The notes beneath the pieces are model-generated. The model had not been told where the DNA came from. It saw only the letters and a program-made list of their open reading frames with translations, and did no database searches. Source: Salinisphaera shabanensis E1L3A (GTDB lineage: Bacteria > Pseudomonadota > Gammaproteobacteria > Nevskiales > Salinisphaeraceae). From it: a stretch of DNA of 64,000 nt. This document shows, piece by piece, positions 1 to 64,000 of this stretch. Position 1 is the stretch's first letter. Every line of letters begins with the position of its first letter. Position numbers and translations under genes: made by a program. The stretch spans positions 62,001-126,000 of the forward strand of contig NZ_AFNV02000001.1 of the NCBI RefSeq assembly GCF_000215955.2, written 5' to 3'.

Positions 1-353
1 CCGTGAGCAACAAGCTATCGGCGCGCGATCTGGTCGCGCTGTTGTCGTATATGTACCGGCAGCCTTCTTTGTTTCCGGCCTTCTACGGCAGCATTCCCGT
101 GCCCCTGTCCGCGCCTTCGCGCACGCTCAAACAGGGCAATTTCGACTGGCTCACCCGCATCAATGGCAAGACGGGCACGCTCAGCGAACCGGTCACGGTG
201 CGCGCGCTGGCCGGGTATTTCCGGCTTCAGAACGGCGGCTACGGCGCGTTCGCATTCGTGATTAACGGCACGTCGTCGCGGCCGTCGCTGAGTTATCGCC
301 AGACCGTGACCGCCTATCAGACCGATATGGAGTCGATTCTCGCCGATTATTGA
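1..353 (+). CDS. dacB: D-alanyl-D-alanine carboxypeptidase/endopeptidase (PBP4, S13 family), C-terminal part
   Basis: This is the C-terminal end of a penicillin-binding protein 4-type peptidase; the reading frame is open at the left edge, so the start lies outside the window. The visible 116 residues contain the KTG box (in NGKTGTLS) followed by a short beta-rich tail with GAFAFVING, the usual layout of the S13 family C-terminus. Enzymes of this family act in the periplasm and trim or cleave peptidoglycan cross-links. The Ser-x-x-Lys and Ser-x-Asn boxes are not in view. It ends 65 bases before a tRNA gene on the same strand. The family call is firm; the symbol is by family. Confidence 0.85.
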   Translation, partial: VSNKLSARDLVALLSYMYRQPSLFPAFYGSIPVPLSAPSRTLKQGNFDWLTRINGKTGTLSEPVTVRALAGYFRLQNGGYGAFAFVINGTSSRPSLSYRQTVTAYQTDMESILADY

Positions 354-418
354 GCGGTTTCGAGCCGCTATGCATTGGTCAGATGCGGCGACAGCGGTAT
401 ACTGCGCGCCGATCACCT

Positions 419-505
419 GCCCGGGTGGCGGAACTGGTAGACGCGCCGGATTCAAAATCCGGTTCTGGCAACAGAGTGCGAGTTCGATTCTCGCCCCGGG
501 CACCA
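419..505 (+). tRNA. tRNA-Leu, anticodon CAA
   Basis: The sequence folds as a class II tRNA. The seven-base acceptor arm GCCCGGG pairs with CCCGGGC, the D-arm contains GGCGGAACTGGTAGACGC, and the anticodon stem CCGGA/TCCGG encloses the loop TTCAAAA, giving anticodon CAA. A long variable arm precedes a T-arm with GTTCGATTC, and CCA is encoded. It reads UUG leucine codons. Its 3' end (492-505) is the insertion point of the integrative element that follows. Confidence 0.98.
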
Positions 506-506
506 T
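492..506 (+). repeat. attL core (tRNA-Leu 3' end)
   Basis: CGCCCCGGGCACCAT spans the end of the T-arm, the acceptor strand and the CCA of tRNA-Leu. The same string minus one G occurs at 5736-5749. The copy next to the integrase keeps the tRNA intact, as expected if the element supplied the 3' end on integration. Confidence 0.8.
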
Positions 507-543
507 CATCGCTTCCGAGCGGTTCCCAAGAGAGCCACGAATC

Positions 544-576
544 AGCCCGCAACCATTGGCCTAGCGGGCTTTTTTG
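544..576 (+). terminator. Rho-independent terminator downstream of tRNA-Leu
   Basis: AGCCCGC (544-550) pairs with GCGGGCT (564-570) around a 13-base loop and is followed by a T run to 575. It lies inside the element, so the element seems to bring its own terminator for the tRNA it sits behind, which would also shield the integrase from read-through. Confidence 0.8.
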
Positions 577-610
577 TGCCTATACCGTCCAACAGCGTCT
601 ATTGCCATCC

Positions 611-669
611 GGGGGTACGTGGGGGTACTTTCGGGGGTACTTGCCCAGCGGGCGCCACGAAGTACCCCC
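611..669 (+). repeat. Integrase arm-type sites, left end (GGGGGTAC repeats)
   Basis: Three direct copies of GGGGGTAC begin at 611, 621 and 633, and one inverted copy (GTACCCCC) lies at 662-669, just before the integrase start at 676. The 12-base step between the second and third copies, and the TACTTT bases between them, recur at the right end of the element. Repeats of this kind inside the att sites are typical arm-binding sites of tyrosine integrases; their position over the int promoter suggests autoregulation. Binding is inferred. Confidence 0.65.
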
Positions 670-675
670 AACGCC

Positions 676-1878
676 ATGCCCCTTACTGCCGTCCAAGCCA
701 AGCAGGCCAAGCCTAGAGCCAAACAGTACAAGATCGCGGACGGCGGCGGCCTGTACTTGCTGGTGAAGCCTAACGGCGGCAAATACTGGCGAATGAAATA
801 CCGCGTTCACGGCAAGGAAAAGACCTTAGCCTTTGGCACCCTCGCGGATGTAACGCTCGCCGACGCACGCACCCGACGGGAGCAAGCCCGCAAGCAGCTA
901 GGCGCCGGTCAAGACCCGATGGAAGTAAAACGGCTGCGAGACGAAGCCGCTAAAGCTAACGCGGCTAACTCCTTTAAAGCCGTGGCGCTGGAATGGCACG
1001 AACACAAGCGGCCTCGCTGGAGTGAGAAGCACGCCGCCAAGGTGCTGCGCTCACTAGACGCCGATGTATTCCCGCATATCGGCAAACGCCCCGTCGCCGA
1101 AATCACCGCGCCCGAACTGCTGCGCGTGATACGTCGCATAGAAAAGCGCGACGCCCTGGACTATTCGCACCGCGTGCTACAACGCATTGGCATGGTGTTC
1201 CGGTACGCCATCGTCACCAGCAAGGCAACGTATAACCCCAGCGCCGATCTGGTCGGCGCGCTCAAGACGCGCAAGACCAAGAACCACGCTGCCCTGTCAC
1301 GCGACGACCTGCCCGCTTTTCTGCGAAGCCTCGACAGCTACGACGGCCACCTGCTGACACGCTACGGCTTGCAGCTAATCGCCCTCACCTTTCTACGCAC
1401 CGCCGAGCTACGCACCGCCGAATGGCACGAGATCGACTTCGACCGGGCCGAATGGCGCGTGCCTGCCGAACGCATGAAGATGGGCAGCGAACATATCGTG
1501 CCGCTATCCACGCAGGCCATCGACGTGCTGAACGCCCTCCAACCGATCACCGGGTATTACCGCTATATCTTCACCGGACGGAACAGCACGACCCGGCCAA
1601 TGAGCGAAAACACGCTGCTCTACGCCCTCTACCGCATGGGCTACAAGCGACAGGCGACCGTCCACGGCTTCCGGGCGACGGCTTCAACAATTCTCAATGA
1701 GAGCGGCTTCCATCGAGACGCCATCGAGCGGCAGCTAGCGCACGCTGAAAAAGACAAAGTACGCGCCGCTTACCACCGATCCGAATATTTGGAGGAACGC
1801 CGAACGATGATGCAGTGGTGGGCCGACTATCTAAGCGGGTTGAAGCCGAGGAGCAGCGCTGTGTCGATGAAGGGTTAA
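676..1878 (+). CDS. int: P4-type tyrosine recombinase integrase
   Basis: A 400-residue site-specific recombinase that would integrate and excise the element at tRNA-Leu. The N-terminus (about 1-90, DGGGLYLLVKPNGGKYW) is the DUF4102 arm-binding domain of P4-like integrases, followed by a core-binding domain (about 95-190). The catalytic set is visible: Arg241 in LRTAEL, His330 and Arg333 in HGFRATA, His356 and the nucleophile Tyr366 in AAYHRSEY. The ATG at 676 (MPLTAVQ) is chosen because family members start this way; an upstream in-frame ATG at 574 would put the arm repeats inside the gene. It directly follows the tRNA and is three bases from the next gene, so the two may be co-transcribed. 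Confidence 0.95.
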   Translation: MPLTAVQAKQAKPRAKQYKIADGGGLYLLVKPNGGKYWRMKYRVHGKEKTLAFGTLADVTLADARTRREQARKQLGAGQDPMEVKRLRDEAAKANAANSFKAVALEWHEHKRPRWSEKHAAKVLRSLDADVFPHIGKRPVAEITAPELLRVIRRIEKRDALDYSHRVLQRIGMVFRYAIVTSKATYNPSADLVGALKTRKTKNHAALSRDDLPAFLRSLDSYDGHLLTRYGLQLIALTFLRTAELRTAEWHEIDFDRAEWRVPAERMKMGSEHIVPLSTQAIDVLNALQPITGYYRYIFTGRNSTTRPMSENTLLYALYRMGYKRQATVHGFRATASTILNESGFHRDAIERQLAHAEKDKVRAAYHRSEYLEERRTMMQWWADYLSGLKPRSSAVSMKG

Positions 1879-1881
1879 CTC

Positions 1882-2988
1882 ATGTGCAGTATTGAGCGTT
1901 CAATAAAAGCGGATTCGTTACCCGTGCCCGATGTTCCCGAAGAATACGCGCTCGAAGTTCGAGACCGAATAATCGAGGATCGACAAGCGACAGAAGATAT
2001 CGACCGGATCGGCGCGGTGGGCAGTAGGATGCGCCACGAATACGAGATAGCGGCTCGTTTATTTTTTGATCAACGAATGCGGAATTTTTGGACACAAGCC
2101 CGAAAAAAGGGGCCGACAGATAGGTACCTAGAATATCTCGATGAACAAGAGAAGGCCGAAGAAGAAAATTACGGGAAGCCGCTCCGCTCCAGGCAACTAC
2201 TGCACGAGAAACCCCTTGAGGTCGCGCTCAAGAACTTGGCTATATACATCCAAGTCTTAACTTATCCGCTACCTCGACATCTCAACGGTGATACGAAAAC
2301 GCGAAAACGTGAACTCGATCGAGTTATCGGCAGCCTTCGTAACGCGTCGCAGGCACTGCGTGGGTCGCCGTATTACGACGTGCCTGTCTTAGGCTACGTC
2401 CGCACGCCCCACCTTCGGCACTACGTAAGTCGCGAAATTGAGAACTACAGAGACCAATTCATAGAGGTCTTTAATCCGTCTTTAGCGCTTAAAATAAATC
2501 AAATCGATAACGCGATACCCGTACCAGTCAATCCGACGGACGAAGCGATGGACGATTGGTTGGACAAGCGATACGCGGCATCAGATAGCTTGATTGCACT
2601 CGAAGGAGGAACACTCGACGAAGACGATATAAATACGCTTTTCGAACAGATCACAGACTCTATAACCGGCAACTTCAATAAGAACGCAGATCGAGCTTTC
2701 AAACTCCGAAAACTTGGCGACGACGAAGCCCCGGAATCGCTTTCAGAGTTTCTAGACAATATAAGCGACAAGCTGAACTCGGTATCAGAAAGCATCCAGA
2801 TAGACCCAGACAACCCAAGACCAAACGAGAAGAATGCCAGTTTAAGAGCTTTCTGCCGCAGACTTGATTCGTTTCTACGTGAGGCGTTTCAGGTTAGCTC
2901 TCCTACGCAGGTAGCGATATGTGCAAACGTGGTACTCGGTGCGACGGTAGACGCGGATAAAGTAAAGAGCTGGCGAATCGATAGTTAA
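1882..2988 (+). CDS. Unknown AT-rich cargo protein of the integrative element
   Basis: A 368-residue protein I do not recognise. It is acidic and charged, probably mostly helical, with no signal peptide, no membrane segment and no obvious nucleotide-binding or nuclease motif. Its start lies three bases after the integrase stop, so translation is likely linked to int. Base composition differs from its neighbours: two sampled 60-base lines gave 43% and 37% G+C, against about 60% for integrase and chromosome. Codons such as ATA and AAA are frequent, pointing to recent and separate acquisition. In small satellites the site next to int often holds phage-defence or exclusion cargo, so such a role is possible, but this is inferred from position only. 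Alternatives are an excision partner or a regulator. Confidence 0.75.
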   Translation: MCSIERSIKADSLPVPDVPEEYALEVRDRIIEDRQATEDIDRIGAVGSRMRHEYEIAARLFFDQRMRNFWTQARKKGPTDRYLEYLDEQEKAEEENYGKPLRSRQLLHEKPLEVALKNLAIYIQVLTYPLPRHLNGDTKTRKRELDRVIGSLRNASQALRGSPYYDVPVLGYVRTPHLRHYVSREIENYRDQFIEVFNPSLALKINQIDNAIPVPVNPTDEAMDDWLDKRYAASDSLIALEGGTLDEDDINTLFEQITDSITGNFNKNADRAFKLRKLGDDEAPESLSEFLDNISDKLNSVSESIQIDPDNPRPNEKNASLRAFCRRLDSFLREAFQVSSPTQVAICANVVLGATVDADKVKSWRIDS

Positions 2989-3044
2989 AGGGGTTGCTTC
3001 GGACAAAAGCCTTCCCAAAACCCACCTGTAACCGTTTAGAGCAT

Positions 3045-3093
3045 GATTCCAATATAAGCGTACGCCATCCTCACAGACCCAAGGACGTACGCT
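3045..3093 (+). promoter_or_regulatory. Promoter/operator of the alpA operon with 8-base inverted repeat
   Basis: AGCGTACG (3057-3064) and CGTACGCT (3086-3093) form a perfect inverted repeat with 21 bases between the arms, ending exactly at the ATG of the AlpA-like gene. A TATAAG-like -10 overlaps the first arm (3053-3058), and an AAGGA ribosome site lies between the arms. The layout suits an operator bound by the AlpA-like protein, or a hairpin that limits translation. Function is inferred. Confidence 0.45.
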
Positions 3094-3288
3094 ATGCCAA
3101 AGCCTTCTCTGCTACGACTCCCAACTGTAAAAGCCCGTACCGGGCAATCGCGTAGTGCAATCTATGCCGCTATCCAACGCGGCGAGTTTCCCAAGCCCGT
3201 ACCCATAGGCGCGCGGGCAGTCGCTTGGGTCGAATCCGAGATAGACGAGTACATCGAGCGCCAGATTCAGCGCCGGGGTGCGGCATGA
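3094..3288 (+). CDS. alpA: AlpA-family phage regulator/excisionase
   Basis: A 64-residue winged-helix DNA-binding protein of the AlpA family. It matches the family pattern along its whole length: LRLPTVKARTG, then SRSAIYAAI as the recognition helix, then GEFPKPVPIG, AVAW, and a final helix SEIDEYIERQI. In P4-like and other satellites AlpA proteins switch on excision and replication genes or act as the excisionase. Here it opens a run of five ORFs that each overlap the next by four bases, so it is likely made together with the replication protein. An inverted repeat immediately upstream may be its binding site. Confidence 0.88.
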   Translation: MPKPSLLRLPTVKARTGQSRSAIYAAIQRGEFPKPVPIGARAVAWVESEIDEYIERQIQRRGAA

Positions 3289-3434
3289 ACGCCCCAGCCT
3301 GGAAGCTCGAACTGCTCGCGCTCGCCTACCGTTACACCGAAACCGGAGTGCAGTACGACCTGGCCGCCATGAATGACGCAGAGCAATACGCCGCGTTGTC
3401 TTGGCTGCGCCGATATGCGGAGGGCCGGGCATGA
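3285..3434 (+). CDS. Small hypothetical element protein (49 aa)
   Basis: This ORF starts with the ATGA overlap at the end of the AlpA-like gene and runs 49 residues (MNAPAWKLELLALAYRY...). It contains no cysteines or membrane segment and is probably a short helical protein. I do not recognise it. Support for being real comes from the exact four-base stop/start overlaps on both sides and the absence of any gap in the operon. A second AlpA-coupled regulator is possible but there is no direct evidence. Confidence 0.6.
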   Translation: MNAPAWKLELLALAYRYTETGVQYDLAAMNDAEQYAALSWLRRYAEGRA

Positions 3435-3682
3435 AATCGCTACGCCAGCCCATCGACGCCAAGTGTAAGGACTGCATTTACGACCCGGGCAGCGGCCTGG
3501 GTACGTGGCGCGAACAGATTGCCCAATGCGCCGCGTTCGCCTGCCCCCTATGGCCTGTCCGCACCGGGCCGGAGTCCGGGCCATACCAACGCCCCGCCAT
3601 CGACGCCGAACTGCGCCAAGCCGCCGACAAGCGGCGACGAGCGCGCCTGCCCGGCAATAGCGGCATGGAGGGCACACCATGA
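3431..3682 (+). CDS. Small cysteine-rich phage/satellite protein (83 aa)
   Basis: An 83-residue protein starting MKSLRQPIDAKCKDC. Four cysteines (CKDC near 12-15, then AQC and ACPLWPVR near 34-39) suggest a small zinc-binding fold. The motif pattern KxCxYDPGSGxGxWRxQ and CPLWPVRP is one I recall from small conserved proteins encoded beside replication genes in prophages and islands; their function is not known to me. The start overlaps the previous stop (ATGA), and the end overlaps the next start in the same way. A nucleic-acid-binding role is a guess. Confidence 0.75.
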   Translation: MKSLRQPIDAKCKDCIYDPGSGLGTWREQIAQCAAFACPLWPVRTGPESGPYQRPAIDAELRQAADKRRRARLPGNSGMEGTP

Positions 3683-3816
3683 AACGGCGACAAGATAGCC
3701 CCGGCTACGTCAATAGCCGAGGCCGCGAGGCAAGCCCGCTTTACTGCACCGCGATTCAATCGCAACCGGGCCGGAATGTCTACAAATGCCAACATCGCGG
3801 ACGGGCGCAGCCATGA
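3679..3816 (+). CDS. Very small hypothetical protein (45 aa)
   Basis: A 45-residue ORF beginning MKRRQDSPGYVNSRG and ending in QHRGRAQP, linked by ATGA overlaps to the gene before (3679-3682) and the gene after (3813-3816). It is strongly basic with two cysteines (in LYCTA and YKCQH), compatible with a small nucleic-acid-binding peptide. It falls below common gene-calling length limits. Its reality rests on the unbroken overlap chain: without it, the primase gene would sit behind a 130-base gap. Confidence 0.55.
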   Translation: MKRRQDSPGYVNSRGREASPLYCTAIQSQPGRNVYKCQHRGRAQP

Positions 3817-4889
3817 GCGGCGGCGATACCAGCACGCTCGATCTGGCAGCGGCAGCAACGTTCTTGAAGCGTCTAGCGCCCGATGGAAAGCTGACGTTTC
3901 AGACCTTTGACGACACGCGCGCTAAGCGGCGGCATCTTAACCGTGTACTCCACGGCTCGCTGGATCGTCATGCTTGCGAACTGACACGCTTGAACGCGGC
4001 GGGCGCAGGTGTGTTCGTCATGGTCAACCGAGGCGATCTAAAGGCCCGTACCACCAAGAGCGTAACGCAGGTTCGGGCGCTGTTTCTCGACCTGGACGGC
4101 GCCCCACTAGAGCCTGTCCGAAGCGCGGCCGTTGCGCCACATCTTGTAACGGAAACAAGTCCGGGGCGGTTCCATGCCTATTGGTGCGTAGATACCCTAG
4201 CGCTCGGCCAATTCAAGGCGATGCAGCAAGCCCTGGCTGAAGCCTTCGGCGGCGATCCGAAGGTGTGCGACCTGCCCCGCGTCATGCGCCTGCCCGGCTT
4301 CTACCATCGAAAGCGTAGCGCCTTCATGGTGAGATTGATCGAGTGTACCGGCGGCCCGCCACGCAGCGGCCACGAACTGCTTGAACAGCTAGGCGCAGAT
4401 ACCCCTACCATTCGCCCGGATTACCAGCACGGCCACGGCACGCCGCCATCACGGCAGTTTGCCAAGCTCGACTACGTGCATCTGGAGCACGAGAACTATC
4501 TGCGCCTAAGCCCGCTAGCACGCACGCTGCTGCTCGAACTGGTCAAGCAGTACAACGGCTTCAATAACGGCGATCTGACGCTTGCGCCCGCTACGCTCAA
4601 GCAGCGCGGCCTGGAACTCGGCAAGCGCACGATCTGGCGGGCACGCGATGAGCTGCTGGCTTGCGGCTGGGTCGTCTACACCCGAACACGCCCCCGGCAG
4701 TGTTATCTGCTCGCTCTAACGTTCAAGCCTATAGACGCCTGCAACGGCAAGCACGATGCAGTGCCTACCAGCATCGCGCCCGATCTATGGAAGCAGCCAC
4801 CGGATGAAAGCAGGTGCAGTCTCGACACCAGCCTGGTGCGCTCACATCACCAGCACCGGCAATCCGACCGCCACGATGAAGCAGCGTAA
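3813..4889 (+). CDS. RepB-type DNA primase with C-terminal winged helix (element replication protein)
   Basis: A 358-residue protein likely to start replication of the excised element. The N-terminal half is a RepB-like primase domain of the archaeo-eukaryotic fold: the metal site FLDLDG (Asp93 and Asp95), then ETSPGRFHAYW (His121) and the family block CDLPRVMRLPGFYHRK (152-167). Residues about 235-300 (LTLAPATLKQRGL, KRTIWRARDELLACGWV) resemble a winged helix of phage replication initiators. No helicase domain is present, so host or helper-phage helicase would be needed. The start ATG overlaps the previous stop. A tail rich in His, Ser and Gln (about 330-358) looks disordered. Confidence 0.82.
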   Translation: MSGGDTSTLDLAAAATFLKRLAPDGKLTFQTFDDTRAKRRHLNRVLHGSLDRHACELTRLNAAGAGVFVMVNRGDLKARTTKSVTQVRALFLDLDGAPLEPVRSAAVAPHLVTETSPGRFHAYWCVDTLALGQFKAMQQALAEAFGGDPKVCDLPRVMRLPGFYHRKRSAFMVRLIECTGGPPRSGHELLEQLGADTPTIRPDYQHGHGTPPSRQFAKLDYVHLEHENYLRLSPLARTLLLELVKQYNGFNNGDLTLAPATLKQRGLELGKRTIWRARDELLACGWVVYTRTRPRQCYLLALTFKPIDACNGKHDAVPTSIAPDLWKQPPDESRCSLDTSLVRSHHQHRQSDRHDEAA

Positions 4890-5044
4890 GAGCGTAACTG
4901 ATTGATTCACGGTCGCGGGATCGGCGCTCGCTGGTGCTTTCCATGTACCCCTATATACATCTGCCAGTCCTAGGGTGCTGGTGTGTGTGATTGGAGGGGT
5001 TAAGGCCGACGATCGAACGCAATGAGCCGAGGCGATAACAGACG
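4890..5044 (+). other. Non-coding stretch after the primase gene, possible replication origin
   Basis: About 155 bases without a convincing gene. It contains short inverted repeats, for example ATGTA...TACAT around 4944-4961 and CCAG...CTGG around 4965-4982, and a G-rich purine tract near 4995. Satellite and phage replicons often place the origin beside the initiator gene, so this is a candidate origin. No iteron array is visible. Confidence 0.25.
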
Positions 5045-5311
5045 ATGAGCCAGATTAAACACGCAGTACGCACGCGCCCGTACTATCTAGCCCGACAGAC
5101 CGCGCTAGATGCCCGCATCGAACGAACGCGAACGTTAACAAAAGCTAACAGGGTTGCTTGTGGGGCGAAGCGTCGGAGCGACGGCGAGCCTTGCGAGGCA
5201 CCGAGCGTACCGGGCAAACGGCGTTGCAAATGGCATGGCGGATGCTCGACCGGGCCACGGACTCCCGAAGGCAAGGCGCGAGTGGCGGAAAACCTAAACC
5301 ACAGGCGATAG
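5045..5311 (+). CDS. HGGxSTGP motif-containing protein
   Basis: An 88-residue basic protein. The second half carries CGAKRRSDGEPCEAPSV and KWHGGCSTGPRTPEGKAR, the signature of the small HGGxSTGP proteins of phages, prophages and islands. The paired cysteines with the HGG box suggest a small zinc-binding or nucleic-acid-binding fold; the molecular role is not established. It is the last clear gene of the element, separated from the primase by the possible origin region. The ATG at 5045 is the first good start. Confidence 0.85.
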   Translation: MSQIKHAVRTRPYYLARQTALDARIERTRTLTKANRVACGAKRRSDGEPCEAPSVPGKRRCKWHGGCSTGPRTPEGKARVAENLNHRR

Positions 5312-5735
5312 GAAAATCGCTGATATATCTTGATTCTTAATCAAAAAATGAAGCTGACTGGTAGCCAGATTGCCGCCCGATCACGCAAAAAGTATCCAGC
5401 TTTAGCATCTAGCAATTGGTCGAGCGATCTACGTAGCAAACCGCCGAACTTTAGAGGCCGCCCCCAGCTAGTCCTATGCTTCATAGCCGCCCGGGCCGGA
5501 GTTTTTCCCGCCCATAACGCGCGCGCACGGGCGCGAATGACTTTGGCGCTACGAGTCTATTTTCGTCTACTTTAGTAAAAATTATCGTCGCGGCCACGGT
5601 CGATCATCGCCGCCGTGCAACCGAGGCCAACGGCAGCGCAGCAACGATTTTTGGGGGTACTTTTGGGGGTACTTTGTCGCCATATATCGCGATAAACGCT
5701 TTTATTACATATATATATGACTTGAATATGGTAGC
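5312..5735 (+). other. Right-end non-coding region of the element
   Basis: About 420 bases with no gene I can support. A weak 75-codon frame (5348-5575, MKLTGSQIAARSRKK...) shows no family resemblance and has an arginine-rich, low-complexity end; I regard it as doubtful. The stretch includes an AT-rich patch near 5320-5350 and another at 5680-5730, and the right-hand GGGGGTAC repeats. It probably holds the right arm of the att site. Confidence 0.5.
5653..5672 (+). repeat. Integrase arm-type sites, right end (two GGGGGTAC copies)
   Basis: GGGGGTAC begins at 5653 and again at 5665, a 12-base step with TTTT between the copies. The left end has the same pair (621 and 633) with TTTC between, so a 22-base segment matches at 21 positions. 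The copies lie in direct orientation, 64 bases inside the right core site. Confidence 0.7.
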
Positions 5736-5749
5736 CGCCCCGGCACCAT
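5736..5749 (+). repeat. attR core (degenerate copy of tRNA-Leu 3' end)
   Basis: CGCCCCGGCACCAT equals the tRNA-Leu 3' end at 492-506 except for one missing G. It is followed by chromosomal sequence with a LysE-family remnant. The missing base sits in the copy that no longer serves a tRNA, so it is free to drift; this fits it being the displaced original end. Confidence 0.75.
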
Positions 5750-5800
5750 TCGTGATCTGGCCGCGGGCAAGACGCACCACGGCGCGGCAGGCTTCTATCG

Positions 5801-6151
5801 ATGCCTCGACGCCGCAGGCCGCGACGTGATCGCGAAGGCCGACAGTCCGCTCGCGGCTGGCTATTGCGCGGACTGGGCACGAATCTGCTCACCCCCAAGG
5901 TGGGCTTGTTCTACGTCAGCTTTCTGCCGCAGTTCATTCCGGCCAACGTCAACGTCATCGCGTTCAGCACGCTATTGGCCGCGATTCATGCCGGACTCAC
6001 TCTGCCCTGGTTCGTTCTGCTCATATCGGCCACCCGGCCGTTTGCCGGTGCACTCGGCCGCCCGGCAGTCACACGCACGCTCGATGGCATAACCGGCACG
6101 GTGCTCATCGGCTTCGGTCTGCGCCTCGCGCTCTTACCCCACGCACGCTAA
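5801..6151 (+). pseudogene. LysE/RhtB-family amino-acid exporter, 3' remnant
   Basis: From about 5857 the frame reads GLGTNLLTPKVGLFYVSFLPQF, the hallmark of the second half of LysE/RhtB exporters, followed by two or three more hydrophobic segments and a normal family end. Full proteins have about 200-210 residues; the N-terminal half, with the first membrane segments, is absent. The upstream part of this frame is arginine-rich and not family-like. The fragment begins about 50 bases after attR, so the break may result from an earlier insertion or deletion at this tRNA hotspot. Confidence 0.75.
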
Positions 6152-6159
6152 CAGCGTGC

Positions 6160-7497
6160 TTAAACCGCGAGGTCCGCGGCAGCACGATTCGGCGTTCTGT
6201 CGTCATCGGCTCGCGGGAACAAGGCCACACCGACCGTAATCGGGCCCAACCGGCCAACAAACATCATGGCGATGACGATCCACTTGCCTGCCACGCTCAA
6301 CTCGGCGGTCGCGCCAAGGCTCAGGCCGACGGTGCCTATTGCCGAGGCCGATTCGAACATCAGCATCGCAAAATCCTGATCCTCGACCAGCATGAGCGCG
6401 GCCATGCCCACGACCAACGTACCGATATAAAACCCCGTCGCGGCCATGGCCATATGAATACGCCGCGAACTGATCGTCTGGCCCAGCAGACGGACCGTTT
6501 CACGCCCGGCCAGCGCGCCGCGCACTGCACCGTAGAAGATCGCTACCGTTGTCGACTTGATGCCGCCCCCGGTACCCGAGGGTGATGCACCCATCACCAT
6601 CGCGACCAGCAGCAATAGAATCGATGCCGAGCCGAGGTTCGCGATCGGCACCGTGTCGAAGCCGACGGTGGTCATGGCGGTCATGACTTGAAAGAACGCA
6701 GCGAGCAGCCGCTCCGGCCAGGCCATCTGGGCCAGATGCGCATCGGTGAGCGCGATCGACACGGTGCCGATCACGGCAAGCCAGAAAGTCACTCGAAGAA
6801 TGATGCGCGACGTCAGCGAGGGCGCACGCCGACGGGCGACCCAGCGCCACCAGTCACTCATGACGATAAAGCCAATGGCACCGAGATAACTCAACGCCGC
6901 AACCACGAGCACGATGCCGGCATTCGCACGGTACGCTTCGAGACTGGTATCGAACAGGCTGAAACCCGCGGTACAGAATGCCGACACGGAATGAAAAACG
7001 CCGTTCCAGAGCGCATCCGGCGTGCCGGCACGCGCGAAAAATAGCGTCAGCAACAGGGCCCCGACGAACTCGATGGCCAGCGTGAATACAATCACTGCGC
7101 GAATGAAAGCCGCGATATTCATATCGCGCGGCAGCACAAAGGCGCTGCGCGTAACGCCGCGGTGTACGGCATTGAGGCGATGCCGTAATGCGAGCATCAC
7201 GAACGAGCCCAGCGTCATGTAGCCGATCCCGCCGAGCTGAATCAGGCCGAGAATAATCAGTTCGCCGAAGAAACTATAGCTGCCCGACGGGCTGATCGAG
7301 ACCAGGCCCGTGGTCGAAACCGCCGAGGTCGCGGTGAACAAATGATCGAGCCATGCCAGCCCGGCGCGCTCGTGCGCAAACGGCAGGCACAGCAATGCAA
7401 AGCCACAGGCAACATAGAACGCGTAGCCCCATAGGACCAGCGTAACCGGGCGTCGGCGGCGAACAATGCCGGAAAGCCGTAACCGCCAGAGCTTCAA
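6160..7497 (-). CDS. Trk/Ktr-type potassium uptake membrane subunit
   Basis: A 445-residue membrane protein of the TrkH/KtrB superfamily that moves K+, often with Na+ or H+. Four pore loops are visible: TSAVSTTGL near 56-64, SAFCTAGFS, TAMTTVGFD and SAIGTVGLS, each with the filter glycine. About eight membrane-spanning segments surround them, and SGTGGGIKSTT is the family loop. The length fits KtrB better than the larger TrkH. No KtrA/TrkA-like RCK subunit is next to it, so the partner must be elsewhere. The gene is convergent with the LysE remnant. Confidence 0.9.
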   Translation of the reverse strand: MKLWRLRLSGIVRRRRPVTLVLWGYAFYVACGFALLCLPFAHERAGLAWLDHLFTATSAVSTTGLVSISPSGSYSFFGELIILGLIQLGGIGYMTLGSFVMLALRHRLNAVHRGVTRSAFVLPRDMNIAAFIRAVIVFTLAIEFVGALLLTLFFARAGTPDALWNGVFHSVSAFCTAGFSLFDTSLEAYRANAGIVLVVAALSYLGAIGFIVMSDWWRWVARRRAPSLTSRIILRVTFWLAVIGTVSIALTDAHLAQMAWPERLLAAFFQVMTAMTTVGFDTVPIANLGSASILLLLVAMVMGASPSGTGGGIKSTTVAIFYGAVRGALAGRETVRLLGQTISSRRIHMAMAATGFYIGTLVVGMAALMLVEDQDFAMLMFESASAIGTVGLSLGATAELSVAGKWIVIAMMFVGRLGPITVGVALFPRADDDRTPNRAAADLAV

Positions 7498-7581
7498 GAA
7501 AAAAAGCGACCGAAGTGAGCGAACGCCGATAATTGATCACAAACGATGAATGCGCGCTAGTCGCCCGTGTTCGCGCCGCCC

Positions 7582-7767
7582 CTAATGCAGATAGAGCATG
7601 TAATACACGCCAAAGCCGGCCGCCACGAGCGCCAGCACAATCCAGAAATACTTGTTCGAGATGAAGGCGAAGATAAACATCACGGTCACTACCGCGAAGC
7701 CCGCCATCAACAGGCCTGACCACCCGCCGCCTTGAATGACATCGATCCAACTTCTGATTGCGTCCAT
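7582..7767 (-). CDS. Small hypothetical membrane protein (61 aa)
   Basis: A 61-residue protein with two predicted membrane helices (about 18-36 and 40-58, FAVVTVMFIFAFI and YFWIVLALVAAGFGVYY) separated by a short SNK turn. A GGGGGA ribosome site lies a few bases before the ATG at 7767. I do not recognise a family. It stands alone between the K+ transporter gene and the divergent HIT gene. Confidence 0.65.
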   Translation of the reverse strand: MDAIRSWIDVIQGGGWSGLLMAGFAVVTVMFIFAFISNKYFWIVLALVAAGFGVYYMLYLH

Positions 7768-7882
7768 TGATCCCCCGATGAACTACGGCCCCGATACGGC
7801 CGGTTGCGCCTCGCCAATCTTATACAATGACGCCCCCGGCGCCGATAGCGCCGATCGTTTTCGTACCGCAAGGCCTACGCCG

Positions 7883-8302
7883 ATGCATATCAACGATCAA
7901 CTACTCGCCGATTGCCATGTGCTGGGCGCCCTAGAGCACGCAAGCGTTCTACTTCACCGCAACGCCGCGGTCGGCTGGTTCATCCTGGTGGTGGATACGC
8001 CCGCGGTCGACTGGCACCAGCTCGACGACGCAGAGCATGCTCGCGTGAGCGCTCAGATCCGTGCGCTCTCGCGCTTCGTCGCAAACGAATTCGAAGCCGA
8101 TAAGCTCAACGTCGCAACGCTGGGCAATCAGGTCGCACAAATGCATATACATATCATCGCCCGACACAAAAACGATGCCTGCTGGCCGCGACCGGTCTGG
8201 GGCAATCTCGAAGAATCGAACAACTATAGTCCGACAATGATCGCTGCACTGCGTGATCGTCTTGTCGCCGACCTCGGACTGGTCGCCGGCGGTATGGCAT
8301 GA
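7883..8302 (+). CDS. HIT-family (histidine triad) protein
   Basis: A 139-residue HIT-domain protein, a family of nucleotide-binding hydrolases or transferases. The active-site strand reads QMHIHIIAR (His88 and His90), followed by DACWPRPVWG, a block typical of a proteobacterial subgroup. The third His of the classic triad is replaced by Ile, so activity may be reduced or altered. The ATG at 7883 removes a non-conserved extension encoded upstream. Its stop overlaps the SlyX start (ATGA), so both are probably translated together. Confidence 0.88.
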   Translation: MHINDQLLADCHVLGALEHASVLLHRNAAVGWFILVVDTPAVDWHQLDDAEHARVSAQIRALSRFVANEFEADKLNVATLGNQVAQMHIHIIARHKNDACWPRPVWGNLEESNNYSPTMIAALRDRLVADLGLVAGGMA

Positions 8303-8502
8303 GCGAATCGAGCATCGAAACGCTGGAGATGCGTATCGCCTATCAGGACGCAACCATCGAACAGCTCAGCGACCTGGTCTATGCACAAAGCCGCGACATC
8401 GATCGGCTCAACGAACGCTATACGCAACTGCAATCGCGTATCGAATCTTTGTCCGAAGGCGGCGACGTCCAGGAACTGGACGAAACGCCGCCGCACTATT
8501 AG
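8299..8502 (+). CDS. slyX: SlyX family protein
   Basis: A 67-residue coiled-coil protein. Residues about 5-55 form heptads (LEMRIAYQDATIEQLSDLVYAQ), and the acidic tail ends in PPHY, as in SlyX proteins. The molecular function of SlyX is not settled. It overlaps the HIT gene by four bases. Confidence 0.92.
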   Translation: MSESSIETLEMRIAYQDATIEQLSDLVYAQSRDIDRLNERYTQLQSRIESLSEGGDVQELDETPPHY

Positions 8503-8577
8503 AACCGGTTGCTCATTTGCCGGGCAGCGCTGCGATCCACGGCAAGGCGATCGCAGGCGCCGATCGCGCCCGCGTGA

Positions 8578-8967
8578 CTAGAACTGAATACGACCGCCGC
8601 CGCCCTGCTGGCCACCGCCGCCATAACCGCCCTGGCCCGGCACCTGGATCTGCTGGCTTTGCTGGCGCTGCATTTCCTTGAGTTCCTCGATCGCGCGTTC
8701 GGCCGCGGCATTGACCGCATCCGGGAACTGATCGATCGCGCCGGAGAGCGTGTCGGCTTCGAGCTCGAACGACAGGGGCAGATTGCCGGCGGGCGTCATC
8801 AAGCTGGCGGAGCCTTCGTAGCGGGTTTCGCGCGAACTATCGTCTTCGCCTTCCTTGGTCACGGGAATCAGCCGGCGGATACTGCCCACCTTCAGATCCG
8901 TAAACGACTCCTCGCGATAGAGGCTGTCGGCATCGACCTTGATTTCGGGCATTTCGTTTTCGGCCAT
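8578..8967 (-). CDS. Conserved hypothetical cytoplasmic protein with Gly/Gln-rich tail
   Basis: A 129-residue protein starting MAENEMPEIKVDADSLY. The first 100 residues look like a folded beta-rich domain (DLKVGSIRRLIPV and LPLSFELEADTL); the C-terminal 30 are rich in Gly and Gln (GGYGGGGQQGGGGR) and likely disordered. The ATG at 8967 has AGGAAA six bases upstream and is preferred to the in-frame start at 9003. Similar proteins with PEIKVDAD..LYREE...D are, as I recall, conserved in gammaproteobacteria without an assigned role. Confidence 0.75.
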   Translation of the reverse strand: MAENEMPEIKVDADSLYREESFTDLKVGSIRRLIPVTKEGEDDSSRETRYEGSASLMTPAGNLPLSFELEADTLSGAIDQFPDAVNAAAERAIEELKEMQRQQSQQIQVPGQGGYGGGGQQGGGGRIQF

Positions 8968-9052
8968 GACGGTTTCCTTGAACGTCAAAAACAATGACCG
9001 CAAGGATAACAGCGTGCAGCCGCGAGGCTAAGCGCCTCGCCTGTACGCAGTG

Positions 9053-9604
9053 CTACTTGAGCGCTTCGGCGTTCTGGAACGCCGAGTTGATACGCGCCTG
9101 TAGCTCTTGCTTGAACGCTGCACGCAACTGTTCACGGGCACGGGTCACGTCGGGACCTTGAACCAGTGTTTGTTGCAAGCCGTTGTAGATAGAAAAGGTC
9201 TGAACGCCACCATCGCCTTCGTTGGCCGTACGCAGCAGTTCGGTTGACGCGGCGACCGCCGCGGTCACGCCGGTTTCGTCTTCCTGCTGGTGCACGATAT
9301 ACATGATGCGCAACACACGTACGCCCGTCGGCAGCTCCTGCCCGGCCATGCGAATCGTGGCCTGGCGCGCGCCGGACAACGCCTCGCGTGCGAGCGATGT
9401 CACCAGTTCCTCGGTCAGCATGGAGTAACGCGCATCCGCGACCGGCACGATATCCAGATAGACCGGCCGCTGCGGACGTTCACGGACTGGCTCGGCTGCT
9501 GTGCCTCCCTGCTGCGTCTGCGCGAACGCGCTCGGGGCAAGCAGGCAAGCCAACAGCGCTAGCCAGACAGCGCCTCGCGGAAAAAGAAGAAACCGAGCAT
9601 TCAT
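9053..9604 (-). CDS. Exported hypothetical protein
   Basis: A 183-residue protein with a clear signal peptide (MNARFLLFPRGAVWLALLACLLAPSAFAQ in two parts: basic start, hydrophobic core, AFA-Q cleavage site near residue 28). The mature part is rich in Arg, Gln and Glu and mostly helical towards the end (AREQLRAAFKQELQARINSAFQ). I recognise no domain. The start at 9604 is chosen because it begins the signal peptide. It lies just downstream of ppc on the same strand. Confidence 0.75.
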   Translation of the reverse strand: MNARFLLFPRGAVWLALLACLLAPSAFAQTQQGGTAAEPVRERPQRPVYLDIVPVADARYSMLTEELVTSLAREALSGARQATIRMAGQELPTGVRVLRIMYIVHQQEDETGVTAAVAASTELLRTANEGDGGVQTFSIYNGLQQTLVQGPDVTRAREQLRAAFKQELQARINSAFQNAEALK

Positions 9605-9639
9605 GGTGTTGATCTCACTATCGATAACGCGAAACGACG

Positions 9640-12426
9640 TCAGCCCGTATTGCGCATGCCGGCAGCGATCGCGTTGATCGAGCGCAACACCGGATCCAGC
9701 CATACACGATCGCCGCCTTCACGATAGCGCGTGAGCGCGGTGATCTGAATATGGTTGAGCGGATCGAGATACGGCCGACGCCGATCCAGCGAGCGTTTGA
9801 GCACGGCATCGTCGTCAAGCAGCGCGGTCTCTCCGGTAATCGCGAGTATACGCTCGACGGCGCGCTCGTACTCGGCCTTGATGGATTCGAAAATCGCGTT
9901 CTGTGCCGGTGCAAGCTCGGCATACGTTGCCGCGATGCGCAGGTCTGCCTTGGCCAGCGACATCTGCACGCTGTCGATAATGGTGCGGAAATACGGCCAG
10001 TCGCGATAGAGCGCTACCAGCTCGTCGTTGTCGATACCGGCGTCGTTGAGCGCCGTGCCCACGCCGAGCCAGCCGGGCAAGGTATGGCGCGACTGTGCCC
10101 AGGCGAAAACCCAGGAAATCGCCCGAATCGAGGACTTGCCGCGTACCGCCTTGCGATGGCCGGGCCGCGAACCGATATTCAGCGCGCCAATTTCGGCCGT
10201 GGGCGTGGCCGCATAGAAATAATCGAAAAAGCCGTCGGTGTCTTCGGTCAGACGCCGATAGAACGCCTCGCCGGTATCCGATAGTGCGCTGGCGATACGG
10301 GAATGATCGGTATCGTCGGTGGCAAAACCGCTGGCCTTGAGCGTGCCGGTGATACCGAGCGTGAGCTCGTGCACGGCGGTTTCCGGATTGCTGTACTTGG
10401 CGAAGATCATTTCGCCCTGCTCGGTGAACTTGATCCGCGAACGCACCGTGCCCGGCGGCTGCGACACGATCGCCTGATGGGTCGGCCCGCCACCACGGCC
10501 GACGGTGCCGCCACGACCATGAAACAGCAGACTGTCGACCTCGTGCTTATCGCACACCGCGACCGCCAGCTGCTGGGCTTTATACAGCTGCCAGCGCGAG
10601 GCCATGATGCCGCCGTCCTTGCAGGAATCCGAATAGCCGAGCATGACTTCCTGTCGGCGCGTGCCGTCGCCCTGGGCTTCGAGGAATGCGCGATAGGCCG
10701 GCTGACCCAGCAGGCCGTCGAGCACCGGTTCGATATGCTCGAGATCGGCCACGGTTTCGAACAACGGCGCGATCGCCAGCGGCGGCGTAACCGCCCCCGG
10801 CTCATAGACGCCGGTTGCACGCATCAGCCATAGCAGCGCGAGCATGTCCGAAACGTTGTGCGTCATCGAAATCACGTAACTGCCAAAGGCATCAACACCC
10901 AGTGTGCGGGTGAATTCGCGTACCACCGCAAGGCTGTCGAGCGTATCGCCCACGTCACCGGACACATCCACCCGTGCCACGTCGGGCACCTCGTCGCGCG
11001 CGAGCTGCGCGGCCAGTATCTCGGTACGTGCGGCGTCGTCGAGCGATTCGTAGTCTTCGCAGATGTCGAGCGCGGCAAACAGCTCGTGAATGCACCGGGT
11101 ATGACGGGTGGATTCTTCGCGCAGATCCAGCCGCGCGAGATGAAAACCGAATGTCTGTACCAGACGCTGCAGATCTTTGATTTCATCCTCGGCGATCGCC
11201 TCATCGCCGTGCCCGGCCAGCGATTCGCGCATGATCCGGATTTCGTCGACCAGTTCGGCGGCGCTGTTATAGGCGACCGGGCTGCGTTCGCTGCGCTCGG
11301 CGCGCAGGCGCAACTCGGTCTGCAGCTGATCGACCATCGCGGAGATGCGCTGGCGCATGAGATAGAGCTTGCGCCGATAGGGTTCGGCCGCAAAGCGTTC
11401 GGCGCGTACGCCGGTATGCGCGGCAATCCGTTGTTCGTCGTCGGCCAGTGACTGCCAGAACGCATCGCTGGGATTGCACCAACGTGCCGAAAACGACAGC
11501 CGGCTGGCCAGATGATCGATCCGCCGCAAATATTCGGAAAGCACCTCGCGCGCCTGCATGCGCAATGCATAACGGGTCTCGCGCGCGGTGACGTACGGGT
11601 TGCCGTCGCGATCGCCGCCAATCCAGGAGCCGAAATCCAGCACGGTCGGCGGCTCCACGCGTTCGCCGTAGGCATTGGACAAGGCGCGTTCGAGGTTGCG
11701 ATAGATCACCGGCACGCTGGAAAACAGCGATGCACGGAAGTAATAGAGGCCGTTGCGGATCTCGTCCGCGACGGTCGGGCGCGAGCCACGCAGTTCTTCG
11801 GTTTTCCAGAGCACTTGAATGTTCTGGCGAATGTGTTCCTCGATCTCGGCGTGGCGGCGCTCATCGGGCGTATCGAAGGCCAGTTCGCGAAACCACTCGA
11901 ACAGACGCCGCAATGCGTCGAGCACCGCACGCGGTTTGGCTTCAGTGGGGTGCGCGGTAAACACCGGCATGAATGACAGCCGCTCAAGCCGCGCAAGCGC
12001 CTGCTCCAGACTCACCCCCTCGTCGGCCAGATCGGTAAAACTGCGATTGAACGAACCGATCCACTGCGGGTTGCCATTGGCCGCCAGCGCGCGTCGGGTG
12101 CGATGCGCATGCAGTTCTTCGAGCAGGTTGGCGAGATTGAAATAGATCGCGAAGGCCCGGGTGACCTCGGTCATCGTCTCGGCCGGCAGACCGGCAACCA
12201 GCGCCTGCAGCTCGGCACGCTTTTGCGCGTCGTCTTGTTCGCGTAGCGCGATATAGCCGCGCCTCAGGATTTCCACGGTATCGAAGACGCCCTCGCGCGC
12301 CTGCGAGCGCAATACGTCGCCCAGCAATGTACCGGCTGCGCGGACTTGCGCGCGCAGCGCTTCATCGTGGGCAGCGACGTCGGTCGTGCTCATCGCCGGG
12401 TGTTTTTCATTGATCGACGGATTCAT
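9640..12426 (-). CDS. ppc: Phosphoenolpyruvate carboxylase
   Basis: This enzyme carboxylates phosphoenolpyruvate to oxaloacetate and feeds the citric acid cycle. At 928 residues it has the normal bacterial length. Visible signatures are VFTAHPTEAKPR with catalytic His159, LGYSDSCKDGG, the glycine-rich loop FHGRGGTVGRGGGP, GSRPGHRK, and the conserved C-terminal RNTG. A start at 12393 (MSTTDVAAH) is also possible; neither has a strong ribosome site. It is transcribed away from the NUDIX gene. Confidence 0.98.
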   Translation of the reverse strand: MNPSINEKHPAMSTTDVAAHDEALRAQVRAAGTLLGDVLRSQAREGVFDTVEILRRGYIALREQDDAQKRAELQALVAGLPAETMTEVTRAFAIYFNLANLLEELHAHRTRRALAANGNPQWIGSFNRSFTDLADEGVSLEQALARLERLSFMPVFTAHPTEAKPRAVLDALRRLFEWFRELAFDTPDERRHAEIEEHIRQNIQVLWKTEELRGSRPTVADEIRNGLYYFRASLFSSVPVIYRNLERALSNAYGERVEPPTVLDFGSWIGGDRDGNPYVTARETRYALRMQAREVLSEYLRRIDHLASRLSFSARWCNPSDAFWQSLADDEQRIAAHTGVRAERFAAEPYRRKLYLMRQRISAMVDQLQTELRLRAERSERSPVAYNSAAELVDEIRIMRESLAGHGDEAIAEDEIKDLQRLVQTFGFHLARLDLREESTRHTRCIHELFAALDICEDYESLDDAARTEILAAQLARDEVPDVARVDVSGDVGDTLDSLAVVREFTRTLGVDAFGSYVISMTHNVSDMLALLWLMRATGVYEPGAVTPPLAIAPLFETVADLEHIEPVLDGLLGQPAYRAFLEAQGDGTRRQEVMLGYSDSCKDGGIMASRWQLYKAQQLAVAVCDKHEVDSLLFHGRGGTVGRGGGPTHQAIVSQPPGTVRSRIKFTEQGEMIFAKYSNPETAVHELTLGITGTLKASGFATDDTDHSRIASALSDTGEAFYRRLTEDTDGFFDYFYAATPTAEIGALNIGSRPGHRKAVRGKSSIRAISWVFAWAQSRHTLPGWLGVGTALNDAGIDNDELVALYRDWPYFRTIIDSVQMSLAKADLRIAATYAELAPAQNAIFESIKAEYERAVERILAITGETALLDDDAVLKRSLDRRRPYLDPLNHIQITALTRYREGGDRVWLDPVLRSINAIAAGMRNTG

Positions 12427-12508
12427 GTCTCAGCCGTTTGCATGGTTCGTGCCGACTCGCAGAATAGCAGCGCACGGATCGCCACTCGTTGTCTGCTAAT
12501 CTTGCGCG

Positions 12509-13108
12509 ATGCCGAAACCCATGACGTACTGCCCCAACTGCGGCGCGCCGACCGAGTTCAAGATCCCGGCAGGCGATGACCGCAAGCGCAATATCTGCAC
12601 CGCCACCGGCGAGATCTTTTACGACAACCCGCGCAACGTGGTGGGCTGTATTGTCGAGCATGAAGACAAGATCCTCATGTGCCGGCGTGCGATCGAGCCG
12701 CGGCTGGGTTTCTGGACGTTGCCGGCCGGTTTTCTGGAGCTGGGCGAAACGATCTATCAGGGTGCGGCGCGCGAAACCCGCGAAGAAGCCCAGGCCGAAG
12801 TCCGCGACGCCGAGCTGTTCGCGATGATCGACGTGACCCATATCGGGCAGGTGCATATCTTCTATCGTGCAAAACTGGCCGGCAGCCACTACGGCGCAGG
12901 TCAGGAAAGCCAGATTGCCCTCCTGCAAAGCGAAGACGAGATCGAATGGTCGCAGCTGGCCTTTCCGACCATTCATCGGGCGCTGAGCCATTATTTCGCC
13001 GACCGCGCGCGCGGGCGCTTCGAGCTGCATACCGACGATCTTGGCGCCGACGACTGGCGACAGATGAATCTCGATCGCGTCGCCAGAACGGCCGACGAGC
13101 AATCCTAA
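12509..13108 (+). CDS. NUDIX hydrolase with N-terminal zinc ribbon
   Basis: A 199-residue hydrolase that would act on nucleoside diphosphates linked to another group. The N-terminus has YCPNCGAP, half of a zinc ribbon, and the NUDIX box is GFLELGETIYQGAARETREEA, matching GX5EX7REUXEE. The arrangement resembles NudC-like or ADP-ribose-type enzymes, but the second cysteine pair is not complete (only NICTATG). The specific substrate cannot be set from sequence. Confidence 0.88.
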   Translation: MPKPMTYCPNCGAPTEFKIPAGDDRKRNICTATGEIFYDNPRNVVGCIVEHEDKILMCRRAIEPRLGFWTLPAGFLELGETIYQGAARETREEAQAEVRDAELFAMIDVTHIGQVHIFYRAKLAGSHYGAGQESQIALLQSEDEIEWSQLAFPTIHRALSHYFADRARGRFELHTDDLGADDWRQMNLDRVARTADEQS

Positions 13109-13312
13109 CAACCAAGGTGCGCCTGACCCAGATCAAGGCGTGACGCGGTGTTGCGGGGTTCAATAGACGTGCGGGTTGCATTCTCCATAGCGCGCATTCG
13201 CAGTGCGTATGGAATGACGTCGACGCGCGGGCTCGCGGACGGCGACTCGCGCGCGTCGGACAGCTGATAAACTGTCGCCTATCTAAGGTTTTTGTTACGA
13301 GGCTCGACCACG

Positions 13313-13636
13313 ATGACGTTCGTTGTCACCGAGAACTGCATCAAGTGCAAGTACACCGACTGCGTGGAAGTCTGCCCGGTCGATTGTTTCCACGAAGGCC
13401 CGAACTTCCTGGCCATCGACCCGGAAGAGTGCATCGACTGCACGCTTTGTGAGCCCGAGTGCCCGGTCGAGGCGATTCTGTCGGAAGACGATCTGCCTGC
13501 AGACCAGGCGCACTTCCTGGAGCTCAACGCAGAACTGTCCGCCAAGTGGCCGGTGATCACCGAGATCAAGGACGCGCCGGCCGATGCCGACGAATGGGCC
13601 GACAAGCCGGACAAGCTCAAACTACTCGAGCGCTAG
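13313..13636 (+). CDS. fdxA: 7Fe ferredoxin FdxA
   Basis: A 107-residue electron carrier closely resembling Azotobacter ferredoxin I. Cysteine motifs [17 protein letters not shown] (cysteines 9, 12, 17, 21, 25) and [12 protein letters not shown] supply ligands for a 3Fe-4S and a 4Fe-4S cluster. The C-terminal 50 residues ([14 protein letters not shown]...LKLLER) are also family-typical. The start is the ATG at 13313, since the mature proteins begin TFVVTENC. Its end overlaps the convergent CYTH gene by four bases. The 200 bases upstream are non-coding and contain its promoter. Confidence 0.97.
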
Positions 13637-14166
13637 GACGCGGGTTGCGCTGACGCGCCCTGCGTTTCGATGAGATCGATATAGGCACCTTCGACGAGGG
13701 CTGAATCGTCGATGCCGAGCTCTCGCATGAGCTGTTCGGCTTCGTCGTGGCCGGTTCCAATCGGCTCGTCGGCCAGTACCACTTCCAGTTCCATGTAGTC
13801 GCCCAGGCCGGCGACATGGTCGAGGTGGATGCGCGTGCGCCTGGCCATGAACAATGTCCGGGTTTTGATCACCTCGCCGCGCAGTCCGTTGGCCATTTCT
13901 AGCAAACGTCTCATGGCATCCGGATCAGCCACCGCATTGCGCTCGTATTCACAGGCTTTCGGTCCGCTCGCATCCGGACGGCGATAGAAGATCAGCTCAC
14001 CCTCGCCGTTGCCGAAACGACGCAGCTTGAGCCGGCCGTTCGCGCAATGGAAAAAAATATCGTGCTGCTCGATCAGCCACGGGCCGTCATCGGCGAGTTC
14101 GGCAACGCGCGTTCTCAGCGCTTGCGCATCGGCTACCGCTGCCTTGATTTCGATATTGCGTGCCAT
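13633..14166 (-). CDS. CYTH domain protein (class IV adenylate cyclase/thiamine triphosphatase superfamily)
   Basis: A 177-residue triphosphate tunnel metalloenzyme. The N-terminal EIK of [11 protein letters not shown] is the ExExK-like signature; basic residues of the tunnel follow ([18 protein letters not shown]), then [22 protein letters not shown] with the acidic metal site. The family cyclises ATP or cleaves inorganic or organic triphosphates; which applies here is open. Its ATG shares one base with the xerD stop (TGATG), so the two genes are translationally coupled. Confidence 0.88.
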
Positions 14167-15077
14167 CAGCCGCGCGGATGATGTTCGGCGTGGAGTGCGG
14201 TCAGACGTGCACGCGCAACGTGGGTATAAATCTGCGTAGTCGACAGGTCGGCATGCCCCAGCAGCATCTGTACGGCTCTCAAATCGGCGCCGTGATTGAG
14301 CAGGTGAGTCGCAAACGCATGGCGCAGCGCATGCGGCGATACGTCGTTGCGAATGCCTGCCTGCTCGGCATAACCGCGAATCCGATGCCAGACGTTCTGG
14401 CGCGTCATGCCGCCACCGCGCCCGGTGACGAACAGCGCATCGCTTTGTTTCGCCCCGAGCAGGATGCCGCGCGCTTCGCGCATGTACTGTTCCAGCCATT
14501 CGACCGCGGCCAGACCCAGCGGAACCAGGCGTTCGCGCCCGCCCTTGCCGGTCACGCGAATCACGCCCTGGCGTGTGTTGACCTGGGCACGGGTCGCACC
14601 GACCAGCTCGGATACACGTAAACCGGCGGCATACATGAGTTCGAGCATGGCGCGATCGCGCAGGCCGATGTCGCTATCGGTATCGGGTGCGTTGAGTAGC
14701 GCTTCGACATCGGCCTCGGTCAGCGTTTTCGGCAGGCGCCGGCCCTGGGTCGGCATTTCGATCAGCGCAGTCGGGTCTTCGTCGATGGCGTTGGCGCGCA
14801 GCTGATAGCGATAGAACTGGCGCAGACTCGACAGCAGACGCGCCGCGCTGCGCGGGCTCGAACCGGGGGTGTTGCGCGCGGCAAGATAGGCCTGAAGATC
14901 CGCCCGTTTGGCCTGTATGAGCGCGACGCGCCGGTCCAGCCATTTGGCGAAATGGGCGAGATCGTTACGATAGGCGCCGAGCGTGGCATCGGATAGCCCG
15001 CGCTCGGCCCAGAGTCCGTCAATGAAGGATTCGATCACCCGCGCGGTGTCGTCATCCAGAGCGTCGATAGCGGCCAT
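14166..15077 (-). CDS. xerD: Tyrosine recombinase XerD
   Basis: A 303-residue recombinase that with XerC resolves chromosome dimers at dif. The core-binding domain (about 10-105) is followed by catalytic residues: Arg in AAGLRVSELVG, Lys in VTGKGGRERLVP, HALRHAFATHLLNHGADLRAVQ, LGH in MLLGHADLSTT, and the nucleophile in QIYTHVA. The end sequence LTALHAEHHPRG is characteristic of XerD rather than XerC. It diverges from zapE with only 45 bases between them. Confidence 0.95.
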   Translation of the reverse strand: MAAIDALDDDTARVIESFIDGLWAERGLSDATLGAYRNDLAHFAKWLDRRVALIQAKRADLQAYLAARNTPGSSPRSAARLLSSLRQFYRYQLRANAIDEDPTALIEMPTQGRRLPKTLTEADVEALLNAPDTDSDIGLRDRAMLELMYAAGLRVSELVGATRAQVNTRQGVIRVTGKGGRERLVPLGLAAVEWLEQYMREARGILLGAKQSDALFVTGRGGGMTRQNVWHRIRGYAEQAGIRNDVSPHALRHAFATHLLNHGADLRAVQMLLGHADLSTTQIYTHVARARLTALHAEHHPRG

Positions 15078-15122
15078 GGCGAGCAGCGTATAATAAACGG
15101 GTTTTAAAGCACGAGAGTTTGC

Positions 15123-16217
15123 ATGGCCGATTCCGCCCAGAGCGCCGCGGGCCCCCGCGCACGCTACGACGCCGATCTCGAGCGCGACGATTTCGTGCGC
15201 GATCCCGCCCAGGAAAAAGCGGTCGACGCGCTACAGTCGATCCACGAGGCTCTGCTCGATAACCCCACCAGCAAGTCGCTGTTCGGCAAGAGCAAGCGGG
15301 AACCGGTCAAGGGTCTCTATCTCTGGGGCGGCGTGGGCCGCGGCAAGACTTATCTGATGGATTGTTTCTTCGAGAATCTGCCGTTCGAGGAAAAATCGCG
15401 GCTGCATTTTCATCGCTTCATGCAAAAGGTGCACGAGGCACGCAAGAAATATGCGAACAAGTCTGATCCGCTCAAGCTCATCGCCAAGGAATGGGCCAGC
15501 GATCGCGTGCTGTGTTTCGACGAGTTCTTCGTTTCCGACGTGGCCGATGCGATGATCCTGGCCCGACTCACCGAAGAGCTGTTCGAACGCGGCGTCACGC
15601 TTGTCACGACATCCAACGTGGACCCGGACGATCTCTACAAGGACGGTCTGCAGCGCGAACGTTTCAAGCCGGCGATCGAGCGTATCAAGCAATACTGCAC
15701 GGTGATGCATCTCGACGACGGCACCGACTATCGTCTGGATCGCATCGACGAAGCGGCTACCTACCAAACGCCAACCGGCGAAGAGGCCGATGCGGTACTC
15801 GCCAGCCATTTCGAGCGCATGGCCACCGGACGCGATGTCGAAGGCGGCAACGTCAAGATTCTGGACCGCAAGATTCCGGTACGCCGACGTGCCGATAGTG
15901 CCGTGTGGTTCGAGTTCGAGGATCTGTGCCGCGGCAATCGCTCGGCCAACGACTATATCGAGATGGCACGCGAATACTCGACCATCATGGTGTCGAACGT
16001 GCCGGTGTTCGACGATAACGAAAACAACGCCGCGCGGCGCTTCATCAATGCCGTGGATGAATTCTACGATCGCCGCGTGAACCTGTTCTGTACCGCCGAA
16101 GCCGAGCCGGACGATCTCTACCAGGGCACACGCCTGGGGTTCGAGTTCGAGCGCACCGCCAGCCGTCTGCACGAGATGAGTTCGAGCGAGTATCTGGGCG
16201 AGCCGCACCGCACATAG
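15123..16217 (+). CDS. zapE: Cell division protein ZapE (AFG1-like ATPase)
   Basis: A 364-residue AAA+ ATPase that associates with the Z-ring in proteobacteria. Walker A is GGVGRGKTYLMD, and Walker B is VLCFDEFFVSD with the following DVADAMIL; the sensor segment is VTLVTTSNVDPDDLY. Length and order match ZapE/AFG1. An ATG at 15123 follows a short promoter space shared with xerD. Confidence 0.95.
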   Translation: MADSAQSAAGPRARYDADLERDDFVRDPAQEKAVDALQSIHEALLDNPTSKSLFGKSKREPVKGLYLWGGVGRGKTYLMDCFFENLPFEEKSRLHFHRFMQKVHEARKKYANKSDPLKLIAKEWASDRVLCFDEFFVSDVADAMILARLTEELFERGVTLVTTSNVDPDDLYKDGLQRERFKPAIERIKQYCTVMHLDDGTDYRLDRIDEAATYQTPTGEEADAVLASHFERMATGRDVEGGNVKILDRKIPVRRRADSAVWFEFEDLCRGNRSANDYIEMAREYSTIMVSNVPVFDDNENNAARRFINAVDEFYDRRVNLFCTAEAEPDDLYQGTRLGFEFERTASRLHEMSSSEYLGEPHRT

Positions 16218-16248
16218 CGGTCGGCCTGCTGCACCCGGCTGGCCATGC

Positions 16249-16695
16249 TCAGCCGGGTTCGCGTCGCGCCATCATCGAGGTGGACACAAAACTCATCACC
16301 ACCACACCGTCCTGATTGCGAGTTTCGATCTCGAACTGCACCAGCCCCATTTCGGGCCGTGATTCAGATAGCCGTTTGCTCGCTACGGTAACGAGCGCGG
16401 TGAGTTGATCGTCCGGATAGACCGGCTTGCGCCAGCGCAGGTTCTCGAAACCCGGTGAGCCAAGACTGGCCAACGGTTCGTCGCGGCCGGTCATCATGAG
16501 CCGCATGGTCAACGCGGCCGTATGCCAACCGGAAGCGGCCAGCCGCCCGAAATAGGTATCCGCCGCGCCCTCATCACTTAGATGAAACGGCTGCGGATCG
16601 TAGCGCTTGGCGAAGGCGATCATTTCTTCGGCGCTGGCGCTGGTCGGGCCCAGTTCGACGGTGTCGCCCACCGTCAGATCTTCGTAGTGAATCAT
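16249..16695 (-). CDS. MaoC-family hydratase (downstream member of a pair)
   Basis: A 148-residue hot-dog-fold protein. The hydratase motif is recognisable in FAKRYDPQPFHLSDEGAADTYFGRLAASGWHTAALTMRLM, with the catalytic Asp and His. Such enzymes hydrate trans-2-enoyl-CoA or related thioesters. Its start overlaps the end of the preceding MaoC gene by four bases, and the two proteins are similar, so they may form one heteromeric enzyme. Confidence 0.88.
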   Translation of the reverse strand: MIHYEDLTVGDTVELGPTSASAEEMIAFAKRYDPQPFHLSDEGAADTYFGRLAASGWHTAALTMRLMMTGRDEPLASLGSPGFENLRWRKPVYPDDQLTALVTVASKRLSESRPEMGLVQFEIETRNQDGVVVMSFVSTSMMARREPG

Positions 16696-17150
16696 GCTGA
16701 GCCTCGCGCGGCGTCGCGTCGGGCGAACAAGCCGTTCGAAGCGATATCACAGACAACTTCGTCGTGCTGATTGAGCACCTCGAAGCGGTTTTTGACCAGG
16801 CCCATTTCCGGCCGACTTTCCAGCACACGCTTGCCCAAGGCTTCCTGGCGCAGCGATAACGTATCGCCCGCGTACACGGGCTTGAGCCAACGCACCGCAT
16901 CCACGCCCGGCGAACCGAGCGATGCCGCGTCAAGCAACAGATGATCGACAAGCAGCCGCATGAAGATCGCACAGGTCAGAAGCCCCGGCGCAGTGAGCGC
17001 GCCGTAGGGACTGTCCTTCGCCGCTTCCGGGTCGGTATGAAATGGCAGCGGGTCGTAGGCCTCGGCGAACTCGATGATCTCGGCCTCGGTCACCGCATAG
17101 GCGCCGTAGCGTTCGACCTCACCGACCTCGAAATCCTCCCAGTAGCGCAT
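16692..17150 (-). CDS. MaoC-family hydratase (upstream member of a pair)
   Basis: A 152-residue MaoC-like protein starting MRYWEDFEVGEVERYG, a common start of this subgroup. The catalytic block is FAEAYDPLPFHTDPEAAKDSPYGALTAPGLLTCAIFMRL. It shares the order of motifs and the central GSPGxxxxRWxKPVYxGDxL segment with the next gene, with which it overlaps by four bases. The pair probably arose by tandem duplication and is expressed as a unit. Confidence 0.88.
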   Translation of the reverse strand: MRYWEDFEVGEVERYGAYAVTEAEIIEFAEAYDPLPFHTDPEAAKDSPYGALTAPGLLTCAIFMRLLVDHLLLDAASLGSPGVDAVRWLKPVYAGDTLSLRQEALGKRVLESRPEMGLVKNRFEVLNQHDEVVCDIASNGLFARRDAARGSA

Positions 17151-17210
17151 GCGCAGTCTCTTGTTGAGTTCATGCGCCGCACTATAACCCGGCGCGTATC
17201 CCGGACGCCG

Positions 17211-17903
17211 TTAGCGCACCGCTTCCAGCAGAGCGCTGCTTGAAATATGCGCACCGAACACGCCGCCCTCACGCTCGATGCCGGCAAGCGTGGCTGCGTG
17301 CAGCGCGGACGTCGCCGCGCAACAGGCATCCGAGATCAGCAGCACGTCATAACCACGGTCGTTGGCTTCGCGCATGGTCGAGGAGACACAGACATCGGTA
17401 GTCACACCCACCAGCCAAAGATTTCGAATACCGTTCGCACGCAGAACCTGGTCGAGATCGGTGGCATGAAAGGCACCGTTTCCACACTTATCGATCACGA
17501 TCTCGTCATCGACAGGCGCCATTTCGGCGATAGAGTCCCAGCCCGGCTCGCCGCGTACCAGCAGCCGACCGAGCGGACCGGGACCACCTATGGGCGCGCC
17601 CATAGCCAGCGCGCGGGCACGCTTGGTGTCGTTGAGATCGGCCAGATCGGGCCGATGGCCTTCCCGAGTATGAATCACGCGCATGCCCAGACGCCGCGCC
17701 AGGGCAAGCACCTTCGCGGCGGGCCCGACCGCTTCGCGCAGTTCGCTCGCGTTCTCCCCGAGGGCGGCGAAATAGCCGTCCGGATCGAGGAAGTCGCGCT
17801 GCATGTCGATTACCAGCAACGCGGTGTCTGCCACGCGCCAGTCGCCCGTCACCGGCCATGCATACGGGCAAGCGCTTGCCAAAGACTGAAATGCGGGATT
17901 CAC
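17211..17903 (-). CDS. Isochorismatase-like cysteine hydrolase, biuret/triuret hydrolase-like
   Basis: A 230-residue amidohydrolase with the Asp-Lys-Cys triad: Asp33 in LVIDMQRDFLDPDGYFAALG, Lys139 in EIVIDKCGNGAFHATDL, and Cys172 in GVTTDVCVSSTMREANDRGYD. The string of motifs is that of enzymes acting on biuret, triuret and ureido compounds, often found near urea carboxylase and urea transporters. The GTG at 17903 is preferred: it overlaps the previous stop (GTGA) and has GAGGAAAG upstream, whereas the ATG at 17936 would overlap by 37 bases. It is coupled to a urea-type binding-protein gene, which supports the substrate guess. Confidence 0.82.
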   Translation of the reverse strand: MNPAFQSLASACPYAWPVTGDWRVADTALLVIDMQRDFLDPDGYFAALGENASELREAVGPAAKVLALARRLGMRVIHTREGHRPDLADLNDTKRARALAMGAPIGGPGPLGRLLVRGEPGWDSIAEMAPVDDEIVIDKCGNGAFHATDLDQVLRANGIRNLWLVGVTTDVCVSSTMREANDRGYDVLLISDACCAATSALHAATLAGIEREGGVFGAHISSSALLEAVR

Positions 17904-18958
17904 GGGGCGCTTTCCTCGGATGCGTCGCTCAGCCATTGCTTGCGAAAACGCAGGCGCACGTTGTCGGCGTTGCCGATGATATCGCCACGCCCGTTTTCGA
18001 TACCGATGAAATCGGCGCTCGGCAGCCCGTCGCCCAACAGGCCGTGCTTGAACGCAAACTCGGCGATCCGGCGCTGCGTGGCGCCGAAATCCTCACGCTG
18101 AATCAGATCGATGGCCTGGGTCGGCGTAAAGAAGTCGATGGTCGCCAGCTGGCTGCGCACACTGTCGATATCGGTACTCAAGGTATCCGCCGCGATTTCG
18201 AGCAGGCGCTGGTGCCCGGGATGCGCCGGATCGAGCGCGGCGGCGGCCTCGAACCAGGCCCCAGCGAGCGCCATGGCGAATTCGGGGTGTTCGTCGAGCT
18301 TGTCGGTCGGTGCGATCACCACATCGATGATCTCGCCGTAAATATCGGACGAGTCGTAAACCAGATGGGTATTGTCGTACTGGTCGAGAATAGTCGTGAG
18401 CTGGGGCTTCCATGTGACCACGGCCTGGGCCGACGAATCCTCCATGACCGCACCGATATCAGCGTCCGACGTATTGATCACGGTCACATCCGGCTCGGCA
18501 AGGCCGACCGAATCCAGCGCGCGGGCCAGCAGGTAGTGCGAGCCGGACAAGGCCACGAGATTGATCTGCTTGCCTTTGAGATCGGCGAGCTGCGGATCGT
18601 CGCCGCGCATGATCAGGCCGTCGCTGCCGGCCGATGTGCTCAACGGCGCGATCACCGACGTATCCATGCCGGAAGCCGCCGGAATGGTGAGCGCATCCAG
18701 CGACATGCAGATCACGGCATCGAACTGGCCGAGCGAAAATTGCGTGACCGCTTCGATGTAAGCGTTGATCTGAACGGCTTCGATATCGATACCGTAGCGA
18801 TCCGCCCATTCATCGAGTAGCCCGGTCTGCTCGGCATAGACCAGCGGCACCGAACCGGCATAGATCGTCCATGCCACGCGATAGGTGGGCTCGGCGCGGG
18901 CGGCGCTCGGTTGGCAGAAGATGGCGACAAGCACGCCCAGCAAGAGTAAACGGCGCAT
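17900..18958 (-). CDS. ABC transporter substrate-binding protein of the urea-carboxylase-associated type
   Basis: A 352-residue periplasmic binding protein with a signal peptide (MRRLLLLGVLVAIFCQPSAARA). The mature sequence (YRVAWTIYAGSVPLVYAEQ, IDIEAVQINAYIEAVTQFSLGQFDA, LSGSHYLLARALDSVGL, INTSDADI) follows the TauA/SsuA-like family annotated from urea carboxylase regions. It presumably binds urea or a urea-like amide. No permease or ATPase gene is adjacent, so it is an orphan here and must rely on components elsewhere. The downstream hydrolase gene overlaps its stop. The LysR remnant lies directly upstream. Confidence 0.82.
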   Translation of the reverse strand: MRRLLLLGVLVAIFCQPSAARAEPTYRVAWTIYAGSVPLVYAEQTGLLDEWADRYGIDIEAVQINAYIEAVTQFSLGQFDAVICMSLDALTIPAASGMDTSVIAPLSTSAGSDGLIMRGDDPQLADLKGKQINLVALSGSHYLLARALDSVGLAEPDVTVINTSDADIGAVMEDSSAQAVVTWKPQLTTILDQYDNTHLVYDSSDIYGEIIDVVIAPTDKLDEHPEFAMALAGAWFEAAAALDPAHPGHQRLLEIAADTLSTDIDSVRSQLATIDFFTPTQAIDLIQREDFGATQRRIAEFAFKHGLLGDGLPSADFIGIENGRGDIIGNADNVRLRFRKQWLSDASEESAP

Positions 18959-19024
18959 GGATTCAACCCGATTTTAATAGGGAGTTTCACGTTAGCGCGC
19001 GCGCCGACACGCTTACATGACGCA

Positions 19025-19951
19025 TCATGCAGGTTCGCGTGTACTGCCGGCACGTTCGGTGAGATGCGCTAGAAATTCGGTCACGATCGCACGTGATGCG
19101 CTATCGCGATGAATCGCCACCTTGAGCGTGGACCGGCGCGAATAGCGTGTGGGATCGATACGCTGCAACGCGCCTGTTTCGACCCACGGCCGGGCGTAAT
19201 GTGCCGGCATGAACCCACATATTGGCCGGTCAGGATCAAGGCCAGCAATGCTTCCAGATTGCTGGCATGGCTGACCCTGGCAAGCTTCCCGAGGCCGAGC
19301 AACGCCCGTTCCGCATCATCGAGAAAACTGCGCGACGCAAAGCGTGAGGCCGACAACACCGCCGCTAGCGTTGCCGTGTCGTGGCCTGCGTCGCTGGCCG
19401 GGTGTGCGGCTGCAGCATAGAGATGATCGGTTTCGTCGTAGAGCGGTGTGTACTCGAGCAGCTCATGCGGCGACTCGAACACGCCCAGCGCCAGATCGAT
19501 GCGCTTGTCGAACAGCTGCCGCTCCATGGCCTCGGGCGTGAGCACGGTCAGGCTGTAATCGATATCGCGGCCCGTCTGTGGCTGCATGAAATCACGCAGT
19601 GCCGCCACCAGCGGACAATGGCAATCGGCGATCACATTATCGATGGTGGCCAGCCGTAGCGTACCGCCACCAATACCGCGCACACTTTCCACGGTCTGCT
19701 CGAAGCCGCGCAGCGACATGAACAGCTCTCTCGCCTTGGCGTGCACGGCCCTGCCCTCGGGCGTGAGTGCGAAACCCTGCCGCCCCCGCTCGCACAGACG
19801 CAGCTGCAGGCGTTCTTCGAGCTGGGTGAGCGCCCGGCTTATCGTCGATGCATCCTTGTTGAGTACGCCCTGTGCATTGGCAATACCGTTGGCCTGAACG
19901 ATCGCGAAAAAAAACGCGCAGCTTTTCCAGATCGCCGCTGTTGAGATTCAT
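19025..19951 (-). pseudogene. LysR-family transcriptional regulator with two frameshifts
   Basis: Read across three frames, this is a normal LysR protein. MNLNSGDLEKLRVFF starts the helix-turn-helix, but a run of eight T (coding strand, near 19911-19918) has one T too many for the expected FFAIVQANGIANA frame. The middle part (from about 19895 to 19212) is intact, with the effector domain. A second shift near 19212 needs one extra T in GGGTTC to join GQYVG to MPAHYARPWVETG and reach the stop at 19025. The +1 and -1 changes compensate. Both lie in short homopolymers, so sequencing error is a real alternative to gene decay. It would regulate the downstream binding-protein and hydrolase genes. 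Confidence 0.8.
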
Positions 19952-20008
19952 CGATTCGCCTGGCTTGTATGAGAGTGCTCCCGCACATGCCAAGCCCGTG
20001 CCAGTTGC

Positions 20009-20548
20009 TTAGCCGTTTGACGCTGCCTGGCCTGGAACCGCCTCCAATCCACGTGTGCCGGTCAACTCGGCACCGGCAAAATCGGTGTCCTCCAGATTGG
20101 CGCCGGTGAAATCGGCGTTGGCGAGCGCGGCATCGACAAACGCCGCACCGCTCAGATCGGCATGGCTGAAATTGGCCGAGCCAAGCCGTGCTGTAGCCAA
20201 CTGCGCCTGGCTGAACGTGGCCCCCGAGAGATTCGCATTGGAAAGATCCGCGCCGTTAAGCCAGGCGCTATCGAGATGGGCGCCGATCAAGCTTGCGCCT
20301 TCCAGGCGCGTATTTTCCAGCCGGGCATTACTGAGATCCGCACCAGCCAGGTTGGCACCCGCCAGGTCCATGTCGGACAGATCGAGATAACGCAGATCGT
20401 GACCGGAAAAATCAGCCGGCTGTTCCGGTGTGGCGGCATCGAGTTCGGCCTGTATTTCATCGACGGTGAGTTCGCCGGCCATCACGCCGCCGGCGTGACC
20501 GATCGCAAGTGCTGCCGAAAACAACACGGACAATAGACGTTTATTCAT
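20009..20548 (-). CDS. Exported pentapeptide-repeat protein
   Basis: A 179-residue protein with a signal peptide (MNKRLLSVLFSAALAIGHAGGVMA-G). From about residue 48 to 165 it consists of pentapeptide repeats of the A(D/N)Lxx type (LAGANLAGADLSNARLENTRLEGASL...), which fold as a right-handed quadrilateral beta-helix. About 20 repeats are visible. The start at 20548 has AAGGGG at a good distance; two earlier ATGs do not. Known cytoplasmic family members mimic DNA and protect gyrase, but secretion makes that unlikely here; function unknown. Confidence 0.88.
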   Translation of the reverse strand: MNKRLLSVLFSAALAIGHAGGVMAGELTVDEIQAELDAATPEQPADFSGHDLRYLDLSDMDLAGANLAGADLSNARLENTRLEGASLIGAHLDSAWLNGADLSNANLSGATFSQAQLATARLGSANFSHADLSGAAFVDAALANADFTGANLEDTDFAGAELTGTRGLEAVPGQAASNG

Positions 20549-20855
20549 CGCCATACCCCTTTTCGATATTGGATCGAGCACTACGCGTTTCGCGCAGACA
20601 ATCGATATATCCCGAGACTACGCTGGAGTACGTATGGCAGCTGAACAGGTCGCCGTGTTCCGTGGCGATCAATTAAAACCCTGTTTCACACGGCATAAGA
20701 GCATGCAAGGTAATATTTATTACTATGCATGATGGGGCCGGGTTACTGGTATAGACCAACGAATATGGACGATACGACTATGCCAATGCGATGCTCGGCG
20801 CTGGTTAATAGAACAACGCCTTACACCGGCAACAACCCATGTTAGAGGAGATCCC
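20549..20855 (+). promoter_or_regulatory. Intergenic region with palindrome GTAATATTTATTAC before acyl-CoA ligase
   Basis: About 300 bases without a gene between divergent genes. A dyad GTAATA-TT-TATTAC lies at 20710-20723, 133 bases before the ligase start, flanked by GCATG and ATGCATG. A near-identical sequence occurs 134 bases upstream of the acyl-CoA dehydrogenase gene (31969-31983). AAAACCCTGTTTCA near 20676-20689 resembles a PsrA-type fatty-acid regulator box. A GAGGAG-type ribosome site precedes the ATG at 20856. Regulator identity is inferred. Confidence 0.45.
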
Positions 20856-22466
20856 ATGCAATCCACGATGATGGACCGCCCGCTGCTACTCGACGATATT
20901 CTCGAGCGCGCGAGCACCCAGTTCGGCGATGTGGAAATCGTGACCCACATGCCCGACAAGAGCCTGCACCGCTACACCTATGCGGATATGGTCAAGCGCG
21001 CCAAGCAGTTGGCACAGGCGCTGACTGACGCTGGTATCAAGCACGGCGATCGCGTGGCGACATTCTCCTGGAATACGCACGCGCATCTGGAAGCCTATTT
21101 CGGCATCCCGATCACCGGCGCGGTGCTACACACGCTCAATCTGCGCCTGCCGCCGGACGACGTGGCCTGGATCGTGAACCATGCCGAAGACCGTATCCTG
21201 ATCATCGACGATGTTCTGCTGCCGCTCTACGAGAAATTCGCCGACCAGGTGAACTTCGAGAAGATCGTCGTCGTACCACTGGCCGGCAAACCCGTGCCTG
21301 AAGGCATGATCAGCTACGACGACTTCCTGGCCTCGGCCTCGGGCGAATTCGAATACCCCGAGAAGAGTGAATACGACGCTTGCGGCATGTGCTACACCTC
21401 GGGCACCACCGGCAAGCCCAAGGGCGTGGTCTATTCGCACCGCTCCAGCGTGCTGCATGCCATGGCTTCGGCCACCCCCGATACCCTGAATCTGTCATAC
21501 AACGACGTGATTCTGCCCGTGGTGCCGATGTTCCACGTCAACGCCTGGGGCCTGCCCTATGTCTCCACGCTGACCGGCGCGAAGCAGGTCTTCCCCGGCC
21601 CGCATATGGATGCAGAAAGCCTGCTCAAGGTTTACGAGTCCGAAAACGTCAACGTCACGGCCGGCGTGCCGACGATCTGGATGGGCATCATCAACGCCCT
21701 GGATGCCGAGCCGAACCGCTGGAAGCTGCATCCGGAAATGCGCATGACGGTCGGCGGCTCGGCCGTGCCGGAGGCCATGATCCGTCGCTTCGACAAGTAC
21801 GGGCTGACCGTGATTCAGGCCTGGGGCATGACCGAGACCTCGCCGCTGGCCGCCGCCGCCCGCTTGAAGCCGAATATCCAGCAGCGCTCAGAAGATGAGC
21901 AGTACGCCATCCGTGCGACCGCGGGTACGCCGGTCCCGTTCGTGGATACCCGCATCGTCGGCGATGAGGGCGAACCGCTGCCATGGAACGGCAAGGAGAT
22001 GGGCGAGATTCAGGTCCGCGGACCATGGATCACGGGCAGCTACTATCGTCTCGAGAACAGCGAAGACAAGTTCACCGCCGATGGCTGGCTGCGTACCGGC
22101 GATATCGCCACGATCGACGAAGATGGCTATATCAATATCACTGACCGCACCAAAGACGTGATCAAGTCCGGCGGCGAGTGGATTTCCTCGGTCCAGCTGG
22201 AAAACGCCATCATGGGCCACGACGACGTCGCCGAAGCTGCTGTCGTCGCCCAGCCCGACGAAAAATGGGGCGAACGCCCGCTTGCTGCTGTGGTAATCCG
22301 TGAAGGCCGCGAGCTCTCGGCCGAAGACTTGGCTGCCTTCCTGCGCGAGCGCATGGAGAAATGGATGGTGCCGGAGAACTACGTGTTCGTGGATGAAATT
22401 CCGCGCACCTCGACTGGCAAGTTCAGCAAACTGGATCTGCGCAAGCAGTTGCTCGACAACGCCTGA
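20856..22466 (+). CDS. Acyl-CoA synthetase (AMP-forming), DmdB/long-chain type
   Basis: A 536-residue enzyme that activates a fatty or short-chain acid with ATP and CoA. The P-loop YTSGTTGKPKGVVYSHRS lies near 180-198, followed by PMFHVNAWGLPY, GWGMTETSP-like QAWGMTETSPL, and the C-terminal GWLRTGDIATIDEDGY, RTKDVIKSGGEWIS and Lys in STGKFSKLDLRK. The start MQSTMMDRPLLLDDILERA and the length match the group that includes 3-methylmercaptopropionate-CoA ligases and medium/long-chain enzymes. Its substrate is uncertain. The acyl-CoA dehydrogenase at 30087 may act in the same pathway, given the shared upstream dyad. Confidence 0.92.
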   Translation: MQSTMMDRPLLLDDILERASTQFGDVEIVTHMPDKSLHRYTYADMVKRAKQLAQALTDAGIKHGDRVATFSWNTHAHLEAYFGIPITGAVLHTLNLRLPPDDVAWIVNHAEDRILIIDDVLLPLYEKFADQVNFEKIVVVPLAGKPVPEGMISYDDFLASASGEFEYPEKSEYDACGMCYTSGTTGKPKGVVYSHRSSVLHAMASATPDTLNLSYNDVILPVVPMFHVNAWGLPYVSTLTGAKQVFPGPHMDAESLLKVYESENVNVTAGVPTIWMGIINALDAEPNRWKLHPEMRMTVGGSAVPEAMIRRFDKYGLTVIQAWGMTETSPLAAAARLKPNIQQRSEDEQYAIRATAGTPVPFVDTRIVGDEGEPLPWNGKEMGEIQVRGPWITGSYYRLENSEDKFTADGWLRTGDIATIDEDGYINITDRTKDVIKSGGEWISSVQLENAIMGHDDVAEAAVVAQPDEKWGERPLAAVVIREGRELSAEDLAAFLRERMEKWMVPENYVFVDEIPRTSTGKFSKLDLRKQLLDNA

Positions 22467-22483
22467 TCAGCGCCCGGCGATAC

Positions 22484-22518
22484 AAGCCCGGCCCTGCATT
22501 GCAGGCCGGGCTTTTTTT
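22484..22518 (+). terminator. Rho-independent terminator after acyl-CoA ligase
   Basis: AGCCCGGCC pairs with GGCCGGGCT around the near-palindromic TGCATTGCA, followed by seven T. It lies 18 bases after the ligase stop. The next 270 bases to 22790 hold no gene that I can support. Confidence 0.9.
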
Positions 22519-22790
22519 CACGCGACTTGCCGCAACGGCGACGACGCGGCCGACGTTAAGGCTCGAATCGCACGCCACCCTATAACCTGCTTCATCGGTC
22601 GCGCCCAGCGCTTGTGCGAGCGCGTACGATAACCAGACCGGACGTAAGCGTACCCGCCGCGTGTTACGCCTTGCGGCTGCCATACCGCGCGCGCGATCAC
22701 GTGCGGGCCCCCGTCTAGGTTACGGTAAGGCTTCTATCGGCTTATTTGTCGGCTGATTATTACTTCTTTGCTCTCTGGAGCGTTTACTAC

Positions 22791-23756
22791 ATGCGTGTAT
22801 TCGCCAATCCTGTCGGCTCGGGCTCGCTCTGGTTCGACAACCTCACCACGGCCGAAGGCACACCCGTGGCCTACGACCCGCAGGCCCGGGCTTTCGTGCC
22901 GATGCCGCCTTTCTGTATCAACCGCGAGGTGATCGGCTGCAACTGGATCGCCCCCGAACAAGGCGCCTTCTGTCGTTCCTGTGCCATGACCGCGCTCGCC
23001 CCGGACCCAGACGTCGCGGGCGCCATGGCGAACTGGGCAGAAACCGAAGCGGCCAAGCGCTGGGCGCTGGACAACCTCGGCCGCTGGCACTGGTTCCGCC
23101 CGGAAGACCCGGGCACCCGGCCGGTATTTCATATGATTGCCGAAGACTGGGCGCCCGTGGCCATGGGCCACGTCGACGGCGTGGTCACGATCAGCGTGAC
23201 CGAGGCCGACGCGGTCGTACGCGTTACCCGCAGCCAGGCCCTGCAGGAGCGCTACCGGACCATGATCGGTCATATGCGCCACGAGATCGCGCATATGCTG
23301 TGGTGGCGGCTGAGCCTGCGCGACGATTTTCTCGATGCGTTTCGCGACATGTTCGGCGACGAACGCGCCGATTACCGCGCGGCCCTGCAGCGCCACTACG
23401 AGAACGGCCCGCCGCCGGACTGGTCGCTGCGGTTTCTGACCACCTATGCGTCAGCGCATCCGCACGAGGACTGGGCCGAAACCGTGGCCCATCTGCTGCA
23501 TCTGACCGATATCACCGACAGTTTCGTAGCGGCCGGTTTATCGTCACCGGATCTGCCCGACCGCGGCTGGGACCCCTACGCCGAGCCGGATTCCGAGCGT
23601 CTTATTCATGTCGCCGCGTCGCTTGCGACGGGTGTGAACCACGTCAATCGGTCCATGGGGCTGTCGGATCTTTATCCGTTCGTGCTCTCGGATGCCGCAC
23701 GCCGCAAGCTGGCGTTCGTGCATGGCTGGCTACGGCGCGGCGCGCAGGGTCTTTGA
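22791..23756 (+). CDS. Putative zinc-binding metallopeptidase (Peptidase_Mx-like)
   Basis: A 321-residue protein. The N-terminal part has Cys residues arranged like a zinc ribbon (PPFCINREVIGCNW and GAFCRSCAMTALAPD), and the centre has HMRHEIAHMLWW, a HExxH metallopeptidase site, followed by HPHEDWAETVAHLLHLTD with a probable third ligand. This pattern matches a family annotated as putative zinc-binding metallopeptidases. No signal peptide. The ATG at 22791 (MRVFANPVG) is preferred to an in-frame one 45 bases upstream because FANPxxGxxLxF is the conserved start. It stands alone before the ars operon. Confidence 0.82.
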   Translation: MRVFANPVGSGSLWFDNLTTAEGTPVAYDPQARAFVPMPPFCINREVIGCNWIAPEQGAFCRSCAMTALAPDPDVAGAMANWAETEAAKRWALDNLGRWHWFRPEDPGTRPVFHMIAEDWAPVAMGHVDGVVTISVTEADAVVRVTRSQALQERYRTMIGHMRHEIAHMLWWRLSLRDDFLDAFRDMFGDERADYRAALQRHYENGPPPDWSLRFLTTYASAHPHEDWAETVAHLLHLTDITDSFVAAGLSSPDLPDRGWDPYAEPDSERLIHVAASLATGVNHVNRSMGLSDLYPFVLSDAARRKLAFVHGWLRRGAQGL

Positions 23757-23878
23757 CCTGTCCGGGCGCGGCGCCCGGCTGACTTGGTTCGCCGGCCAGA
23801 GCCGCATGCGCAGGGCTGAGGTACGGCGACCCGCAACTAACGTTGACGTGATCGCCGCGCGGGCACGGCGGCCCTGTA

Positions 23879-23936
23879 TTGACGCATTCGAAAATTCATA
23901 TATTCTATTTTTCATATATACGAATTATCGAATACC
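23879..23936 (+). promoter_or_regulatory. Promoter/operator of the ars operon
   Basis: TTGACG (23879-23884) and TATTCT (23901-23906) with a 16-base spacer form a good sigma-70 promoter. TTCATATAT occurs at 23895-23903 and again at 23911-23919, 16 bases apart, within an AT-rich stretch that covers the -10 and start site. This is a likely ArsR operator; binding is inferred from position next to arsR. Confidence 0.6.
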
Positions 23937-24305
23937 ATGGACGATCGGGCTGAACGACTGGTTGCCGAAGACTTCTTTCAAGCGCTCGCGGACAATACGC
24001 GGCTGCGTTGTCTCATGCTTGTTGCCGCTCACGACGAGCTATGCGTGTGCGAGCTGGTACACGCGCTTGAGCTGTCGCAGCCCAAGATTTCACGCCATCT
24101 GAAATTGCTGCGCGATGCCGGCGTGGTGGACGATCGACGTGAGCGTAACTGGGTGCATTACCGCATCGCCGAGGAGCTGCCCAGCTGGGCCCGCCGGGTC
24201 ATCGACGCGACCCGCGAGGCCAACGCGAAGTGCGAGCCTTTCATCAGCGATACACAAAGACTGGCCACTATGGCCGGTCGGCCCGGCGATCGTTGTGCCA
24301 GCTAA
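23937..24305 (+). CDS. arsR: ArsR-family arsenic-responsive repressor
   Basis: A 122-residue winged-helix repressor. The arsenite-sensing motif is ELCVCEL (Cys36 and Cys38) at the start of helix alpha-3, followed by the recognition region LSQPKISRHLKLLRDAGVV. Binding of As(III) would release it from the AT-rich operator upstream. It is the first gene of arsR-arsC-arsB-arsH, with 18 bases to arsC. A C-terminal GDRCAS cysteine may add a ligand. Confidence 0.93.
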   Translation: MDDRAERLVAEDFFQALADNTRLRCLMLVAAHDELCVCELVHALELSQPKISRHLKLLRDAGVVDDRRERNWVHYRIAEELPSWARRVIDATREANAKCEPFISDTQRLATMAGRPGDRCAS

Positions 24306-24323
24306 CCCGCAAATCGATTTCGC

Positions 24324-24740
24324 ATGAATATTCTCTATATATGCACCGGCAATAGCTGTCGCTCACAGATGGCCGAAGGCTGGACCCGGCATCTGGGCGG
24401 CGAACGCGTAGCCGTGCGCTCGGCCGGGCTCGAAGCCCACGGGCTCAACCCCAATGCGGTCGCCACCATGCAAGCCGCCGGCGTCGATATTTCCACCCAG
24501 CGCTCGTCGATTCTCGACAAGTCGGATATCGATTGGGCGGATATCGTCGTCACCGTCTGTGGCCATGCCGATGAGCACTGCCCGCTGTTGCCGGCCGGCA
24601 CGCGCAAGCTGCACTGGGGGCTGGCAGATCCGGCCCGTGCCGAGGGTAGTCGCGAAGAACTCGAGAAAGTGTTTATCAGCACCCGCGATGCGATTCGAGA
24701 GCGCGTCCAAGCCTTGCTTGCTGACTTGCCGGCTGCCTGA
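24324..24740 (+). CDS. arsC: Arsenate reductase, thioredoxin-coupled (LMW phosphatase-like)
   Basis: A 138-residue enzyme that reduces arsenate to arsenite. The CX5R loop is ICTGNSCRS (Cys7 to Arg13), and the two further redox cysteines are at 79 and 86 in VTVCGHADEHCP. These positions correspond to those of the thioredoxin-linked ArsC type from plasmid pI258, unlike the glutaredoxin-linked type. The enzyme works with the ArsB exporter encoded 72 bases downstream. Confidence 0.93.
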   Translation: MNILYICTGNSCRSQMAEGWTRHLGGERVAVRSAGLEAHGLNPNAVATMQAAGVDISTQRSSILDKSDIDWADIVVTVCGHADEHCPLLPAGTRKLHWGLADPARAEGSREELEKVFISTRDAIRERVQALLADLPAA

Positions 24741-24812
24741 TTCTGGCGACCCCCCTTACGAAAGCATCATGCCCTACGGCGTGACTGGCTTGTCTGCCGC
24801 ATAAACCTCGTT

Positions 24813-26108
24813 ATGACCATTCTCGCCATTCTCATATTCGTTGCCACGCTTACGCTGGTGATCTGGCAGCCACGCGGGCTAGGCATTGGTTGGAGCGCGT
24901 CGGCCGGCGCCCTGGTCGCGCTTGCGACCGGCGTGGTCGATATCGGCGATATCGCTACCGTGTGGGGGATCGTCTGGAATGCGACGTTCACTTTCGTCGC
25001 CATCATTCTGATCAGTCTGGTGCTCGACGAAGCCGGCTTTTTCGAATGGGCTGCCCTGCATGTGGCGCGGCTCGGCGGCGGTCGCGGGCCACGACTACTG
25101 GTGCTGGTGATGCTGCTCGGCGCCCTGGTATCCGCCGTGTTCGCCAACGACGGTGCCGCACTCATTCTCACGCCGATCGTGTTCGAGATGCTGTTGGCGC
25201 TGGGGTTTTCTGCGGGCGCGACGCTGGCGTTCGTCATGGCCGCCGGCTTCATTGCCGATACCGCCAGTCTGCCGCTGGTGATTTCGAACCTGGTGAATAT
25301 CGTCTCGGCCGATTTCTTCGGTCTTGGTTTCGGCTCATACGCGGCGGTCATGGCGCCAGTTTATGTCGTGTCTGTCGCGGTTTCGATAGCGGTCGTATTC
25401 TGGTATTTCCGCCGCGCAATTCCCGCACGCTTCGATCCCGGCGAGCTACGCGAGCCGCGAGACGCCATCAAGGATAGCGCCGTATTCAAAGCGGGCTGGT
25501 GGGTGCTCGCACTGCTGTTCGTCGGTCTGTTCGCGGCCGAGCTTGTTGGCGTGCCCGTCTGCGTGGTTGCCGGCCTCGGGGCTAGCGTACTGCTTGCGAT
25601 CGCCCAGCGCGGTACGGTCGTCGACAACATTAAGGTGATCCGCGGCGCACCCTGGGATATCGTTGTGTTCTCGCTGGGCATGTATCTCGTGGTCTATGGC
25701 CTTCAGAACGTGGGCCTGACCCACTACCTGGCCGGCCTGCTAGATATGCTCGGCCAGCAATCGCTCTGGGTGGCAACGGTCGGCACGGGATTCTTGGCCG
25801 CCTTCCTGTCGTCTGTGATGAACAACATGCCCACGGTGCTGGTCGTCGCCCTGTCGATCGACGCGAGCCAGGTATCCGGGCTGGCGCATCACGCGATGGT
25901 CTATGCGAACGTGGTCGGCAGCGATCTCGGGCCCAAGATCACGCCGATCGGCAGCCTGGCCACGCTCTTGTGGCTGCACGTGCTATCGCGCAAAGGCCTG
26001 GCCATCGGCTGGGGCCAGTATTTTCGGATCGGCATCGTGCTCACCGTACCGGTTCTACTGGTCACGCTCACAGCACTGGCCGGCTGGCTCGCCTTTCTGG
26101 GGCCGTGA
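24813..26108 (+). CDS. arsB: Arsenite efflux membrane protein ArsB
   Basis: A 431-residue inner-membrane transporter with about 12 helices. Recognisable ArsB features are [17 protein letters not shown] in the first half, [19 protein letters not shown], and [17 protein letters not shown] with [28 protein letters not shown] in the second half, the paired re-entrant loops of the ion transporter superfamily. It expels As(III) or Sb(III) with the proton motive force. No ArsA ATPase is encoded here. Confidence 0.95.
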
Positions 26109-26132
26109 TTTCAATGTTTGGGAGCGCTTGTC

Positions 26133-26837
26133 ATGACTGATGCCGACTTAACCGATCTGCCCAACCTGCAAGGCGAACACCTGACGGTGCGCCCGCAGAC
26201 GGCGGGCCATGCGCCCCGTATTCTGCTGCTCTACGGATCGCTACGCGAGCGCTCGTACAGCCGTCTACTGATCGAAGAAGCCGCGCGGCTGCTCGAGGCA
26301 TTCGGCGCCGAAACCCGTATCTTCGACCCGCACGGCCTGCCGTTGCCGGACGACGGCGACGCCGACCATCCGAAGGTGGCCGAGCTGCGCGAGCTATCGT
26401 TCTGGTCGGAGGGTCAGGTCTGGTGCAGCCCGGAACGCCACGGCAATATCACCGGCGTATTCAAAAGCCAGATCGACTGGCTGCCGCTCTCGATTGGCGG
26501 CATGCGCCCGACCCAGGGCCGCACGCTGGCCGTGATGCAGGTCTGCGGGGGTTCGCAGTCGTTCAACGTGGTCAATAACCTGCGCATTCTCGGGCGCTGG
26601 ATGCGCATGGTCACCATTCCAAACCAGTCTTCGGTGCCGAAAGCCTTCAACGAATTCGACGAATCCGGCCGCATGAAAGCCTCGCCGTTCTACGACCGTG
26701 TCGTCGACGTAATGGAAGAGCTGATGAAGTTCACGCTGCTGCTGCGCGATCAGAACGACTATCTGACCGATCGGTACTCTGAACGAGTGGAAAGCCCGCA
26801 AGCGCTATCGAGCCGGGTAAACCAGCGTTCCATTTAA
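26133..26837 (+). CDS. arsH: ArsH, NADPH-dependent FMN reductase/organoarsenical oxidase
   Basis: A 234-residue flavodoxin-like protein. The phosphate-binding loop [12 protein letters not shown] near the N-terminus, [22 protein letters not shown] and [21 protein letters not shown] are highly typical of ArsH. The family oxidises trivalent methylated arsenicals and reduces dyes or metals. The ATG at 26133 follows GGGAG; an in-frame ATG 15 bases upstream is less likely. It is the last gene of the ars operon and converges on the TauE gene. Confidence 0.95.
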
Positions 26838-26886
26838 CTGGAAGCAACAGCGCGTTCTCAACCGAGCAGCCCACGCTGCGACAGGA

Positions 26887-27711
26887 CTATAGAAACGTCT
26901 TGACCAGCATGAAGACCGCAATCGCGATCATCGCCAGGGCAAAAATGAACTGAAGCGCCGGGCCGGCCAGATAGCGTGACAACGACCGCCCACCGGCCAT
27001 GCCGATCAAGCCACCGAGGATGAATAACGCGGTCAGCGCCCAGTCCATATCGCGCCCGGCAAATACCGCCGAGGCCAGGCCGGACAAACCCACGAGCGTG
27101 ATAACCAATAGCGATGTCGACACCGCACGGTGAATGCCCATTTCGGTGATCAGCATAAGCGCGGGCACGATGAGAAACCCGCCGCCGACCCCGAAAAAGC
27201 CGGACATCACACCCACGACGAGTCCGGCAGCAACCAACGCTGCACTGCATGGTGCATTAAGACGCAGCCGGCCGTCGCGGCTGTAATGGCAGACCGTGCC
27301 CGGATCGTTGTGGGCATTGGCTGCCGGACGGGCGCGAACGACGCGGGTGTCGTCGCCGGCTCGCCGTGCGCTGACGAACATACGCGCCGCCACGACAACC
27401 ATTACCGCCGCAAACAACGACACGATCAACGTATCGCTGACCCGATCGCCCAGCTGAACCCCGAGCGGTGCGCTCACCACACCCGCCACCGCAAAGATCA
27501 ACCCGGCACGCAGCTCGATCAGACCACGCCATCCGGCCTCGACCGCACCGAATGCGGCCGTCAATGCAACGGCACCCAACGAGACCGCAACCGCTTCGGG
27601 CGCCGGCAAGCCAAGGCCGTAGATCAGCAGCGGAACCGCGAAGATCGAGCCGCCGCCCCCCGTCAGGCCCAGCGCCAGCCCGATGAGAACACCGAAGAAC
27701 ACGCTCAGCAC
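26887..27711 (-). CDS. TauE/SafE-family sulfite or sulfonate exporter
   Basis: A 274-residue membrane protein with about eight helices in two halves. The first half begins FGVLIGLALGLTGGGGSIFAVPLLIYGLG and the second VAAGLVVGVMSGFFGVGGGFLIVPALML, the repeated GxxxGxGGG signature of TauE/SafE proteins. The loop between halves is hydrophilic (about 115-160). Next to persulfide-dioxygenase and SQR genes it probably exports sulfite formed by sulfide oxidation. Confidence 0.9.
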   Translation of the reverse strand: MLSVFFGVLIGLALGLTGGGGSIFAVPLLIYGLGLPAPEAVAVSLGAVALTAAFGAVEAGWRGLIELRAGLIFAVAGVVSAPLGVQLGDRVSDTLIVSLFAAVMVVVAARMFVSARRAGDDTRVVRARPAANAHNDPGTVCHYSRDGRLRLNAPCSAALVAAGLVVGVMSGFFGVGGGFLIVPALMLITEMGIHRAVSTSLLVITLVGLSGLASAVFAGRDMDWALTALFILGGLIGMAGGRSLSRYLAGPALQFIFALAMIAIAVFMLVKTFL

Positions 27712-27743
27712 GCTTGCTCCATTAATGCGCTTGAGTTCGCATT

Positions 27744-27777
27744 ATAACTTTATCGACTATGTTTATAGTTTAAAGAA
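27744..27777 (-). promoter_or_regulatory. AT-rich operator-like region upstream of the TauE gene
   Basis: The sequence before the exporter gene contains ATAACTTTA and, further on, TTTAAAGAA (27769-27777). Both strings also occur in the tandem repeat between the dioxygenase and SQR genes (28743-28786), suggesting one sulfide- or persulfide-responsive repressor for all three genes. The match is partial. Confidence 0.35.
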
Positions 27778-27842
27778 ATATAAGCACGGCTTGGTCGCGG
27801 CGTCGTCTATCCGGTCAGGCGGATCGGCCAAGCCGAGATGGT

Positions 27843-28709
27843 TCAAAACGCGTTGAGCGGGATCTTCAGATAGGCGGTGCCGTTATCTTCCGGCTCGGGC
27901 AGCTGTCCGCCGCGGGTATTGATTTGCAGTGCAGCGAGCATGAGGGCCGGGAGGGGCAGTTCGGCATCGCGCGCCTTACGCAAGGCGACATAGGCGTTTT
28001 CGTCGACCCCTTGCAGGTGCGGGTTGTGCGCGCGCTGCTCGCCCACCGTGGATTGCCAGCGCGGCGCCCGGCCGTCGGGCATGTAGTCATGGCCGGTAAA
28101 CAAGCGGGTCTCGTCCGGCAGTTCGAGTATCTGCTGAATCGAGCGATACAGTGTCGCCGCATCGCCGCCAGGGAAGTCTGCGCGCGCCGTGCCGAAATCG
28201 GGCATGAACAAGGTGTCGTGCACGAATGCCGCATCCCCTACCACATAAGTGATCGACGCCAGCGTATGGCCGGGCGAGCACATAACCTGCGCTTCGAGCT
28301 CACCGATCTTGAACCGATCGCCCGCCGCGAACAGGCGATCCCACTGGCGGCCGTCCGTGGCGAAGTCGTCGCCGAAATTGTAGATCTTCTTCCAGAGTTT
28401 CTGGACTTCAACAACACGCTCGCCGATCGCTCGCGGCGCATCGAAGTGTTGCTGGAGATAGATCGCAGCCGAGAGATGATCGGCATGCGGATGGGTATCG
28501 AGAATCCAGTCCACCGTGAGTCCGCGTGCCGCAATGAACTCGATGATTTCGTCGGCCGAGTCGGTACGCGTACGGCCTGCATTCTCGTCGTAGTCGAGCA
28601 CCGGGTCGATGATCGCGCAGCGGTTGTTCACGCGATCGATACAGACATATTGAACGCTGAACGTCTTGTGATCGAAAAAACCCACGACTTCGGGTTGATC
28701 TATATCCAT
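27843..28709 (-). CDS. Metallo-beta-lactamase fold protein, persulfide dioxygenase-like (ETHE1/Blh type)
   Basis: A 288-residue MBL-fold protein. The metal motif is THPHADHL (72-79), followed by CSPGHTLASITY and LFTGHDYMPDGR, giving the mononuclear iron site known for ETHE1-like persulfide dioxygenases, which turn glutathione persulfide into sulfite. The extended C-terminal part and length match the group found beside SQR in proteobacteria (Blh). The ATG at 28709 (MDIDQPEVVGFFD) is chosen because the frame upstream runs through the divergent promoter. It pairs functionally with SQR and TauE. Confidence 0.9.
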   Translation of the reverse strand: MDIDQPEVVGFFDHKTFSVQYVCIDRVNNRCAIIDPVLDYDENAGRTRTDSADEIIEFIAARGLTVDWILDTHPHADHLSAAIYLQQHFDAPRAIGERVVEVQKLWKKIYNFGDDFATDGRQWDRLFAAGDRFKIGELEAQVMCSPGHTLASITYVVGDAAFVHDTLFMPDFGTARADFPGGDAATLYRSIQQILELPDETRLFTGHDYMPDGRAPRWQSTVGEQRAHNPHLQGVDENAYVALRKARDAELPLPALMLAALQINTRGGQLPEPEDNGTAYLKIPLNAF

Positions 28710-28742
28710 TGAATATCTCGTCTCGCTGATAACATTCCGGCG

Positions 28743-28786
28743 CTTTAAAGCCATTATTAATAACTTTAAAGAATTTACTAATAACT
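28743..28786 (+). promoter_or_regulatory. Tandem 21-base operator repeat between dioxygenase and SQR genes
   Basis: CTTTAAAG occurs at 28743-28750 and 28764-28771, and TTAYTAATAACT at 28754-28765 and 28775-28786. All parts are shifted by exactly 21 bases, two helical turns. The repeat lies midway between the divergent genes, a plausible site for a BigR/SqrR-type ArsR repressor. No such regulator gene is adjacent. Confidence 0.55.
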
Positions 28787-28838
28787 CAAACGCGGGGATT
28801 GTATCTCGATGCAGCCCGTACATCAGAAGACTCCAGCC

Positions 28839-30077
28839 ATGACCGATCCCTCGAATGCCACCACGACCCATCATCGCGTTCTCATCGCCGGCGGCGGCAC
28901 CGCCGGTCTTTCGGTAGCGTCCGCATTGCTGCGCCGCCACCCCGATCTCGACGTCAGCGTGATCGAACCCAGCACCGATCATTACTACCAGCCGGGCTGG
29001 ACACTGGTGGGTGGTGGCGATATGCCGCAACAGCACACGCGCCGGGCGCAGGCCGATGTGATGCCCGAGGGCGCCGAGTGGATCCGCGACTCGGTGGCAC
29101 GTCTCGAGCCCGATTCGAACCAGGTGGTGGTGGCCGGCGGTACAACGCACAGCTATGACGTTTTAGTGGTTGCCCTCGGTCTGCAACTGAACTGGGATGC
29201 GATCGACGGGCTTGTGGAAACGCTCGGGCGCAACGGCGTGACATCGAACTATCATTATGATCACGCGCCCTACACGCACGAACTGGCGAGTACCCTCGCT
29301 GGCGGGCGGGCGCTGTTCACTCAGCCGGCCATGCCCATCAAATGCGCCGGCGCACCGCAGAAGGCGCTATACCTGACCGCCGACACGCTGCGCCGCCGTG
29401 GTGTGAACGCCACGCTTGAGTTCTACAACCAGGGCGCGAGCATGTTCGGGGTGCCGGTTTATGCCCGCGAACTCGACAAGGTGATTGCCGGCTACGGGGC
29501 GACGCCCTATTTCGGCCACGATCTGATCGCCGTCGACGGCGACCGGGGCCAGGCCGTCTTCGCAACCGCCGAAGGCGATATCACCCGCGACTTCGACATG
29601 CTCCACGTCGTGCCGCCGCAGTCGGCGCCGGACGTGATTCGCAACAGCCCGCTCGCTGGCGCCGCCGGCTGGGTCAGCGTGGACCGACACCGTTTGGCAC
29701 ATACGACCTACGACAACGTGTTCGGGCTCGGCGATTGCACGGATACGCCCAATGCCAAGACCATGGCCGCCGTGCGCCGCCAGGTACCGACCGTTGTCGA
29801 CGGCGTTCTGAACAAGCTCGATATGGGCAAAGCCGCGCCGCTATACGACGGCTACGGCGCCTGCCCGTTGACTGTCGAGCACGGCCGCGTGCTGCTGGCC
29901 GAATTCCGCTACGACCAGGAAGTGGTCTCCAGTTTTCCGCTCGACCCGCGCCAGCCGCGACGCCTGCACTGGCTGTTCAAGCGTCACATCTTCCCGATGA
30001 TGTACTGGCAGATGATGCTGCATGGCCACGACTGGCGGCGGCCGCATCCGCGCCCGCTGCCCGAACTCACCCAGTAG
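28839..30077 (+). CDS. Sulfide:quinone oxidoreductase-like flavoprotein
   Basis: A 412-residue FAD protein that would oxidise sulfide and pass electrons to quinone. The dinucleotide fold is VLIAGGGTAGLSVASALLRR, followed by HYYQPGWTLVGGG typical of type II (SQRDL-like) enzymes. The conserved cysteines are seen in PIKCAGAPQKALYL and near the C-terminus, and the second FAD motif is VFGLGDCTDTPNAKT. The C-terminal helix-rich tail (LFKRHIFPMMYWQMM) suits membrane attachment. Another start at 28809 is in frame. It converges on the acyl-CoA dehydrogenase gene. Confidence 0.92.
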   Translation: MTDPSNATTTHHRVLIAGGGTAGLSVASALLRRHPDLDVSVIEPSTDHYYQPGWTLVGGGDMPQQHTRRAQADVMPEGAEWIRDSVARLEPDSNQVVVAGGTTHSYDVLVVALGLQLNWDAIDGLVETLGRNGVTSNYHYDHAPYTHELASTLAGGRALFTQPAMPIKCAGAPQKALYLTADTLRRRGVNATLEFYNQGASMFGVPVYARELDKVIAGYGATPYFGHDLIAVDGDRGQAVFATAEGDITRDFDMLHVVPPQSAPDVIRNSPLAGAAGWVSVDRHRLAHTTYDNVFGLGDCTDTPNAKTMAAVRRQVPTVVDGVLNKLDMGKAAPLYDGYGACPLTVEHGRVLLAEFRYDQEVVSSFPLDPRQPRRLHWLFKRHIFPMMYWQMMLHGHDWRRPHPRPLPELTQ

Positions 30078-30086
30078 CGCCAGGCC

Positions 30087-31835
30087 CTAGAGGTGGCGCT
30101 CTGCGTCGACGCAGTCGATCACGTCCGGCCCGCCTTCGACCATCGCCGCATAGCCACGGGCCTTGGGCAGGATCTGGCGCACATAGAAACGGGCACATGC
30201 CTGACGGGCTTCGTAGAAGTCGGGCTCGTCGGTGCCGCTGTCCAGCGCCTTCTTGGCCACGTCCGCGATCCGCGCGGCATACCAACCGCCGAAGACGGTG
30301 CCGCAGAGCATGAGATAGTTGAAGGCATTGGCCATGGCGGCGTCGCGCCCGGCTTCGAGCAGAGTATTGGTCGCGGTTTCAAGCAGGTCCAGGGCGTCGG
30401 ACAAGGCCGGATGCTCGTTCGCGCCCTCGGCGCTGCCGTCGGCGGTGGCACGGATATCGGCAATCAGCGCACGCATGCCCCGGCCTTCGTCGCGAATGAG
30501 CTTGCGCCCGACCAGGTCGATAGCCTGAATACCGTTGGTGCCTTCATAGATGGGCGCGATACGCGCATCGCGCAGGTACTGGGCCGCACCCGTTTCCTCC
30601 ACGAAGCCCATGCCGCCGTGCACCTGAATGCCGGTATTGGCGATATCCACGCCCAGTTCCGTGCCCCAGGCCTTGACCACCGGGATCATCACATCGGCTC
30701 GGGCCTGGGCCGCGGCGCGCTCGTCTTCGTTATCGCTGCGTTCGGCAATATCCAGAGCGCTGGCCGAATCCAGGCACATGGCCCGCAGCACGTCGGTCTG
30801 CGCGCGCATGGACAGCAACATGCGTTTGACGTCGCCGTGTTCGACGATCGCGCGCCCGCCCTGCTGCCGATCGCGGGCATAGGCCAGCGCGCGCTGGTAG
30901 GCGCGGTCGGCAATGCCCAGGCCCTGGACGCCCATGGCATGACGGGCGGCGTTCATCATCGTGAACATATGCGCCAGCCCCTTGTTCTCCTCGCCCACGA
31001 GATAGCCGAGCGCGCCCTGGCCGTCCTCGCCGTAGGTCATGGTGCAAGTCGGGCAGGCATGAATGCCGAGCTTGTGCTCGACCGAGGCACAACGCATGTC
31101 GTTGCGCTCGCCGGGATTGCCGTTGTCGTCGAGAATGTATTTGGGCACCAGAAACAGCGAGATGCCTTTCACCCCGGCCGGCGCGTCGGGCAGACGCGCG
31201 AGCACGAAATGGATGATGTTATCGGCCATGTCGTGCTCGCCCCAGGTGATATAGATCTTCTGGCCGAACAGACGATAGGCGTCGCCGTCGGGTTCAGCCT
31301 TGCTGCGCACCTGGGCGAGATCGGAGCCGGCCTGGGGCTCGGTCAGATCCATACAGCCGGTCCATTCACCGGTGACGAGCTTGTCGAGATAGGTCTGTTT
31401 GAGTTCGTCGCTGCCGTGGTTTTCCAATGCTTCCACCGCGCTGGCGGTCAACAACGGACACAGCGCGAACGACATATTGGCGGCGTTCCACATCTCCATG
31501 GCCGCGGCACCGAGCACGCGCGGCATGCCCATGCCGCCATGGTCGGCCGAGCCGGTCAGGCCGTTCCAGCCGCCTTCGACATACTGGCCGTAGGCTGCAC
31601 CAAAGCCTTGGGCGGCCACGATGCCGTCCTCGCTCCAGTGCACGCCTTCGGAATCGCCGGGCCGGTTGAGCGGTGAGAGCACATCCGACGCGAAGCGCGC
31701 GGCTTCGTCGAGCACTGCGGAGACGGTCTCCGGCTCGTAGTCGTCATAGCCGGGCAGGTCGCGAATGCGTTGATCATCCAGCACTTCGTTGAGCACAAAG
31801 AGCATATCGCGGGTGGGTGCACGGTATTCGGCCAT
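30087..31835 (-). CDS. Acyl-CoA dehydrogenase, long form (DmdC-like)
   Basis: A 582-residue FAD enzyme with the extended C-terminal domain (ACDH_C, about 455-582) of the group that includes 3-methylmercaptopropionyl-CoA dehydrogenase. The start MAEYRAPTRDMLFVLNEVL is the family start, so the ATG at 31835 is used rather than one 105 bases upstream. Signatures are GCMDLTEPQAGSDLAQVRSKA for FAD binding, CTMTYGEDG and QVHGGMGFVEETGAAQYLRDARI with the base Glu in YEGTNGIQAIDL. It oxidises an acyl-CoA to enoyl-CoA; the true substrate is not set. A shared dyad links it with the ligase at 20856. Confidence 0.92.
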   Translation of the reverse strand: MAEYRAPTRDMLFVLNEVLDDQRIRDLPGYDDYEPETVSAVLDEAARFASDVLSPLNRPGDSEGVHWSEDGIVAAQGFGAAYGQYVEGGWNGLTGSADHGGMGMPRVLGAAAMEMWNAANMSFALCPLLTASAVEALENHGSDELKQTYLDKLVTGEWTGCMDLTEPQAGSDLAQVRSKAEPDGDAYRLFGQKIYITWGEHDMADNIIHFVLARLPDAPAGVKGISLFLVPKYILDDNGNPGERNDMRCASVEHKLGIHACPTCTMTYGEDGQGALGYLVGEENKGLAHMFTMMNAARHAMGVQGLGIADRAYQRALAYARDRQQGGRAIVEHGDVKRMLLSMRAQTDVLRAMCLDSASALDIAERSDNEDERAAAQARADVMIPVVKAWGTELGVDIANTGIQVHGGMGFVEETGAAQYLRDARIAPIYEGTNGIQAIDLVGRKLIRDEGRGMRALIADIRATADGSAEGANEHPALSDALDLLETATNTLLEAGRDAAMANAFNYLMLCGTVFGGWYAARIADVAKKALDSGTDEPDFYEARQACARFYVRQILPKARGYAAMVEGGPDVIDCVDAERHL

Positions 31836-32205
31836 AGTGGGTCTCGCGGTTGAAACGAAGTAGGCGGCACGCGGACCGCCTAACAGGCCCCGTATTTTAG
31901 GGGAAAGCAGCGTTACGGGCAGCTTGGTCGATAAGCCCACCGCCTATTCTGTTGCCTAAACGCCGACAGTAATATTTATTTACGAAAACAGATCGACCCG
32001 CACATGGCGCGTCGACTTGCTGCGAACTATCGTGTTTGCGCTAAGCTACACGTATTCGAACGTTTCGTTCGAGGCACGAGCGGGGATCAAGACAGAGCGC
32101 GCGTCGAGCGCGTGTTCGGCTGTGCGGGCACGACTCTCGCTCAGCGTGTCGCTATTAATAATCCGCGGCCGCCGATTATCGGCGGCGTTGCCATGAGGCT
32201 GTGCC
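31836..32205 (-). promoter_or_regulatory. Intergenic region with GTAATATTTATTTAC, upstream of acyl-CoA dehydrogenase
   Basis: About 370 bases between divergent genes. GTAATATTTATTTAC at 31969-31983 differs by one inserted T from the dyad before the acyl-CoA ligase, and lies at the same distance (134 bases) from its gene start. GCGGTTGAAACG near 31848 could be part of a fatty-acid regulator site. A 70-codon frame at 32004-32216 shows no family traits and is not called. Confidence 0.45.
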
Positions 32206-33150
32206 TTGCCCCGTAAAAGAACAATCGCCATTTCGCTCGGCCTTGCGCTGCTGCTTTACTTCACGCTGATCACCGGTATCGACGCCGAGCGTACCTTCGC
32301 GGCCATGCGCAAGCTCGAATTGCACTGGTGGCTGGCGATTCTGGCGCTGTCACTGTTCAATTACGCCCTGCGTTTCGCGCGCTGGCACGGCTATCTGTAT
32401 TGGTTGGGCGATCGCGTGGGTGTGCTGCGCGACGGCTTCATCTATATCGCCGGTTTCGCGCTGACTACAACGCCCGGCAAGGCCGGCGAAGGCATGCGCT
32501 CACTCTATCTGGTGCGCCACGGCGTGTCGTACGCACACAGCCTGGCGGCTTTCTTTGCCGAACGCTTCATCGACTTGCTGGCCATCGCCCTGCTTTCGAT
32601 GCTCGTGCTCATCGCGTTTTCGAACTATATCTGGTGGGTGGTCGTGCCCCTGGCCGCACTCGCGGCGCTGCTGTTCGCGATCCGCCAGCGCCGTTTGCTC
32701 GTAAAAATGCAACAGCGCACGGCCAACCCGCAGGGCAAACTTCAAAACCTGATGCACGGTGCGGTCTCCGCCTGGGATAAGGCATTTGCCCTGCTCGGAC
32801 GCAAACCCCTCTATGCCGGTCTGGCCGTTGGCGTTGTGGCCTGGGCGGCGGAAGGCGTCTCGCTGTATGTAATCGCGCACGGGCTGGATATCGAACTCGC
32901 GTTTTTCACCGCGATCGGCATCTATGCAGTGAGCATGCTCGTGGGCGCGCTGTCGTTCATTCCCGGGGGCCTGGGCAGTACCGAAGCCGTCATGGTGCTG
33001 CTGCTCAAACTCTCTGGCGTCGATGCCACCACCGCGCTTGCCATTACCTTGATTGCACGCGTGGCAACGCTGTGGTTTGCGGTCGTACTCGGGCTGATCA
33101 GTCTGGCCGCGATCGAACTTGATCGCCGTCGCGCGGTCTTGCCTAGCTGA
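32206..33150 (+). CDS. Lysylphosphatidylglycerol synthase/AglD-like membrane protein (flippase-like)
   Basis: A 314-residue membrane protein with about eight helices. The features NYALRFARWHGYL, TTTPGKAGEGMRSLYLVRHG and GALSFIPGGLGSTEAVMVLLL are the conserved blocks of the UPF0104 family (PF03706). Members are linked to lipid or polyprenyl-sugar handling. The start is a TTG with GAGG upstream; no ATG or GTG is in frame. It heads the arabinose-type cluster and probably moves or processes the lipid-linked sugar. Confidence 0.85.
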   Translation: MPRKRTIAISLGLALLLYFTLITGIDAERTFAAMRKLELHWWLAILALSLFNYALRFARWHGYLYWLGDRVGVLRDGFIYIAGFALTTTPGKAGEGMRSLYLVRHGVSYAHSLAAFFAERFIDLLAIALLSMLVLIAFSNYIWWVVVPLAALAALLFAIRQRRLLVKMQQRTANPQGKLQNLMHGAVSAWDKAFALLGRKPLYAGLAVGVVAWAAEGVSLYVIAHGLDIELAFFTAIGIYAVSMLVGALSFIPGGLGSTEAVMVLLLKLSGVDATTALAITLIARVATLWFAVVLGLISLAAIELDRRRAVLPS

Positions 33151-33186
33151 TATGCCAAGCGCTTCACTTCTTACAGGTTCTTTCGA

Positions 33187-34647
33187 ATGAGTTCGCAGGT
33201 CTCTTCTGTATCGTCCGCCGAGACGCACATCGCCGATATACCGCTGGTCGTCGATATCGACGGCACCCTGGTGCATTCCGACCTGCTGGTGGAATCGGCA
33301 TTCGTGCTGGCCAAGAGCTCGCCGCAGAGCCTGGTCCGGCTGCCGGGTTGGCTGCGCGCCGGCCGCGCCACGCTCAAGGCGGAAATCGCCAATCGTGCCG
33401 ATCTCCGCATCGAGCATCTGCCTTATAACGAGCCCCTGATCGCCTATCTGAAAGAAGAAAAAGCCAAGGGCCGGCAATTGATCCTGGCCACCGCGGCCAA
33501 CGAGAAATACGCCCATCAGGTGGCAGACCATCTGCAGCTGTTCGACGTGGTGCTCGCCAGTGACGCCCGGACCAACCTCTCCGGCAAGGACAAACTGGCC
33601 GCGATTCGCAACCAAGTCGGTGACAAGCCGTTCGATTACGCCGGCGATCACGAAGTCGACAACGCGATCTGGACACATGCACGCAAGGCCGTGCTGGTCA
33701 ATGCCAGCGACAAGCTCGAGCGCAGCGCGAACGAATCCTACGACGTGGACGCGAGCTTTCCGCCGGAAAAGACCACCTGGCGCACTTGGACCAAGGCACT
33801 GCGCGTGCACCAATGGGCCAAGAACGTACTGATCTTCGTACCGCTACTGGCGGCACACCAGTACGCGGATCTGGCCATGATCGCGATGGCGGTTCTGGCC
33901 TTCGTCGCCTACAGCCTGCTCGCATCGAGCGTGTATATCCTCAACGATCTGGTGGATCTGGGCGACGATCGCCAGCATCCGCGCAAGCGTGAGCGCCCCT
34001 TCGCCTCGGGGCGTATTCCTATCGCCCAGGGCGTGATGGCGATTCCGATCCTGCTGGGGGCGGCCATCGTAATTGCTGCGTTTCTGCCACCGTTCTTCTG
34101 GCTGGTACTGGGCTGTTATTACCTGGTCACTCTGGCCTATTCGCTGGGCCTGAAACAGCTGGCTTTGATCGACGTGCTCACGCTGGCCGCGCTTTATACG
34201 CTGCGCATCATCGCCGGCGGCGCGGCCACCGGCATTCCGTTGTCGTTCTGGCTGCTCGCGCTGTCGATGTCGATCTTCTTGAGCCTGGCCATGGCCAAGC
34301 GCTGCACCGAGCTGCTGGTGATGGAAAAACACAGCGGCGATGCGCCGCTGGGGCGCGGGTATATCGCCGACGATCTGGCGCCACTACGCAGCCTGGGCAC
34401 GGCCGCCGGCTACACCGCCGTTGTGATCCTGGCGCTGTATATCAACAGCCCGGATATCACCAATCATTACGAACACCCGGCCCGTATCTGGCTGCTGTGT
34501 CCCGTGGTGCTGTACTGGATCAGCCGTATCTGGCTCAAGACGCTGCGCGGCCAGATGCACGACGACCCGATCGTGTTCGCGGCCAAGGACAACGGCAGTC
34601 GGATCTGCGTGCTCCTGGGCGCGCTGATCATGTTTTCGGCGATCTGA
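33187..34647 (+). CDS. HAD phosphatase-UbiA prenyltransferase fusion (decaprenyl-phosphate phosphoribosyltransferase-like)
   Basis: A 486-residue two-domain protein. Residues about 15-190 form a HAD-type phosphatase (VVDIDGTLVHSD with Asp23 and Asp25; DYAGDHEVDNAIW as motif IV). Residues about 200-486 form a UbiA membrane prenyltransferase with nine helices and the motif NDLVDLGDDRQHPRKRERPFASG. The UbiA part matches the type that transfers phosphoribose to polyprenyl phosphate in D-arabinose synthesis; the HAD part may remove the 5-phosphate in the next step. The next two genes are DprE1- and DprE2-like, which supports this pathway. Confidence 0.85.
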   Translation: MSSQVSSVSSAETHIADIPLVVDIDGTLVHSDLLVESAFVLAKSSPQSLVRLPGWLRAGRATLKAEIANRADLRIEHLPYNEPLIAYLKEEKAKGRQLILATAANEKYAHQVADHLQLFDVVLASDARTNLSGKDKLAAIRNQVGDKPFDYAGDHEVDNAIWTHARKAVLVNASDKLERSANESYDVDASFPPEKTTWRTWTKALRVHQWAKNVLIFVPLLAAHQYADLAMIAMAVLAFVAYSLLASSVYILNDLVDLGDDRQHPRKRERPFASGRIPIAQGVMAIPILLGAAIVIAAFLPPFFWLVLGCYYLVTLAYSLGLKQLALIDVLTLAALYTLRIIAGGAATGIPLSFWLLALSMSIFLSLAMAKRCTELLVMEKHSGDAPLGRGYIADDLAPLRSLGTAAGYTAVVILALYINSPDITNHYEHPARIWLLCPVVLYWISRIWLKTLRGQMHDDPIVFAAKDNGSRICVLLGALIMFSAI

Positions 34648-34667
34648 TCGATGTATAGGCTAGCGAC

Positions 34668-35996
34668 ATGACCGCACCGAGCCATCCATCCTGGGGTCGC
34701 TACCCCGCCAGCCAGCCCGCGCGGGTCCAGCGCCCGGGCGCGCGGCCCTCGGCCCTGCCCGCTTCGGATACGCCGGTGCTGGCCTACGGCAACGGCCGCA
34801 GCTATGGCGACAGCTGTCTGAACAACGACGGCATGTTGCTCGACATGGGCAGCCTCGATCGGTTCATTGCCTTCGACCCGGCCACGGGTGTGATCGAATG
34901 CGAGGCCGGCGTGTTGCTGGCCGATATTCTCGAACTCGTGGTGCCGCAGGGCTGGTTTCTGCCGGTTACACCGGGCACCCAGTTCGTGTCGGTGGGCGGG
35001 GCCATCGCCAACGATGTGCATGGCAAGAATCACCACGTCGCCGGCACCTTTGGTTGTCATGTGCGCGAGCTGGAACTACTGCGCTCGAATGGCCAAACGG
35101 TGGTGTGTACGCCGGAACAAAACGCCGACCTGTTCGCGGCTACCGTCGGTGGGCTGGGCCTGACCGGCCTGCTCACGCGGGCCACGATCGCGCTCAAGCG
35201 TATCGAAGGCCCGTATATGGACGTGGACACGCTGCGCTTTGCCAATCTGGACGAGTTCTTCGATATTTCCGCGGCCTCCGATCGCGACTACGAATACACC
35301 GTGGCCTGGGTGGATTGCAGCGCGCGCGGGACGAATCTCGGTCGGGGCTGGTTCATGCGGGCCAATCACAAACCTGCGCTCGGCCAACAGCCGGACCCGC
35401 GCAAGCGCGGTGGGCCGACGTTTCCCTTCGTTACCCCGGTGTCGATGATCAACCCGGTCACGCTGCGACCGCTCAACACGCTCTACTTTCGGCGCAAGTT
35501 CAAGGCGCGCAGCCGCGATACCCAGCACTATCAGCCCTATTTCTATCCGCTGGACGGTATCAAGCACTGGAACCGCGCCTACGGGCCCAACGGTTTCCTG
35601 CAGTATCAGTGCGTGGTGCCGCATGCCGATGCACGCACCGCCGTCGCCGAGCTGCTGGAACGCATCGCCGCGGCCGGCGCGGGGTCGTTCCTGTCGGTAC
35701 TCAAGGTATTCGGCGATGTGCAATCGCCGGGGCTGATGTCGTTTCCACGCCCTGGCGTCACACTGGCGCTGGATTTCCCCAACCGTGGGCGCGAGACGTT
35801 CGAACTGCTCGACGCGCTGGACGACATCGTGCGCGCGGCCGGCGGGGCGGTTTATCCGGCCAAGGACGCACGCATGAGTGCCGCTGCGTTCCGCGAGTAT
35901 TTCCCCAATCTGGAACGCTTCCAGGGATTCGTCGACCCGGCGTTTTCCTCGAATTTCTGGCGACGCGTGACGTCGACAACAACGAGCCCCTCATGA
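34668..35996 (+). CDS. dprE1: FAD-linked oxidase, DprE1-like (decaprenylphosphoryl-ribose 2'-oxidase type)
   Basis: A 442-residue FAD enzyme of the vanillyl-alcohol-oxidase family. Matches to DprE1 are YGNGRSYGDSCLN, PVTPGTQFVSVGGAIANDVHGKNHH (FAD-binding with the His that binds the flavin in DprE1), and TVGGLGLTGLLTRA. The C-terminal half has FYPLDGIKHWNRAYGPNGFLQYQ, also typical. It would oxidise C2 of a polyprenylphosphoryl-ribose to the keto form, the first half of the epimerisation to arabinose. Its stop overlaps the reductase start by ATGA. Confidence 0.88.
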   Translation: MTAPSHPSWGRYPASQPARVQRPGARPSALPASDTPVLAYGNGRSYGDSCLNNDGMLLDMGSLDRFIAFDPATGVIECEAGVLLADILELVVPQGWFLPVTPGTQFVSVGGAIANDVHGKNHHVAGTFGCHVRELELLRSNGQTVVCTPEQNADLFAATVGGLGLTGLLTRATIALKRIEGPYMDVDTLRFANLDEFFDISAASDRDYEYTVAWVDCSARGTNLGRGWFMRANHKPALGQQPDPRKRGGPTFPFVTPVSMINPVTLRPLNTLYFRRKFKARSRDTQHYQPYFYPLDGIKHWNRAYGPNGFLQYQCVVPHADARTAVAELLERIAAAGAGSFLSVLKVFGDVQSPGLMSFPRPGVTLALDFPNRGRETFELLDALDDIVRAAGGAVYPAKDARMSAAAFREYFPNLERFQGFVDPAFSSNFWRRVTSTTTSPS

Positions 35997-36730
35997 GAAA
36001 GATCCTGATCGTCGGCGCGACTTCGACCATCGCCGAACAGACCGCCCGTCGTTTTGCTGCCAACGGCGATGCGCTGTTTCTGACCGGGCGCAACGAAGCC
36101 CGGCTGACGGCTATTGCCGACGACCTGAAAGTGCGCGGCGCATCCACCGTGGCCACGCAGGTCATGGACGCCGACGACCTCAAAGCTCATGCGCCGATGA
36201 TCGATGCCGCCGAGGCCGCGCTCGGCGGGCTGGATACGGTGCTGATCGCCTACGGCACCCTGCCCGATCAAGACAGTTGTACCGCTGATCCGGCCGCCGC
36301 CGTTGCCGCCTGGCATACCAATGCGGTCAGCGTGATCGCGCTGCTTACCGATATCGGCAACCGCTTCGAGCGACAAGGTCATGGCACGATCGCGGCGATT
36401 TCGTCGGTGGCCGGCGATCGCGGCCGCGCCAGCAATTATGTGTACGGCAGCGCCAAGGCAGGTCTGAATGCGTTCCTGGACGGGCTGCGCCATCGCCTGT
36501 TCAAGGCGGGCGTTCAGGTCGTGACCATCCGCCCCGGCATGGTCGATACCCCCATGACCGCGGATTTCGACAAGGGCCCGCTCTTTGCCAGCCCCGAGAA
36601 AGTCGGCGCCGATATTCACAAGGCCATCGAGAAAGGTACGGCCGTGTGCTACACGCCAGGCTTCTGGCGTTTGATCATGACCGTCATCACGTCGCTGCCG
36701 CGGGCGATATTTCATCGCACTGGCCTATGA
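35993..36730 (+). CDS. dprE2: Short-chain reductase, DprE2-like
   Basis: A 245-residue SDR with the cofactor loop VGATSTIAEQTARRFA and the catalytic YVYGSAKAGL (Tyr-x-x-x-Lys). It would reduce the keto intermediate from the DprE1-like enzyme to the arabino form, using NADH or NADPH. The start ATG overlaps the preceding stop, and its own stop overlaps the next ATG, so oxidase, reductase and glycosyltransferase genes are tightly coupled. A longer frame running upstream over the oxidase gene is a shadow. Confidence 0.87.
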   Translation: MRKILIVGATSTIAEQTARRFAANGDALFLTGRNEARLTAIADDLKVRGASTVATQVMDADDLKAHAPMIDAAEAALGGLDTVLIAYGTLPDQDSCTADPAAAVAAWHTNAVSVIALLTDIGNRFERQGHGTIAAISSVAGDRGRASNYVYGSAKAGLNAFLDGLRHRLFKAGVQVVTIRPGMVDTPMTADFDKGPLFASPEKVGADIHKAIEKGTAVCYTPGFWRLIMTVITSLPRAIFHRTGL

Positions 36731-38190
36731 CGCGTGCCATGAAAAAAGACGAGCTCCGTTACCCGGGCGCCCATCCGGCGGTCTGGCTGATCGGCCTGTA
36801 TATCCTGTCTCGGCTTTGTTTCTTCGCTGCGGGCGTGCGCTTCGATCTGGAACCGATCGCGACCTCATGGCAGATTCTCGATCCGGTATTGCTGCGCGAG
36901 AACCTGGCCGAGAGCCTGTTCTATATGCCGGGCCAACCGCCGCTGTACAACCTGATCATCGGGTGGGTGCTCAAACTCGGCAACGATCCGCTTACGCTGA
37001 CCATCGCATTTCGTACACTCTATAGCGCGATGGCGATTACCAGCGTTTTGCTGCTCTACTCGCTGGTACACAAGCTTACAGACAGCGTAAAACTGGCCTT
37101 CGGCGTGGCCACGCTGTTCATGCTCACACCCGCGCTCGTGCTCTACGAGGCGATCCCCTATTACACGCTGATGATCCTTTCACTGCTGGGCACGATCGCC
37201 TGGCTGTTTCATCTGTGCATGGAGCGTTTCACATTTGCCCGTGCATTCGCGATGTTTCTCGCCATGGCGGCGCTGATCTATACGCGCTCGATGTTCCAGT
37301 GGCAGTGGTTCGTCGTACTCGCCCTGTTCTGTGCGCTGGTGCTGCCCGGCTATCGCAAGGCCGTGTTCGCGGCGGCCGTAATTCCGCTGGCGCTGGTGTT
37401 CGCGCTCTATGGCAAGAACGTGATGGTGACCGGTCATTTCGCCACATCGGACTGGATGGGCATGAGCCTGTCCAAACTCACCACGCTGGCCATCGACAAA
37501 CCCGAACGCCAGCGCCTGGTCGACGCCGGCGAACTCTCCGACATGGCGCTGATGGATTTTCCGTTCAACACGCCCGAGGCATACGCCGACATCTTCGACG
37601 ATGTCGAGCCTACGGGCATCACGGTACTCGACCAGAAACGCAAATCCACCGGCCACGTGAACTACAACCATCTCGCCTACGCGGATGTATCCGAACAGGC
37701 GCTGGAAGACGCGATCGCGTCGGTGCGTATCCACCCCGAGGTCTATCTGCAATCCATGGGCACGGCCTGGTTGATGTTCATGCGCCCCTCCAGCGATTAC
37801 CCGTTCCTGCAGGACAACCGGGCCGCAATCGAACCCTACAGCCGCGTGTTTTCGCTGCTTCTGGCCGGCCAGCCCAAATACCCGACGGAGCCGAAATTCG
37901 ATCTCGAAGCCGGCCAGATCGGCATCCTGGTAGCGATCGGCTATACGCTGGCGGTGCTCTATGGACTGTATCTGCTTATTCGCTGCGCGATTAAACGTCG
38001 CGTAAGTGCGGTGGAGGCCACGCTAATCTTTCTGTGGCTGAACATCATGTATGTCAGCGTGATCGGCAACGCCTTCGAAGTGGACGAGAACCAGCGTTTT
38101 CGCTTTTCGGTGAATCCATTTATCGCCGCCACGCTGGCGGTTATGGCCACGCGTGCACTCAACCGGGTGCGCGGACGCGACTCGCTCTAG
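36727..38190 (+). CDS. GT-C type membrane glycosyltransferase, possibly arabinosyltransferase
   Basis: A 487-residue membrane protein with about ten helices. The early loop contains LRENLAESLFYMPGQPPLYNLIIGW, which matches the PMT/ArnT type (PF13231-like), where an acidic loop residue and PPLY motif precede the second helix. A large hydrophilic region (about 260-340) lies before the last helices. It likely transfers the lipid-linked sugar made by the preceding genes onto a cell-surface acceptor. The acceptor is not apparent; the gene ends convergent (overlap of four bases) with the FGGY kinase gene. Confidence 0.75.
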   Translation: MTRAMKKDELRYPGAHPAVWLIGLYILSRLCFFAAGVRFDLEPIATSWQILDPVLLRENLAESLFYMPGQPPLYNLIIGWVLKLGNDPLTLTIAFRTLYSAMAITSVLLLYSLVHKLTDSVKLAFGVATLFMLTPALVLYEAIPYYTLMILSLLGTIAWLFHLCMERFTFARAFAMFLAMAALIYTRSMFQWQWFVVLALFCALVLPGYRKAVFAAAVIPLALVFALYGKNVMVTGHFATSDWMGMSLSKLTTLAIDKPERQRLVDAGELSDMALMDFPFNTPEAYADIFDDVEPTGITVLDQKRKSTGHVNYNHLAYADVSEQALEDAIASVRIHPEVYLQSMGTAWLMFMRPSSDYPFLQDNRAAIEPYSRVFSLLLAGQPKYPTEPKFDLEAGQIGILVAIGYTLAVLYGLYLLIRCAIKRRVSAVEATLIFLWLNIMYVSVIGNAFEVDENQRFRFSVNPFIAATLAVMATRALNRVRGRDSL

Positions 38191-39740
38191 TTCAATATCT
38201 CGCGAGTACGAGAGAACACCGGCTTCAAACGGTCGTACAGACCGACGAATATCTCGCGATAGAGTTCGTCGTAAGTAGCCACCGCTGCAGGGTTGGGTTC
38301 AAAACGGGTTCCTTCGTGCACCATCACCTGTGCCGCGCTCGCATGATCGGCATACCAGCCCAGCCCCACGGCGGCGTTGATCGCCGCCCCCAGACCGCTG
38401 GTTTCATGCGTGTGCGCACGCTCGGCGGGTAGCGCAAACACATCGGCGAGTATCTGCATGGCCTGATCGGACTGGGAACCACCGCCGGATACGCGCAGCC
38501 GCGTGATCGGCGTCTTCGTACGCTTTTCGATACGTTCGCGGCCCTCACGCAACGCGAACGCCAGGCCTTCGAGAATCGACCGATAGACATGCGCACGGGT
38601 GTGAATATCGGTAAAACCGACCATTGCGCCGCGCGCTTCCGGGCCAGGTATACGTACCCCGGGCGACCAGGTCGGCAGCACGAACAAGCCGTCGCTACCC
38701 GGCGCAATCGGCGCGATACGTTCATCGAGCAACGCCTCGGCAGCGCGCTGTTCGCGAGCCGCGGCATCGATCGTATCCAGCGCGAATTCGTGCTTGAACC
38801 ACGACACCAGCCAGAAGCCGCGATAGATCTGGATCTCGTCGGTGAAACGGGCGGGCATGGCCGCCGGATAGGCGGGCACGAAGCGCGTGACTTCACGATA
38901 GACATCACGGCAGGTGTTGATCGTGGCCGTCGTGCCCAGCGATACACAGGCGGTTTCCGGCGTGATCGCGCCGCAGCCGAGAACTTCACAGGCCTTGTCC
39001 GCGCCGGCGCTGAATACGGGTAGATCGCGAGCCAGACCCAGCGCTTCGGCGGCTGAGGCCGTGAGCGCACCGAGCGGTTCGCCCGGCTCGACCAGATCGG
39101 GCAGCTGCTTTCGTTCGATGGCGACCGCACGCCATTTCCAGTCGAATCGCGATGCCCAGCGTCGGCGTTTGTAGTCGAACGGCAAATACCCGACCTGGGC
39201 ACTCACGCTATCGCGCCATACGCCGGTGAGCCGATGCACCAGATAGCCGGACAGCAACACCGCGCGGCGGGTGCGCCGATGCGCATCGGGCGCGTGCGCG
39301 GCGCGCCAGTTCGCCGGCGCGGCACGCTGGAAGGTATCGATCGTCGTGGTCAGTCCAAGGCCGGCAAACAACGTGCGCCATAGCCGTGGCAGCGCGGGCA
39401 CCGTGCCGGCGCGACGTTGGTCGAGCCAGGAAATTACCGGGCCGATGGGTTCATCCTCAGCGTCGACAAAAACGCTGGTCGCCCGTTGTGCGGTCAGCGC
39501 GAGGCCCGCGATCCGCTGACCCAGTGCGGGCTCGTTCTCGTGCAGCCGGCGGCATGCCGAGGCCATGGCAAGCCAGAACACGTTGGCATCTTGTTCAGCA
39601 TACCCCGGCTCGGGCGCGTGATACGGCGGCTCGATCGGCACCTGCACGCGCGCATGCAGCATGCCCTCCCGATCGAACACCAGCGCCCGAACGCTCTGGG
39701 TGCCGATATCGATGGCCAGCAGCCGGTCGAGCTCGGTCAT
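38187..39740 (-). CDS. FGGY-family carbohydrate kinase
   Basis: A 517-residue kinase. The N-terminal motif LAIDIGTQSVRALVFD and the region VSLGTTATIN, followed by LRVSGGGSQSDQAMQILADVFALP, define FGGY enzymes. The neighbourhood with GlpD suggests a glycerol or related polyol substrate, but the glycerol-kinase signature is not strict, so I leave the substrate open. The ATG at 39740 forms an ATGA overlap with the glpD stop. Confidence 0.87.
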   Translation of the reverse strand: MTELDRLLAIDIGTQSVRALVFDREGMLHARVQVPIEPPYHAPEPGYAEQDANVFWLAMASACRRLHENEPALGQRIAGLALTAQRATSVFVDAEDEPIGPVISWLDQRRAGTVPALPRLWRTLFAGLGLTTTIDTFQRAAPANWRAAHAPDAHRRTRRAVLLSGYLVHRLTGVWRDSVSAQVGYLPFDYKRRRWASRFDWKWRAVAIERKQLPDLVEPGEPLGALTASAAEALGLARDLPVFSAGADKACEVLGCGAITPETACVSLGTTATINTCRDVYREVTRFVPAYPAAMPARFTDEIQIYRGFWLVSWFKHEFALDTIDAAAREQRAAEALLDERIAPIAPGSDGLFVLPTWSPGVRIPGPEARGAMVGFTDIHTRAHVYRSILEGLAFALREGRERIEKRTKTPITRLRVSGGGSQSDQAMQILADVFALPAERAHTHETSGLGAAINAAVGLGWYADHASAAQVMVHEGTRFEPNPAAVATYDELYREIFVGLYDRLKPVFSRTREILN

Positions 39741-41275
39741 ACCGGTGCGTGGACCTGTTGCCAGTGCGCGCGATAGCGATCGACTTCCTGTGTCCAACGT
39801 GTGGCGTCCCAGCCGAGCGCATCGCAAACGATGGGCTCGAGCGCGGCCAGTTCGGCCAGACCGCCCTGTTCGAGCAGCAGGCCTGCGCGGGTACGCCGCA
39901 GCATCAGGTCGTCGAGGTGGGCAACCGCCTCATGCGCGAGCGCGAAACGCAGCTCGCGTCGGCAATAGTCGGTGGTGCCGAGCGCGATATCGTCGTCCGC
40001 CTGGCGATCCATTGCAGCGAACGCCGGGCCATGGCGCACTACGCCGCGCGTCTGTCCACCGACCGGCACGCCGTGGATGATCGGTGCCTTCTCGTTGCGC
40101 TCGAAATGTCGGTCAAGCGCGTTGCCGATTTGTTCGAGCACATCGTTGGCGGTCACACGAAAAGTGGTCAACTTGCCGCCGGTGACAGTGATCAAGCCTT
40201 TTTCGTTCTCGATCGACGATTCGCGCGATTCTTCGGAAGCCGATGCGCCCGCCGCGCCTCGCACGATCGGCCGCACGCCGGCAAAGCTGGATAGCGCCCG
40301 GGCTGCCTGCATATCGCAGGCCGGAAAATAATGGCGCGCCGCGGCAATCAGATACTCGGACTCGGCGACGCTCATACGCGGCGCTTCGTCGATCGACTGT
40401 TCATGATCAAGATCGGTCGTGCCAAACACGGTCGCCCCCTGCCAGGGAATCGCAAACAGCGGCCGGCGATCGTCGGGATGAAACAACGTGATCGCGCGCC
40501 CAACCGGCAGCACATGGAACGGGAAAACGAAGTGTGATCCGCGCAGCGGTCGCAGCTGGGCCGTACCATCGACCTGGGCACGCAGGCGATCGCTCCAGGG
40601 CCCGGTCGCGTTCACCACCACACGCGCACGAATATCGAACGACCGTCCGGTTTCGCTATCGGTCACTCGGGCGCCGGCGACCGTATCGCCCTCGAACAGC
40701 AACTGCTCGGCCCGGACATAGTTGGCCGCCAGCGCGCCGTGGCTGTGCGCTTCGATGAGCACACGCAGGGTCAGGCGTACATCGTCGGTGAGCGCATCGC
40801 GATAGACGAAGCCGCCCTTGAGGCCTTCGGTGTTCAGGTATGGCATATGGCCGAGAAAGTCGGCCTGCTTCATGTAGTGCGAGTAACGTTTGCGTGCCAT
40901 CAGGTCGTAGGCACCCAGCGCGGCATGCAATGCCCAGCGCCCCGGTTTGTCGTGCGCGTAGACCGGCAGCATGAAGTCCAGTGGCGATACCAGACCGGGC
41001 AGGTCACGCATCAGACGTTGGCGTTCCTGTACCGACTCGCGCGTGAGCCGCCAGTCGCCGCTGGCCAGATAACGCAGGCCACCGTGTACGAGCTTGGACG
41101 ACCAGCTCGAGGTACCGGACGCGAAATCGTTCTGCTCGATAAGCGCTACACGAAGACCGGCACGCGCCGCCTCCAGCGCGACACCCGCGCCGGTAATGCC
41201 GCCGCCGACGATGAGCACATCGAATGCCTGTTCGGCGGCCGCTTCGAAACGCGATCGCCAGTCTTGAGTCCACAT
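39737..41275 (-). CDS. glpD: Glycerol-3-phosphate dehydrogenase, FAD-dependent
   Basis: A 512-residue membrane-associated flavoprotein that oxidises glycerol-3-phosphate to dihydroxyacetone phosphate and reduces quinone. The FAD fold VLIVGGGITGAGVALEAARAG is followed by NDFASGTSSWSSKLVHGGLRYL and VVNATGPWSDRL, diagnostic of GlpD/GlpA; GTTDLDHE and TVTGGKLTTFR are also conserved. It lies between the AGPS-like and kinase genes and overlaps the latter by four bases. Confidence 0.93.
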   Translation of the reverse strand: MWTQDWRSRFEAAAEQAFDVLIVGGGITGAGVALEAARAGLRVALIEQNDFASGTSSWSSKLVHGGLRYLASGDWRLTRESVQERQRLMRDLPGLVSPLDFMLPVYAHDKPGRWALHAALGAYDLMARKRYSHYMKQADFLGHMPYLNTEGLKGGFVYRDALTDDVRLTLRVLIEAHSHGALAANYVRAEQLLFEGDTVAGARVTDSETGRSFDIRARVVVNATGPWSDRLRAQVDGTAQLRPLRGSHFVFPFHVLPVGRAITLFHPDDRRPLFAIPWQGATVFGTTDLDHEQSIDEAPRMSVAESEYLIAAARHYFPACDMQAARALSSFAGVRPIVRGAAGASASEESRESSIENEKGLITVTGGKLTTFRVTANDVLEQIGNALDRHFERNEKAPIIHGVPVGGQTRGVVRHGPAFAAMDRQADDDIALGTTDYCRRELRFALAHEAVAHLDDLMLRRTRAGLLLEQGGLAELAALEPIVCDALGWDATRWTQEVDRYRAHWQQVHAPV

Positions 41276-41278
41276 AAG

Positions 41279-42910
41279 CTAGGCCTGTTTCGCGATCAGT
41301 TTGTGCGGATTCATCATGCCCTGCGGGTCGAGCTCGGCGAGCGCGGCGCGGATCAGGCCGATCCCGGCCTCGCCCTTCTCGTCTGCCAGATACGGGGCAT
41401 GATCCACGCCCACGCCGTGCTGGTGGCTGATGGTGCCGCCGCAAGTGACGATCGCCCGGCTCACCGCGCCCTTGAGTGCACGCCAGCGGGCCATGTCGGT
41501 GGCGTAATCGGCGCCGCGGCGCCAGACCACGGTCATGTAGATACTGCAGCCCGCGCCGTAGACATGGGATAGGTGTGCGAACGCCAACGCGCGCTCGTCG
41601 AACGCATGCAGCGCCACGTGGGCCGCCTGCTGCATGGCGCTCATGGTGGCCGAGGCTTGCGACCACGGCACGGCGGTTTCCATGGTGTCGACCGCAAAAC
41701 CGGCATCCCACAGGCCGTTGCGCAGATAGGCGCCGGCAAAGCGATTCTTCGCCCAGATCCGGCCCATGGCCGTACCGACGTGGACGCCGCCCGCACGACG
41801 GGTCAGCGCCAGCGTATCGGCCCGTAGCCGATGCGTCTGGCGGCGGCTGCCGGTCGCGCCGATCATCATCATGGCCGGCCGATTGCCGATACCGCGAACG
41901 CCAAGATAGCGCCGCAGCCAGGCAATCGCCGACTCGTGGCCTGCGATACGCAGCTGGGTATCGGTTTCTTCTTCGTTGGAGACTCGCAGCATCGATACCG
42001 GCAAACCGGCCTGGGTGATTGCGCGCGCGGCGGCGAGTGCGGCGGGCCAGTCGGTAAAGAACACCGCATGAAACGACTCGCGCTCGGCCACCGGCGAAAT
42101 ATGTACCGCGGCTTCGGTGACGATACCCAGCCGGCCTTCGCTGCCGAGCACGAGTTCGCGCAGATCCGGCCCGGCCGAGGAGGCAACCTGCCCGCCCGCG
42201 TCGAAATCCGTTCGCGGGCAGACCAGCCGAGCGCTGTGCAGCAGGTTCTCGATACGCCCGTAACGACGCGACTGTTGCCCGGCCGAGCGCGTGACCACCC
42301 AGCCGCCAAGCGTGGAATAGTCGAACGATTGCGGATAGTGGCCAAGCACGAAGCCATGCGCGCGCAGCTGGGCTTCGACGACCGGGCCGGCCGCACCGGC
42401 ACCGATCCGTGCGATGCGGTCATGGGGGTCGAGATCGAGCAGGCGAGCATTACGGCTCATATCGACGCTGACGACGGGCCGGCCATCATCGACGACTTTC
42501 AAATGGCCAACCACGCTGGTTCCCCCACCGTAGGGAATGACGACGGCACCGGCTTTACGCGCAGCGTCGAGCACCGCTCGCGTCTCGTCATGTGTTTGCG
42601 GACAGGCCACCGCATCCGGAAACGGGCCGACATGGCCATGACGTAGGGCAGCCCAGTCGGCAAAACTCTGGCCGTGGGCATGACGCAACCGTGCCTCGGC
42701 CGAGCGGTCGAAACCCGTGCGCGCCTCCAGGCGCGATTTGGGTACCTGGGCACAGGCGTTGGCCAGGCTTTCATCGGGTAGCACCTGGCCGCGCCCAAGC
42801 CGCGACTCCAGAAAAGCACGCGCCGTCGCCGGCAGCGTCTTGTCGAAGGTGTCGTCGCCCCAGCCGTTCCATCGCCGCATGCGTATCGTGATCGTGTTCG
42901 ATTGATGCAT
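41279..42910 (-). CDS. FAD-binding oxidase resembling alkyldihydroxyacetonephosphate synthase
   Basis: A 543-residue protein of the FAD-binding type 4 family. MRRWNGWGDDTFDKTLP near the start, IPYGGGTSVVGHL for FAD, HYPQSFDYSTLGGWVVTRSAGQQS and the C-terminal GGTISHQHGVGVDHAPYL resemble AGPS, which makes the ether bond of ether lipids. The family's usual HHHGIG-type segment reads HQHGVG here. It ends three bases before glpD, which yields dihydroxyacetone phosphate. Whether it makes an ether lipid or oxidises another hydroxyacid is open. The true start could also be the ATG at 42880. Confidence 0.82.
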   Translation of the reverse strand: MHQSNTITIRMRRWNGWGDDTFDKTLPATARAFLESRLGRGQVLPDESLANACAQVPKSRLEARTGFDRSAEARLRHAHGQSFADWAALRHGHVGPFPDAVACPQTHDETRAVLDAARKAGAVVIPYGGGTSVVGHLKVVDDGRPVVSVDMSRNARLLDLDPHDRIARIGAGAAGPVVEAQLRAHGFVLGHYPQSFDYSTLGGWVVTRSAGQQSRRYGRIENLLHSARLVCPRTDFDAGGQVASSAGPDLRELVLGSEGRLGIVTEAAVHISPVAERESFHAVFFTDWPAALAAARAITQAGLPVSMLRVSNEEETDTQLRIAGHESAIAWLRRYLGVRGIGNRPAMMMIGATGSRRQTHRLRADTLALTRRAGGVHVGTAMGRIWAKNRFAGAYLRNGLWDAGFAVDTMETAVPWSQASATMSAMQQAAHVALHAFDERALAFAHLSHVYGAGCSIYMTVVWRRGADYATDMARWRALKGAVSRAIVTCGGTISHQHGVGVDHAPYLADEKGEAGIGLIRAALAELDPQGMMNPHKLIAKQA

Positions 42911-42997
42911 CGAAAGTAGCGAAACTTAGAGTCAAAAAAATTGACTCAGTACGCAATCGCGAGACAATAACGACGCGTACACCGGGCCGGATATCGT

Positions 42998-44014
42998 ATG
43001 CAAGCCACTGTTGCCGCATCATTGATCAGCGCCCTGCTCGACTATCTGCAAACACAGGGGCTCAAGCGGTCGACGCTGCTGCAACAGGCCGGGCTCGATT
43101 CAGCCGCACTCGCCTTACCACAACGCACTATCGAAGCCGTGCACTACGAACGGCTTCTGGCCGCGGGCATCGCCCATCTACACAACCCGCTGCTCGGCCT
43201 CGAATTCGGCACCACGGCCCAACCCGAGCGCTGGGGCCGCCTGGGCTTTCTGCTACGGCATAGCGCCACGCTCGGTGAGGCCTTGTCCTACCAGGCACGG
43301 TTTGCGCATCTGGTGAACTCGATCGGGGAAGGCCGTTTTGTCGAACGTTCCGATGATGTGGCGATCGAATGGCATAGTGCGGACGTCGTCATGCCCGCCG
43401 TCATCGAAGAAGCGTTCGCCGCGTGGCTGTGTTTCGCGCGATGGGCAAGCGGACGCAATGAGTCGCCGCAATGCGTCGAATTCAGCCATCGTGCCCAGGG
43501 TGACCCGGCCATCTATCGCGAATTCTTCCAATGCGACGTACGGTTTTCTTGTACCACCAGCCAATTATGTTTCGACCCCGGCCTGCTCGAACTGCCTTTG
43601 CACGGCGCCGATGCGCAGCTGACCGCCTATGTCAGCGCCGAATTCGACCAGAAAGCACGCCGCGCGCCGTCGCTCGAGACGCTGCGACAATTACAGGCGT
43701 GGTTGCTGGCCACCCTATGCGCCCCGCCGCCAACCCTGACTGACGCTGCTGAAGCTCTCCAGATCAACGACCGCACTCTGCAACATCGGCTCCAAACACA
43801 GAACACCACCTTCCGACAGAGCCTGGACAATGCGCGCCATACGCTAGCTCTTCGGCTTCTGGTCGATGCCGGCCTGTCCATTGGCGATATCAGCCATCGG
43901 CTCGGTTTCTCCGAGCAGAGCGCGTTTCAGCGTGCCTTCAAGCGCTGGACCGGCGTGACGCCGCTCGCCTGGCGTCGCATGCGCTATGAACGCACCGGCT
44001 TGTTGAACGAATAA
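42998..44014 (+). CDS. AraC-family regulator with Arabinose_bd-type N-terminus
   Basis: A 338-residue regulator. The N-terminal domain (about 20-200, LLQQAGLD, LGLEFGTTAQPERWGRLGFLLRHSATLGEAL) is the PF12625 type found in OruR- and ArgR-like members, and the C-terminal 100 residues contain the two AraC helix-turn-helix units (LTDAAEALQINDRTLQHRL and IGDISHRLGFSEQSAFQRAFKRWTGVTP). It diverges from the AGPS-like gene with an 87-base spacer and probably controls that operon. Confidence 0.9.
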   Translation: MQATVAASLISALLDYLQTQGLKRSTLLQQAGLDSAALALPQRTIEAVHYERLLAAGIAHLHNPLLGLEFGTTAQPERWGRLGFLLRHSATLGEALSYQARFAHLVNSIGEGRFVERSDDVAIEWHSADVVMPAVIEEAFAAWLCFARWASGRNESPQCVEFSHRAQGDPAIYREFFQCDVRFSCTTSQLCFDPGLLELPLHGADAQLTAYVSAEFDQKARRAPSLETLRQLQAWLLATLCAPPPTLTDAAEALQINDRTLQHRLQTQNTTFRQSLDNARHTLALRLLVDAGLSIGDISHRLGFSEQSAFQRAFKRWTGVTPLAWRRMRYERTGLLNE

Positions 44015-44024
44015 GCGGCACAAC

Positions 44025-45095
44025 TCATCCGAGCCAGAGCGGCAGCAGATGAACGCTACCCAGTGGGCCGAGCAGCACCACGCCTACCAGGAGTAGATAA
44101 AAAACGCGCGGACACGCGACGCCGAGCCCGGCGAAACGGCCCTCAAGCACTTGTGTGGTTACGACCGTCAACGCCAGGATGGCAATCAGCCCCAGCCAGC
44201 GCGCGTAATCGATGCCGAAAAAGAACAGCGGTATAACGGCCAGTGGCGACACGACAAAAACATCGGGCCGGCGGCCATGGGCGAACGATATCCCGATCAA
44301 AGCGGCGACGATGCCCAGAACCAGGCCGCCGATCGCCAGGAGTTCGGGGGTGCCGAATAACCCGTGCCCCAAGCGACCGATGACATATTCCGGGTTATCC
44401 ATCCCGCTGCGGAGCCACACATTGAGCGCATTGTGGTTCGGATCACCCAGGCGGCTACCCAGACTTTGAACGAGCGATGAGCGGCCTGCTTCATAGCGAC
44501 CCGCAAACGCAATAGCGCTCAGCGTTGCCAGTGCGGCAACCAACGGCCAGAACAGAACGCGCGCGCTCGTCGACGATGGCACTGCGCGGTATCGAACCCA
44601 GGCATACGCCAGCACCGGTGCCAGGCCATAGAACAGATAGGCCTCGTGAATCAGCAGCCCAGTGGCACTGATCAAGGCCAACGCGAGACCGTGGCCTCGG
44701 TAGACCAGGCACAGGCTCAACGCGAGTAGCAACAGGTTGAGCTGATCCAGGCGCGCGAAATCGTAGCCGAAATTAAGAAACGTAAAGGGCGCGGCGATCC
44801 AGAGCACGGCCAGCAGCCAGCATTGATCACGTGGCAGGCGCGCGCGCAGGGCATGGAGCAGCCAGACAACGACCAGTGCGAGCGCGACAACTAAGGCCCA
44901 GCCGAAACCGATGATTGCAACCGTGCGCCAGGCATCGGGAACGACCTGAAAAACAGTACCCACAAGCGCACGCCGCACGAAACCGTGATCGAGATAGTTG
45001 ATTTCAAAGTGCAGCGCGTTGAACGTGCTGAACCCGATCGCCGAGGCCGATTGCGTCGTTTGCACTGCAAACCCAGCAGCCACCAGGGCGAGCAT
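44025..45095 (-). CDS. Multi-pass membrane protein of unknown function
   Basis: A 356-residue integral membrane protein with about nine helices. After the first helix the motif FSTFNALHFEINYLDHGFVRRALVG resembles a recurring pattern (NYxDxGFVRRAL) seen in uncharacterised membrane proteins from surface-polysaccharide loci. Many sugar-lipid glycosyltransferases have a similar outline, but no catalytic motif is certain. The frame is open upstream without another start codon, so the ATG at 45095 is used. The gene ends 92 bases after the gdh gene on the same strand. Confidence 0.7.
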   Translation of the reverse strand: MLALVAAGFAVQTTQSASAIGFSTFNALHFEINYLDHGFVRRALVGTVFQVVPDAWRTVAIIGFGWALVVALALVVVWLLHALRARLPRDQCWLLAVLWIAAPFTFLNFGYDFARLDQLNLLLLALSLCLVYRGHGLALALISATGLLIHEAYLFYGLAPVLAYAWVRYRAVPSSTSARVLFWPLVAALATLSAIAFAGRYEAGRSSLVQSLGSRLGDPNHNALNVWLRSGMDNPEYVIGRLGHGLFGTPELLAIGGLVLGIVAALIGISFAHGRRPDVFVVSPLAVIPLFFFGIDYARWLGLIAILALTVVTTQVLEGRFAGLGVACPRVFYLLLVGVVLLGPLGSVHLLPLWLG

Positions 45096-45187
45096 CGCGC
45101 CCAGCGCGACGCCGCCACCTGACCACCCACGGGTGCGCCTCGCCTCGCGATTACGCCGCTCGAGAGCCCGGGCGGTGTCCGCCTCGC

Positions 45188-48100
45188 TCAGGCGGCGCCC
45201 CCCAGACTGGTCGGCTGGGGCGTGGCCAGGCGCGCCATATCGCGTACTGCAACCGTGAGATGCGCATGACCGGGCTGATCGATCGCCTTGAGTTCATCCA
45301 TACGCGCTACGATGAACGAGAGCGTGCGCTCGTGTCGGACGCGCCATTCTGCCAGCGGGTCGTCGCCGGCCACGTCCAAGACCTGCGCCACGATCTGTTG
45401 GTGAATACGATAGCTGTCGCCGCGCAGGCTGGTCCGGGCAAGCGCGGCCCAGCGCCCATCCGCAGGCAGGGCATGAATCGCGCCCTGCAGCCAGTCCACC
45501 GACAGTACATCGCCGACGGCGAAATAAAGTGCAGCGACCGACTCGATATCGTGCCCGCGCTCATCGGCAAGTGATACGACATCCATGATGCCGCCGCCCG
45601 CATTGGCGCTGGCGATCTGACAGGCAAAAGCCTCGTCGAGCCCGGCTTCAACCCAGGCGGCACGGTCGGCCTGCCAGCGCTCGGCATAGCCGCCAACCAA
45701 ATAATCCGGAAGATGCGCCAGCAACAGCCGTGCATCCCGCTGATAGCGTTCGACCAACGACGACAGATCGCCTTGAATACCCGGCGTGCCCAGCCACCAG
45801 CTCATCGCATGCTTGAGCAGACCGATCACGATCTTGTGCAGTTCGTACTGGTGCGCCGTGGCCAGACGATTGTCGAGCGACTCGATTTCGGTAAACAGCG
45901 CTTCGCCGCCCAGCCATGCATCGGTCAAGACGTAGGCGCGCACGGCAGAATCCATGCGTGCACCGAAGCCGGCCGGCAGCCGATGGGCGGTGGCGATACC
46001 CAGGCGGTCCACCATCTGATTGGTGATCAGCGTGGTGATCAGCTCGCGTTTGAGGCGATGGTCGAGTACCGCCTCGGGGAACTGCTCGACCATTGCGCGC
46101 GGAAAGCCCGCCTCGAGCAGGTGGGCAAACCACGGGTCGTCGGGCAGGTCGCCCGCCAGCACGCTGTCGGCCAGTGCGATCTTGCTATAGGAAATGAGCA
46201 CCGCCAGTTCCGGGCGTGTAAGCCCTTGTCGATTGCGCGCGCGCTCTTCAATGGTTTCGTCATCGGGCAGGCGTTCCAGACGACGGTCGAGGCGGCCTTC
46301 GCGTTCGAGCGCGCGCATGAAGCTGACCTGTTCATCGAAACGCGTGAGCCCTTCGGCTTCCATGAGGCTAATTTGCTGAGTCTGCAGATAATTGGTCGCC
46401 AGCACGAGATCGATCACGTCCGGCGTCATCGATGCCAGCAGCGTATTGCGATCCTCACGCGTGAGCGTGCCGGCTGCCTCGACCGTGCCGAGCGCGATCT
46501 TGATATTGACCTCGAGGTCGGATGAATCGACACCGCCCGAGTTGTCGATGGCGTCGGTGTTCAGCCGGCCACCGGCCAGGGCATATTCGATACGCCCGGC
46601 CTGGGTCAGACCGAGATTGCCGCCCTCGCCGACCGCGGCACAGCGCAGATCGCGGCCGTTCACGCGCAGTCCGTCGTTCGCCCGATCGCCGACCTTGGCA
46701 TGGGATTCGGTTCTTGCCTTTACATACGTGCCGATACCGCCGTTCCAGAGCAGATCCACCGGCGCCTTGAGAATACGGTTGATCAGTTCCAGCGGGCTCA
46801 GACGCGCAGCCTGGATATCGAGTGCGGTCCGTGCTTCGTCGGACAGCTCGATCGTCTTTGCGCTGCGATCGAATACGCCGCCGCCGGACGAAATCAGCGT
46901 GCTGTCGTAGTCGCTCCACGCCGAACGCGGCAGCTCGAACAACCGCTTGCGCTCAGCAAAACTCACCGCCGGATCCGGGTTCGGATCGATGAAGATATGC
47001 ATATGGTTGAAGGCGGCAACCAATTTGATCTGCTCCGAGAGCAGCATGCCGTTGCCAAACACGTCGCCGCCCATATCGCCGATCCCGACGACGGTAAACG
47101 GCTCGCTCTGGATATCGCGCCCCATTTCACGGAAATGGCGCTTCACGCCTTCCCAGGCGCCACGCGCGGTAATACCCATGGCCTTGTGATCGTAGCCGGC
47201 CGAGCCGCCCGAGGCAAAGGCATCGTCGAGCCAGAAACCGTAGGCCTGCGACAGGCCGTTGGCGATATCGGAGAACGTGGCCGTGCCCTTGTCGGCAGCC
47301 ACCACCAGATACGGGTCGTCGCCGTCACGACGTACCACATCATGCGGCGGCTCGATGGCCGAACCGACGCGGTTGTCGGTGATATCCAGCAGCCCGCGGA
47401 TGAATATCTTGTAGCAGGCAATACCACGGGCCTGGCGCATCTCGCGCGATTCATCGGCCGGCGCGTTCTTGACCACGAAGCCGCCCTTGGCGCCGACCGG
47501 CACGATCACCGCGTTCTTGACCATCTGGGCTTTCATCAAGCCCAGTACTTCGGTGCGGAAATCCTCGCGTCGGTCGGACCAGCGCAGCCCGCCGCGGGCG
47601 ACCTTGCCGCCACGCAGATGCACGCCTTCGACCTCGGGCGCATAGACGAAGGTTTCGAACATCGGCAGCGGCCGGGGCAGTTCCGGCATCGCCGCGGGAT
47701 CGAGCTTGATGCTCACATAAGGCTTGAACGCACCCTCGTCGTCGCGCTGGTAGTAGTTGGTGCGCAGGGTCGCCTGTACCACGCCGTAGAACGCACGCAG
47801 GACGCGATCCGCATCGAGACTGGCGACCTCGTCGAGCAGTGCGTCGATCTCGTGCTGTTGTGTCGTGTCGTCGGCAACGCCGCTCTCGGGGTCGAAACGT
47901 CCTTCAAACAGCCGCACGAAGCGTTCCACGAGTTCGGCATGGCCGGCGAGCTGTTCCTGAATATAGTCCGGCGAAAACGGCAGCTCGGTCTGCAGCAGAT
48001 AGCGCGTGATCGTGCGCACCAGCACGACCTGTCGCGGTGAAAAACCAGCGCTTACGATCAGGCGATTGAGGCCGTCGTTTTCAGCCGCGCCCGACATCAC

Positions 48101-49975
48101 TGCAGCAAAGGCCTCGGCCACGTTGGCGCCACAGCCGTTTTCGATCAGCGCTTGCGCATCCGGATGATCGGCTTCGTATTCATGGATCCATTGCGGATCC
48201 TGGCCCGCGCGCTCGACGCGATAAGGGCGTTGCGTATGCACCGACAGGCCGAAATTCTCGAGAATCGGCATGGTCGCCGACAACGGCGTTTCTTCGCCGC
48301 TGCCATACAGCTTGAGCTGAACGGTTTCCGAAGCCACGCCAACAACACGCAGCGCTGGCGATGCACCCAGATCCACCGTCGACAGCAACGTCGCATCGTC
48401 TACCGCGGTCTGTGCCGAGAAACGATCACGGTAGGCGCTATCGAAGGCCCGCGCATAGGCCGGCATGATCAGCCCCTGCGCTTCGGCCACGGCCGCGAAA
48501 CGATCCGGCCAGGCGCGCGTGGCAGCGATCAGGGTCTGTTCGAGCGTACGTGCATCGGGCGTATCGACCGCCTCGGCTTCGATCGCGATCTGATAATGGA
48601 TACGCACCAGCGCGCCGCGCAAGAACTGCGCGTCCGACTCCTGCGCACGTCCGTGCAGGCTACGTTCGAGCTCGGCCTGAATCTGTTCGCGCAGGCGCAG
48701 CGTGTAGCGCTCGCGCGGCACATACACCAGGCAGGAATGAAACCGGGCATAACGGTCGCGGCGGACGAACAGCCGCAGCCGCTCGGTTTCGCGCATGCCG
48801 AGCACGCCCATGACGGTGTTGTAGAGCTCGTCTTCGGAGGACTGGAACAACTCGTCGCGCGGGAAGGTTTCGAGGATATAGCGCAGGCTCTTGGCACTGT
48901 GCGAGCGCGGACGCAGCGCCGCACGCGCGGCCACATCGCGCACTTTCTGGCGCAACAGCGGGATCTGGCGCGGGCTCATGGCATAGGCATCGCCCGAGAA
49001 CAGCCCCAGAAAACGGTGGGCGCCGATCACGTTGCCCATGTCGTCCATACGCTTGATGGCGATTACGTCCATGGTTTCGGCGTGGTGAATCCACGAGCGC
49101 CGATTGGCCTTGGCAACCACGAGTATTCGCGGCGACTGGCTGTACTTGTCCAATGCGGCGGCCGGGGCGACATAGCCGTCCGGGTCGATATCGTCACGAT
49201 CCTCGCGTAACAGCCCCAGGCTGGTGCCCGGCATGTCGACCATCATGTCGGCATCGTCTTCGCCGATGTGGATCTCGCGCTGGCGATAACCAAGCAACGT
49301 GAAGTGATCGTCGGCCAGCCAGCGCAGGAACGCCTGTGTCTGCTCACATTCGTCGATATCCATTCCGCTGGGTACGGTATCGAGCTCGGCCACGACTTTC
49401 TGTAACTGGCGCCGCATGGCCTGCCAGTCGCCCACCACACGCGCCAGATCCGAGAGATTGCGACGCACGCGCTCAATGAGTGCTTCCCGGTCGAGCCCGG
49501 CGGGTGCGGCAAACTCAAGGCGCAGCAACGATTCCTCGTCGCCGTGCTCGGCGCTGTCGGAGGCACTGCGAATATCGGTGGGCTTGCCTGCCGCGTCTCG
49601 GCTGACACGCAGGATGGGATGCATCATCCAGTCGATGTCGGCCCCGGCTTCGCGCACCGCCATACTGACGGTGTCGACGATGAAGCTCATGTCGTCGGCC
49701 AGCACCAGCAGCGCCGTATCGCAAGGGCCTTCACTGCCATCGAGATCACGAGTGTGAACCGCAAGCTCTGCGCTATGCCGCGGCTTGCACAACAATTCGA
49801 ACTGGTCGCACACCGCGGCATAAAGTGCGTCGACCGAACGCGCGGCGAGTGCATCGAGTGTTATGCCCTCGAACCAGGCATCCACAAACCGCAATAACAG
49901 GTCGCGTTGCTCGGCCGGCTCGAAACTGCTCGCTCTTGCCCGCACATCTGCAACTATCGTGGCTATCGTGCTCAT
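45188..49975 (-). CDS. gdhB: NAD-specific glutamate dehydrogenase, large (about 180 kDa) type
   Basis: A 1595-residue enzyme that deaminates glutamate to 2-oxoglutarate. The catalytic part contains ARGGLRWSDRREDFRTEVLGLMKAQMVKNAVIVPVGAKGGFVVK, DGDDPYLVVAADKGTATFSDIAN and GIGDMGGDVFGNGMLLS. N-terminal ACT-like regulatory regions and the C-terminal helical region complete the usual length of the L-180 class. The ATG at 49975 (MSTIATIVADV) with GGCGGG upstream is preferred to one 54 bases earlier. Confidence 0.96.
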   Translation of the reverse strand: MSTIATIVADVRARASSFEPAEQRDLLLRFVDAWFEGITLDALAARSVDALYAAVCDQFELLCKPRHSAELAVHTRDLDGSEGPCDTALLVLADDMSFIVDTVSMAVREAGADIDWMMHPILRVSRDAAGKPTDIRSASDSAEHGDEESLLRLEFAAPAGLDREALIERVRRNLSDLARVVGDWQAMRRQLQKVVAELDTVPSGMDIDECEQTQAFLRWLADDHFTLLGYRQREIHIGEDDADMMVDMPGTSLGLLREDRDDIDPDGYVAPAAALDKYSQSPRILVVAKANRRSWIHHAETMDVIAIKRMDDMGNVIGAHRFLGLFSGDAYAMSPRQIPLLRQKVRDVAARAALRPRSHSAKSLRYILETFPRDELFQSSEDELYNTVMGVLGMRETERLRLFVRRDRYARFHSCLVYVPRERYTLRLREQIQAELERSLHGRAQESDAQFLRGALVRIHYQIAIEAEAVDTPDARTLEQTLIAATRAWPDRFAAVAEAQGLIMPAYARAFDSAYRDRFSAQTAVDDATLLSTVDLGASPALRVVGVASETVQLKLYGSGEETPLSATMPILENFGLSVHTQRPYRVERAGQDPQWIHEYEADHPDAQALIENGCGANVAEAFAAVMSGAAENDGLNRLIVSAGFSPRQVVLVRTITRYLLQTELPFSPDYIQEQLAGHAELVERFVRLFEGRFDPESGVADDTTQQHEIDALLDEVASLDADRVLRAFYGVVQATLRTNYYQRDDEGAFKPYVSIKLDPAAMPELPRPLPMFETFVYAPEVEGVHLRGGKVARGGLRWSDRREDFRTEVLGLMKAQMVKNAVIVPVGAKGGFVVKNAPADESREMRQARGIACYKIFIRGLLDITDNRVGSAIEPPHDVVRRDGDDPYLVVAADKGTATFSDIANGLSQAYGFWLDDAFASGGSAGYDHKAMGITARGAWEGVKRHFREMGRDIQSEPFTVVGIGDMGGDVFGNGMLLSEQIKLVAAFNHMHIFIDPNPDPAVSFAERKRLFELPRSAWSDYDSTLISSGGGVFDRSAKTIELSDEARTALDIQAARLSPLELINRILKAPVDLLWNGGIGTYVKARTESHAKVGDRANDGLRVNGRDLRCAAVGEGGNLGLTQAGRIEYALAGGRLNTDAIDNSGGVDSSDLEVNIKIALGTVEAAGTLTREDRNTLLASMTPDVIDLVLATNYLQTQQISLMEAEGLTRFDEQVSFMRALEREGRLDRRLERLPDDETIEERARNRQGLTRPELAVLISYSKIALADSVLAGDLPDDPWFAHLLEAGFPRAMVEQFPEAVLDHRLKRELITTLITNQMVDRLGIATAHRLPAGFGARMDSAVRAYVLTDAWLGGEALFTEIESLDNRLATAHQYELHKIVIGLLKHAMSWWLGTPGIQGDLSSLVERYQRDARLLLAHLPDYLVGGYAERWQADRAAWVEAGLDEAFACQIASANAGGGIMDVVSLADERGHDIESVAALYFAVGDVLSVDWLQGAIHALPADGRWAALARTSLRGDSYRIHQQIVAQVLDVAGDDPLAEWRVRHERTLSFIVARMDELKAIDQPGHAHLTVAVRDMARLATPQPTSLGGAA

Positions 49976-50145
49976 CACCCGCCGCCTGGCCAAATGCGTT
50001 ATCGATGCCGCCACCCTAGACCGGGGCATGCGACATTAACAAGCACCGTAACGGGAGTAGCCACGGCCGCATTACACAGCGCAGCATGACCGGCAATAAT
50101 CAACGGCGTCGGTTAATACCTCGGCACGCGGGTGCCGATGCGATA

Positions 50146-50799
50146 TTAGCGGGTATCGGCCTGGTTATCCGGGTCGGCGGCCTGGAACGCAGCCAGCGTC
50201 ATGCAGGCACGATAGACGCGGCGAATGGTCGGATAGTCGCTGAGGTTCACGTCGTAGCGCGCCGCCATGGACACCTGCGGTACCAGACACACATCGGCCA
50301 GGCTCGGCTTGTCGGTGAAACAGTAGCTTTGCTCGTCGTGCTCACGGGCATGGTTGGCGAGGATGGATTCCATCGGCGCGAAAGCCTTGTGGATCCAGTG
50401 CTCGAACCATTCACGACGTTTTTCGTAGGGCACATTCATGCCGTCGCGCAGATAGCGCAACACGCGCAGGTTGTTCAACGGATGGGTATCCGCGATCGCG
50501 ATCTGGGCAAACGAGCGGATTCGCGCCCGTTCGGCGATATCCCCATGCAGCAGAGGCCGTTCAGGATAGCGCTCTTCTAGATATTCTAGAATGGCAGACG
50601 ACTGGGAAATGACCAGATCATCTTCCGCCCAGAGTGCGGGGATGAGCCCCTGCGGATTGACGTTGAGATAACTCAACCGATCGCCGCGGGCATGATCCAT
50701 GTCGGTGAATATCGACTTATAGGACACGCCCTTGTAGTTGAGCGCGATGCGTACACGATGCGCGGACACACTGCGATGGTGCGTGAACAGTTGAAGCAT
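50146..50799 (-). CDS. maiA: Maleylacetoacetate isomerase/zeta-class glutathione transferase
   Basis: A 217-residue glutathione transferase. The zeta signature is approximated by RSVSAHRVRIALNYKGVSY at residues 9-27; VNPQGLIPALW, ISQSSAILEYLEERYP and the DTHPLNNLRVLRYL of the C-terminal domain are typical of MaiA. It isomerises maleylacetoacetate in tyrosine or homogentisate breakdown. No other genes of this pathway lie in the window. Confidence 0.88.
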   Translation of the reverse strand: MLQLFTHHRSVSAHRVRIALNYKGVSYKSIFTDMDHARGDRLSYLNVNPQGLIPALWAEDDLVISQSSAILEYLEERYPERPLLHGDIAERARIRSFAQIAIADTHPLNNLRVLRYLRDGMNVPYEKRREWFEHWIHKAFAPMESILANHAREHDEQSYCFTDKPSLADVCLVPQVSMAARYDVNLSDYPTIRRVYRACMTLAAFQAADPDNQADTR

Positions 50800-50900
50800 G
50801 CCGATTCCGGACGTTGAGCGTCTTGATAGGTCACGATTCTAGCAAACAGGAATCGCCAAACCGCGCTCTTTCATCAACTCATGTACAACCGGGCCGCCTC

Positions 50901-51260
50901 ATGAGCCACGAAATCGACAACACGGGCGTCAGTCGCCGCGAACTCGAGCGCAATGTGCTGCTCGTGACGTATGTTCTATACGGGCTCGGCTTCTTTTCCG
51001 GGATCACCGCGATTGCCGGCGTCATTATCAATCACGTGAAGATGAACGATTGTCGCGATCGCATCGCCTATAGCCACCACCGCTGGCTGATGCGCACCTT
51101 CTGGTTCACGGTGCTGTGGTCATTGGTTTGTCTAGTGCTCACGCCCGTGATGATCGGCTTTCTGGGTTACGCGATTCTGTGGATATGGGGCGTCTATCGC
51201 TTTATTCGCGGCGTGCTCGCCTTTGCAGAACATCGCGCCATGCCGGGCATGGCGCCGTGA
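50901..51260 (+). CDS. DUF4870-like membrane protein
   Basis: A 119-residue protein with three predicted helices. The middle has INHVKMNDCRDRIAYSHHRWLMRTFWFT, the recurrent pattern of DUF4870-type proteins, followed by LWIWGVYRFIRGVLAF. Function unknown. The ATG at 50901 is chosen over an earlier in-frame one because the extension is not conserved-looking. Its stop overlaps the GTG start of the next gene (GTGA), so the two are coupled. Confidence 0.8.
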   Translation: MSHEIDNTGVSRRELERNVLLVTYVLYGLGFFSGITAIAGVIINHVKMNDCRDRIAYSHHRWLMRTFWFTVLWSLVCLVLTPVMIGFLGYAILWIWGVYRFIRGVLAFAEHRAMPGMAP

Positions 51261-51727
51261 ACACGGCGCCTGTCGAACAAAGCGGCGGGGTAACGGCAGG
51301 CTATATCGCGGCCGGCGCCATTGTGGCCGCACTCTGGCTAGGGGTGGGCATCCTGCTGATTCCAGTCATGGCGGTCATCGCCTTGCTGCACTGGTGGGCT
51401 GCCGCCGGACAGAGCGCGCTCGTCGCCTCGCATCACCGCTGGCTCGGGCGCCACCATGCGATATCGGCAACGGCTTTGGTGCTCGTGCTTGTAGCCCCGC
51501 TCGCCGCCCTGCCAACCCTTTTAACCAGTGCGATGACCGTGCTCAACACGCTGGCGTATGCGCCGAATCCTGTGGAGACGCTGGCTGTGGCCTGGCCCGA
51601 ACTGGGCATCGGCACGCTCATGCTGGCCGTATTCGTGGCGACCGCGGGCTGGATACTGGTCACGCTCTGGCTGAGCATACGTCTCGTGCGTCGGTGGCTG
51701 CGCTGGGCCGATCGACGCCCGGCATAG
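51257..51727 (+). CDS. Hypothetical membrane protein, related partner of the preceding gene
   Basis: A 156-residue membrane protein with four probable helices, starting at a GTG that overlaps the preceding stop. The central LVASHHRWLGRHHAI echoes the SHHRWL of the preceding protein, although the rest differs; the two may be diverged paralogues that act as a complex. No domain recognised. It converges on the response-regulator gene. Confidence 0.65.
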   Translation: MNTAPVEQSGGVTAGYIAAGAIVAALWLGVGILLIPVMAVIALLHWWAAAGQSALVASHHRWLGRHHAISATALVLVLVAPLAALPTLLTSAMTVLNTLAYAPNPVETLAVAWPELGIGTLMLAVFVATAGWILVTLWLSIRLVRRWLRWADRRPA

Positions 51728-51739
51728 GGTCTGTTTGGC

Positions 51740-52678
51740 CTAAGGCCCGATCACCTGCAAGGCCGTGGCTGCCGCGGCAGCACGCGTCTCCACACCGAGC
51801 TTCGGAAAGATGTGCTCGAGATGCTTGTTCACAGTGCGCGGTTTCATATCGAGAATTTCGCCGATATCGCGATTGGTCTTGCCGCGCGATACCCATAGCA
51901 GCACCTCGGCCTGGCGCGGCGTCAACTCGAAGCGCTCGACGAAATCGTTGATGGAGGCTTCATCGTCGAACTCCACGAGTGTCAGTATCCAGCCGTCAGC
52001 CCCCGCCGGCCCGGCCAGGCGAATTGAAAGCCGCGCCTGACCCTGAGCGATTTCGTAAGGCCGTGATGACGGTTCGGCCTGGCGCATCCAGCGCACCAGG
52101 GCGCCGGGTAATACGCCGGGCTGATCGCCATCGAGATAACGTTCAAGATAAGCCGCCGCGCGCGAGCTGTGCCAGCGTACCTGGCCGTCGCTGTCGGCGA
52201 TGATGGCGGCACGCCCGCCCGCATTGACCACCATGTCGGCACGACGCTGTGCCTGGGCGCGCTTGAGATGCGCTTCCACGCGTACGCAGACCTCGTCCGG
52301 CTTCACCGGCTTGGTGACATAGTCCGCGCCGCCGGCGCGGAAACCTTTGACGATATGTTCGCTTTCGGTCAAACCGGTCATGAAGATAACCGGCACACCG
52401 GCAAGCGAGGCATCGGCACTCATGCGCAGACAGACTTCGAAGCCGTCCATGCCCGGCATGCGCGCATCAAGCAGCACCAGATCCGGCGTGATCATACGTG
52501 CTCGTTCGAGTGCAGATCGCCCGTCGACCGCGACGATCACGGTATAGCCTTCGTTGCCCAGAACCTCGGACAACAACGCCAGCGTTTCCGGCTGGTCGTC
52601 GACGACGAGCACCACCCCGCGAACGAGCGGCGCGGTTTCTGCCATTGATCGATCCCGGTTGTCGTAGGCCAAGTTCAT
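51740..52678 (-). CDS. Response regulator, receiver plus LuxR-type DNA-binding domain
   Basis: A 312-residue regulator. The receiver domain (about 20-140) has the acidic pair Asp27-Asp28, phospho-site Asp71 in LVLLDARMPGMDGF and Lys in VTKPVKPDE. A PAS-like middle segment (about 155-240) is followed by a LuxR helix-turn-helix (LTPRQAEVLLWVSRGKTNRDIGEIL). The start at 52678 has a good GGGAG site and overlaps the kinase stop by ATGA, so the two form a two-component pair. The TACGTCA dyads before urtA and fmdA are its probable targets. Confidence 0.92.
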   Translation of the reverse strand: MNLAYDNRDRSMAETAPLVRGVVLVVDDQPETLALLSEVLGNEGYTVIVAVDGRSALERARMITPDLVLLDARMPGMDGFEVCLRMSADASLAGVPVIFMTGLTESEHIVKGFRAGGADYVTKPVKPDEVCVRVEAHLKRAQAQRRADMVVNAGGRAAIIADSDGQVRWHSSRAAAYLERYLDGDQPGVLPGALVRWMRQAEPSSRPYEIAQGQARLSIRLAGPAGADGWILTLVEFDDEASINDFVERFELTPRQAEVLLWVSRGKTNRDIGEILDMKPRTVNKHLEHIFPKLGVETRAAAAATALQVIGP

Positions 52679-55600
52679 GCCCTTTCTCCCTGGTCAGGCG
52701 CCGCGGATGCCGCAGTCAATAGCCGGCGCAGGCGATCGAACTCGAAGCGGCGGGCCGCATCACGCAATTCGTTCAGCTGGCCTGCCTGCGCCGGGTGCGC
52801 GCGTTCGATATCGTCGATGACCGCCTCGACACCGGCCATGACGCCGGTCTCGAGCGCGGCCGACAGGCGTTGAACAAGTCGTTGCGGTAGCTCGTCCAGT
52901 AGCGGCGACGCCGTATCGACCGTTCCGGTCGGCTCGGCAGGCGCGGTCGTTTGTCCCTCGTGCGTCCATTCCAGATGCAATAACGTTGCCAGCGTTGTCT
53001 GCAGCCGGGGGATATCGACCGGTTTGGGCAGAAACGCATCACAGCCGGCGGCTTCGCTACGGGCCACGTCCTCGCCGTAGGCATTGGCGGATACCACCAG
53101 AATCGGTGCCTCGCTCAACCTGCGAGCGCGCATCATGCGCGCGGTCTCGAAGCCGTCCATGCCCGGCATCGCAACGTCCATGATGATGGCATCGGTACGT
53201 TCGGTCGCCAGCCAGTGCAGCGCGCTGGGGCCATCGCTGCATTCGTCGATCGTGAAACCCAGCGGTTCGAGAAAATCGCGCAGGATCGCGCGCTGATCAG
53301 CCAGATCGTCCACCAGCAATATATGGCGTCGCGGCCCGCTGTAGCCGGCGACCGTCTGGGCGGCGTCGCGACCTGCGGCTGCGTCGCCCTTTTTGCGCCG
53401 TGCCAGAAACAGTCGCAGCGTGAAATGGGTGCCGCCACCCTCGGCGCCCTTGACCGCGAGCTCGCCGCCCATGAACTGGGTCAGCAACTGACAGATGGTC
53501 AGGCCCAGGCCGGTGCCGCTGGTCAGGCCACTCAGGTCGGCGTCGAGCCGTTCGAAGGGCAGGAAAATCTGTTCAAGCTTGTCTTCGGCGATACCGGGGC
53601 CGGTATCGATGACCTCGAATGTGGCGACTTCCCATGCATAGCCGATACGCAGACGCACCAGACCGGTGCGTGTAAAGCGAATGGCGTTGCCCACCAGGTT
53701 GATCAGAATCTGACGCAGCCGCTGTTCGTCGCCCCGCACGACTTCTGGAATACGGCCGACGCGTTCGATACGGAAATCCAGTCCCTTGGCATAGGCCTGC
53801 GGCGCGAACATCGCATCGATCTGATCCAGCAGGGCCGTCGTATGAATCTCGCCGATATTGAGATTGATACGGCCGGCCTCGATACGCGCGATATCCAGCA
53901 ACCCGTCAACGAGTGCCAGCAGGTGCTCACCGCTGCGTTGAATCGTGGCCAGCTTGGCCGACTGTGCCTCATCCAGGCGCGTATCCCGCTGCAACAGCTG
54001 GGTATAGCCGAGTACGTTGTTGAGCGGCGTACGCAGCTCGTGACTCAGACCGGATACATAACGACTCTTGGCACGATTGGCGGCTTCGGCCTCGGAAGAC
54101 GCTTTCTGCAGCTTGGCATCGGTTTCCTTATGGGCCCGAATTTCGCGCATCAGCAACTGCGTCTGGCGTGAGGTCTCCTGCTGGGCCACCGTGCGTGCTT
54201 CGCGCGTGAGCACCAGCCACCAGGCCAGCACCCCGGTGAGCGCTGTCATCAACAAGAAGGTACGAATGAATATCTCGAACAACAGACCGGTATCCGCGGC
54301 CGACACCAGTGGTGCGACCTGGGCATATACCGCCACCAGCGCGCCGAACAGCACCACGCTGAGCAGGCACAGCACCGCGCCGTATCGCATCAGCCGCGTA
54401 TATAAATGCGGCAGGACCGACCTGGGCAATGCCCGACGTACCACCGCCGCGGCCTGTGCAGACGCCGTAGCCTGTGGCCGACACAGGTCGCCACAACGCA
54501 TGTCCAGACTGCAGCACAGCGAGCAGATCGTGCCGCGATACGCCGGGCACAGGGCCATATCGTCCACTTCGAAATGGTTGCCACACAGCACACAGCGCGA
54601 CTGGGCGCTACCGTCCGGCGCCAGCTGTGCCGGGCTGGCCGGCGTTCGGGCCAGATAGAAGCGCCCACGCGTGAGCCAGGCGATCAGAGGCGCAGCCAGA
54701 AACGCGCCGCCCAGTGCCAGCAACGGCGCGGCCGCCCGTGCCGCGTGGCCGAACAGGCCGGTATAGGCCGCCAGCGACAGCACGCTTGCGATGGCGAGCG
54801 CGCCGATGCCCACGGGGTTGATGTCGTATAGATGGGCACGCTTGAATTCGATGCCCTTGGGCGACAGCCCCAGCGGTTTGTTGATGACCAGATCGGCCGC
54901 CAGCGCGCCGATCCAGGCGGCCGCCACGTTCGCATAAAGTCCAAGCACCCGCTCGATCGCCGAAAACACCCCGACCTCGAGCAAAATCAGCGCGATCAGC
55001 ACGTTGAACACCAGCCACACCACCCGCCCCGGATGGCTGCGCGTGACCCGGGCAAAGAAGTTCGACCAGGCCAGCGACCCCGCATAGGCATTGGTGACGT
55101 TGATCTTGACCTGCGACACGACCACGAAAGCAACGGTGGTGGCCAGCACGACCCCGGGCGAGTCGAACACATAGCCGAAGGCAACCTGATACATATGGGT
55201 CGGCTCGGTTGCCTGGCCGAACGGTAACTGATGCTGCATGGCCAGAAACGCCAGCAGTGCCCCGCCGAACATCTTCAGCCCGCCGAACAGCACCCAGCCC
55301 GGGCCGGCGGCGAGTACGGCCAGCCACCAGCGAACACGGTTCGCGCGCTTTTTCTCGGGCAGAAAACGCAGGTAATCGACCTGCTCGCCGATCTGGCCGA
55401 TCAGCGCCAGTGCGACCCCACAGGCAGCGCCAAACGCGCCCCAGCTGAAACTGCCGTCATGCTGGCGGCCCACGAAACCGACGAAATCGGTAAACGTCTC
55501 GGGCCGTTTGAGCGCCACACAGATATAGGGCAACACGAGCAGCACCAGCCAGATCGGCTGGGTGAACCACTGCAGGCGATTGATGGCAGTAATACCGAAG

Positions 55601-56097
55601 GTCACCAGCGGAATCACCGCCAGCGCGCTGATCAGATACGCCACCGGCAGCGAGACCCCGAAATACATCGAGATCGCCTGGCCCATGATCGCGGCTTCCA
55701 ATGCAAAGAAAAGGAACGTGAAGCTCGCATAGATCAACGACGTGAACGTGGAACCGAGATAGCCAAAGCCCGCGCCACGGGTGAGCAGGTCGATATCCAC
55801 GCCGTAGCGGGCCGCGTAATAACTGATCGGCAGACCCACCAGGAAGATGGCGGTGCATACCGCGCCTATCGCCCAGGCGGCATTGGTGAAGCCGTAGCTC
55901 ATCATCAACACCGCACCGATCGCCTCCAGCGCGAGAAACGAAATGCCGCCCAGCGCGGTATTGGCGATACGCAGTTCCGACCACTTGCGAAAGGTACGCG
56001 CGGTAAAGCGCAGGGCGTAGTCCTCGAGCGTTTCGTCGCCGACCCAGCGGTTGTAGGCGCGGCGAATCTTGACGATGCGTTGGGGGCCGTTGTCCAT
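52675..56097 (-). CDS. NCS1-type permease fused to zinc-ribbon, histidine kinase and receiver
   Basis: A 1140-residue fusion. Residues 1-480 are an NCS1 (purine/cytosine/allantoin) permease with about 12 helices (LGGISFLALEAIGAVLMM, IGQIGEQVDYLRFLPEKK). Residues 502-539 hold eight cysteines (502, 505, 517, 525, 528, 529, 535, 539), a probable zinc site. Two more helices (about 573-630) precede the kinase: His686 in SHELRTPLNN, then the ATP lid DTGPGIA and GTGLGLTI. Residues 923-1035 are a receiver (Asp974, Lys1025), and the last 90 resemble an Hpt-like helical region without a clear phospho-His. The permease part probably senses or carries a urea-like or nucleobase ligand. It is coupled to the response regulator and divergent from urtA. 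Confidence 0.92.
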   Translation of the reverse strand: MDNGPQRIVKIRRAYNRWVGDETLEDYALRFTARTFRKWSELRIANTALGGISFLALEAIGAVLMMSYGFTNAAWAIGAVCTAIFLVGLPISYYAARYGVDIDLLTRGAGFGYLGSTFTSLIYASFTFLFFALEAAIMGQAISMYFGVSLPVAYLISALAVIPLVTFGITAINRLQWFTQPIWLVLLVLPYICVALKRPETFTDFVGFVGRQHDGSFSWGAFGAACGVALALIGQIGEQVDYLRFLPEKKRANRVRWWLAVLAAGPGWVLFGGLKMFGGALLAFLAMQHQLPFGQATEPTHMYQVAFGYVFDSPGVVLATTVAFVVVSQVKINVTNAYAGSLAWSNFFARVTRSHPGRVVWLVFNVLIALILLEVGVFSAIERVLGLYANVAAAWIGALAADLVINKPLGLSPKGIEFKRAHLYDINPVGIGALAIASVLSLAAYTGLFGHAARAAAPLLALGGAFLAAPLIAWLTRGRFYLARTPASPAQLAPDGSAQSRCVLCGNHFEVDDMALCPAYRGTICSLCCSLDMRCGDLCRPQATASAQAAAVVRRALPRSVLPHLYTRLMRYGAVLCLLSVVLFGALVAVYAQVAPLVSAADTGLLFEIFIRTFLLMTALTGVLAWWLVLTREARTVAQQETSRQTQLLMREIRAHKETDAKLQKASSEAEAANRAKSRYVSGLSHELRTPLNNVLGYTQLLQRDTRLDEAQSAKLATIQRSGEHLLALVDGLLDIARIEAGRINLNIGEIHTTALLDQIDAMFAPQAYAKGLDFRIERVGRIPEVVRGDEQRLRQILINLVGNAIRFTRTGLVRLRIGYAWEVATFEVIDTGPGIAEDKLEQIFLPFERLDADLSGLTSGTGLGLTICQLLTQFMGGELAVKGAEGGGTHFTLRLFLARRKKGDAAAGRDAAQTVAGYSGPRRHILLVDDLADQRAILRDFLEPLGFTIDECSDGPSALHWLATERTDAIIMDVAMPGMDGFETARMMRARRLSEAPILVVSANAYGEDVARSEAAGCDAFLPKPVDIPRLQTTLATLLHLEWTHEGQTTAPAEPTGTVDTASPLLDELPQRLVQRLSAALETGVMAGVEAVIDDIERAHPAQAGQLNELRDAARRFEFDRLRRLLTAASAAPDQGERA

Positions 56098-56175
56098 GAA
56101 GCGAGTCGGTCGGAAGCAGGCGGGTATGCAGCCCGGATGGTAATGACTCGCCCTTGCAGGAAACGCGCCAGCGCC

Positions 56176-56191
56176 TACGTCAAATGACGTA
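56176..56191 (+). promoter_or_regulatory. TACGTCA dyad between kinase gene and urtA
   Basis: TACGTCAAATGACGTA is a perfect 7+7 inverted repeat with a two-base centre, 79 bases before the kinase start and 138 before urtA. Its near-twin lies before fmdA. LuxR-type regulators commonly bind dyads of this size, and the regulator gene is in the same cluster. The rest of the 231-base gap holds no gene. Confidence 0.6.
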
Positions 56192-56328
56192 TGCCGGTGC
56201 GTTGATCGGCGTATGGGCGGCTTCGATGAGACACGCCAGTCTGGATAGCGAGCGAGGCAACCGGCACGGGCCCACTGCTTTGCAGGGCTGCTAGCGCACC
56301 CGTTTCGTTATCCAAAGGGAGACCATCG

Positions 56329-57582
56329 ATGAATTTGCTTACCCCGGGGCGACGCCCCTTGAGCCGATCGTGGCTTGCCGGCCTCGCGGCCGTGACACTG
56401 GGCGCCTCTGCCCTGTTCGGCCCGGCCCATGCCGCCGCACCTGCCACCGACGAAGTCATGACCACGGGTCTGGCGGTAACCGACGATACCGTCAACGTCG
56501 GCATTCTGCATTCGCTGACCGGCACCATGGCGATCAGCGAAACCGGCTCGATCCAGGCCGAAAAACTCGCCATCAAGCAGATCAACGAACAGGGCGGCAT
56601 TCTCGGCCGTCAGATCGAGTACACCGTGGAGGACGGTGCGAGCGATTGGCCGACCTTCGCCGAAAAAGCCCGCAAGCTGCTTCAGGGCGACAAGGTCGCC
56701 ACCGTATTCGGCTGCTGGACCTCGGCATCGCGCAAGGCCGTACTGCCGGTGTTCGAGCAGAACAACGGCCTGCTCTACTACCCGACGTTCTATGAAGGGC
56801 TGGAACAGTCCAAGAACGTGTTCTATACCGGCCAGGAAGCGACCCAGCAGATTCTTGCAGCCCTGAACTGGGCGAATGAAGAACTCGGCGCCAAGAGCTT
56901 TTATCTGGTTGGCTCCGACTATATCTGGCCGCGTACCTCGATGAAGATCGCGCGTACCCATATCGAGAAGCATCTCGGTGGCCGTGTGGTCGGCGAAGAC
57001 TACTATCCGCTGGGCAACACGCAGTTCGGTTCGCTGATCAACAAGATCAAACTCAAGCGTCCGGACCTGGTGTTCGCAGCCGTAGTCGGCGGCTCCAACG
57101 TGGCCTGGTTCAAGCAGCTCAAGGCCGCCGGCATGACCGCCAAACGCCAGCCCATGCTCACCATTTCCGTCACCGAGGACGAAGTGCTGGGTATCGGCAA
57201 GCAGAACGTCGAAGGCTTCTATTCGTCGATGAAGTATTTCCAGAGCCTCGACATTCCGTCGAACAAGGAATTCGTGGAAGCGTTCAAGGCCGAGTATGGC
57301 GATGATGCCGTCATCGGTGACGTGACCGAATCCGCTTACCTGGGCCCGTGGCTGTGGAAGCGTGCGGTCGAGAAGGCCGGCAGCTTCGATGTCGACAAGG
57401 TGGTCGCTGCCTCCGACAACATGGAATGGAAGGAAGGCATGCCGCACGGCTATACCAAGGTCGATCCCAACCACCACCTGTGGATGCGCACCCGTATCGG
57501 CCAGTGGCAGAACGACGGTCAGGCCAAAGTGGTCTGGGAATCCGACGTGATCGAGCCGAACCCGTTCCCGGAAGGCTACTAA
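56329..57582 (+). CDS. urtA: Urea ABC transporter, substrate-binding protein
   Basis: A 417-residue periplasmic protein with a signal peptide ending AHA-AP near residue 36. The mature start VNVGILHSLTGTMAISETGSI and VEDGASDWPTFAEKARKLL, CWTSASRKAVLPVFEQNNGLLYYPTFYEG are UrtA hallmarks. It delivers urea (perhaps also formamide or short amides) to UrtBC. AAGGGAG precedes the ATG. It is the first of five urt genes and follows the TACGTCA dyad. Confidence 0.95.
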   Translation: MNLLTPGRRPLSRSWLAGLAAVTLGASALFGPAHAAAPATDEVMTTGLAVTDDTVNVGILHSLTGTMAISETGSIQAEKLAIKQINEQGGILGRQIEYTVEDGASDWPTFAEKARKLLQGDKVATVFGCWTSASRKAVLPVFEQNNGLLYYPTFYEGLEQSKNVFYTGQEATQQILAALNWANEELGAKSFYLVGSDYIWPRTSMKIARTHIEKHLGGRVVGEDYYPLGNTQFGSLINKIKLKRPDLVFAAVVGGSNVAWFKQLKAAGMTAKRQPMLTISVTEDEVLGIGKQNVEGFYSSMKYFQSLDIPSNKEFVEAFKAEYGDDAVIGDVTESAYLGPWLWKRAVEKAGSFDVDKVVAASDNMEWKEGMPHGYTKVDPNHHLWMRTRIGQWQNDGQAKVVWESDVIEPNPFPEGY

Positions 57583-57658
57583 GCCGACCCTTAACCGCTA
57601 AGCGAAATATGCGATTGCCGGGGCCGTACGGTCCCGGCAATCGTCAAGGGAGCAGACC

Positions 57659-58582
57659 ATGGGCGACTTCACCGCACAGGAATTGACCGCGATCTTCGTG
57701 ATGCAGGGCTTTTCGGGCCTGAGCCTGTTCTGCGTCTTTCTTCTCATGGCCCTGGGGCTGGCGATCATCTTCGGCCAGATGGGCGTAATCAACATGGCCC
57801 ACGGCGAATTCCTAACCCTGGGCGCCTATATCACCTATCTCGTGTCGTATCAGGCATCGGAATGGGGCGCGACTGCCCTCACCTGGTACTTCCCGGTCGC
57901 GATCGTCGCGGCTTTCGCGGGCACGTTCGCGCTCGGCTATCTGGTCGAGCGGTTCATGATCCGCTATCTCTACAACCGGCCCCTGGACACGCTGCTGGCG
58001 ACCTGGGGTCTCGGCCTGATTCTTCAGCAGGTCTATCGCTCGACCTTCGGCCCGCGCGAAAAGACCGTGACCATGCCGGACTGGCTGCTGGGCTCCTACC
58101 GCGCCACCGACATGATCGATATTCCGCTCAACGGGCTGTTCATTCTCGTGATCACGCTCGTACTCACCGTCGCCCTGTTCGCGCTGCTGTATCGCTCGCG
58201 CTGGGGCATCAAGGTGCGCGCCACCACCCAGAACCGCAGCATGGCCAACGCCGCCGGCATCAATACCGACCGCGTCGATCGCCTGACCTTCGCGCTGGGC
58301 TGCGGCATCGCCGGCGTGGCCGGGGCCGCCTTCACCACCATCGCCTCCACCGGGCCGACCACCGGCTCGCTGTATATCGTCGATACCTTCCTGGTGGTCG
58401 TGTTCGGCGGCGCGGCCAGTCTGCTGGGCACCGTGGTTTCGGCATTCGGCATCGCCCAGTCTCAGTCGATCCTGTCGTTCTTCTGGTCGGGTTCGATGGC
58501 CAAGGTCTTCACCCTGCTTACCGTGGTCGTGACCCTCATGCTGCGTCCGCAGGGCCTGTTCGCCAGCAAGGTGCGCCGCTAG
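57659..58582 (+). CDS. urtB: Urea ABC transporter, permease UrtB
   Basis: A 307-residue LivH-type inner-membrane permease with about eight helices. IIFGQMGVINMAHGEFLTLGAY and RATTQNRSMANAAGINTDRVDRLTFALGCGIAGVAGA are characteristic, the latter being the ATPase contact loop. UrtB proteins often carry a long N-terminal extension, absent here. A GGGAG ribosome site lies just before the ATG. Confidence 0.94.
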   Translation: MGDFTAQELTAIFVMQGFSGLSLFCVFLLMALGLAIIFGQMGVINMAHGEFLTLGAYITYLVSYQASEWGATALTWYFPVAIVAAFAGTFALGYLVERFMIRYLYNRPLDTLLATWGLGLILQQVYRSTFGPREKTVTMPDWLLGSYRATDMIDIPLNGLFILVITLVLTVALFALLYRSRWGIKVRATTQNRSMANAAGINTDRVDRLTFALGCGIAGVAGAAFTTIASTGPTTGSLYIVDTFLVVVFGGAASLLGTVVSAFGIAQSQSILSFFWSGSMAKVFTLLTVVVTLMLRPQGLFASKVRR

Positions 58583-58601
58583 GCGGCCCGGGAGAGTCAT
58601 C

Positions 58602-59762
58602 GTGCAACGTCTCATCAAGGCATTCGGCGGTACATCGGCATTGATCCAGATTGCGGTGATCGCCGCGATACTGATGGTGCTGCTGCCCGCCACCACCGAA
58701 ATCTTTCGTCTGAATCTGTTCGGCAAGTATCTGACCTATGCCTTCGTGGCCGTCGGTCTGGTGCTGTGCTGGGGCTATGGCGGCATTCTGAGTCTCGGCC
58801 AGGGCGTGTTCTTCGGCCTCGGCGGCTACTGCATGGCCATGTTTCTCAAGCTCGAGGCCTCCACCCCCGAAGCCACCAAGATCCAGACCACGCCGGGCAT
58901 TCCCGACTTCATGGACTGGAACCAGCTCACCGAGCTGCCCTGGTTCTGGGAACCCTTCCACAGCTTCACATTTACCGTTTTCGCGGTGATCGCCGTACCG
59001 GCCTTCTTTGCCTGGCTGATCGGCTATGCCATGTTCAAACGCCGCGTGGGCGGCGTGTACTTCGCCATCATCACCCAGGCAATCGCGGTGATCCTGACCA
59101 TTCTCATCGTCGGTCAGCAGGGCTATACCGGCGGTATCAACGGCATCACCGACCTGCGCACGCTGCTCGGCTGGGACATCCGTACCGACGGCGCCAAGTA
59201 CATCCTCTACTACGCCTGCTGTATTGCCCTGCTGCTGTGCCTGCTGGTGGGCAATTTCATCATCAACAGCCGCTTCGGGCGCCTGCTCATCGCCATGCGC
59301 GATCAGGAAGACCGGGTACGCTTTTCCGGCTACGACGTGGCCAACATGAAGGTGTTCGTGTTCGTCATGGCCTCCGTATTCGCAGCGATTGGCGGCGCGT
59401 TTTTCACCCTGCAGGTGGGTTTCATGTCCCCGACCTTCATCGGCGCGGTCGCCTCTATCGAGATGGTGGTGTTCTGTGCGGTGGGCGGGCGCCTGTCGAT
59501 CGTCGGTGCGGCCTGCGGCGCGTTCATCGTCAGCTGGGCCAAGACCTCGCTATCCGACAGCTTCCCGCAGATCTGGCCGGTGGTCATGGGGGCGTTGTTC
59601 ATCGGCGTGGTCATGTTCTTTCCGCGCGGACTGGCCGGTCTCGTGTCGGACTATGGCTCGAAGCTCATGCCCGGCCGTAGATCTCAATCCAAACCATCGA
59701 CCGACAAGCCGGACACGGCCAGCCGGACCTCTTCCAACGCGACCCCGCAGGAGCAAGCCTGA
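58602..59762 (+). CDS. urtC: Urea ABC transporter, permease UrtC
   Basis: A 386-residue LivM-type permease. LCWGYGGILSLGQGVFFGLGGYCMAMFLK, GGINGITDLRTLLG and IAMRDQEDRVRFSGYDVANMKVFVFVMAS mark the family. About ten helices are predicted, ending in a charged tail of about 35 residues. Its stop shares a base with the urtD start (TGATG). Confidence 0.95.
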   Translation: MQRLIKAFGGTSALIQIAVIAAILMVLLPATTEIFRLNLFGKYLTYAFVAVGLVLCWGYGGILSLGQGVFFGLGGYCMAMFLKLEASTPEATKIQTTPGIPDFMDWNQLTELPWFWEPFHSFTFTVFAVIAVPAFFAWLIGYAMFKRRVGGVYFAIITQAIAVILTILIVGQQGYTGGINGITDLRTLLGWDIRTDGAKYILYYACCIALLLCLLVGNFIINSRFGRLLIAMRDQEDRVRFSGYDVANMKVFVFVMASVFAAIGGAFFTLQVGFMSPTFIGAVASIEMVVFCAVGGRLSIVGAACGAFIVSWAKTSLSDSFPQIWPVVMGALFIGVVMFFPRGLAGLVSDYGSKLMPGRRSQSKPSTDKPDTASRTSSNATPQEQA

Positions 59763-60502
59763 TGAGCAACGCCATGATTCTCGAGGTCGAGGACCTCGGC
59801 GTGTCCTTCGACGGCTTCAAGGCCATCGATGCACTGAACTTCTATGTCGAACGCAACGAACTGCGGGTGGTCATCGGCCCGAATGGGGCCGGCAAGACCA
59901 CCCTGCTCGATCTGATCTGCGGCAAGACCCGTGCAACCACCGGCAAGATCAAGTTCAAGAACAAGGACCTGACCAAGCTCTCGGAACATCAGATCGTGCA
60001 TGCCGGCGTGGGCCGCAAGTTCCAGACGCCATCGATCTACGAAAACCTGACGGTGCGCCAGAACCTGGAGCTATCCTCGCCCGGCGGCCGCACGGTGCTC
60101 TCCAGTCTGTTCTTCCGGCGCACACCCAAGCTCGTCGCCCGTATTCAGGAAATTGCCGAGACCATCTATCTGGTCGACGAACTCGATATGAGCGCGGGCC
60201 TGCTCAGCCACGGCCAGAAGCAGTGGCTGGAAATCGGCATGTTGCTCATCCAGGACCCGGAGCTGCTCATGCTCGACGAGCCGGTGGCCGGCATGAGCGT
60301 GCCCGAGCGCGAGGCGACTGCCGCCCTGCTCAACCGCATCAAGGAAAACCGTGCCGTGATCGTGATCGAGCACGACATGGATTTCGTCAAGGACATCGGT
60401 CGCAAGGTCACCGTACTGCATCAGGGCAAGATCCTCGCCGAGGGCCCGATGGAGAAGGTGCAGTCCGATGAGCGCGTCATCGAAGTCTATCTAGGCCACT
60501 GA
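59762..60502 (+). CDS. urtD: Urea ABC transporter, ATP-binding protein UrtD
   Basis: A 246-residue ATPase of the LivG type. Walker A is GPNGAGKTTLLDLICGKT, the signature region LSHGQKQWLEIGMLL replaces the canonical LSGGQ with LSHGQ as common in UrtD, and Walker B is LLMLDEPVAGMS. It starts within the urtC stop and probably forms a heterodimer with UrtE. Confidence 0.95.
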   Translation: MSNAMILEVEDLGVSFDGFKAIDALNFYVERNELRVVIGPNGAGKTTLLDLICGKTRATTGKIKFKNKDLTKLSEHQIVHAGVGRKFQTPSIYENLTVRQNLELSSPGGRTVLSSLFFRRTPKLVARIQEIAETIYLVDELDMSAGLLSHGQKQWLEIGMLLIQDPELLMLDEPVAGMSVPEREATAALLNRIKENRAVIVIEHDMDFVKDIGRKVTVLHQGKILAEGPMEKVQSDERVIEVYLGH

Positions 60503-60512
60503 GGAAACCATC

Positions 60513-61199
60513 ATGCTCAGCACTCAGGATCTACGCGTCAGCTATGGCATGAGCGAGGTCATCCACGGTATTTCCTTTACCGTCGGCGAAACCGAAACCG
60601 TGGCCATCATGGGCCGCAACGGCATGGGCAAGACCACGCTGTTCAAATCGCTTATCGGCATCATGCCGGCCCAAGGCACCATTCGTATCGGCGCGGAAGA
60701 CGTCGGCAAGCGCCAAGCCTATGAACGCGTCAAACGCGGGCTGGCCTATGTGCCCCAGGGCCGGCTCGTATTCGGCACGCTCACCGTCGAGGAGAACATC
60801 GCCGCCGGCCTGGAAGCCACCGGCCGGCGCAAGATTCCCGGCGATATCTACGACCTGTTCCCCGTCCTGCGCGATATGCGCCGACGCAAGGCCGGCAATC
60901 TCTCCGGCGGCCAGCAACAACAGCTGGCCATCGCCCGGGCGCTGGCCGCCGACCCCAAGGTGCTGTTGCTCGACGAACCGACCGAAGGCATCCAGCCATC
61001 GATCATCAAGGATCTGGCCAAGACGCTCAACGAGATCAAACGCACGCGCCAGATCAGCATCGTGGTGTCCGAACAGGTGTTGAGCTTTGCCACCGCGATC
61101 GCCGACCGGATGCTTGTACTCGACAAGGGCAAGATTGCCCACGAGGCCGCCGGTGATGAGATCGACGCCAAGCAGATCAGCCGCTACCTGACTGTTTGA
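60513..61199 (+). CDS. urtE: Urea ABC transporter, ATP-binding protein UrtE
   Basis: A 228-residue ATPase of the LivF type. Walker A GRNGMGKTTLFKSLIG, signature LSGGQQQQLAIARAL and Walker B VLLLDEPTEGIQPSI are present, with YVPQGRLVFGTLTVEEN as the Q-loop. The EGIQPSI segment is characteristic of UrtE. Ten bases separate it from urtD. Confidence 0.95.
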   Translation: MLSTQDLRVSYGMSEVIHGISFTVGETETVAIMGRNGMGKTTLFKSLIGIMPAQGTIRIGAEDVGKRQAYERVKRGLAYVPQGRLVFGTLTVEENIAAGLEATGRRKIPGDIYDLFPVLRDMRRRKAGNLSGGQQQQLAIARALAADPKVLLLDEPTEGIQPSIIKDLAKTLNEIKRTRQISIVVSEQVLSFATAIADRMLVLDKGKIAHEAAGDEIDAKQISRYLTV

Positions 61200-61222
61200 C
61201 CCCCGTTTGTACCGGACGGCTT

Positions 61223-61238
61223 TACGTCATCCGACGTA
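61223..61238 (+). promoter_or_regulatory. TACGTCA dyad before fmdA
   Basis: TACGTCATCCGACGTA has one changed base in its second arm relative to the 56176-56191 dyad, at 92 bases before the fmdA start. The same element in both gaps of this cluster makes urtABCDE and fmdA-fmdB-amiE probable members of one regulon. Confidence 0.6.
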
Positions 61239-61329
61239 TTGCCGCTACCGCGACCACAATCAAGACTGATTCCCGACCCGCGCGAGCCGCGCTCGCCACG
61301 CTGAAAACCGTTCGCAGGAGAACAACGCC

Positions 61330-62562
61330 ATGACCGATACGCTTATCAAGGTCGATCTCGACACCCCGGCCACCCAGAACGAAAAGGTGCACAACCGCTG
61401 GCATCCGGATATCCCCATGGCCTGCTGGGTGAATCCGGGCGACGACTTCATTCTCGAAACCTACGACTGGACCGCGGGCGCGATCGCCAACGATGACGAT
61501 GCCTCCGACGTGCGCGACGTGGATCTGTCGACCGTGCATTACCTGTCCGGGCCCGTAGGCGTGAAAGGCGCCGAAGCCGGCGATCTGCTCGTGGTCGACA
61601 TTCTCGATATCGGTGCCCTGCCCGGCGCGGAATGGGGCTTCAACGGTTTCTTCTCCAAGCAAAACGGCGGCGGCTTTCTCACCGAACATTTTCCGCATGC
61701 CCAGAAATCGATCTGGGATTTCCACGGGCTCTACACCACATCGCGGCACGTACCGGGCGTGAACTTCGCCGGCCTCGTGCATCCGGGCCTGATCGGCTGC
61801 CTGCCCAGTCAGGATCTGCTCGATACCTGGAACACGCGCGAACTCGAGCTCATCGCCACCGATCCCGAACGCGTGCCGCCGCTGGCCAATCCGCCGGTGG
61901 CCGATACCGCGCACATGGGCGCGCTCTCCGGTGACGCCCGCGACAAGGCCGCGGCCGAAGGCGCACGCACCGTGCCGCCGCGCGAGCATGGCGGCAACTG
62001 CGATATCAAGGATCTGTCGCGCGGCTCGAAGGTCTATTTCCCGGTCTATGTCGACGGCGCCGGCCTGTCGGTGGGCGATCTGCACTTCAGCCAGGGCGAC
62101 GGTGAAATCACCTTCTGCGGCGCCATCGAAATGGCCGGCGGCTGGGTGCACATGAAAGTCGAGCTGATCAAGGACGGCATGAAGAAATACGGGATCAAGA
62201 ACCCGATCTTCAAACCCAGCCCGATCGTGCCGACCTATAACGACTACCTCATATTCGAAGGCATCTCGGTCGACGAATCCGGCAAGCAGCACTATCTGGA
62301 TGCCAACGTCGCCTACCGCCAGGCCTGTCTGAACGCGATCGAATACCTCAAGAAGTTCGGTTATTCCGGCGCCCAGGCCTATTCGATTCTCGGCGTAGCA
62401 CCCGTGCAGGGGCATTTGAGCGGCGTGGTGGACATCCCCAACTCCTGCGCGACGCTGTGGATTCCGTCGGAAATCTTCGACTTCGATATCCAGCCCGGCG
62501 CCGACGGGCCGACGAAGTTCCTCGACGGCAGCGTCGACATGCCCATCGCCTACGACCAGTAG
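61330..62562 (+). CDS. fmdA: Formamidase
   Basis: A 410-residue acetamidase/formamidase-family enzyme that hydrolyses formamide (and related amides) to acid and ammonia. The sequences HNRWHPDIPMACWVNPGDDFILETYDWTAG, FHGLYTTSRHVPGVNFAGLVHPGLIGC and REHGGNCDIKDLSRGSKVYFPVYVDGAGLSVGDLHFSQGDGE are strongly conserved in FmdA. A GGAG site precedes the ATG. It is the first gene of a set with fmdB and the amidase. Confidence 0.96.
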   Translation: MTDTLIKVDLDTPATQNEKVHNRWHPDIPMACWVNPGDDFILETYDWTAGAIANDDDASDVRDVDLSTVHYLSGPVGVKGAEAGDLLVVDILDIGALPGAEWGFNGFFSKQNGGGFLTEHFPHAQKSIWDFHGLYTTSRHVPGVNFAGLVHPGLIGCLPSQDLLDTWNTRELELIATDPERVPPLANPPVADTAHMGALSGDARDKAAAEGARTVPPREHGGNCDIKDLSRGSKVYFPVYVDGAGLSVGDLHFSQGDGEITFCGAIEMAGGWVHMKVELIKDGMKKYGIKNPIFKPSPIVPTYNDYLIFEGISVDESGKQHYLDANVAYRQACLNAIEYLKKFGYSGAQAYSILGVAPVQGHLSGVVDIPNSCATLWIPSEIFDFDIQPGADGPTKFLDGSVDMPIAYDQ

Positions 62563-62572
62563 GAGATTCGTC

Positions 62573-62911
62573 ATGCCGATGTACGAATACGCCTGTCACG
62601 ACTGCGGCACCTTCCGCGCCATGCGTCGCATGGCCGAATGCAGCCAGCCCGCCGACTGCCCCGACTGCGGGGCAGCGTCGGCACGCATCATCTCGGCGCC
62701 ACGCCTGTCGCTGATCTCAAGCCACGCCCGCGTGGCGCACGAGACCAACGAACGCAGCGCCGATCGGCCGCATACGTCCAAGACCTATGACAAGCGCCAT
62801 CCCGCGGGTTGTGGCTGTTGTTCGAGCAGCAGCCGCAAGGCCAGCAACACGGGCGCCCCACCGGCGATCAAGACCAAGACCGGGCCCCGACCCTGGATGA
62901 TCAGCCACTAG
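62573..62911 (+). CDS. fmdB: FmdB-type zinc-ribbon protein
   Basis: A 112-residue protein with an N-terminal zinc ribbon (YEYACHDCGTF and CPDCGAASARII) of the FmdB family. The second part has a CGCCSSSS stretch and a basic tail, TKTGPRPWMISH. FmdB is thought to act as a regulator or accessory factor of amide utilisation; its role is not proven. Ten bases follow the fmdA stop. Confidence 0.92.
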   Translation: MPMYEYACHDCGTFRAMRRMAECSQPADCPDCGAASARIISAPRLSLISSHARVAHETNERSADRPHTSKTYDKRHPAGCGCCSSSSRKASNTGAPPAIKTKTGPRPWMISH

Positions 62912-63020
62912 GGCCTGGCACAACGATTGCTCCCGGCGGCGTCGACCGTTTCCGAACGGCGGCGTCGCCACCTTTTCAGATCCGCGTCGCTAGAACCGGC
63001 GCGGTCAACCGGAGAACCGA

Positions 63021-64000
63021 ATGCGACACGGAGATATTTCCAGCAGCGCCGATACCGTCGGCGTCGCCGTGGTCAACTACAAGATGCCGCGCCTGCATAC
63101 CCGCGCCGACGTGCTCGACAACGCAAACAAGATCGCGGACATGATCCAGGGCATGAAGATTGGCCTGCCCGGCATGGACCTGGTGGTCTTCCCCGAATAC
63201 AGCACAATGGGGATCATGTACGACCCGGACGAAATGATGGACACCGCTGCCACCATTCCGGGCGACGAAACCGCCGTATTTTCCGAAGCCTGCCGCCAGG
63301 CCAATACCTGGGGCGTGTTCTCGATCACCGGCGAGCGCCATGAGGATCACCCCAACAAGGCGCCCTACAACACGCTGATTCTGATCGATAACAAAGGCGA
63401 AGTCGTTCAGAAATACCGTAAGTGCATTCCCTGGTGTCCGATCGAAGGCTGGTACCCGGGCGACAAGACCTATGTGGTCGAAGGCCCCAAGGGGCTCAAG
63501 ATCAGCCTGATCATCTGCGATGACGGCAACTACCCGGAAATCTGGCGCGACTGTGCCATGAAAGGCGCCGAGCTGATCGTGCGCTGCCAGGGGTATATGT
63601 ACCCGGCCAAGGAACAGCAGGTGATGATGTCCAAGTGCATGGCCTGGGCCAACAACTGCTACGTGGCCGTGGCCAATGCGGCCGGCTTCGACGGCGTTTA
63701 TTCCTATTTCGGCCATTCGTCGGTGATCGGGTTCGACGGCCGTACGCTCGGCGAATGCGGCACCGAGGAAAACGGCATTCAGTACGCCCAGCTCTCGGTA
63801 TCGGCCATTCGCGATGCACGCGCCAACGACCAATCACAAAACCATCTGTTCAAGCTGCTCCATCGCGGCTACAGCGGCACGAACGATTCCGGCGAAGGCG
63901 ACAAGGGCATCGCGGACTGCCCGTTCGAGTTCTATCGCACCTGGGTCATGGATGCGAAAAAAGCCCAGGAAGACGTGGAGGCTATGACGCGCAGCACCGC
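63021..64000 (+). CDS. amiE: Aliphatic amidase, 3' end outside the window
   Basis: The first 326 residues of an expected 345 or so. The start [23 protein letters not shown] and the Glu59-Lys134-Cys166 triad (FPEYS, QKYRK and [12 protein letters not shown]) match nitrilase-superfamily aliphatic amidases, which convert short amides to acids and ammonia. After Lys134 the sequence reads CIPWCP with two cysteines at positions where I recall Met/Val types in well-studied amidases. The start sequence fits AmiE better than the formamidase AmiF. It is the third gene of the fmd group, 109 bases after fmdB. Confidence 0.95.

Follow-up and report, generated by a model that had tools for sequence, protein, structure and literature searches.

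The 64-kb stretch of DNA analysed here, which we call the window, carries at 492-5749 what its sequence identifies as an intact 5,244-bp integrative element, lodged at the 3' end of a tRNA-Leu(CAA) gene. The gene order is int - X - alpA - o49 - o83 - o45 - Rep - HGGxSTG, with all the main genes on the + strand, and a sister element is present in G007, a distant species of the same genus. The features are the following:

419..505, +, tRNA-Leu (anticodon CAA), the integration target, left intact (ARAGORN; Rfam 60.1 bits)
492..506, +, attL core, CGCCCCGGGCACCAT
543..576, +, terminator-like hairpin and T run at the left end, recognised by eye
611..669, +, left arm-type repeats GGGGGTAC, copies at 611, 621 and 633, inverted copy at 662
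676..1878, +, int, P4-type tyrosine integrase, 400 aa, 91% identical to the G007 integrase
1882..2988, +, X, 368 aa, low-GC gene contiguous with int
3094..3288, +, alpA, excisionase/regulator, 64 aa (PF05930, 1.6e-18)
3285..3434, +, o49, 49 aa, joined to alpA through an ATGA overlap; G007 copy 84%
3431..3682, +, o83, 83 aa, Cys-rich; 48-49% relatives precede rep in L175 and L184
3679..3816, +, o45, 45 aa, ATGA overlaps at both sides; similar frame in G007
3813..4889, +, Rep, 358 aa, a fusion of a RepB'-type primase (residues 1-200) and a winged-helix domain (residues 205-350)
4944..4977, +, weak, borderline candidate for the motif found behind winged-helix genes
5045..5311, +, HGGxSTG-domain protein, 88 aa (HGG_STG NF041373, 6.2e-16)
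5348..5575, +, o75, doubtful frame, 75 aa, no family match
5653..5672, +, right arm-type repeats GGGGGTAC, copies at 5653 and 5665
5730..5749, +, right end of the element including attR; the same 20 bases terminate the G007 element
5736-5749, +, attR, CGCCCCGGCACCAT, one G shorter than attL
5750..6151, +, lysE remnant in the host right flank, 5' half missing (LysE PF01810 positions 91-191 of 193)

Integration site and movement of the element

The att core has just two matches within one edit on both strands of the window, attL and attR, for an average of 0.04 in shuffled windows (+ strand), and this, together with the right end shared with G007, bears out the near-duplicate tRNA-Leu 3' ends of the preliminary description. 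Because the G007 element has the same 20-base end, the one-base difference between attL and attR is the element's own, and the reading of attR as plain native lysE sequence was dropped. The G007 element has a similar terminator-like hairpin at its own left end. All six copies of GGGGGTAC in the window lie at the two element ends (0.66 expected per shuffle), and we take them to be probable arm sites of the integrase, as in other tyrosine integrases. Compared with the empty-site relatives, the right flank lacks the 5' half of lysE, which is intact in L003-L005, and the tRNA-lysE spacer, an estimated loss of about 400 bp, so that the att pair may not be in its original state.

The R, HxxR, H and Y residues of the integrase are present by pattern match, and int, alpA and rep are intact with their expected motifs. 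The genes alpA, o49, o83, o45 and rep form an early gene set linked via ATGA overlaps, in which o45 has no PHROG match. The P4-type integrase, AlpA, RepB-type primase and HGGxSTG protein named at the outset were all found by profile.

An empty tRNA-Leu(CAA) site, as had been looked for, exists in three close relatives (G003, G006 and G008). Between G000 and G007, int, alpA, o49 and o83 are 83-92% identical, whereas for 18 flanking host proteins the figure is only 50-88%; the comparison indicates that the element moves horizontally. Other hosts, too, have int, X, alpA and rep in this order, which the preliminary description had proposed to search for. Contrary to that description, the site itself is not distinctive: in the genus, integrases of 75-77% identity head ICE-like elements at the same tRNA, with TopB, ParA, SSB and AcaB (Pfam) in G013, comparable genes called in the G004 and G010 elements and the integrase only in G009, and tRNA-Leu(CAA) is also the target in hosts of other families (L181, L183).

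This sharing of the site with ICE-like elements would suit an integrative element that a conjugative helper mobilises, and so would the primase: in sequence and in predicted fold its catalytic domain is similar to RepB' of RSF1010, a mobilisable plasmid. The C-terminal winged helix of Rep is of another family than in RSF1010, and no separate helicase or initiator gene was seen. The element frames scanned contain no relaxase, mobilisation or conjugation family, and we consider this explanation very improbable.

X starts 3 nt past the int stop and has two distant relatives, both occupying the same slot. Since its relatives occur only there, X, first described as unknown cargo, is more likely a working part of the element than random cargo. 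Its weak class-search matches in G246 and G324 were dropped, the frames being by eye a Clp-type ATPase and an RmuC-like protein; PADLOC gave only LmuA (E 0.018), which was not used to call X a known defence gene, and the AlphaFold prediction (three sequences) had a pLDDT of 41.8.

Replication module and candidate packaging genes

Rep contains RepB_primase (PF16793, 8.1e-17) and no helicase domain, and its winged-helix domain, which elsewhere is a standalone protein, appears initiator-like; the E-values for the Rep fusion and for the X-relative matches refer to small custom sequence sets. At 6 of the 14 loci compared, the winged-helix gene is followed by at least three copies of a 9-mer, which 0 of 200 shuffles reach; in L067, one of the six, the repeats lie beyond the motif. 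A repeat pair 43-45 bp apart occurs in 8 of 14, the two-copy cases alone not being significant, and neither the window, where the clear repeats known from standalone winged-helix genes are missing, nor G404 has any. Every one of the nine motif-profile matches with E under 0.01 is a locus used in its training; the sole good match outside the training is in L077 (at 7717, E 0.015), and G404, also outside it, gave none. The candidate in the window is not convincing, with a score that 1 of 300 local shuffles reaches and no nhmmer match at E 5.

The same module links the element with phages, and it is here that a left-arm remnant of a decayed prophage has to be weighed. The alpA-winged-helix pair occurs in L077, a full prophage with genes for the large terminase, head and portal, and in L076, a 10.3-kb element with a partial head gene, a tape-measure gene and an adjoining TerS, which may be a decayed prophage itself; furthermore, 119 phage records contain a primase domain of the RepB type. 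Against such decay, the main frames of the window are intact, both ends are present and G007 has the same end. In addition, direct repeats, sought in 23 distinct loci and found in 9 (the one of L182 resembling arm-type repeats rather than a tRNA end), delimit nine other elements of 6.3-10.5 kb, and in eight of them, all but L076, no structural family is named. A full prophage at the locus, which the preliminary description would have taken as refuting it, was not seen at this tRNA in the relatives, of which G002, G005 and G009 run into contig ends and the G004 and G010 elements stood outside the gene-by-gene scan for prophage genes. A prophage remnant is already disfavoured for the window, and we consider it improbable.

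No capsid, portal, large terminase or tail gene was found in the element frames scanned, no TerS by Pfam, and no cos or pac was identified, a cos not being recognisable without its helper. The earlier claim that the element has neither structural nor packaging genes holds as to structural genes and large terminase, but the HGGxSTG domain is similar to putative small terminases annotated in Bacillus phages, over their N-terminal part only. PF05065 finds no capsid in the genome that carries the element, which is 97.5% complete; phrog_2, tried as a large-terminase probe, matched 11 of 14 control genomes and is uninformative on prophages. Our literature searches found no papers on HGGxSTG, on HGG with the terminase small subunit, or pairing a RepB primase with a phage satellite.

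Among 62 accessory proteins of nine delimited comparators, the only packaging families named are small terminases, in L026 (Pfam and 25 of the 26 PHROG families listed); others are present in L032 and L193. These 62 were drawn from the 116 predicted proteins of 10 delimited comparators, setting aside the int, alpA, primase, winged-helix and transposase genes, the whole of L076, o83 or o49 of some comparators and some short frames, and the gene lists are approximate, since the codon-usage script overlooks genes, including X and alpA in the window. The AlpA-like genes of the comparators match HTH_17 in 7 of 10 (L184 below its cut-off) and AlpA just below cut-off in L182, and nothing in L032 and L076. 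In viral contigs, X and o83 had no match and Rep matched only a 40-kb contig; an alpA accompanies 37 among the 80 int relatives kept, and none comes with a match to Rep, o49 or o83. The IMG/VR contig L093 (5.6 kb) fits in size and was rejected, having by eye a phage-like early region and two integrase-like starts.

A proposed minimal satellite model

The model we propose, to which we give a probability of about 60% from the sequence alone, is an intact minimal integrative element of the PICMI-like phage-satellite type. An incoming helper phage would switch alpA on, and Int with X and AlpA would excise the element. Rep would then bind an origin and prime DNA synthesis, helicase and polymerase being borrowed from the host or the phage to produce circles or concatemers. 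The helper terminase would package this DNA into unmodified helper capsids, by way of a mimicked packaging site or of the HGGxSTG protein, and the packaged element would reinsert in a new host. That a helper phage is the carrier is what we infer. The satellite reading is supported by the intact int, alpA and rep, the sister element and the empty sites, the identities between G000 and G007 and the shared gene order; by PICMI115, which is built alike and is phage-packaged according to PMC10803314; and by the related elements, which carry small terminases and, in the accessory proteins scanned, no other named packaging families. It is weakened by the winged-helix module, which also belongs to phages (L077, L076); as L076 holds structural genes, its TerS is not counted and our confidence is slightly lowered. 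Against it also count the searches for a capsid, a TerS and a cos or pac that found nothing, the results in viral contigs, the missing repeats behind rep and the lost sequence of the right flank.

A small element that excises and reinserts itself and travels passively, by transformation, generalised transduction or with conjugative elements, would account for the lack of a certain packaging gene and for the ICE-like elements with related integrases at the same tRNA (G013, G004, G010); AlpA islands without their own transfer genes do exist, the one tested being phage-transduced (PMC12595487). Such travel seems to us unlikely, less so than the prophage remnant, as a dedicated Rep in a compact alpA-rep set would appear superfluous and the related elements hold small terminases.

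The satellite model brings the element closest to the phage-inducible chromosomal minimalist islands (PICMI) of Vibrionaceae (PMC10803314). In PICMI115, int, iolg and alpA are needed for excision and prim for replication; an int-overlapping (iolg) or int-contiguous (icg) gene is common, not universal, and integration beside fis is called a "hallmark". PICMI and the window element are alike in size (6.1 kb for PICMI115 and 6.7 kb on average, 5.2 kb here); both combine int, co-located with alpA and a primase, an int-adjacent gene of changing family and few accessory genes, and both are without capsid genes. Induction and packaging by a virulent phage belong to the PICMI description; for the window element, packaging is proposed. 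The two differ in site (fis against tRNA-Leu(CAA), in a host outside Vibrionaceae), in the int-adjacent gene (overlapping in PICMI115, contiguous in the window) and in primase: in place of DUF3987/DUF5906 the window element has only RepB_primase PF16793 within a search threshold of E 0.1, joined to a winged helix.

With Gram-negative PICIs (EcCICFT073, PMC6092414) the element shares int, AlpA and a replication gene, and also the fusion of primase and initiator found in some of them, the ori candidate behind it being borderline. Some PICIs carry terS, whereas the window has no clear TerS or cos, and its main genes lie on one strand; an int opposite to the replication genes is a soft criterion described for Gram-positive PICIs. 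P4-like satellites (PMC8628076) likewise have a P4-type integrase, AlpA and primase, and Psu, delta, epsilon and alpha gave no Pfam match at E 0.1 in eight element frames; Sid is detected in that paper with a custom profile. Formally, the element is neither a PICMI nor a P4-like satellite, and it answers to the PICI description only partly.

More tentatively, the window copy may belong to an unnamed widespread set of minimal satellites of 5-10 kb, with the order int - X - alpA - small genes - Rep and a freely exchanged replication part. The members would come mostly from Gammaproteobacteria, betaproteobacterial orders included, and their replication parts would be a primase-winged-helix fusion, a winged-helix initiator encoded on its own and followed by an iteron-like origin, a primase-helicase or a DUF3987 primase. 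As one of that set, the window copy would be more compact than the PICMI prototype, its primase and initiator joined in one hybrid protein that works without an element-encoded helicase.

In conclusion, the first interpretation is partly supported: a real, small and intact element with int, AlpA and primase stands. The element suggests that the PICMI-style design, which is to excise, replicate and borrow the rest, is not limited to fis sites in Vibrionaceae, and that it reappears where the site and the replication protein are different. The recurring int-X-alpA core with exchangeable replication parts would make testable what the smallest working satellite needs and, likewise, the role of the gene adjacent to int.

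Ends of the element and its tRNA-Leu(CAA) site across the genus

The candidate satellite (window 492-5749) has a length of 5,244 bp, counting one att copy, and lies between a tRNA gene and a truncated host gene:

419-505, tRNA-Leu(CAA), its 3' end being the left end of the element
5736-5749, right end of the element, CGCCCCGGCACCAT
5750-6151, lysE, the right host flank, its 5' half gone; intact in empty-site relatives

Sequences that differ from the tRNA end by at most one edit occur in just two places in the 64 kb (0.04 in a shuffled window, + strand), and the six GGGGGTAC repeats of the window, for 0.66 expected, all lie at the two element ends. At 57.7%, the GC content of the element stays below that of the window beyond 6,500 (62.2%) and is lowest in X, the 368-aa gene contiguous with the integrase gene (int). 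The first half of lysE and the tRNA-lysE spacer are gone from the window (positions 91-191 of the 193 of the LysE profile are matched, and no others), with roughly 400 bp estimated to be missing on this side; a deletion therefore accompanied or followed the insertion.

The tRNA site is present in 14/14 genomes of the genus. The empty site that the preliminary description proposed to look for was found in three relatives (G003, G006 and G008), where an intact lysE follows the tRNA; they show 97-98% identity over 116 aa of the gene preceding the tRNA, carry no copy of the element there and give no match to X or to the replication protein Rep. The window lineage stands beside the tRNA in its own genome (G000) and in G007, a distant species of the genus, and integrases 75-77% identical stand there in G004, G009, G010 and G013. 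ICE-type genes (the topoisomerase TopB, ParA, SSB, AcaB) are shown by Pfam in G013 only (locus L075), the gene calls of G004 (L073) and G010 (L074) are similar to this set, and the G009 contig stops after int. No integrase adjoins the tRNA in G001, G003, G006, G008, G011 and G012, a weak 25% integrase match lying about 7 kb from it in G012; the G002 and G005 contigs end at the tRNA.

The sister element of G007, made larger (7.6 kb) by an ISL3 transposase, has in common with the window element the last 20 bases GGTAGCCGCCCCGGCACCAT, the left-end terminator and the arm repeats. Identity reaches 90.8% for Int, 92.2% for AlpA, 83.7% for o49 and 83.1% for o83, compared with 50.3-87.9% for the flanking host proteins (18 pairs). 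The DNA is homologous in two stretches, one of 1,326 bp that takes in int and its upstream end (84%) and one of 609 bp across alpA-o49-o83 (85%), and differs in X and in the region after o45. These sequence comparisons indicate that the element spreads horizontally. In the G007 locus (L071), the left-end terminator sequence recurs after attR over about 100 bp (8257-8360), as though the end of a former tandem element had remained there. A 200-240 aa protein, absent from the window, recurs in several minimal int-alpA elements (L071 4823-5452, L022 5230-5949, L023 4004-4690, L079 7905-8510); the L071 copy has no PHROG match and the L022 copy no Pfam match.

The Rep fusion and a candidate origin

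The R, HxxR, H and Y residues that a tyrosine integrase should have are present in Int, and ATGA overlaps join alpA, o49, o83, o45 and rep. The 358-aa Rep is a fusion of a primase (1-200) and a winged-helix domain (205-350). The former matches PF16793 and, by sequence, RSF1010 RepB' (8.5e-5), its motifs DLDG, GRFHAYW and DLPRVMRLPGF are in place, and the predicted Rep fold (mean pLDDT 85.8) matches the cyanophage S-2L PrimPol (6zp9, 3e-10) and also RepB' (3h20/3h25). The latter is elsewhere a standalone protein (14 genes compared, 135-172 aa; 256 aa in prophage L077). Weak family matches, of the L171 protein to a DnaD-like helicase loader (4.4e-5) and of the G404 copy to 'replication initiation O-like' (1.9e-4), point to replication. 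The family profile matches Rep, whose own domain was among the profile sequences, and also, at a weak level, short primases, those of L022 and L023 (~1e-10) and L029 (1e-4); it matches neither L025 nor the seven long primase-helicases tested, so that the fusion is rare among the loci compared.

Many standalone winged-helix genes are followed by repeats, palindromic by eye, and then by a motif:

L063, L166-L172, L174, L065-L068, directly after the winged-helix stop, repeats and motif close to CACCTTTATATATCTACCATG
4944-4977, window version of the motif, borderline only

The repeat pair is 43-45 bp apart in 8/14 winged-helix loci, and the motif profile run over 645 kb of loci gave nine matches below E 0.01, all downstream of winged-helix genes, in loci that also trained the profile. 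An iteron origin behind its initiator would fit this arrangement, the alternative being a regulated promoter, shared by many alpA elements.

The gene between int and alpA

X had been described as unknown cargo, a view that gives way to that of a slot gene, as its relatives in G404 and G382 are each flanked directly by an integrase on one side and an HTH_17-type alpA on the other. They come from four weak matches in a class search of 368 other genomes and score 23.4 and 20.0 bits against X and 57 bits against one another; after the alpA there comes, in G404, the winged-helix protein and, in G382, a DUF3987 primase. The other two, G246 and G324, were rejected by eye as other proteins. A marginal match occupies the same slot in G021 (full sequence 6.8e-4, best domain 0.29). 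The X profile, own genome aside, found again G404 alone among 398 genomes of the phylum, and X has no match in 84 other genomes of the order or in phages, plasmids or viral contigs. By phmmer, none of the 14 int-alpA frames of 13 other loci is related to X, and L023 and L028 alone match one another. For the phage-inducible chromosomal minimalist islands (PICMI), passages of PMC10803314 give 13 families of genes overlapping or contiguous with int, and the single int-adjacent gene tested there was required for excision. Because its relatives share the slot and that PICMI gene is needed for excision, we prefer for X an excision role to the alternative of an anti-phage cargo.

Comparators, packaging and placement of the probable satellite

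The loci found with the primase number 13, of which 12 belong to named genomes and one is a viral contig of 40 kb; a related integrase lies upstream in 9/13. The int-cargo-alpA-primase order, which the preliminary description proposed to search for, recurs in other hosts. The elements delimited by direct repeats are:

L026, Sideroxydans, 8.6 kb
L030 and L031, Stutzerimonas, 7.7 and 6.6 kb
L033, Holophagaceae, 9.9 kb
G043 (L076), 3988-14302, 10.3 kb, 28-bp repeats
G253, 10.5 kb
G439, 6.3 kb
G220, two elements, 7.1 and 8.9 kb

In G220, one element is at tRNA-Leu(CAA) and the other has int-X-alpA-o83-winged helix; G138 has alpA-o83-primase. Small terminases occur in L026 (two), L076, L032 and L193, the last two without delimited ends and that of L193 under the Pfam cut-off (phrog_51, 9e-10); a candidate in L180 was not supported. 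Those of L026 (11431-11757, 12077-12511) are of different families, Terminase_4 and Terminase_2, in one element at tRNA-Lys, and no large terminase was found among its genes called. For 62 accessory proteins of nine comparators (L076 excluded), no capsid, portal, tail or large-terminase family was named on the basis of 25/26 PHROG families shown and nine Pfam families.

By contrast, L076 has a tape-measure gene (3e-116) and a frame similar to the second half of a major head protein (1.7e-20), and large terminase, head and portal genes are present in L077, so that real phages share the winged-helix module. L076, whose element also carries an integrase, a winged-helix protein and TerS, could be either a prophage in decay or a satellite that forms capsids. 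In G062 (listed contamination 9%), the prophage regions L077 and L078 lie about 200 kb apart on the same contig with the same gene calls, either a duplication or an assembly artefact.

At E 1e-3, the HGGxSTG protein, encoded after rep, has matches in 37 phage records. The one in Bacillus phage 019DV002 falls in the N-terminal part of a putative small terminase, so annotated, whose gene precedes that of the large terminase by 1.8 kb; vB_BpsS-36 is laid out alike but lacks this label, and in a Pectobacterium phage the neighbours shown are all hypothetical. This gives a lead on packaging rather than a proof. A search for the PF05065 capsid found none in the own genome and one in G007. Among the best 80 of 140 viral contigs with a related integrase, alpA is present in 37, with no match to Rep, o49 or o83.

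The P4 genes tested (PMC8628076) are all absent from the element, which in part resembles a PICI (PMC6092414). Islands with AlpA but no transfer genes are also described (PMC12595487), the one tested there having been transduced by a phage. The titles and abstract starts of the openly licensed PubMed Central papers listed mention no satellite that encodes a RepB'-type primase-winged-helix protein. Although the element differs from the PICMI, as presented in the passages of PMC10803314, by two defining traits, the fis site and the DUF3987/DUF5906 primase, we infer by analogy that it would work like a PICMI.
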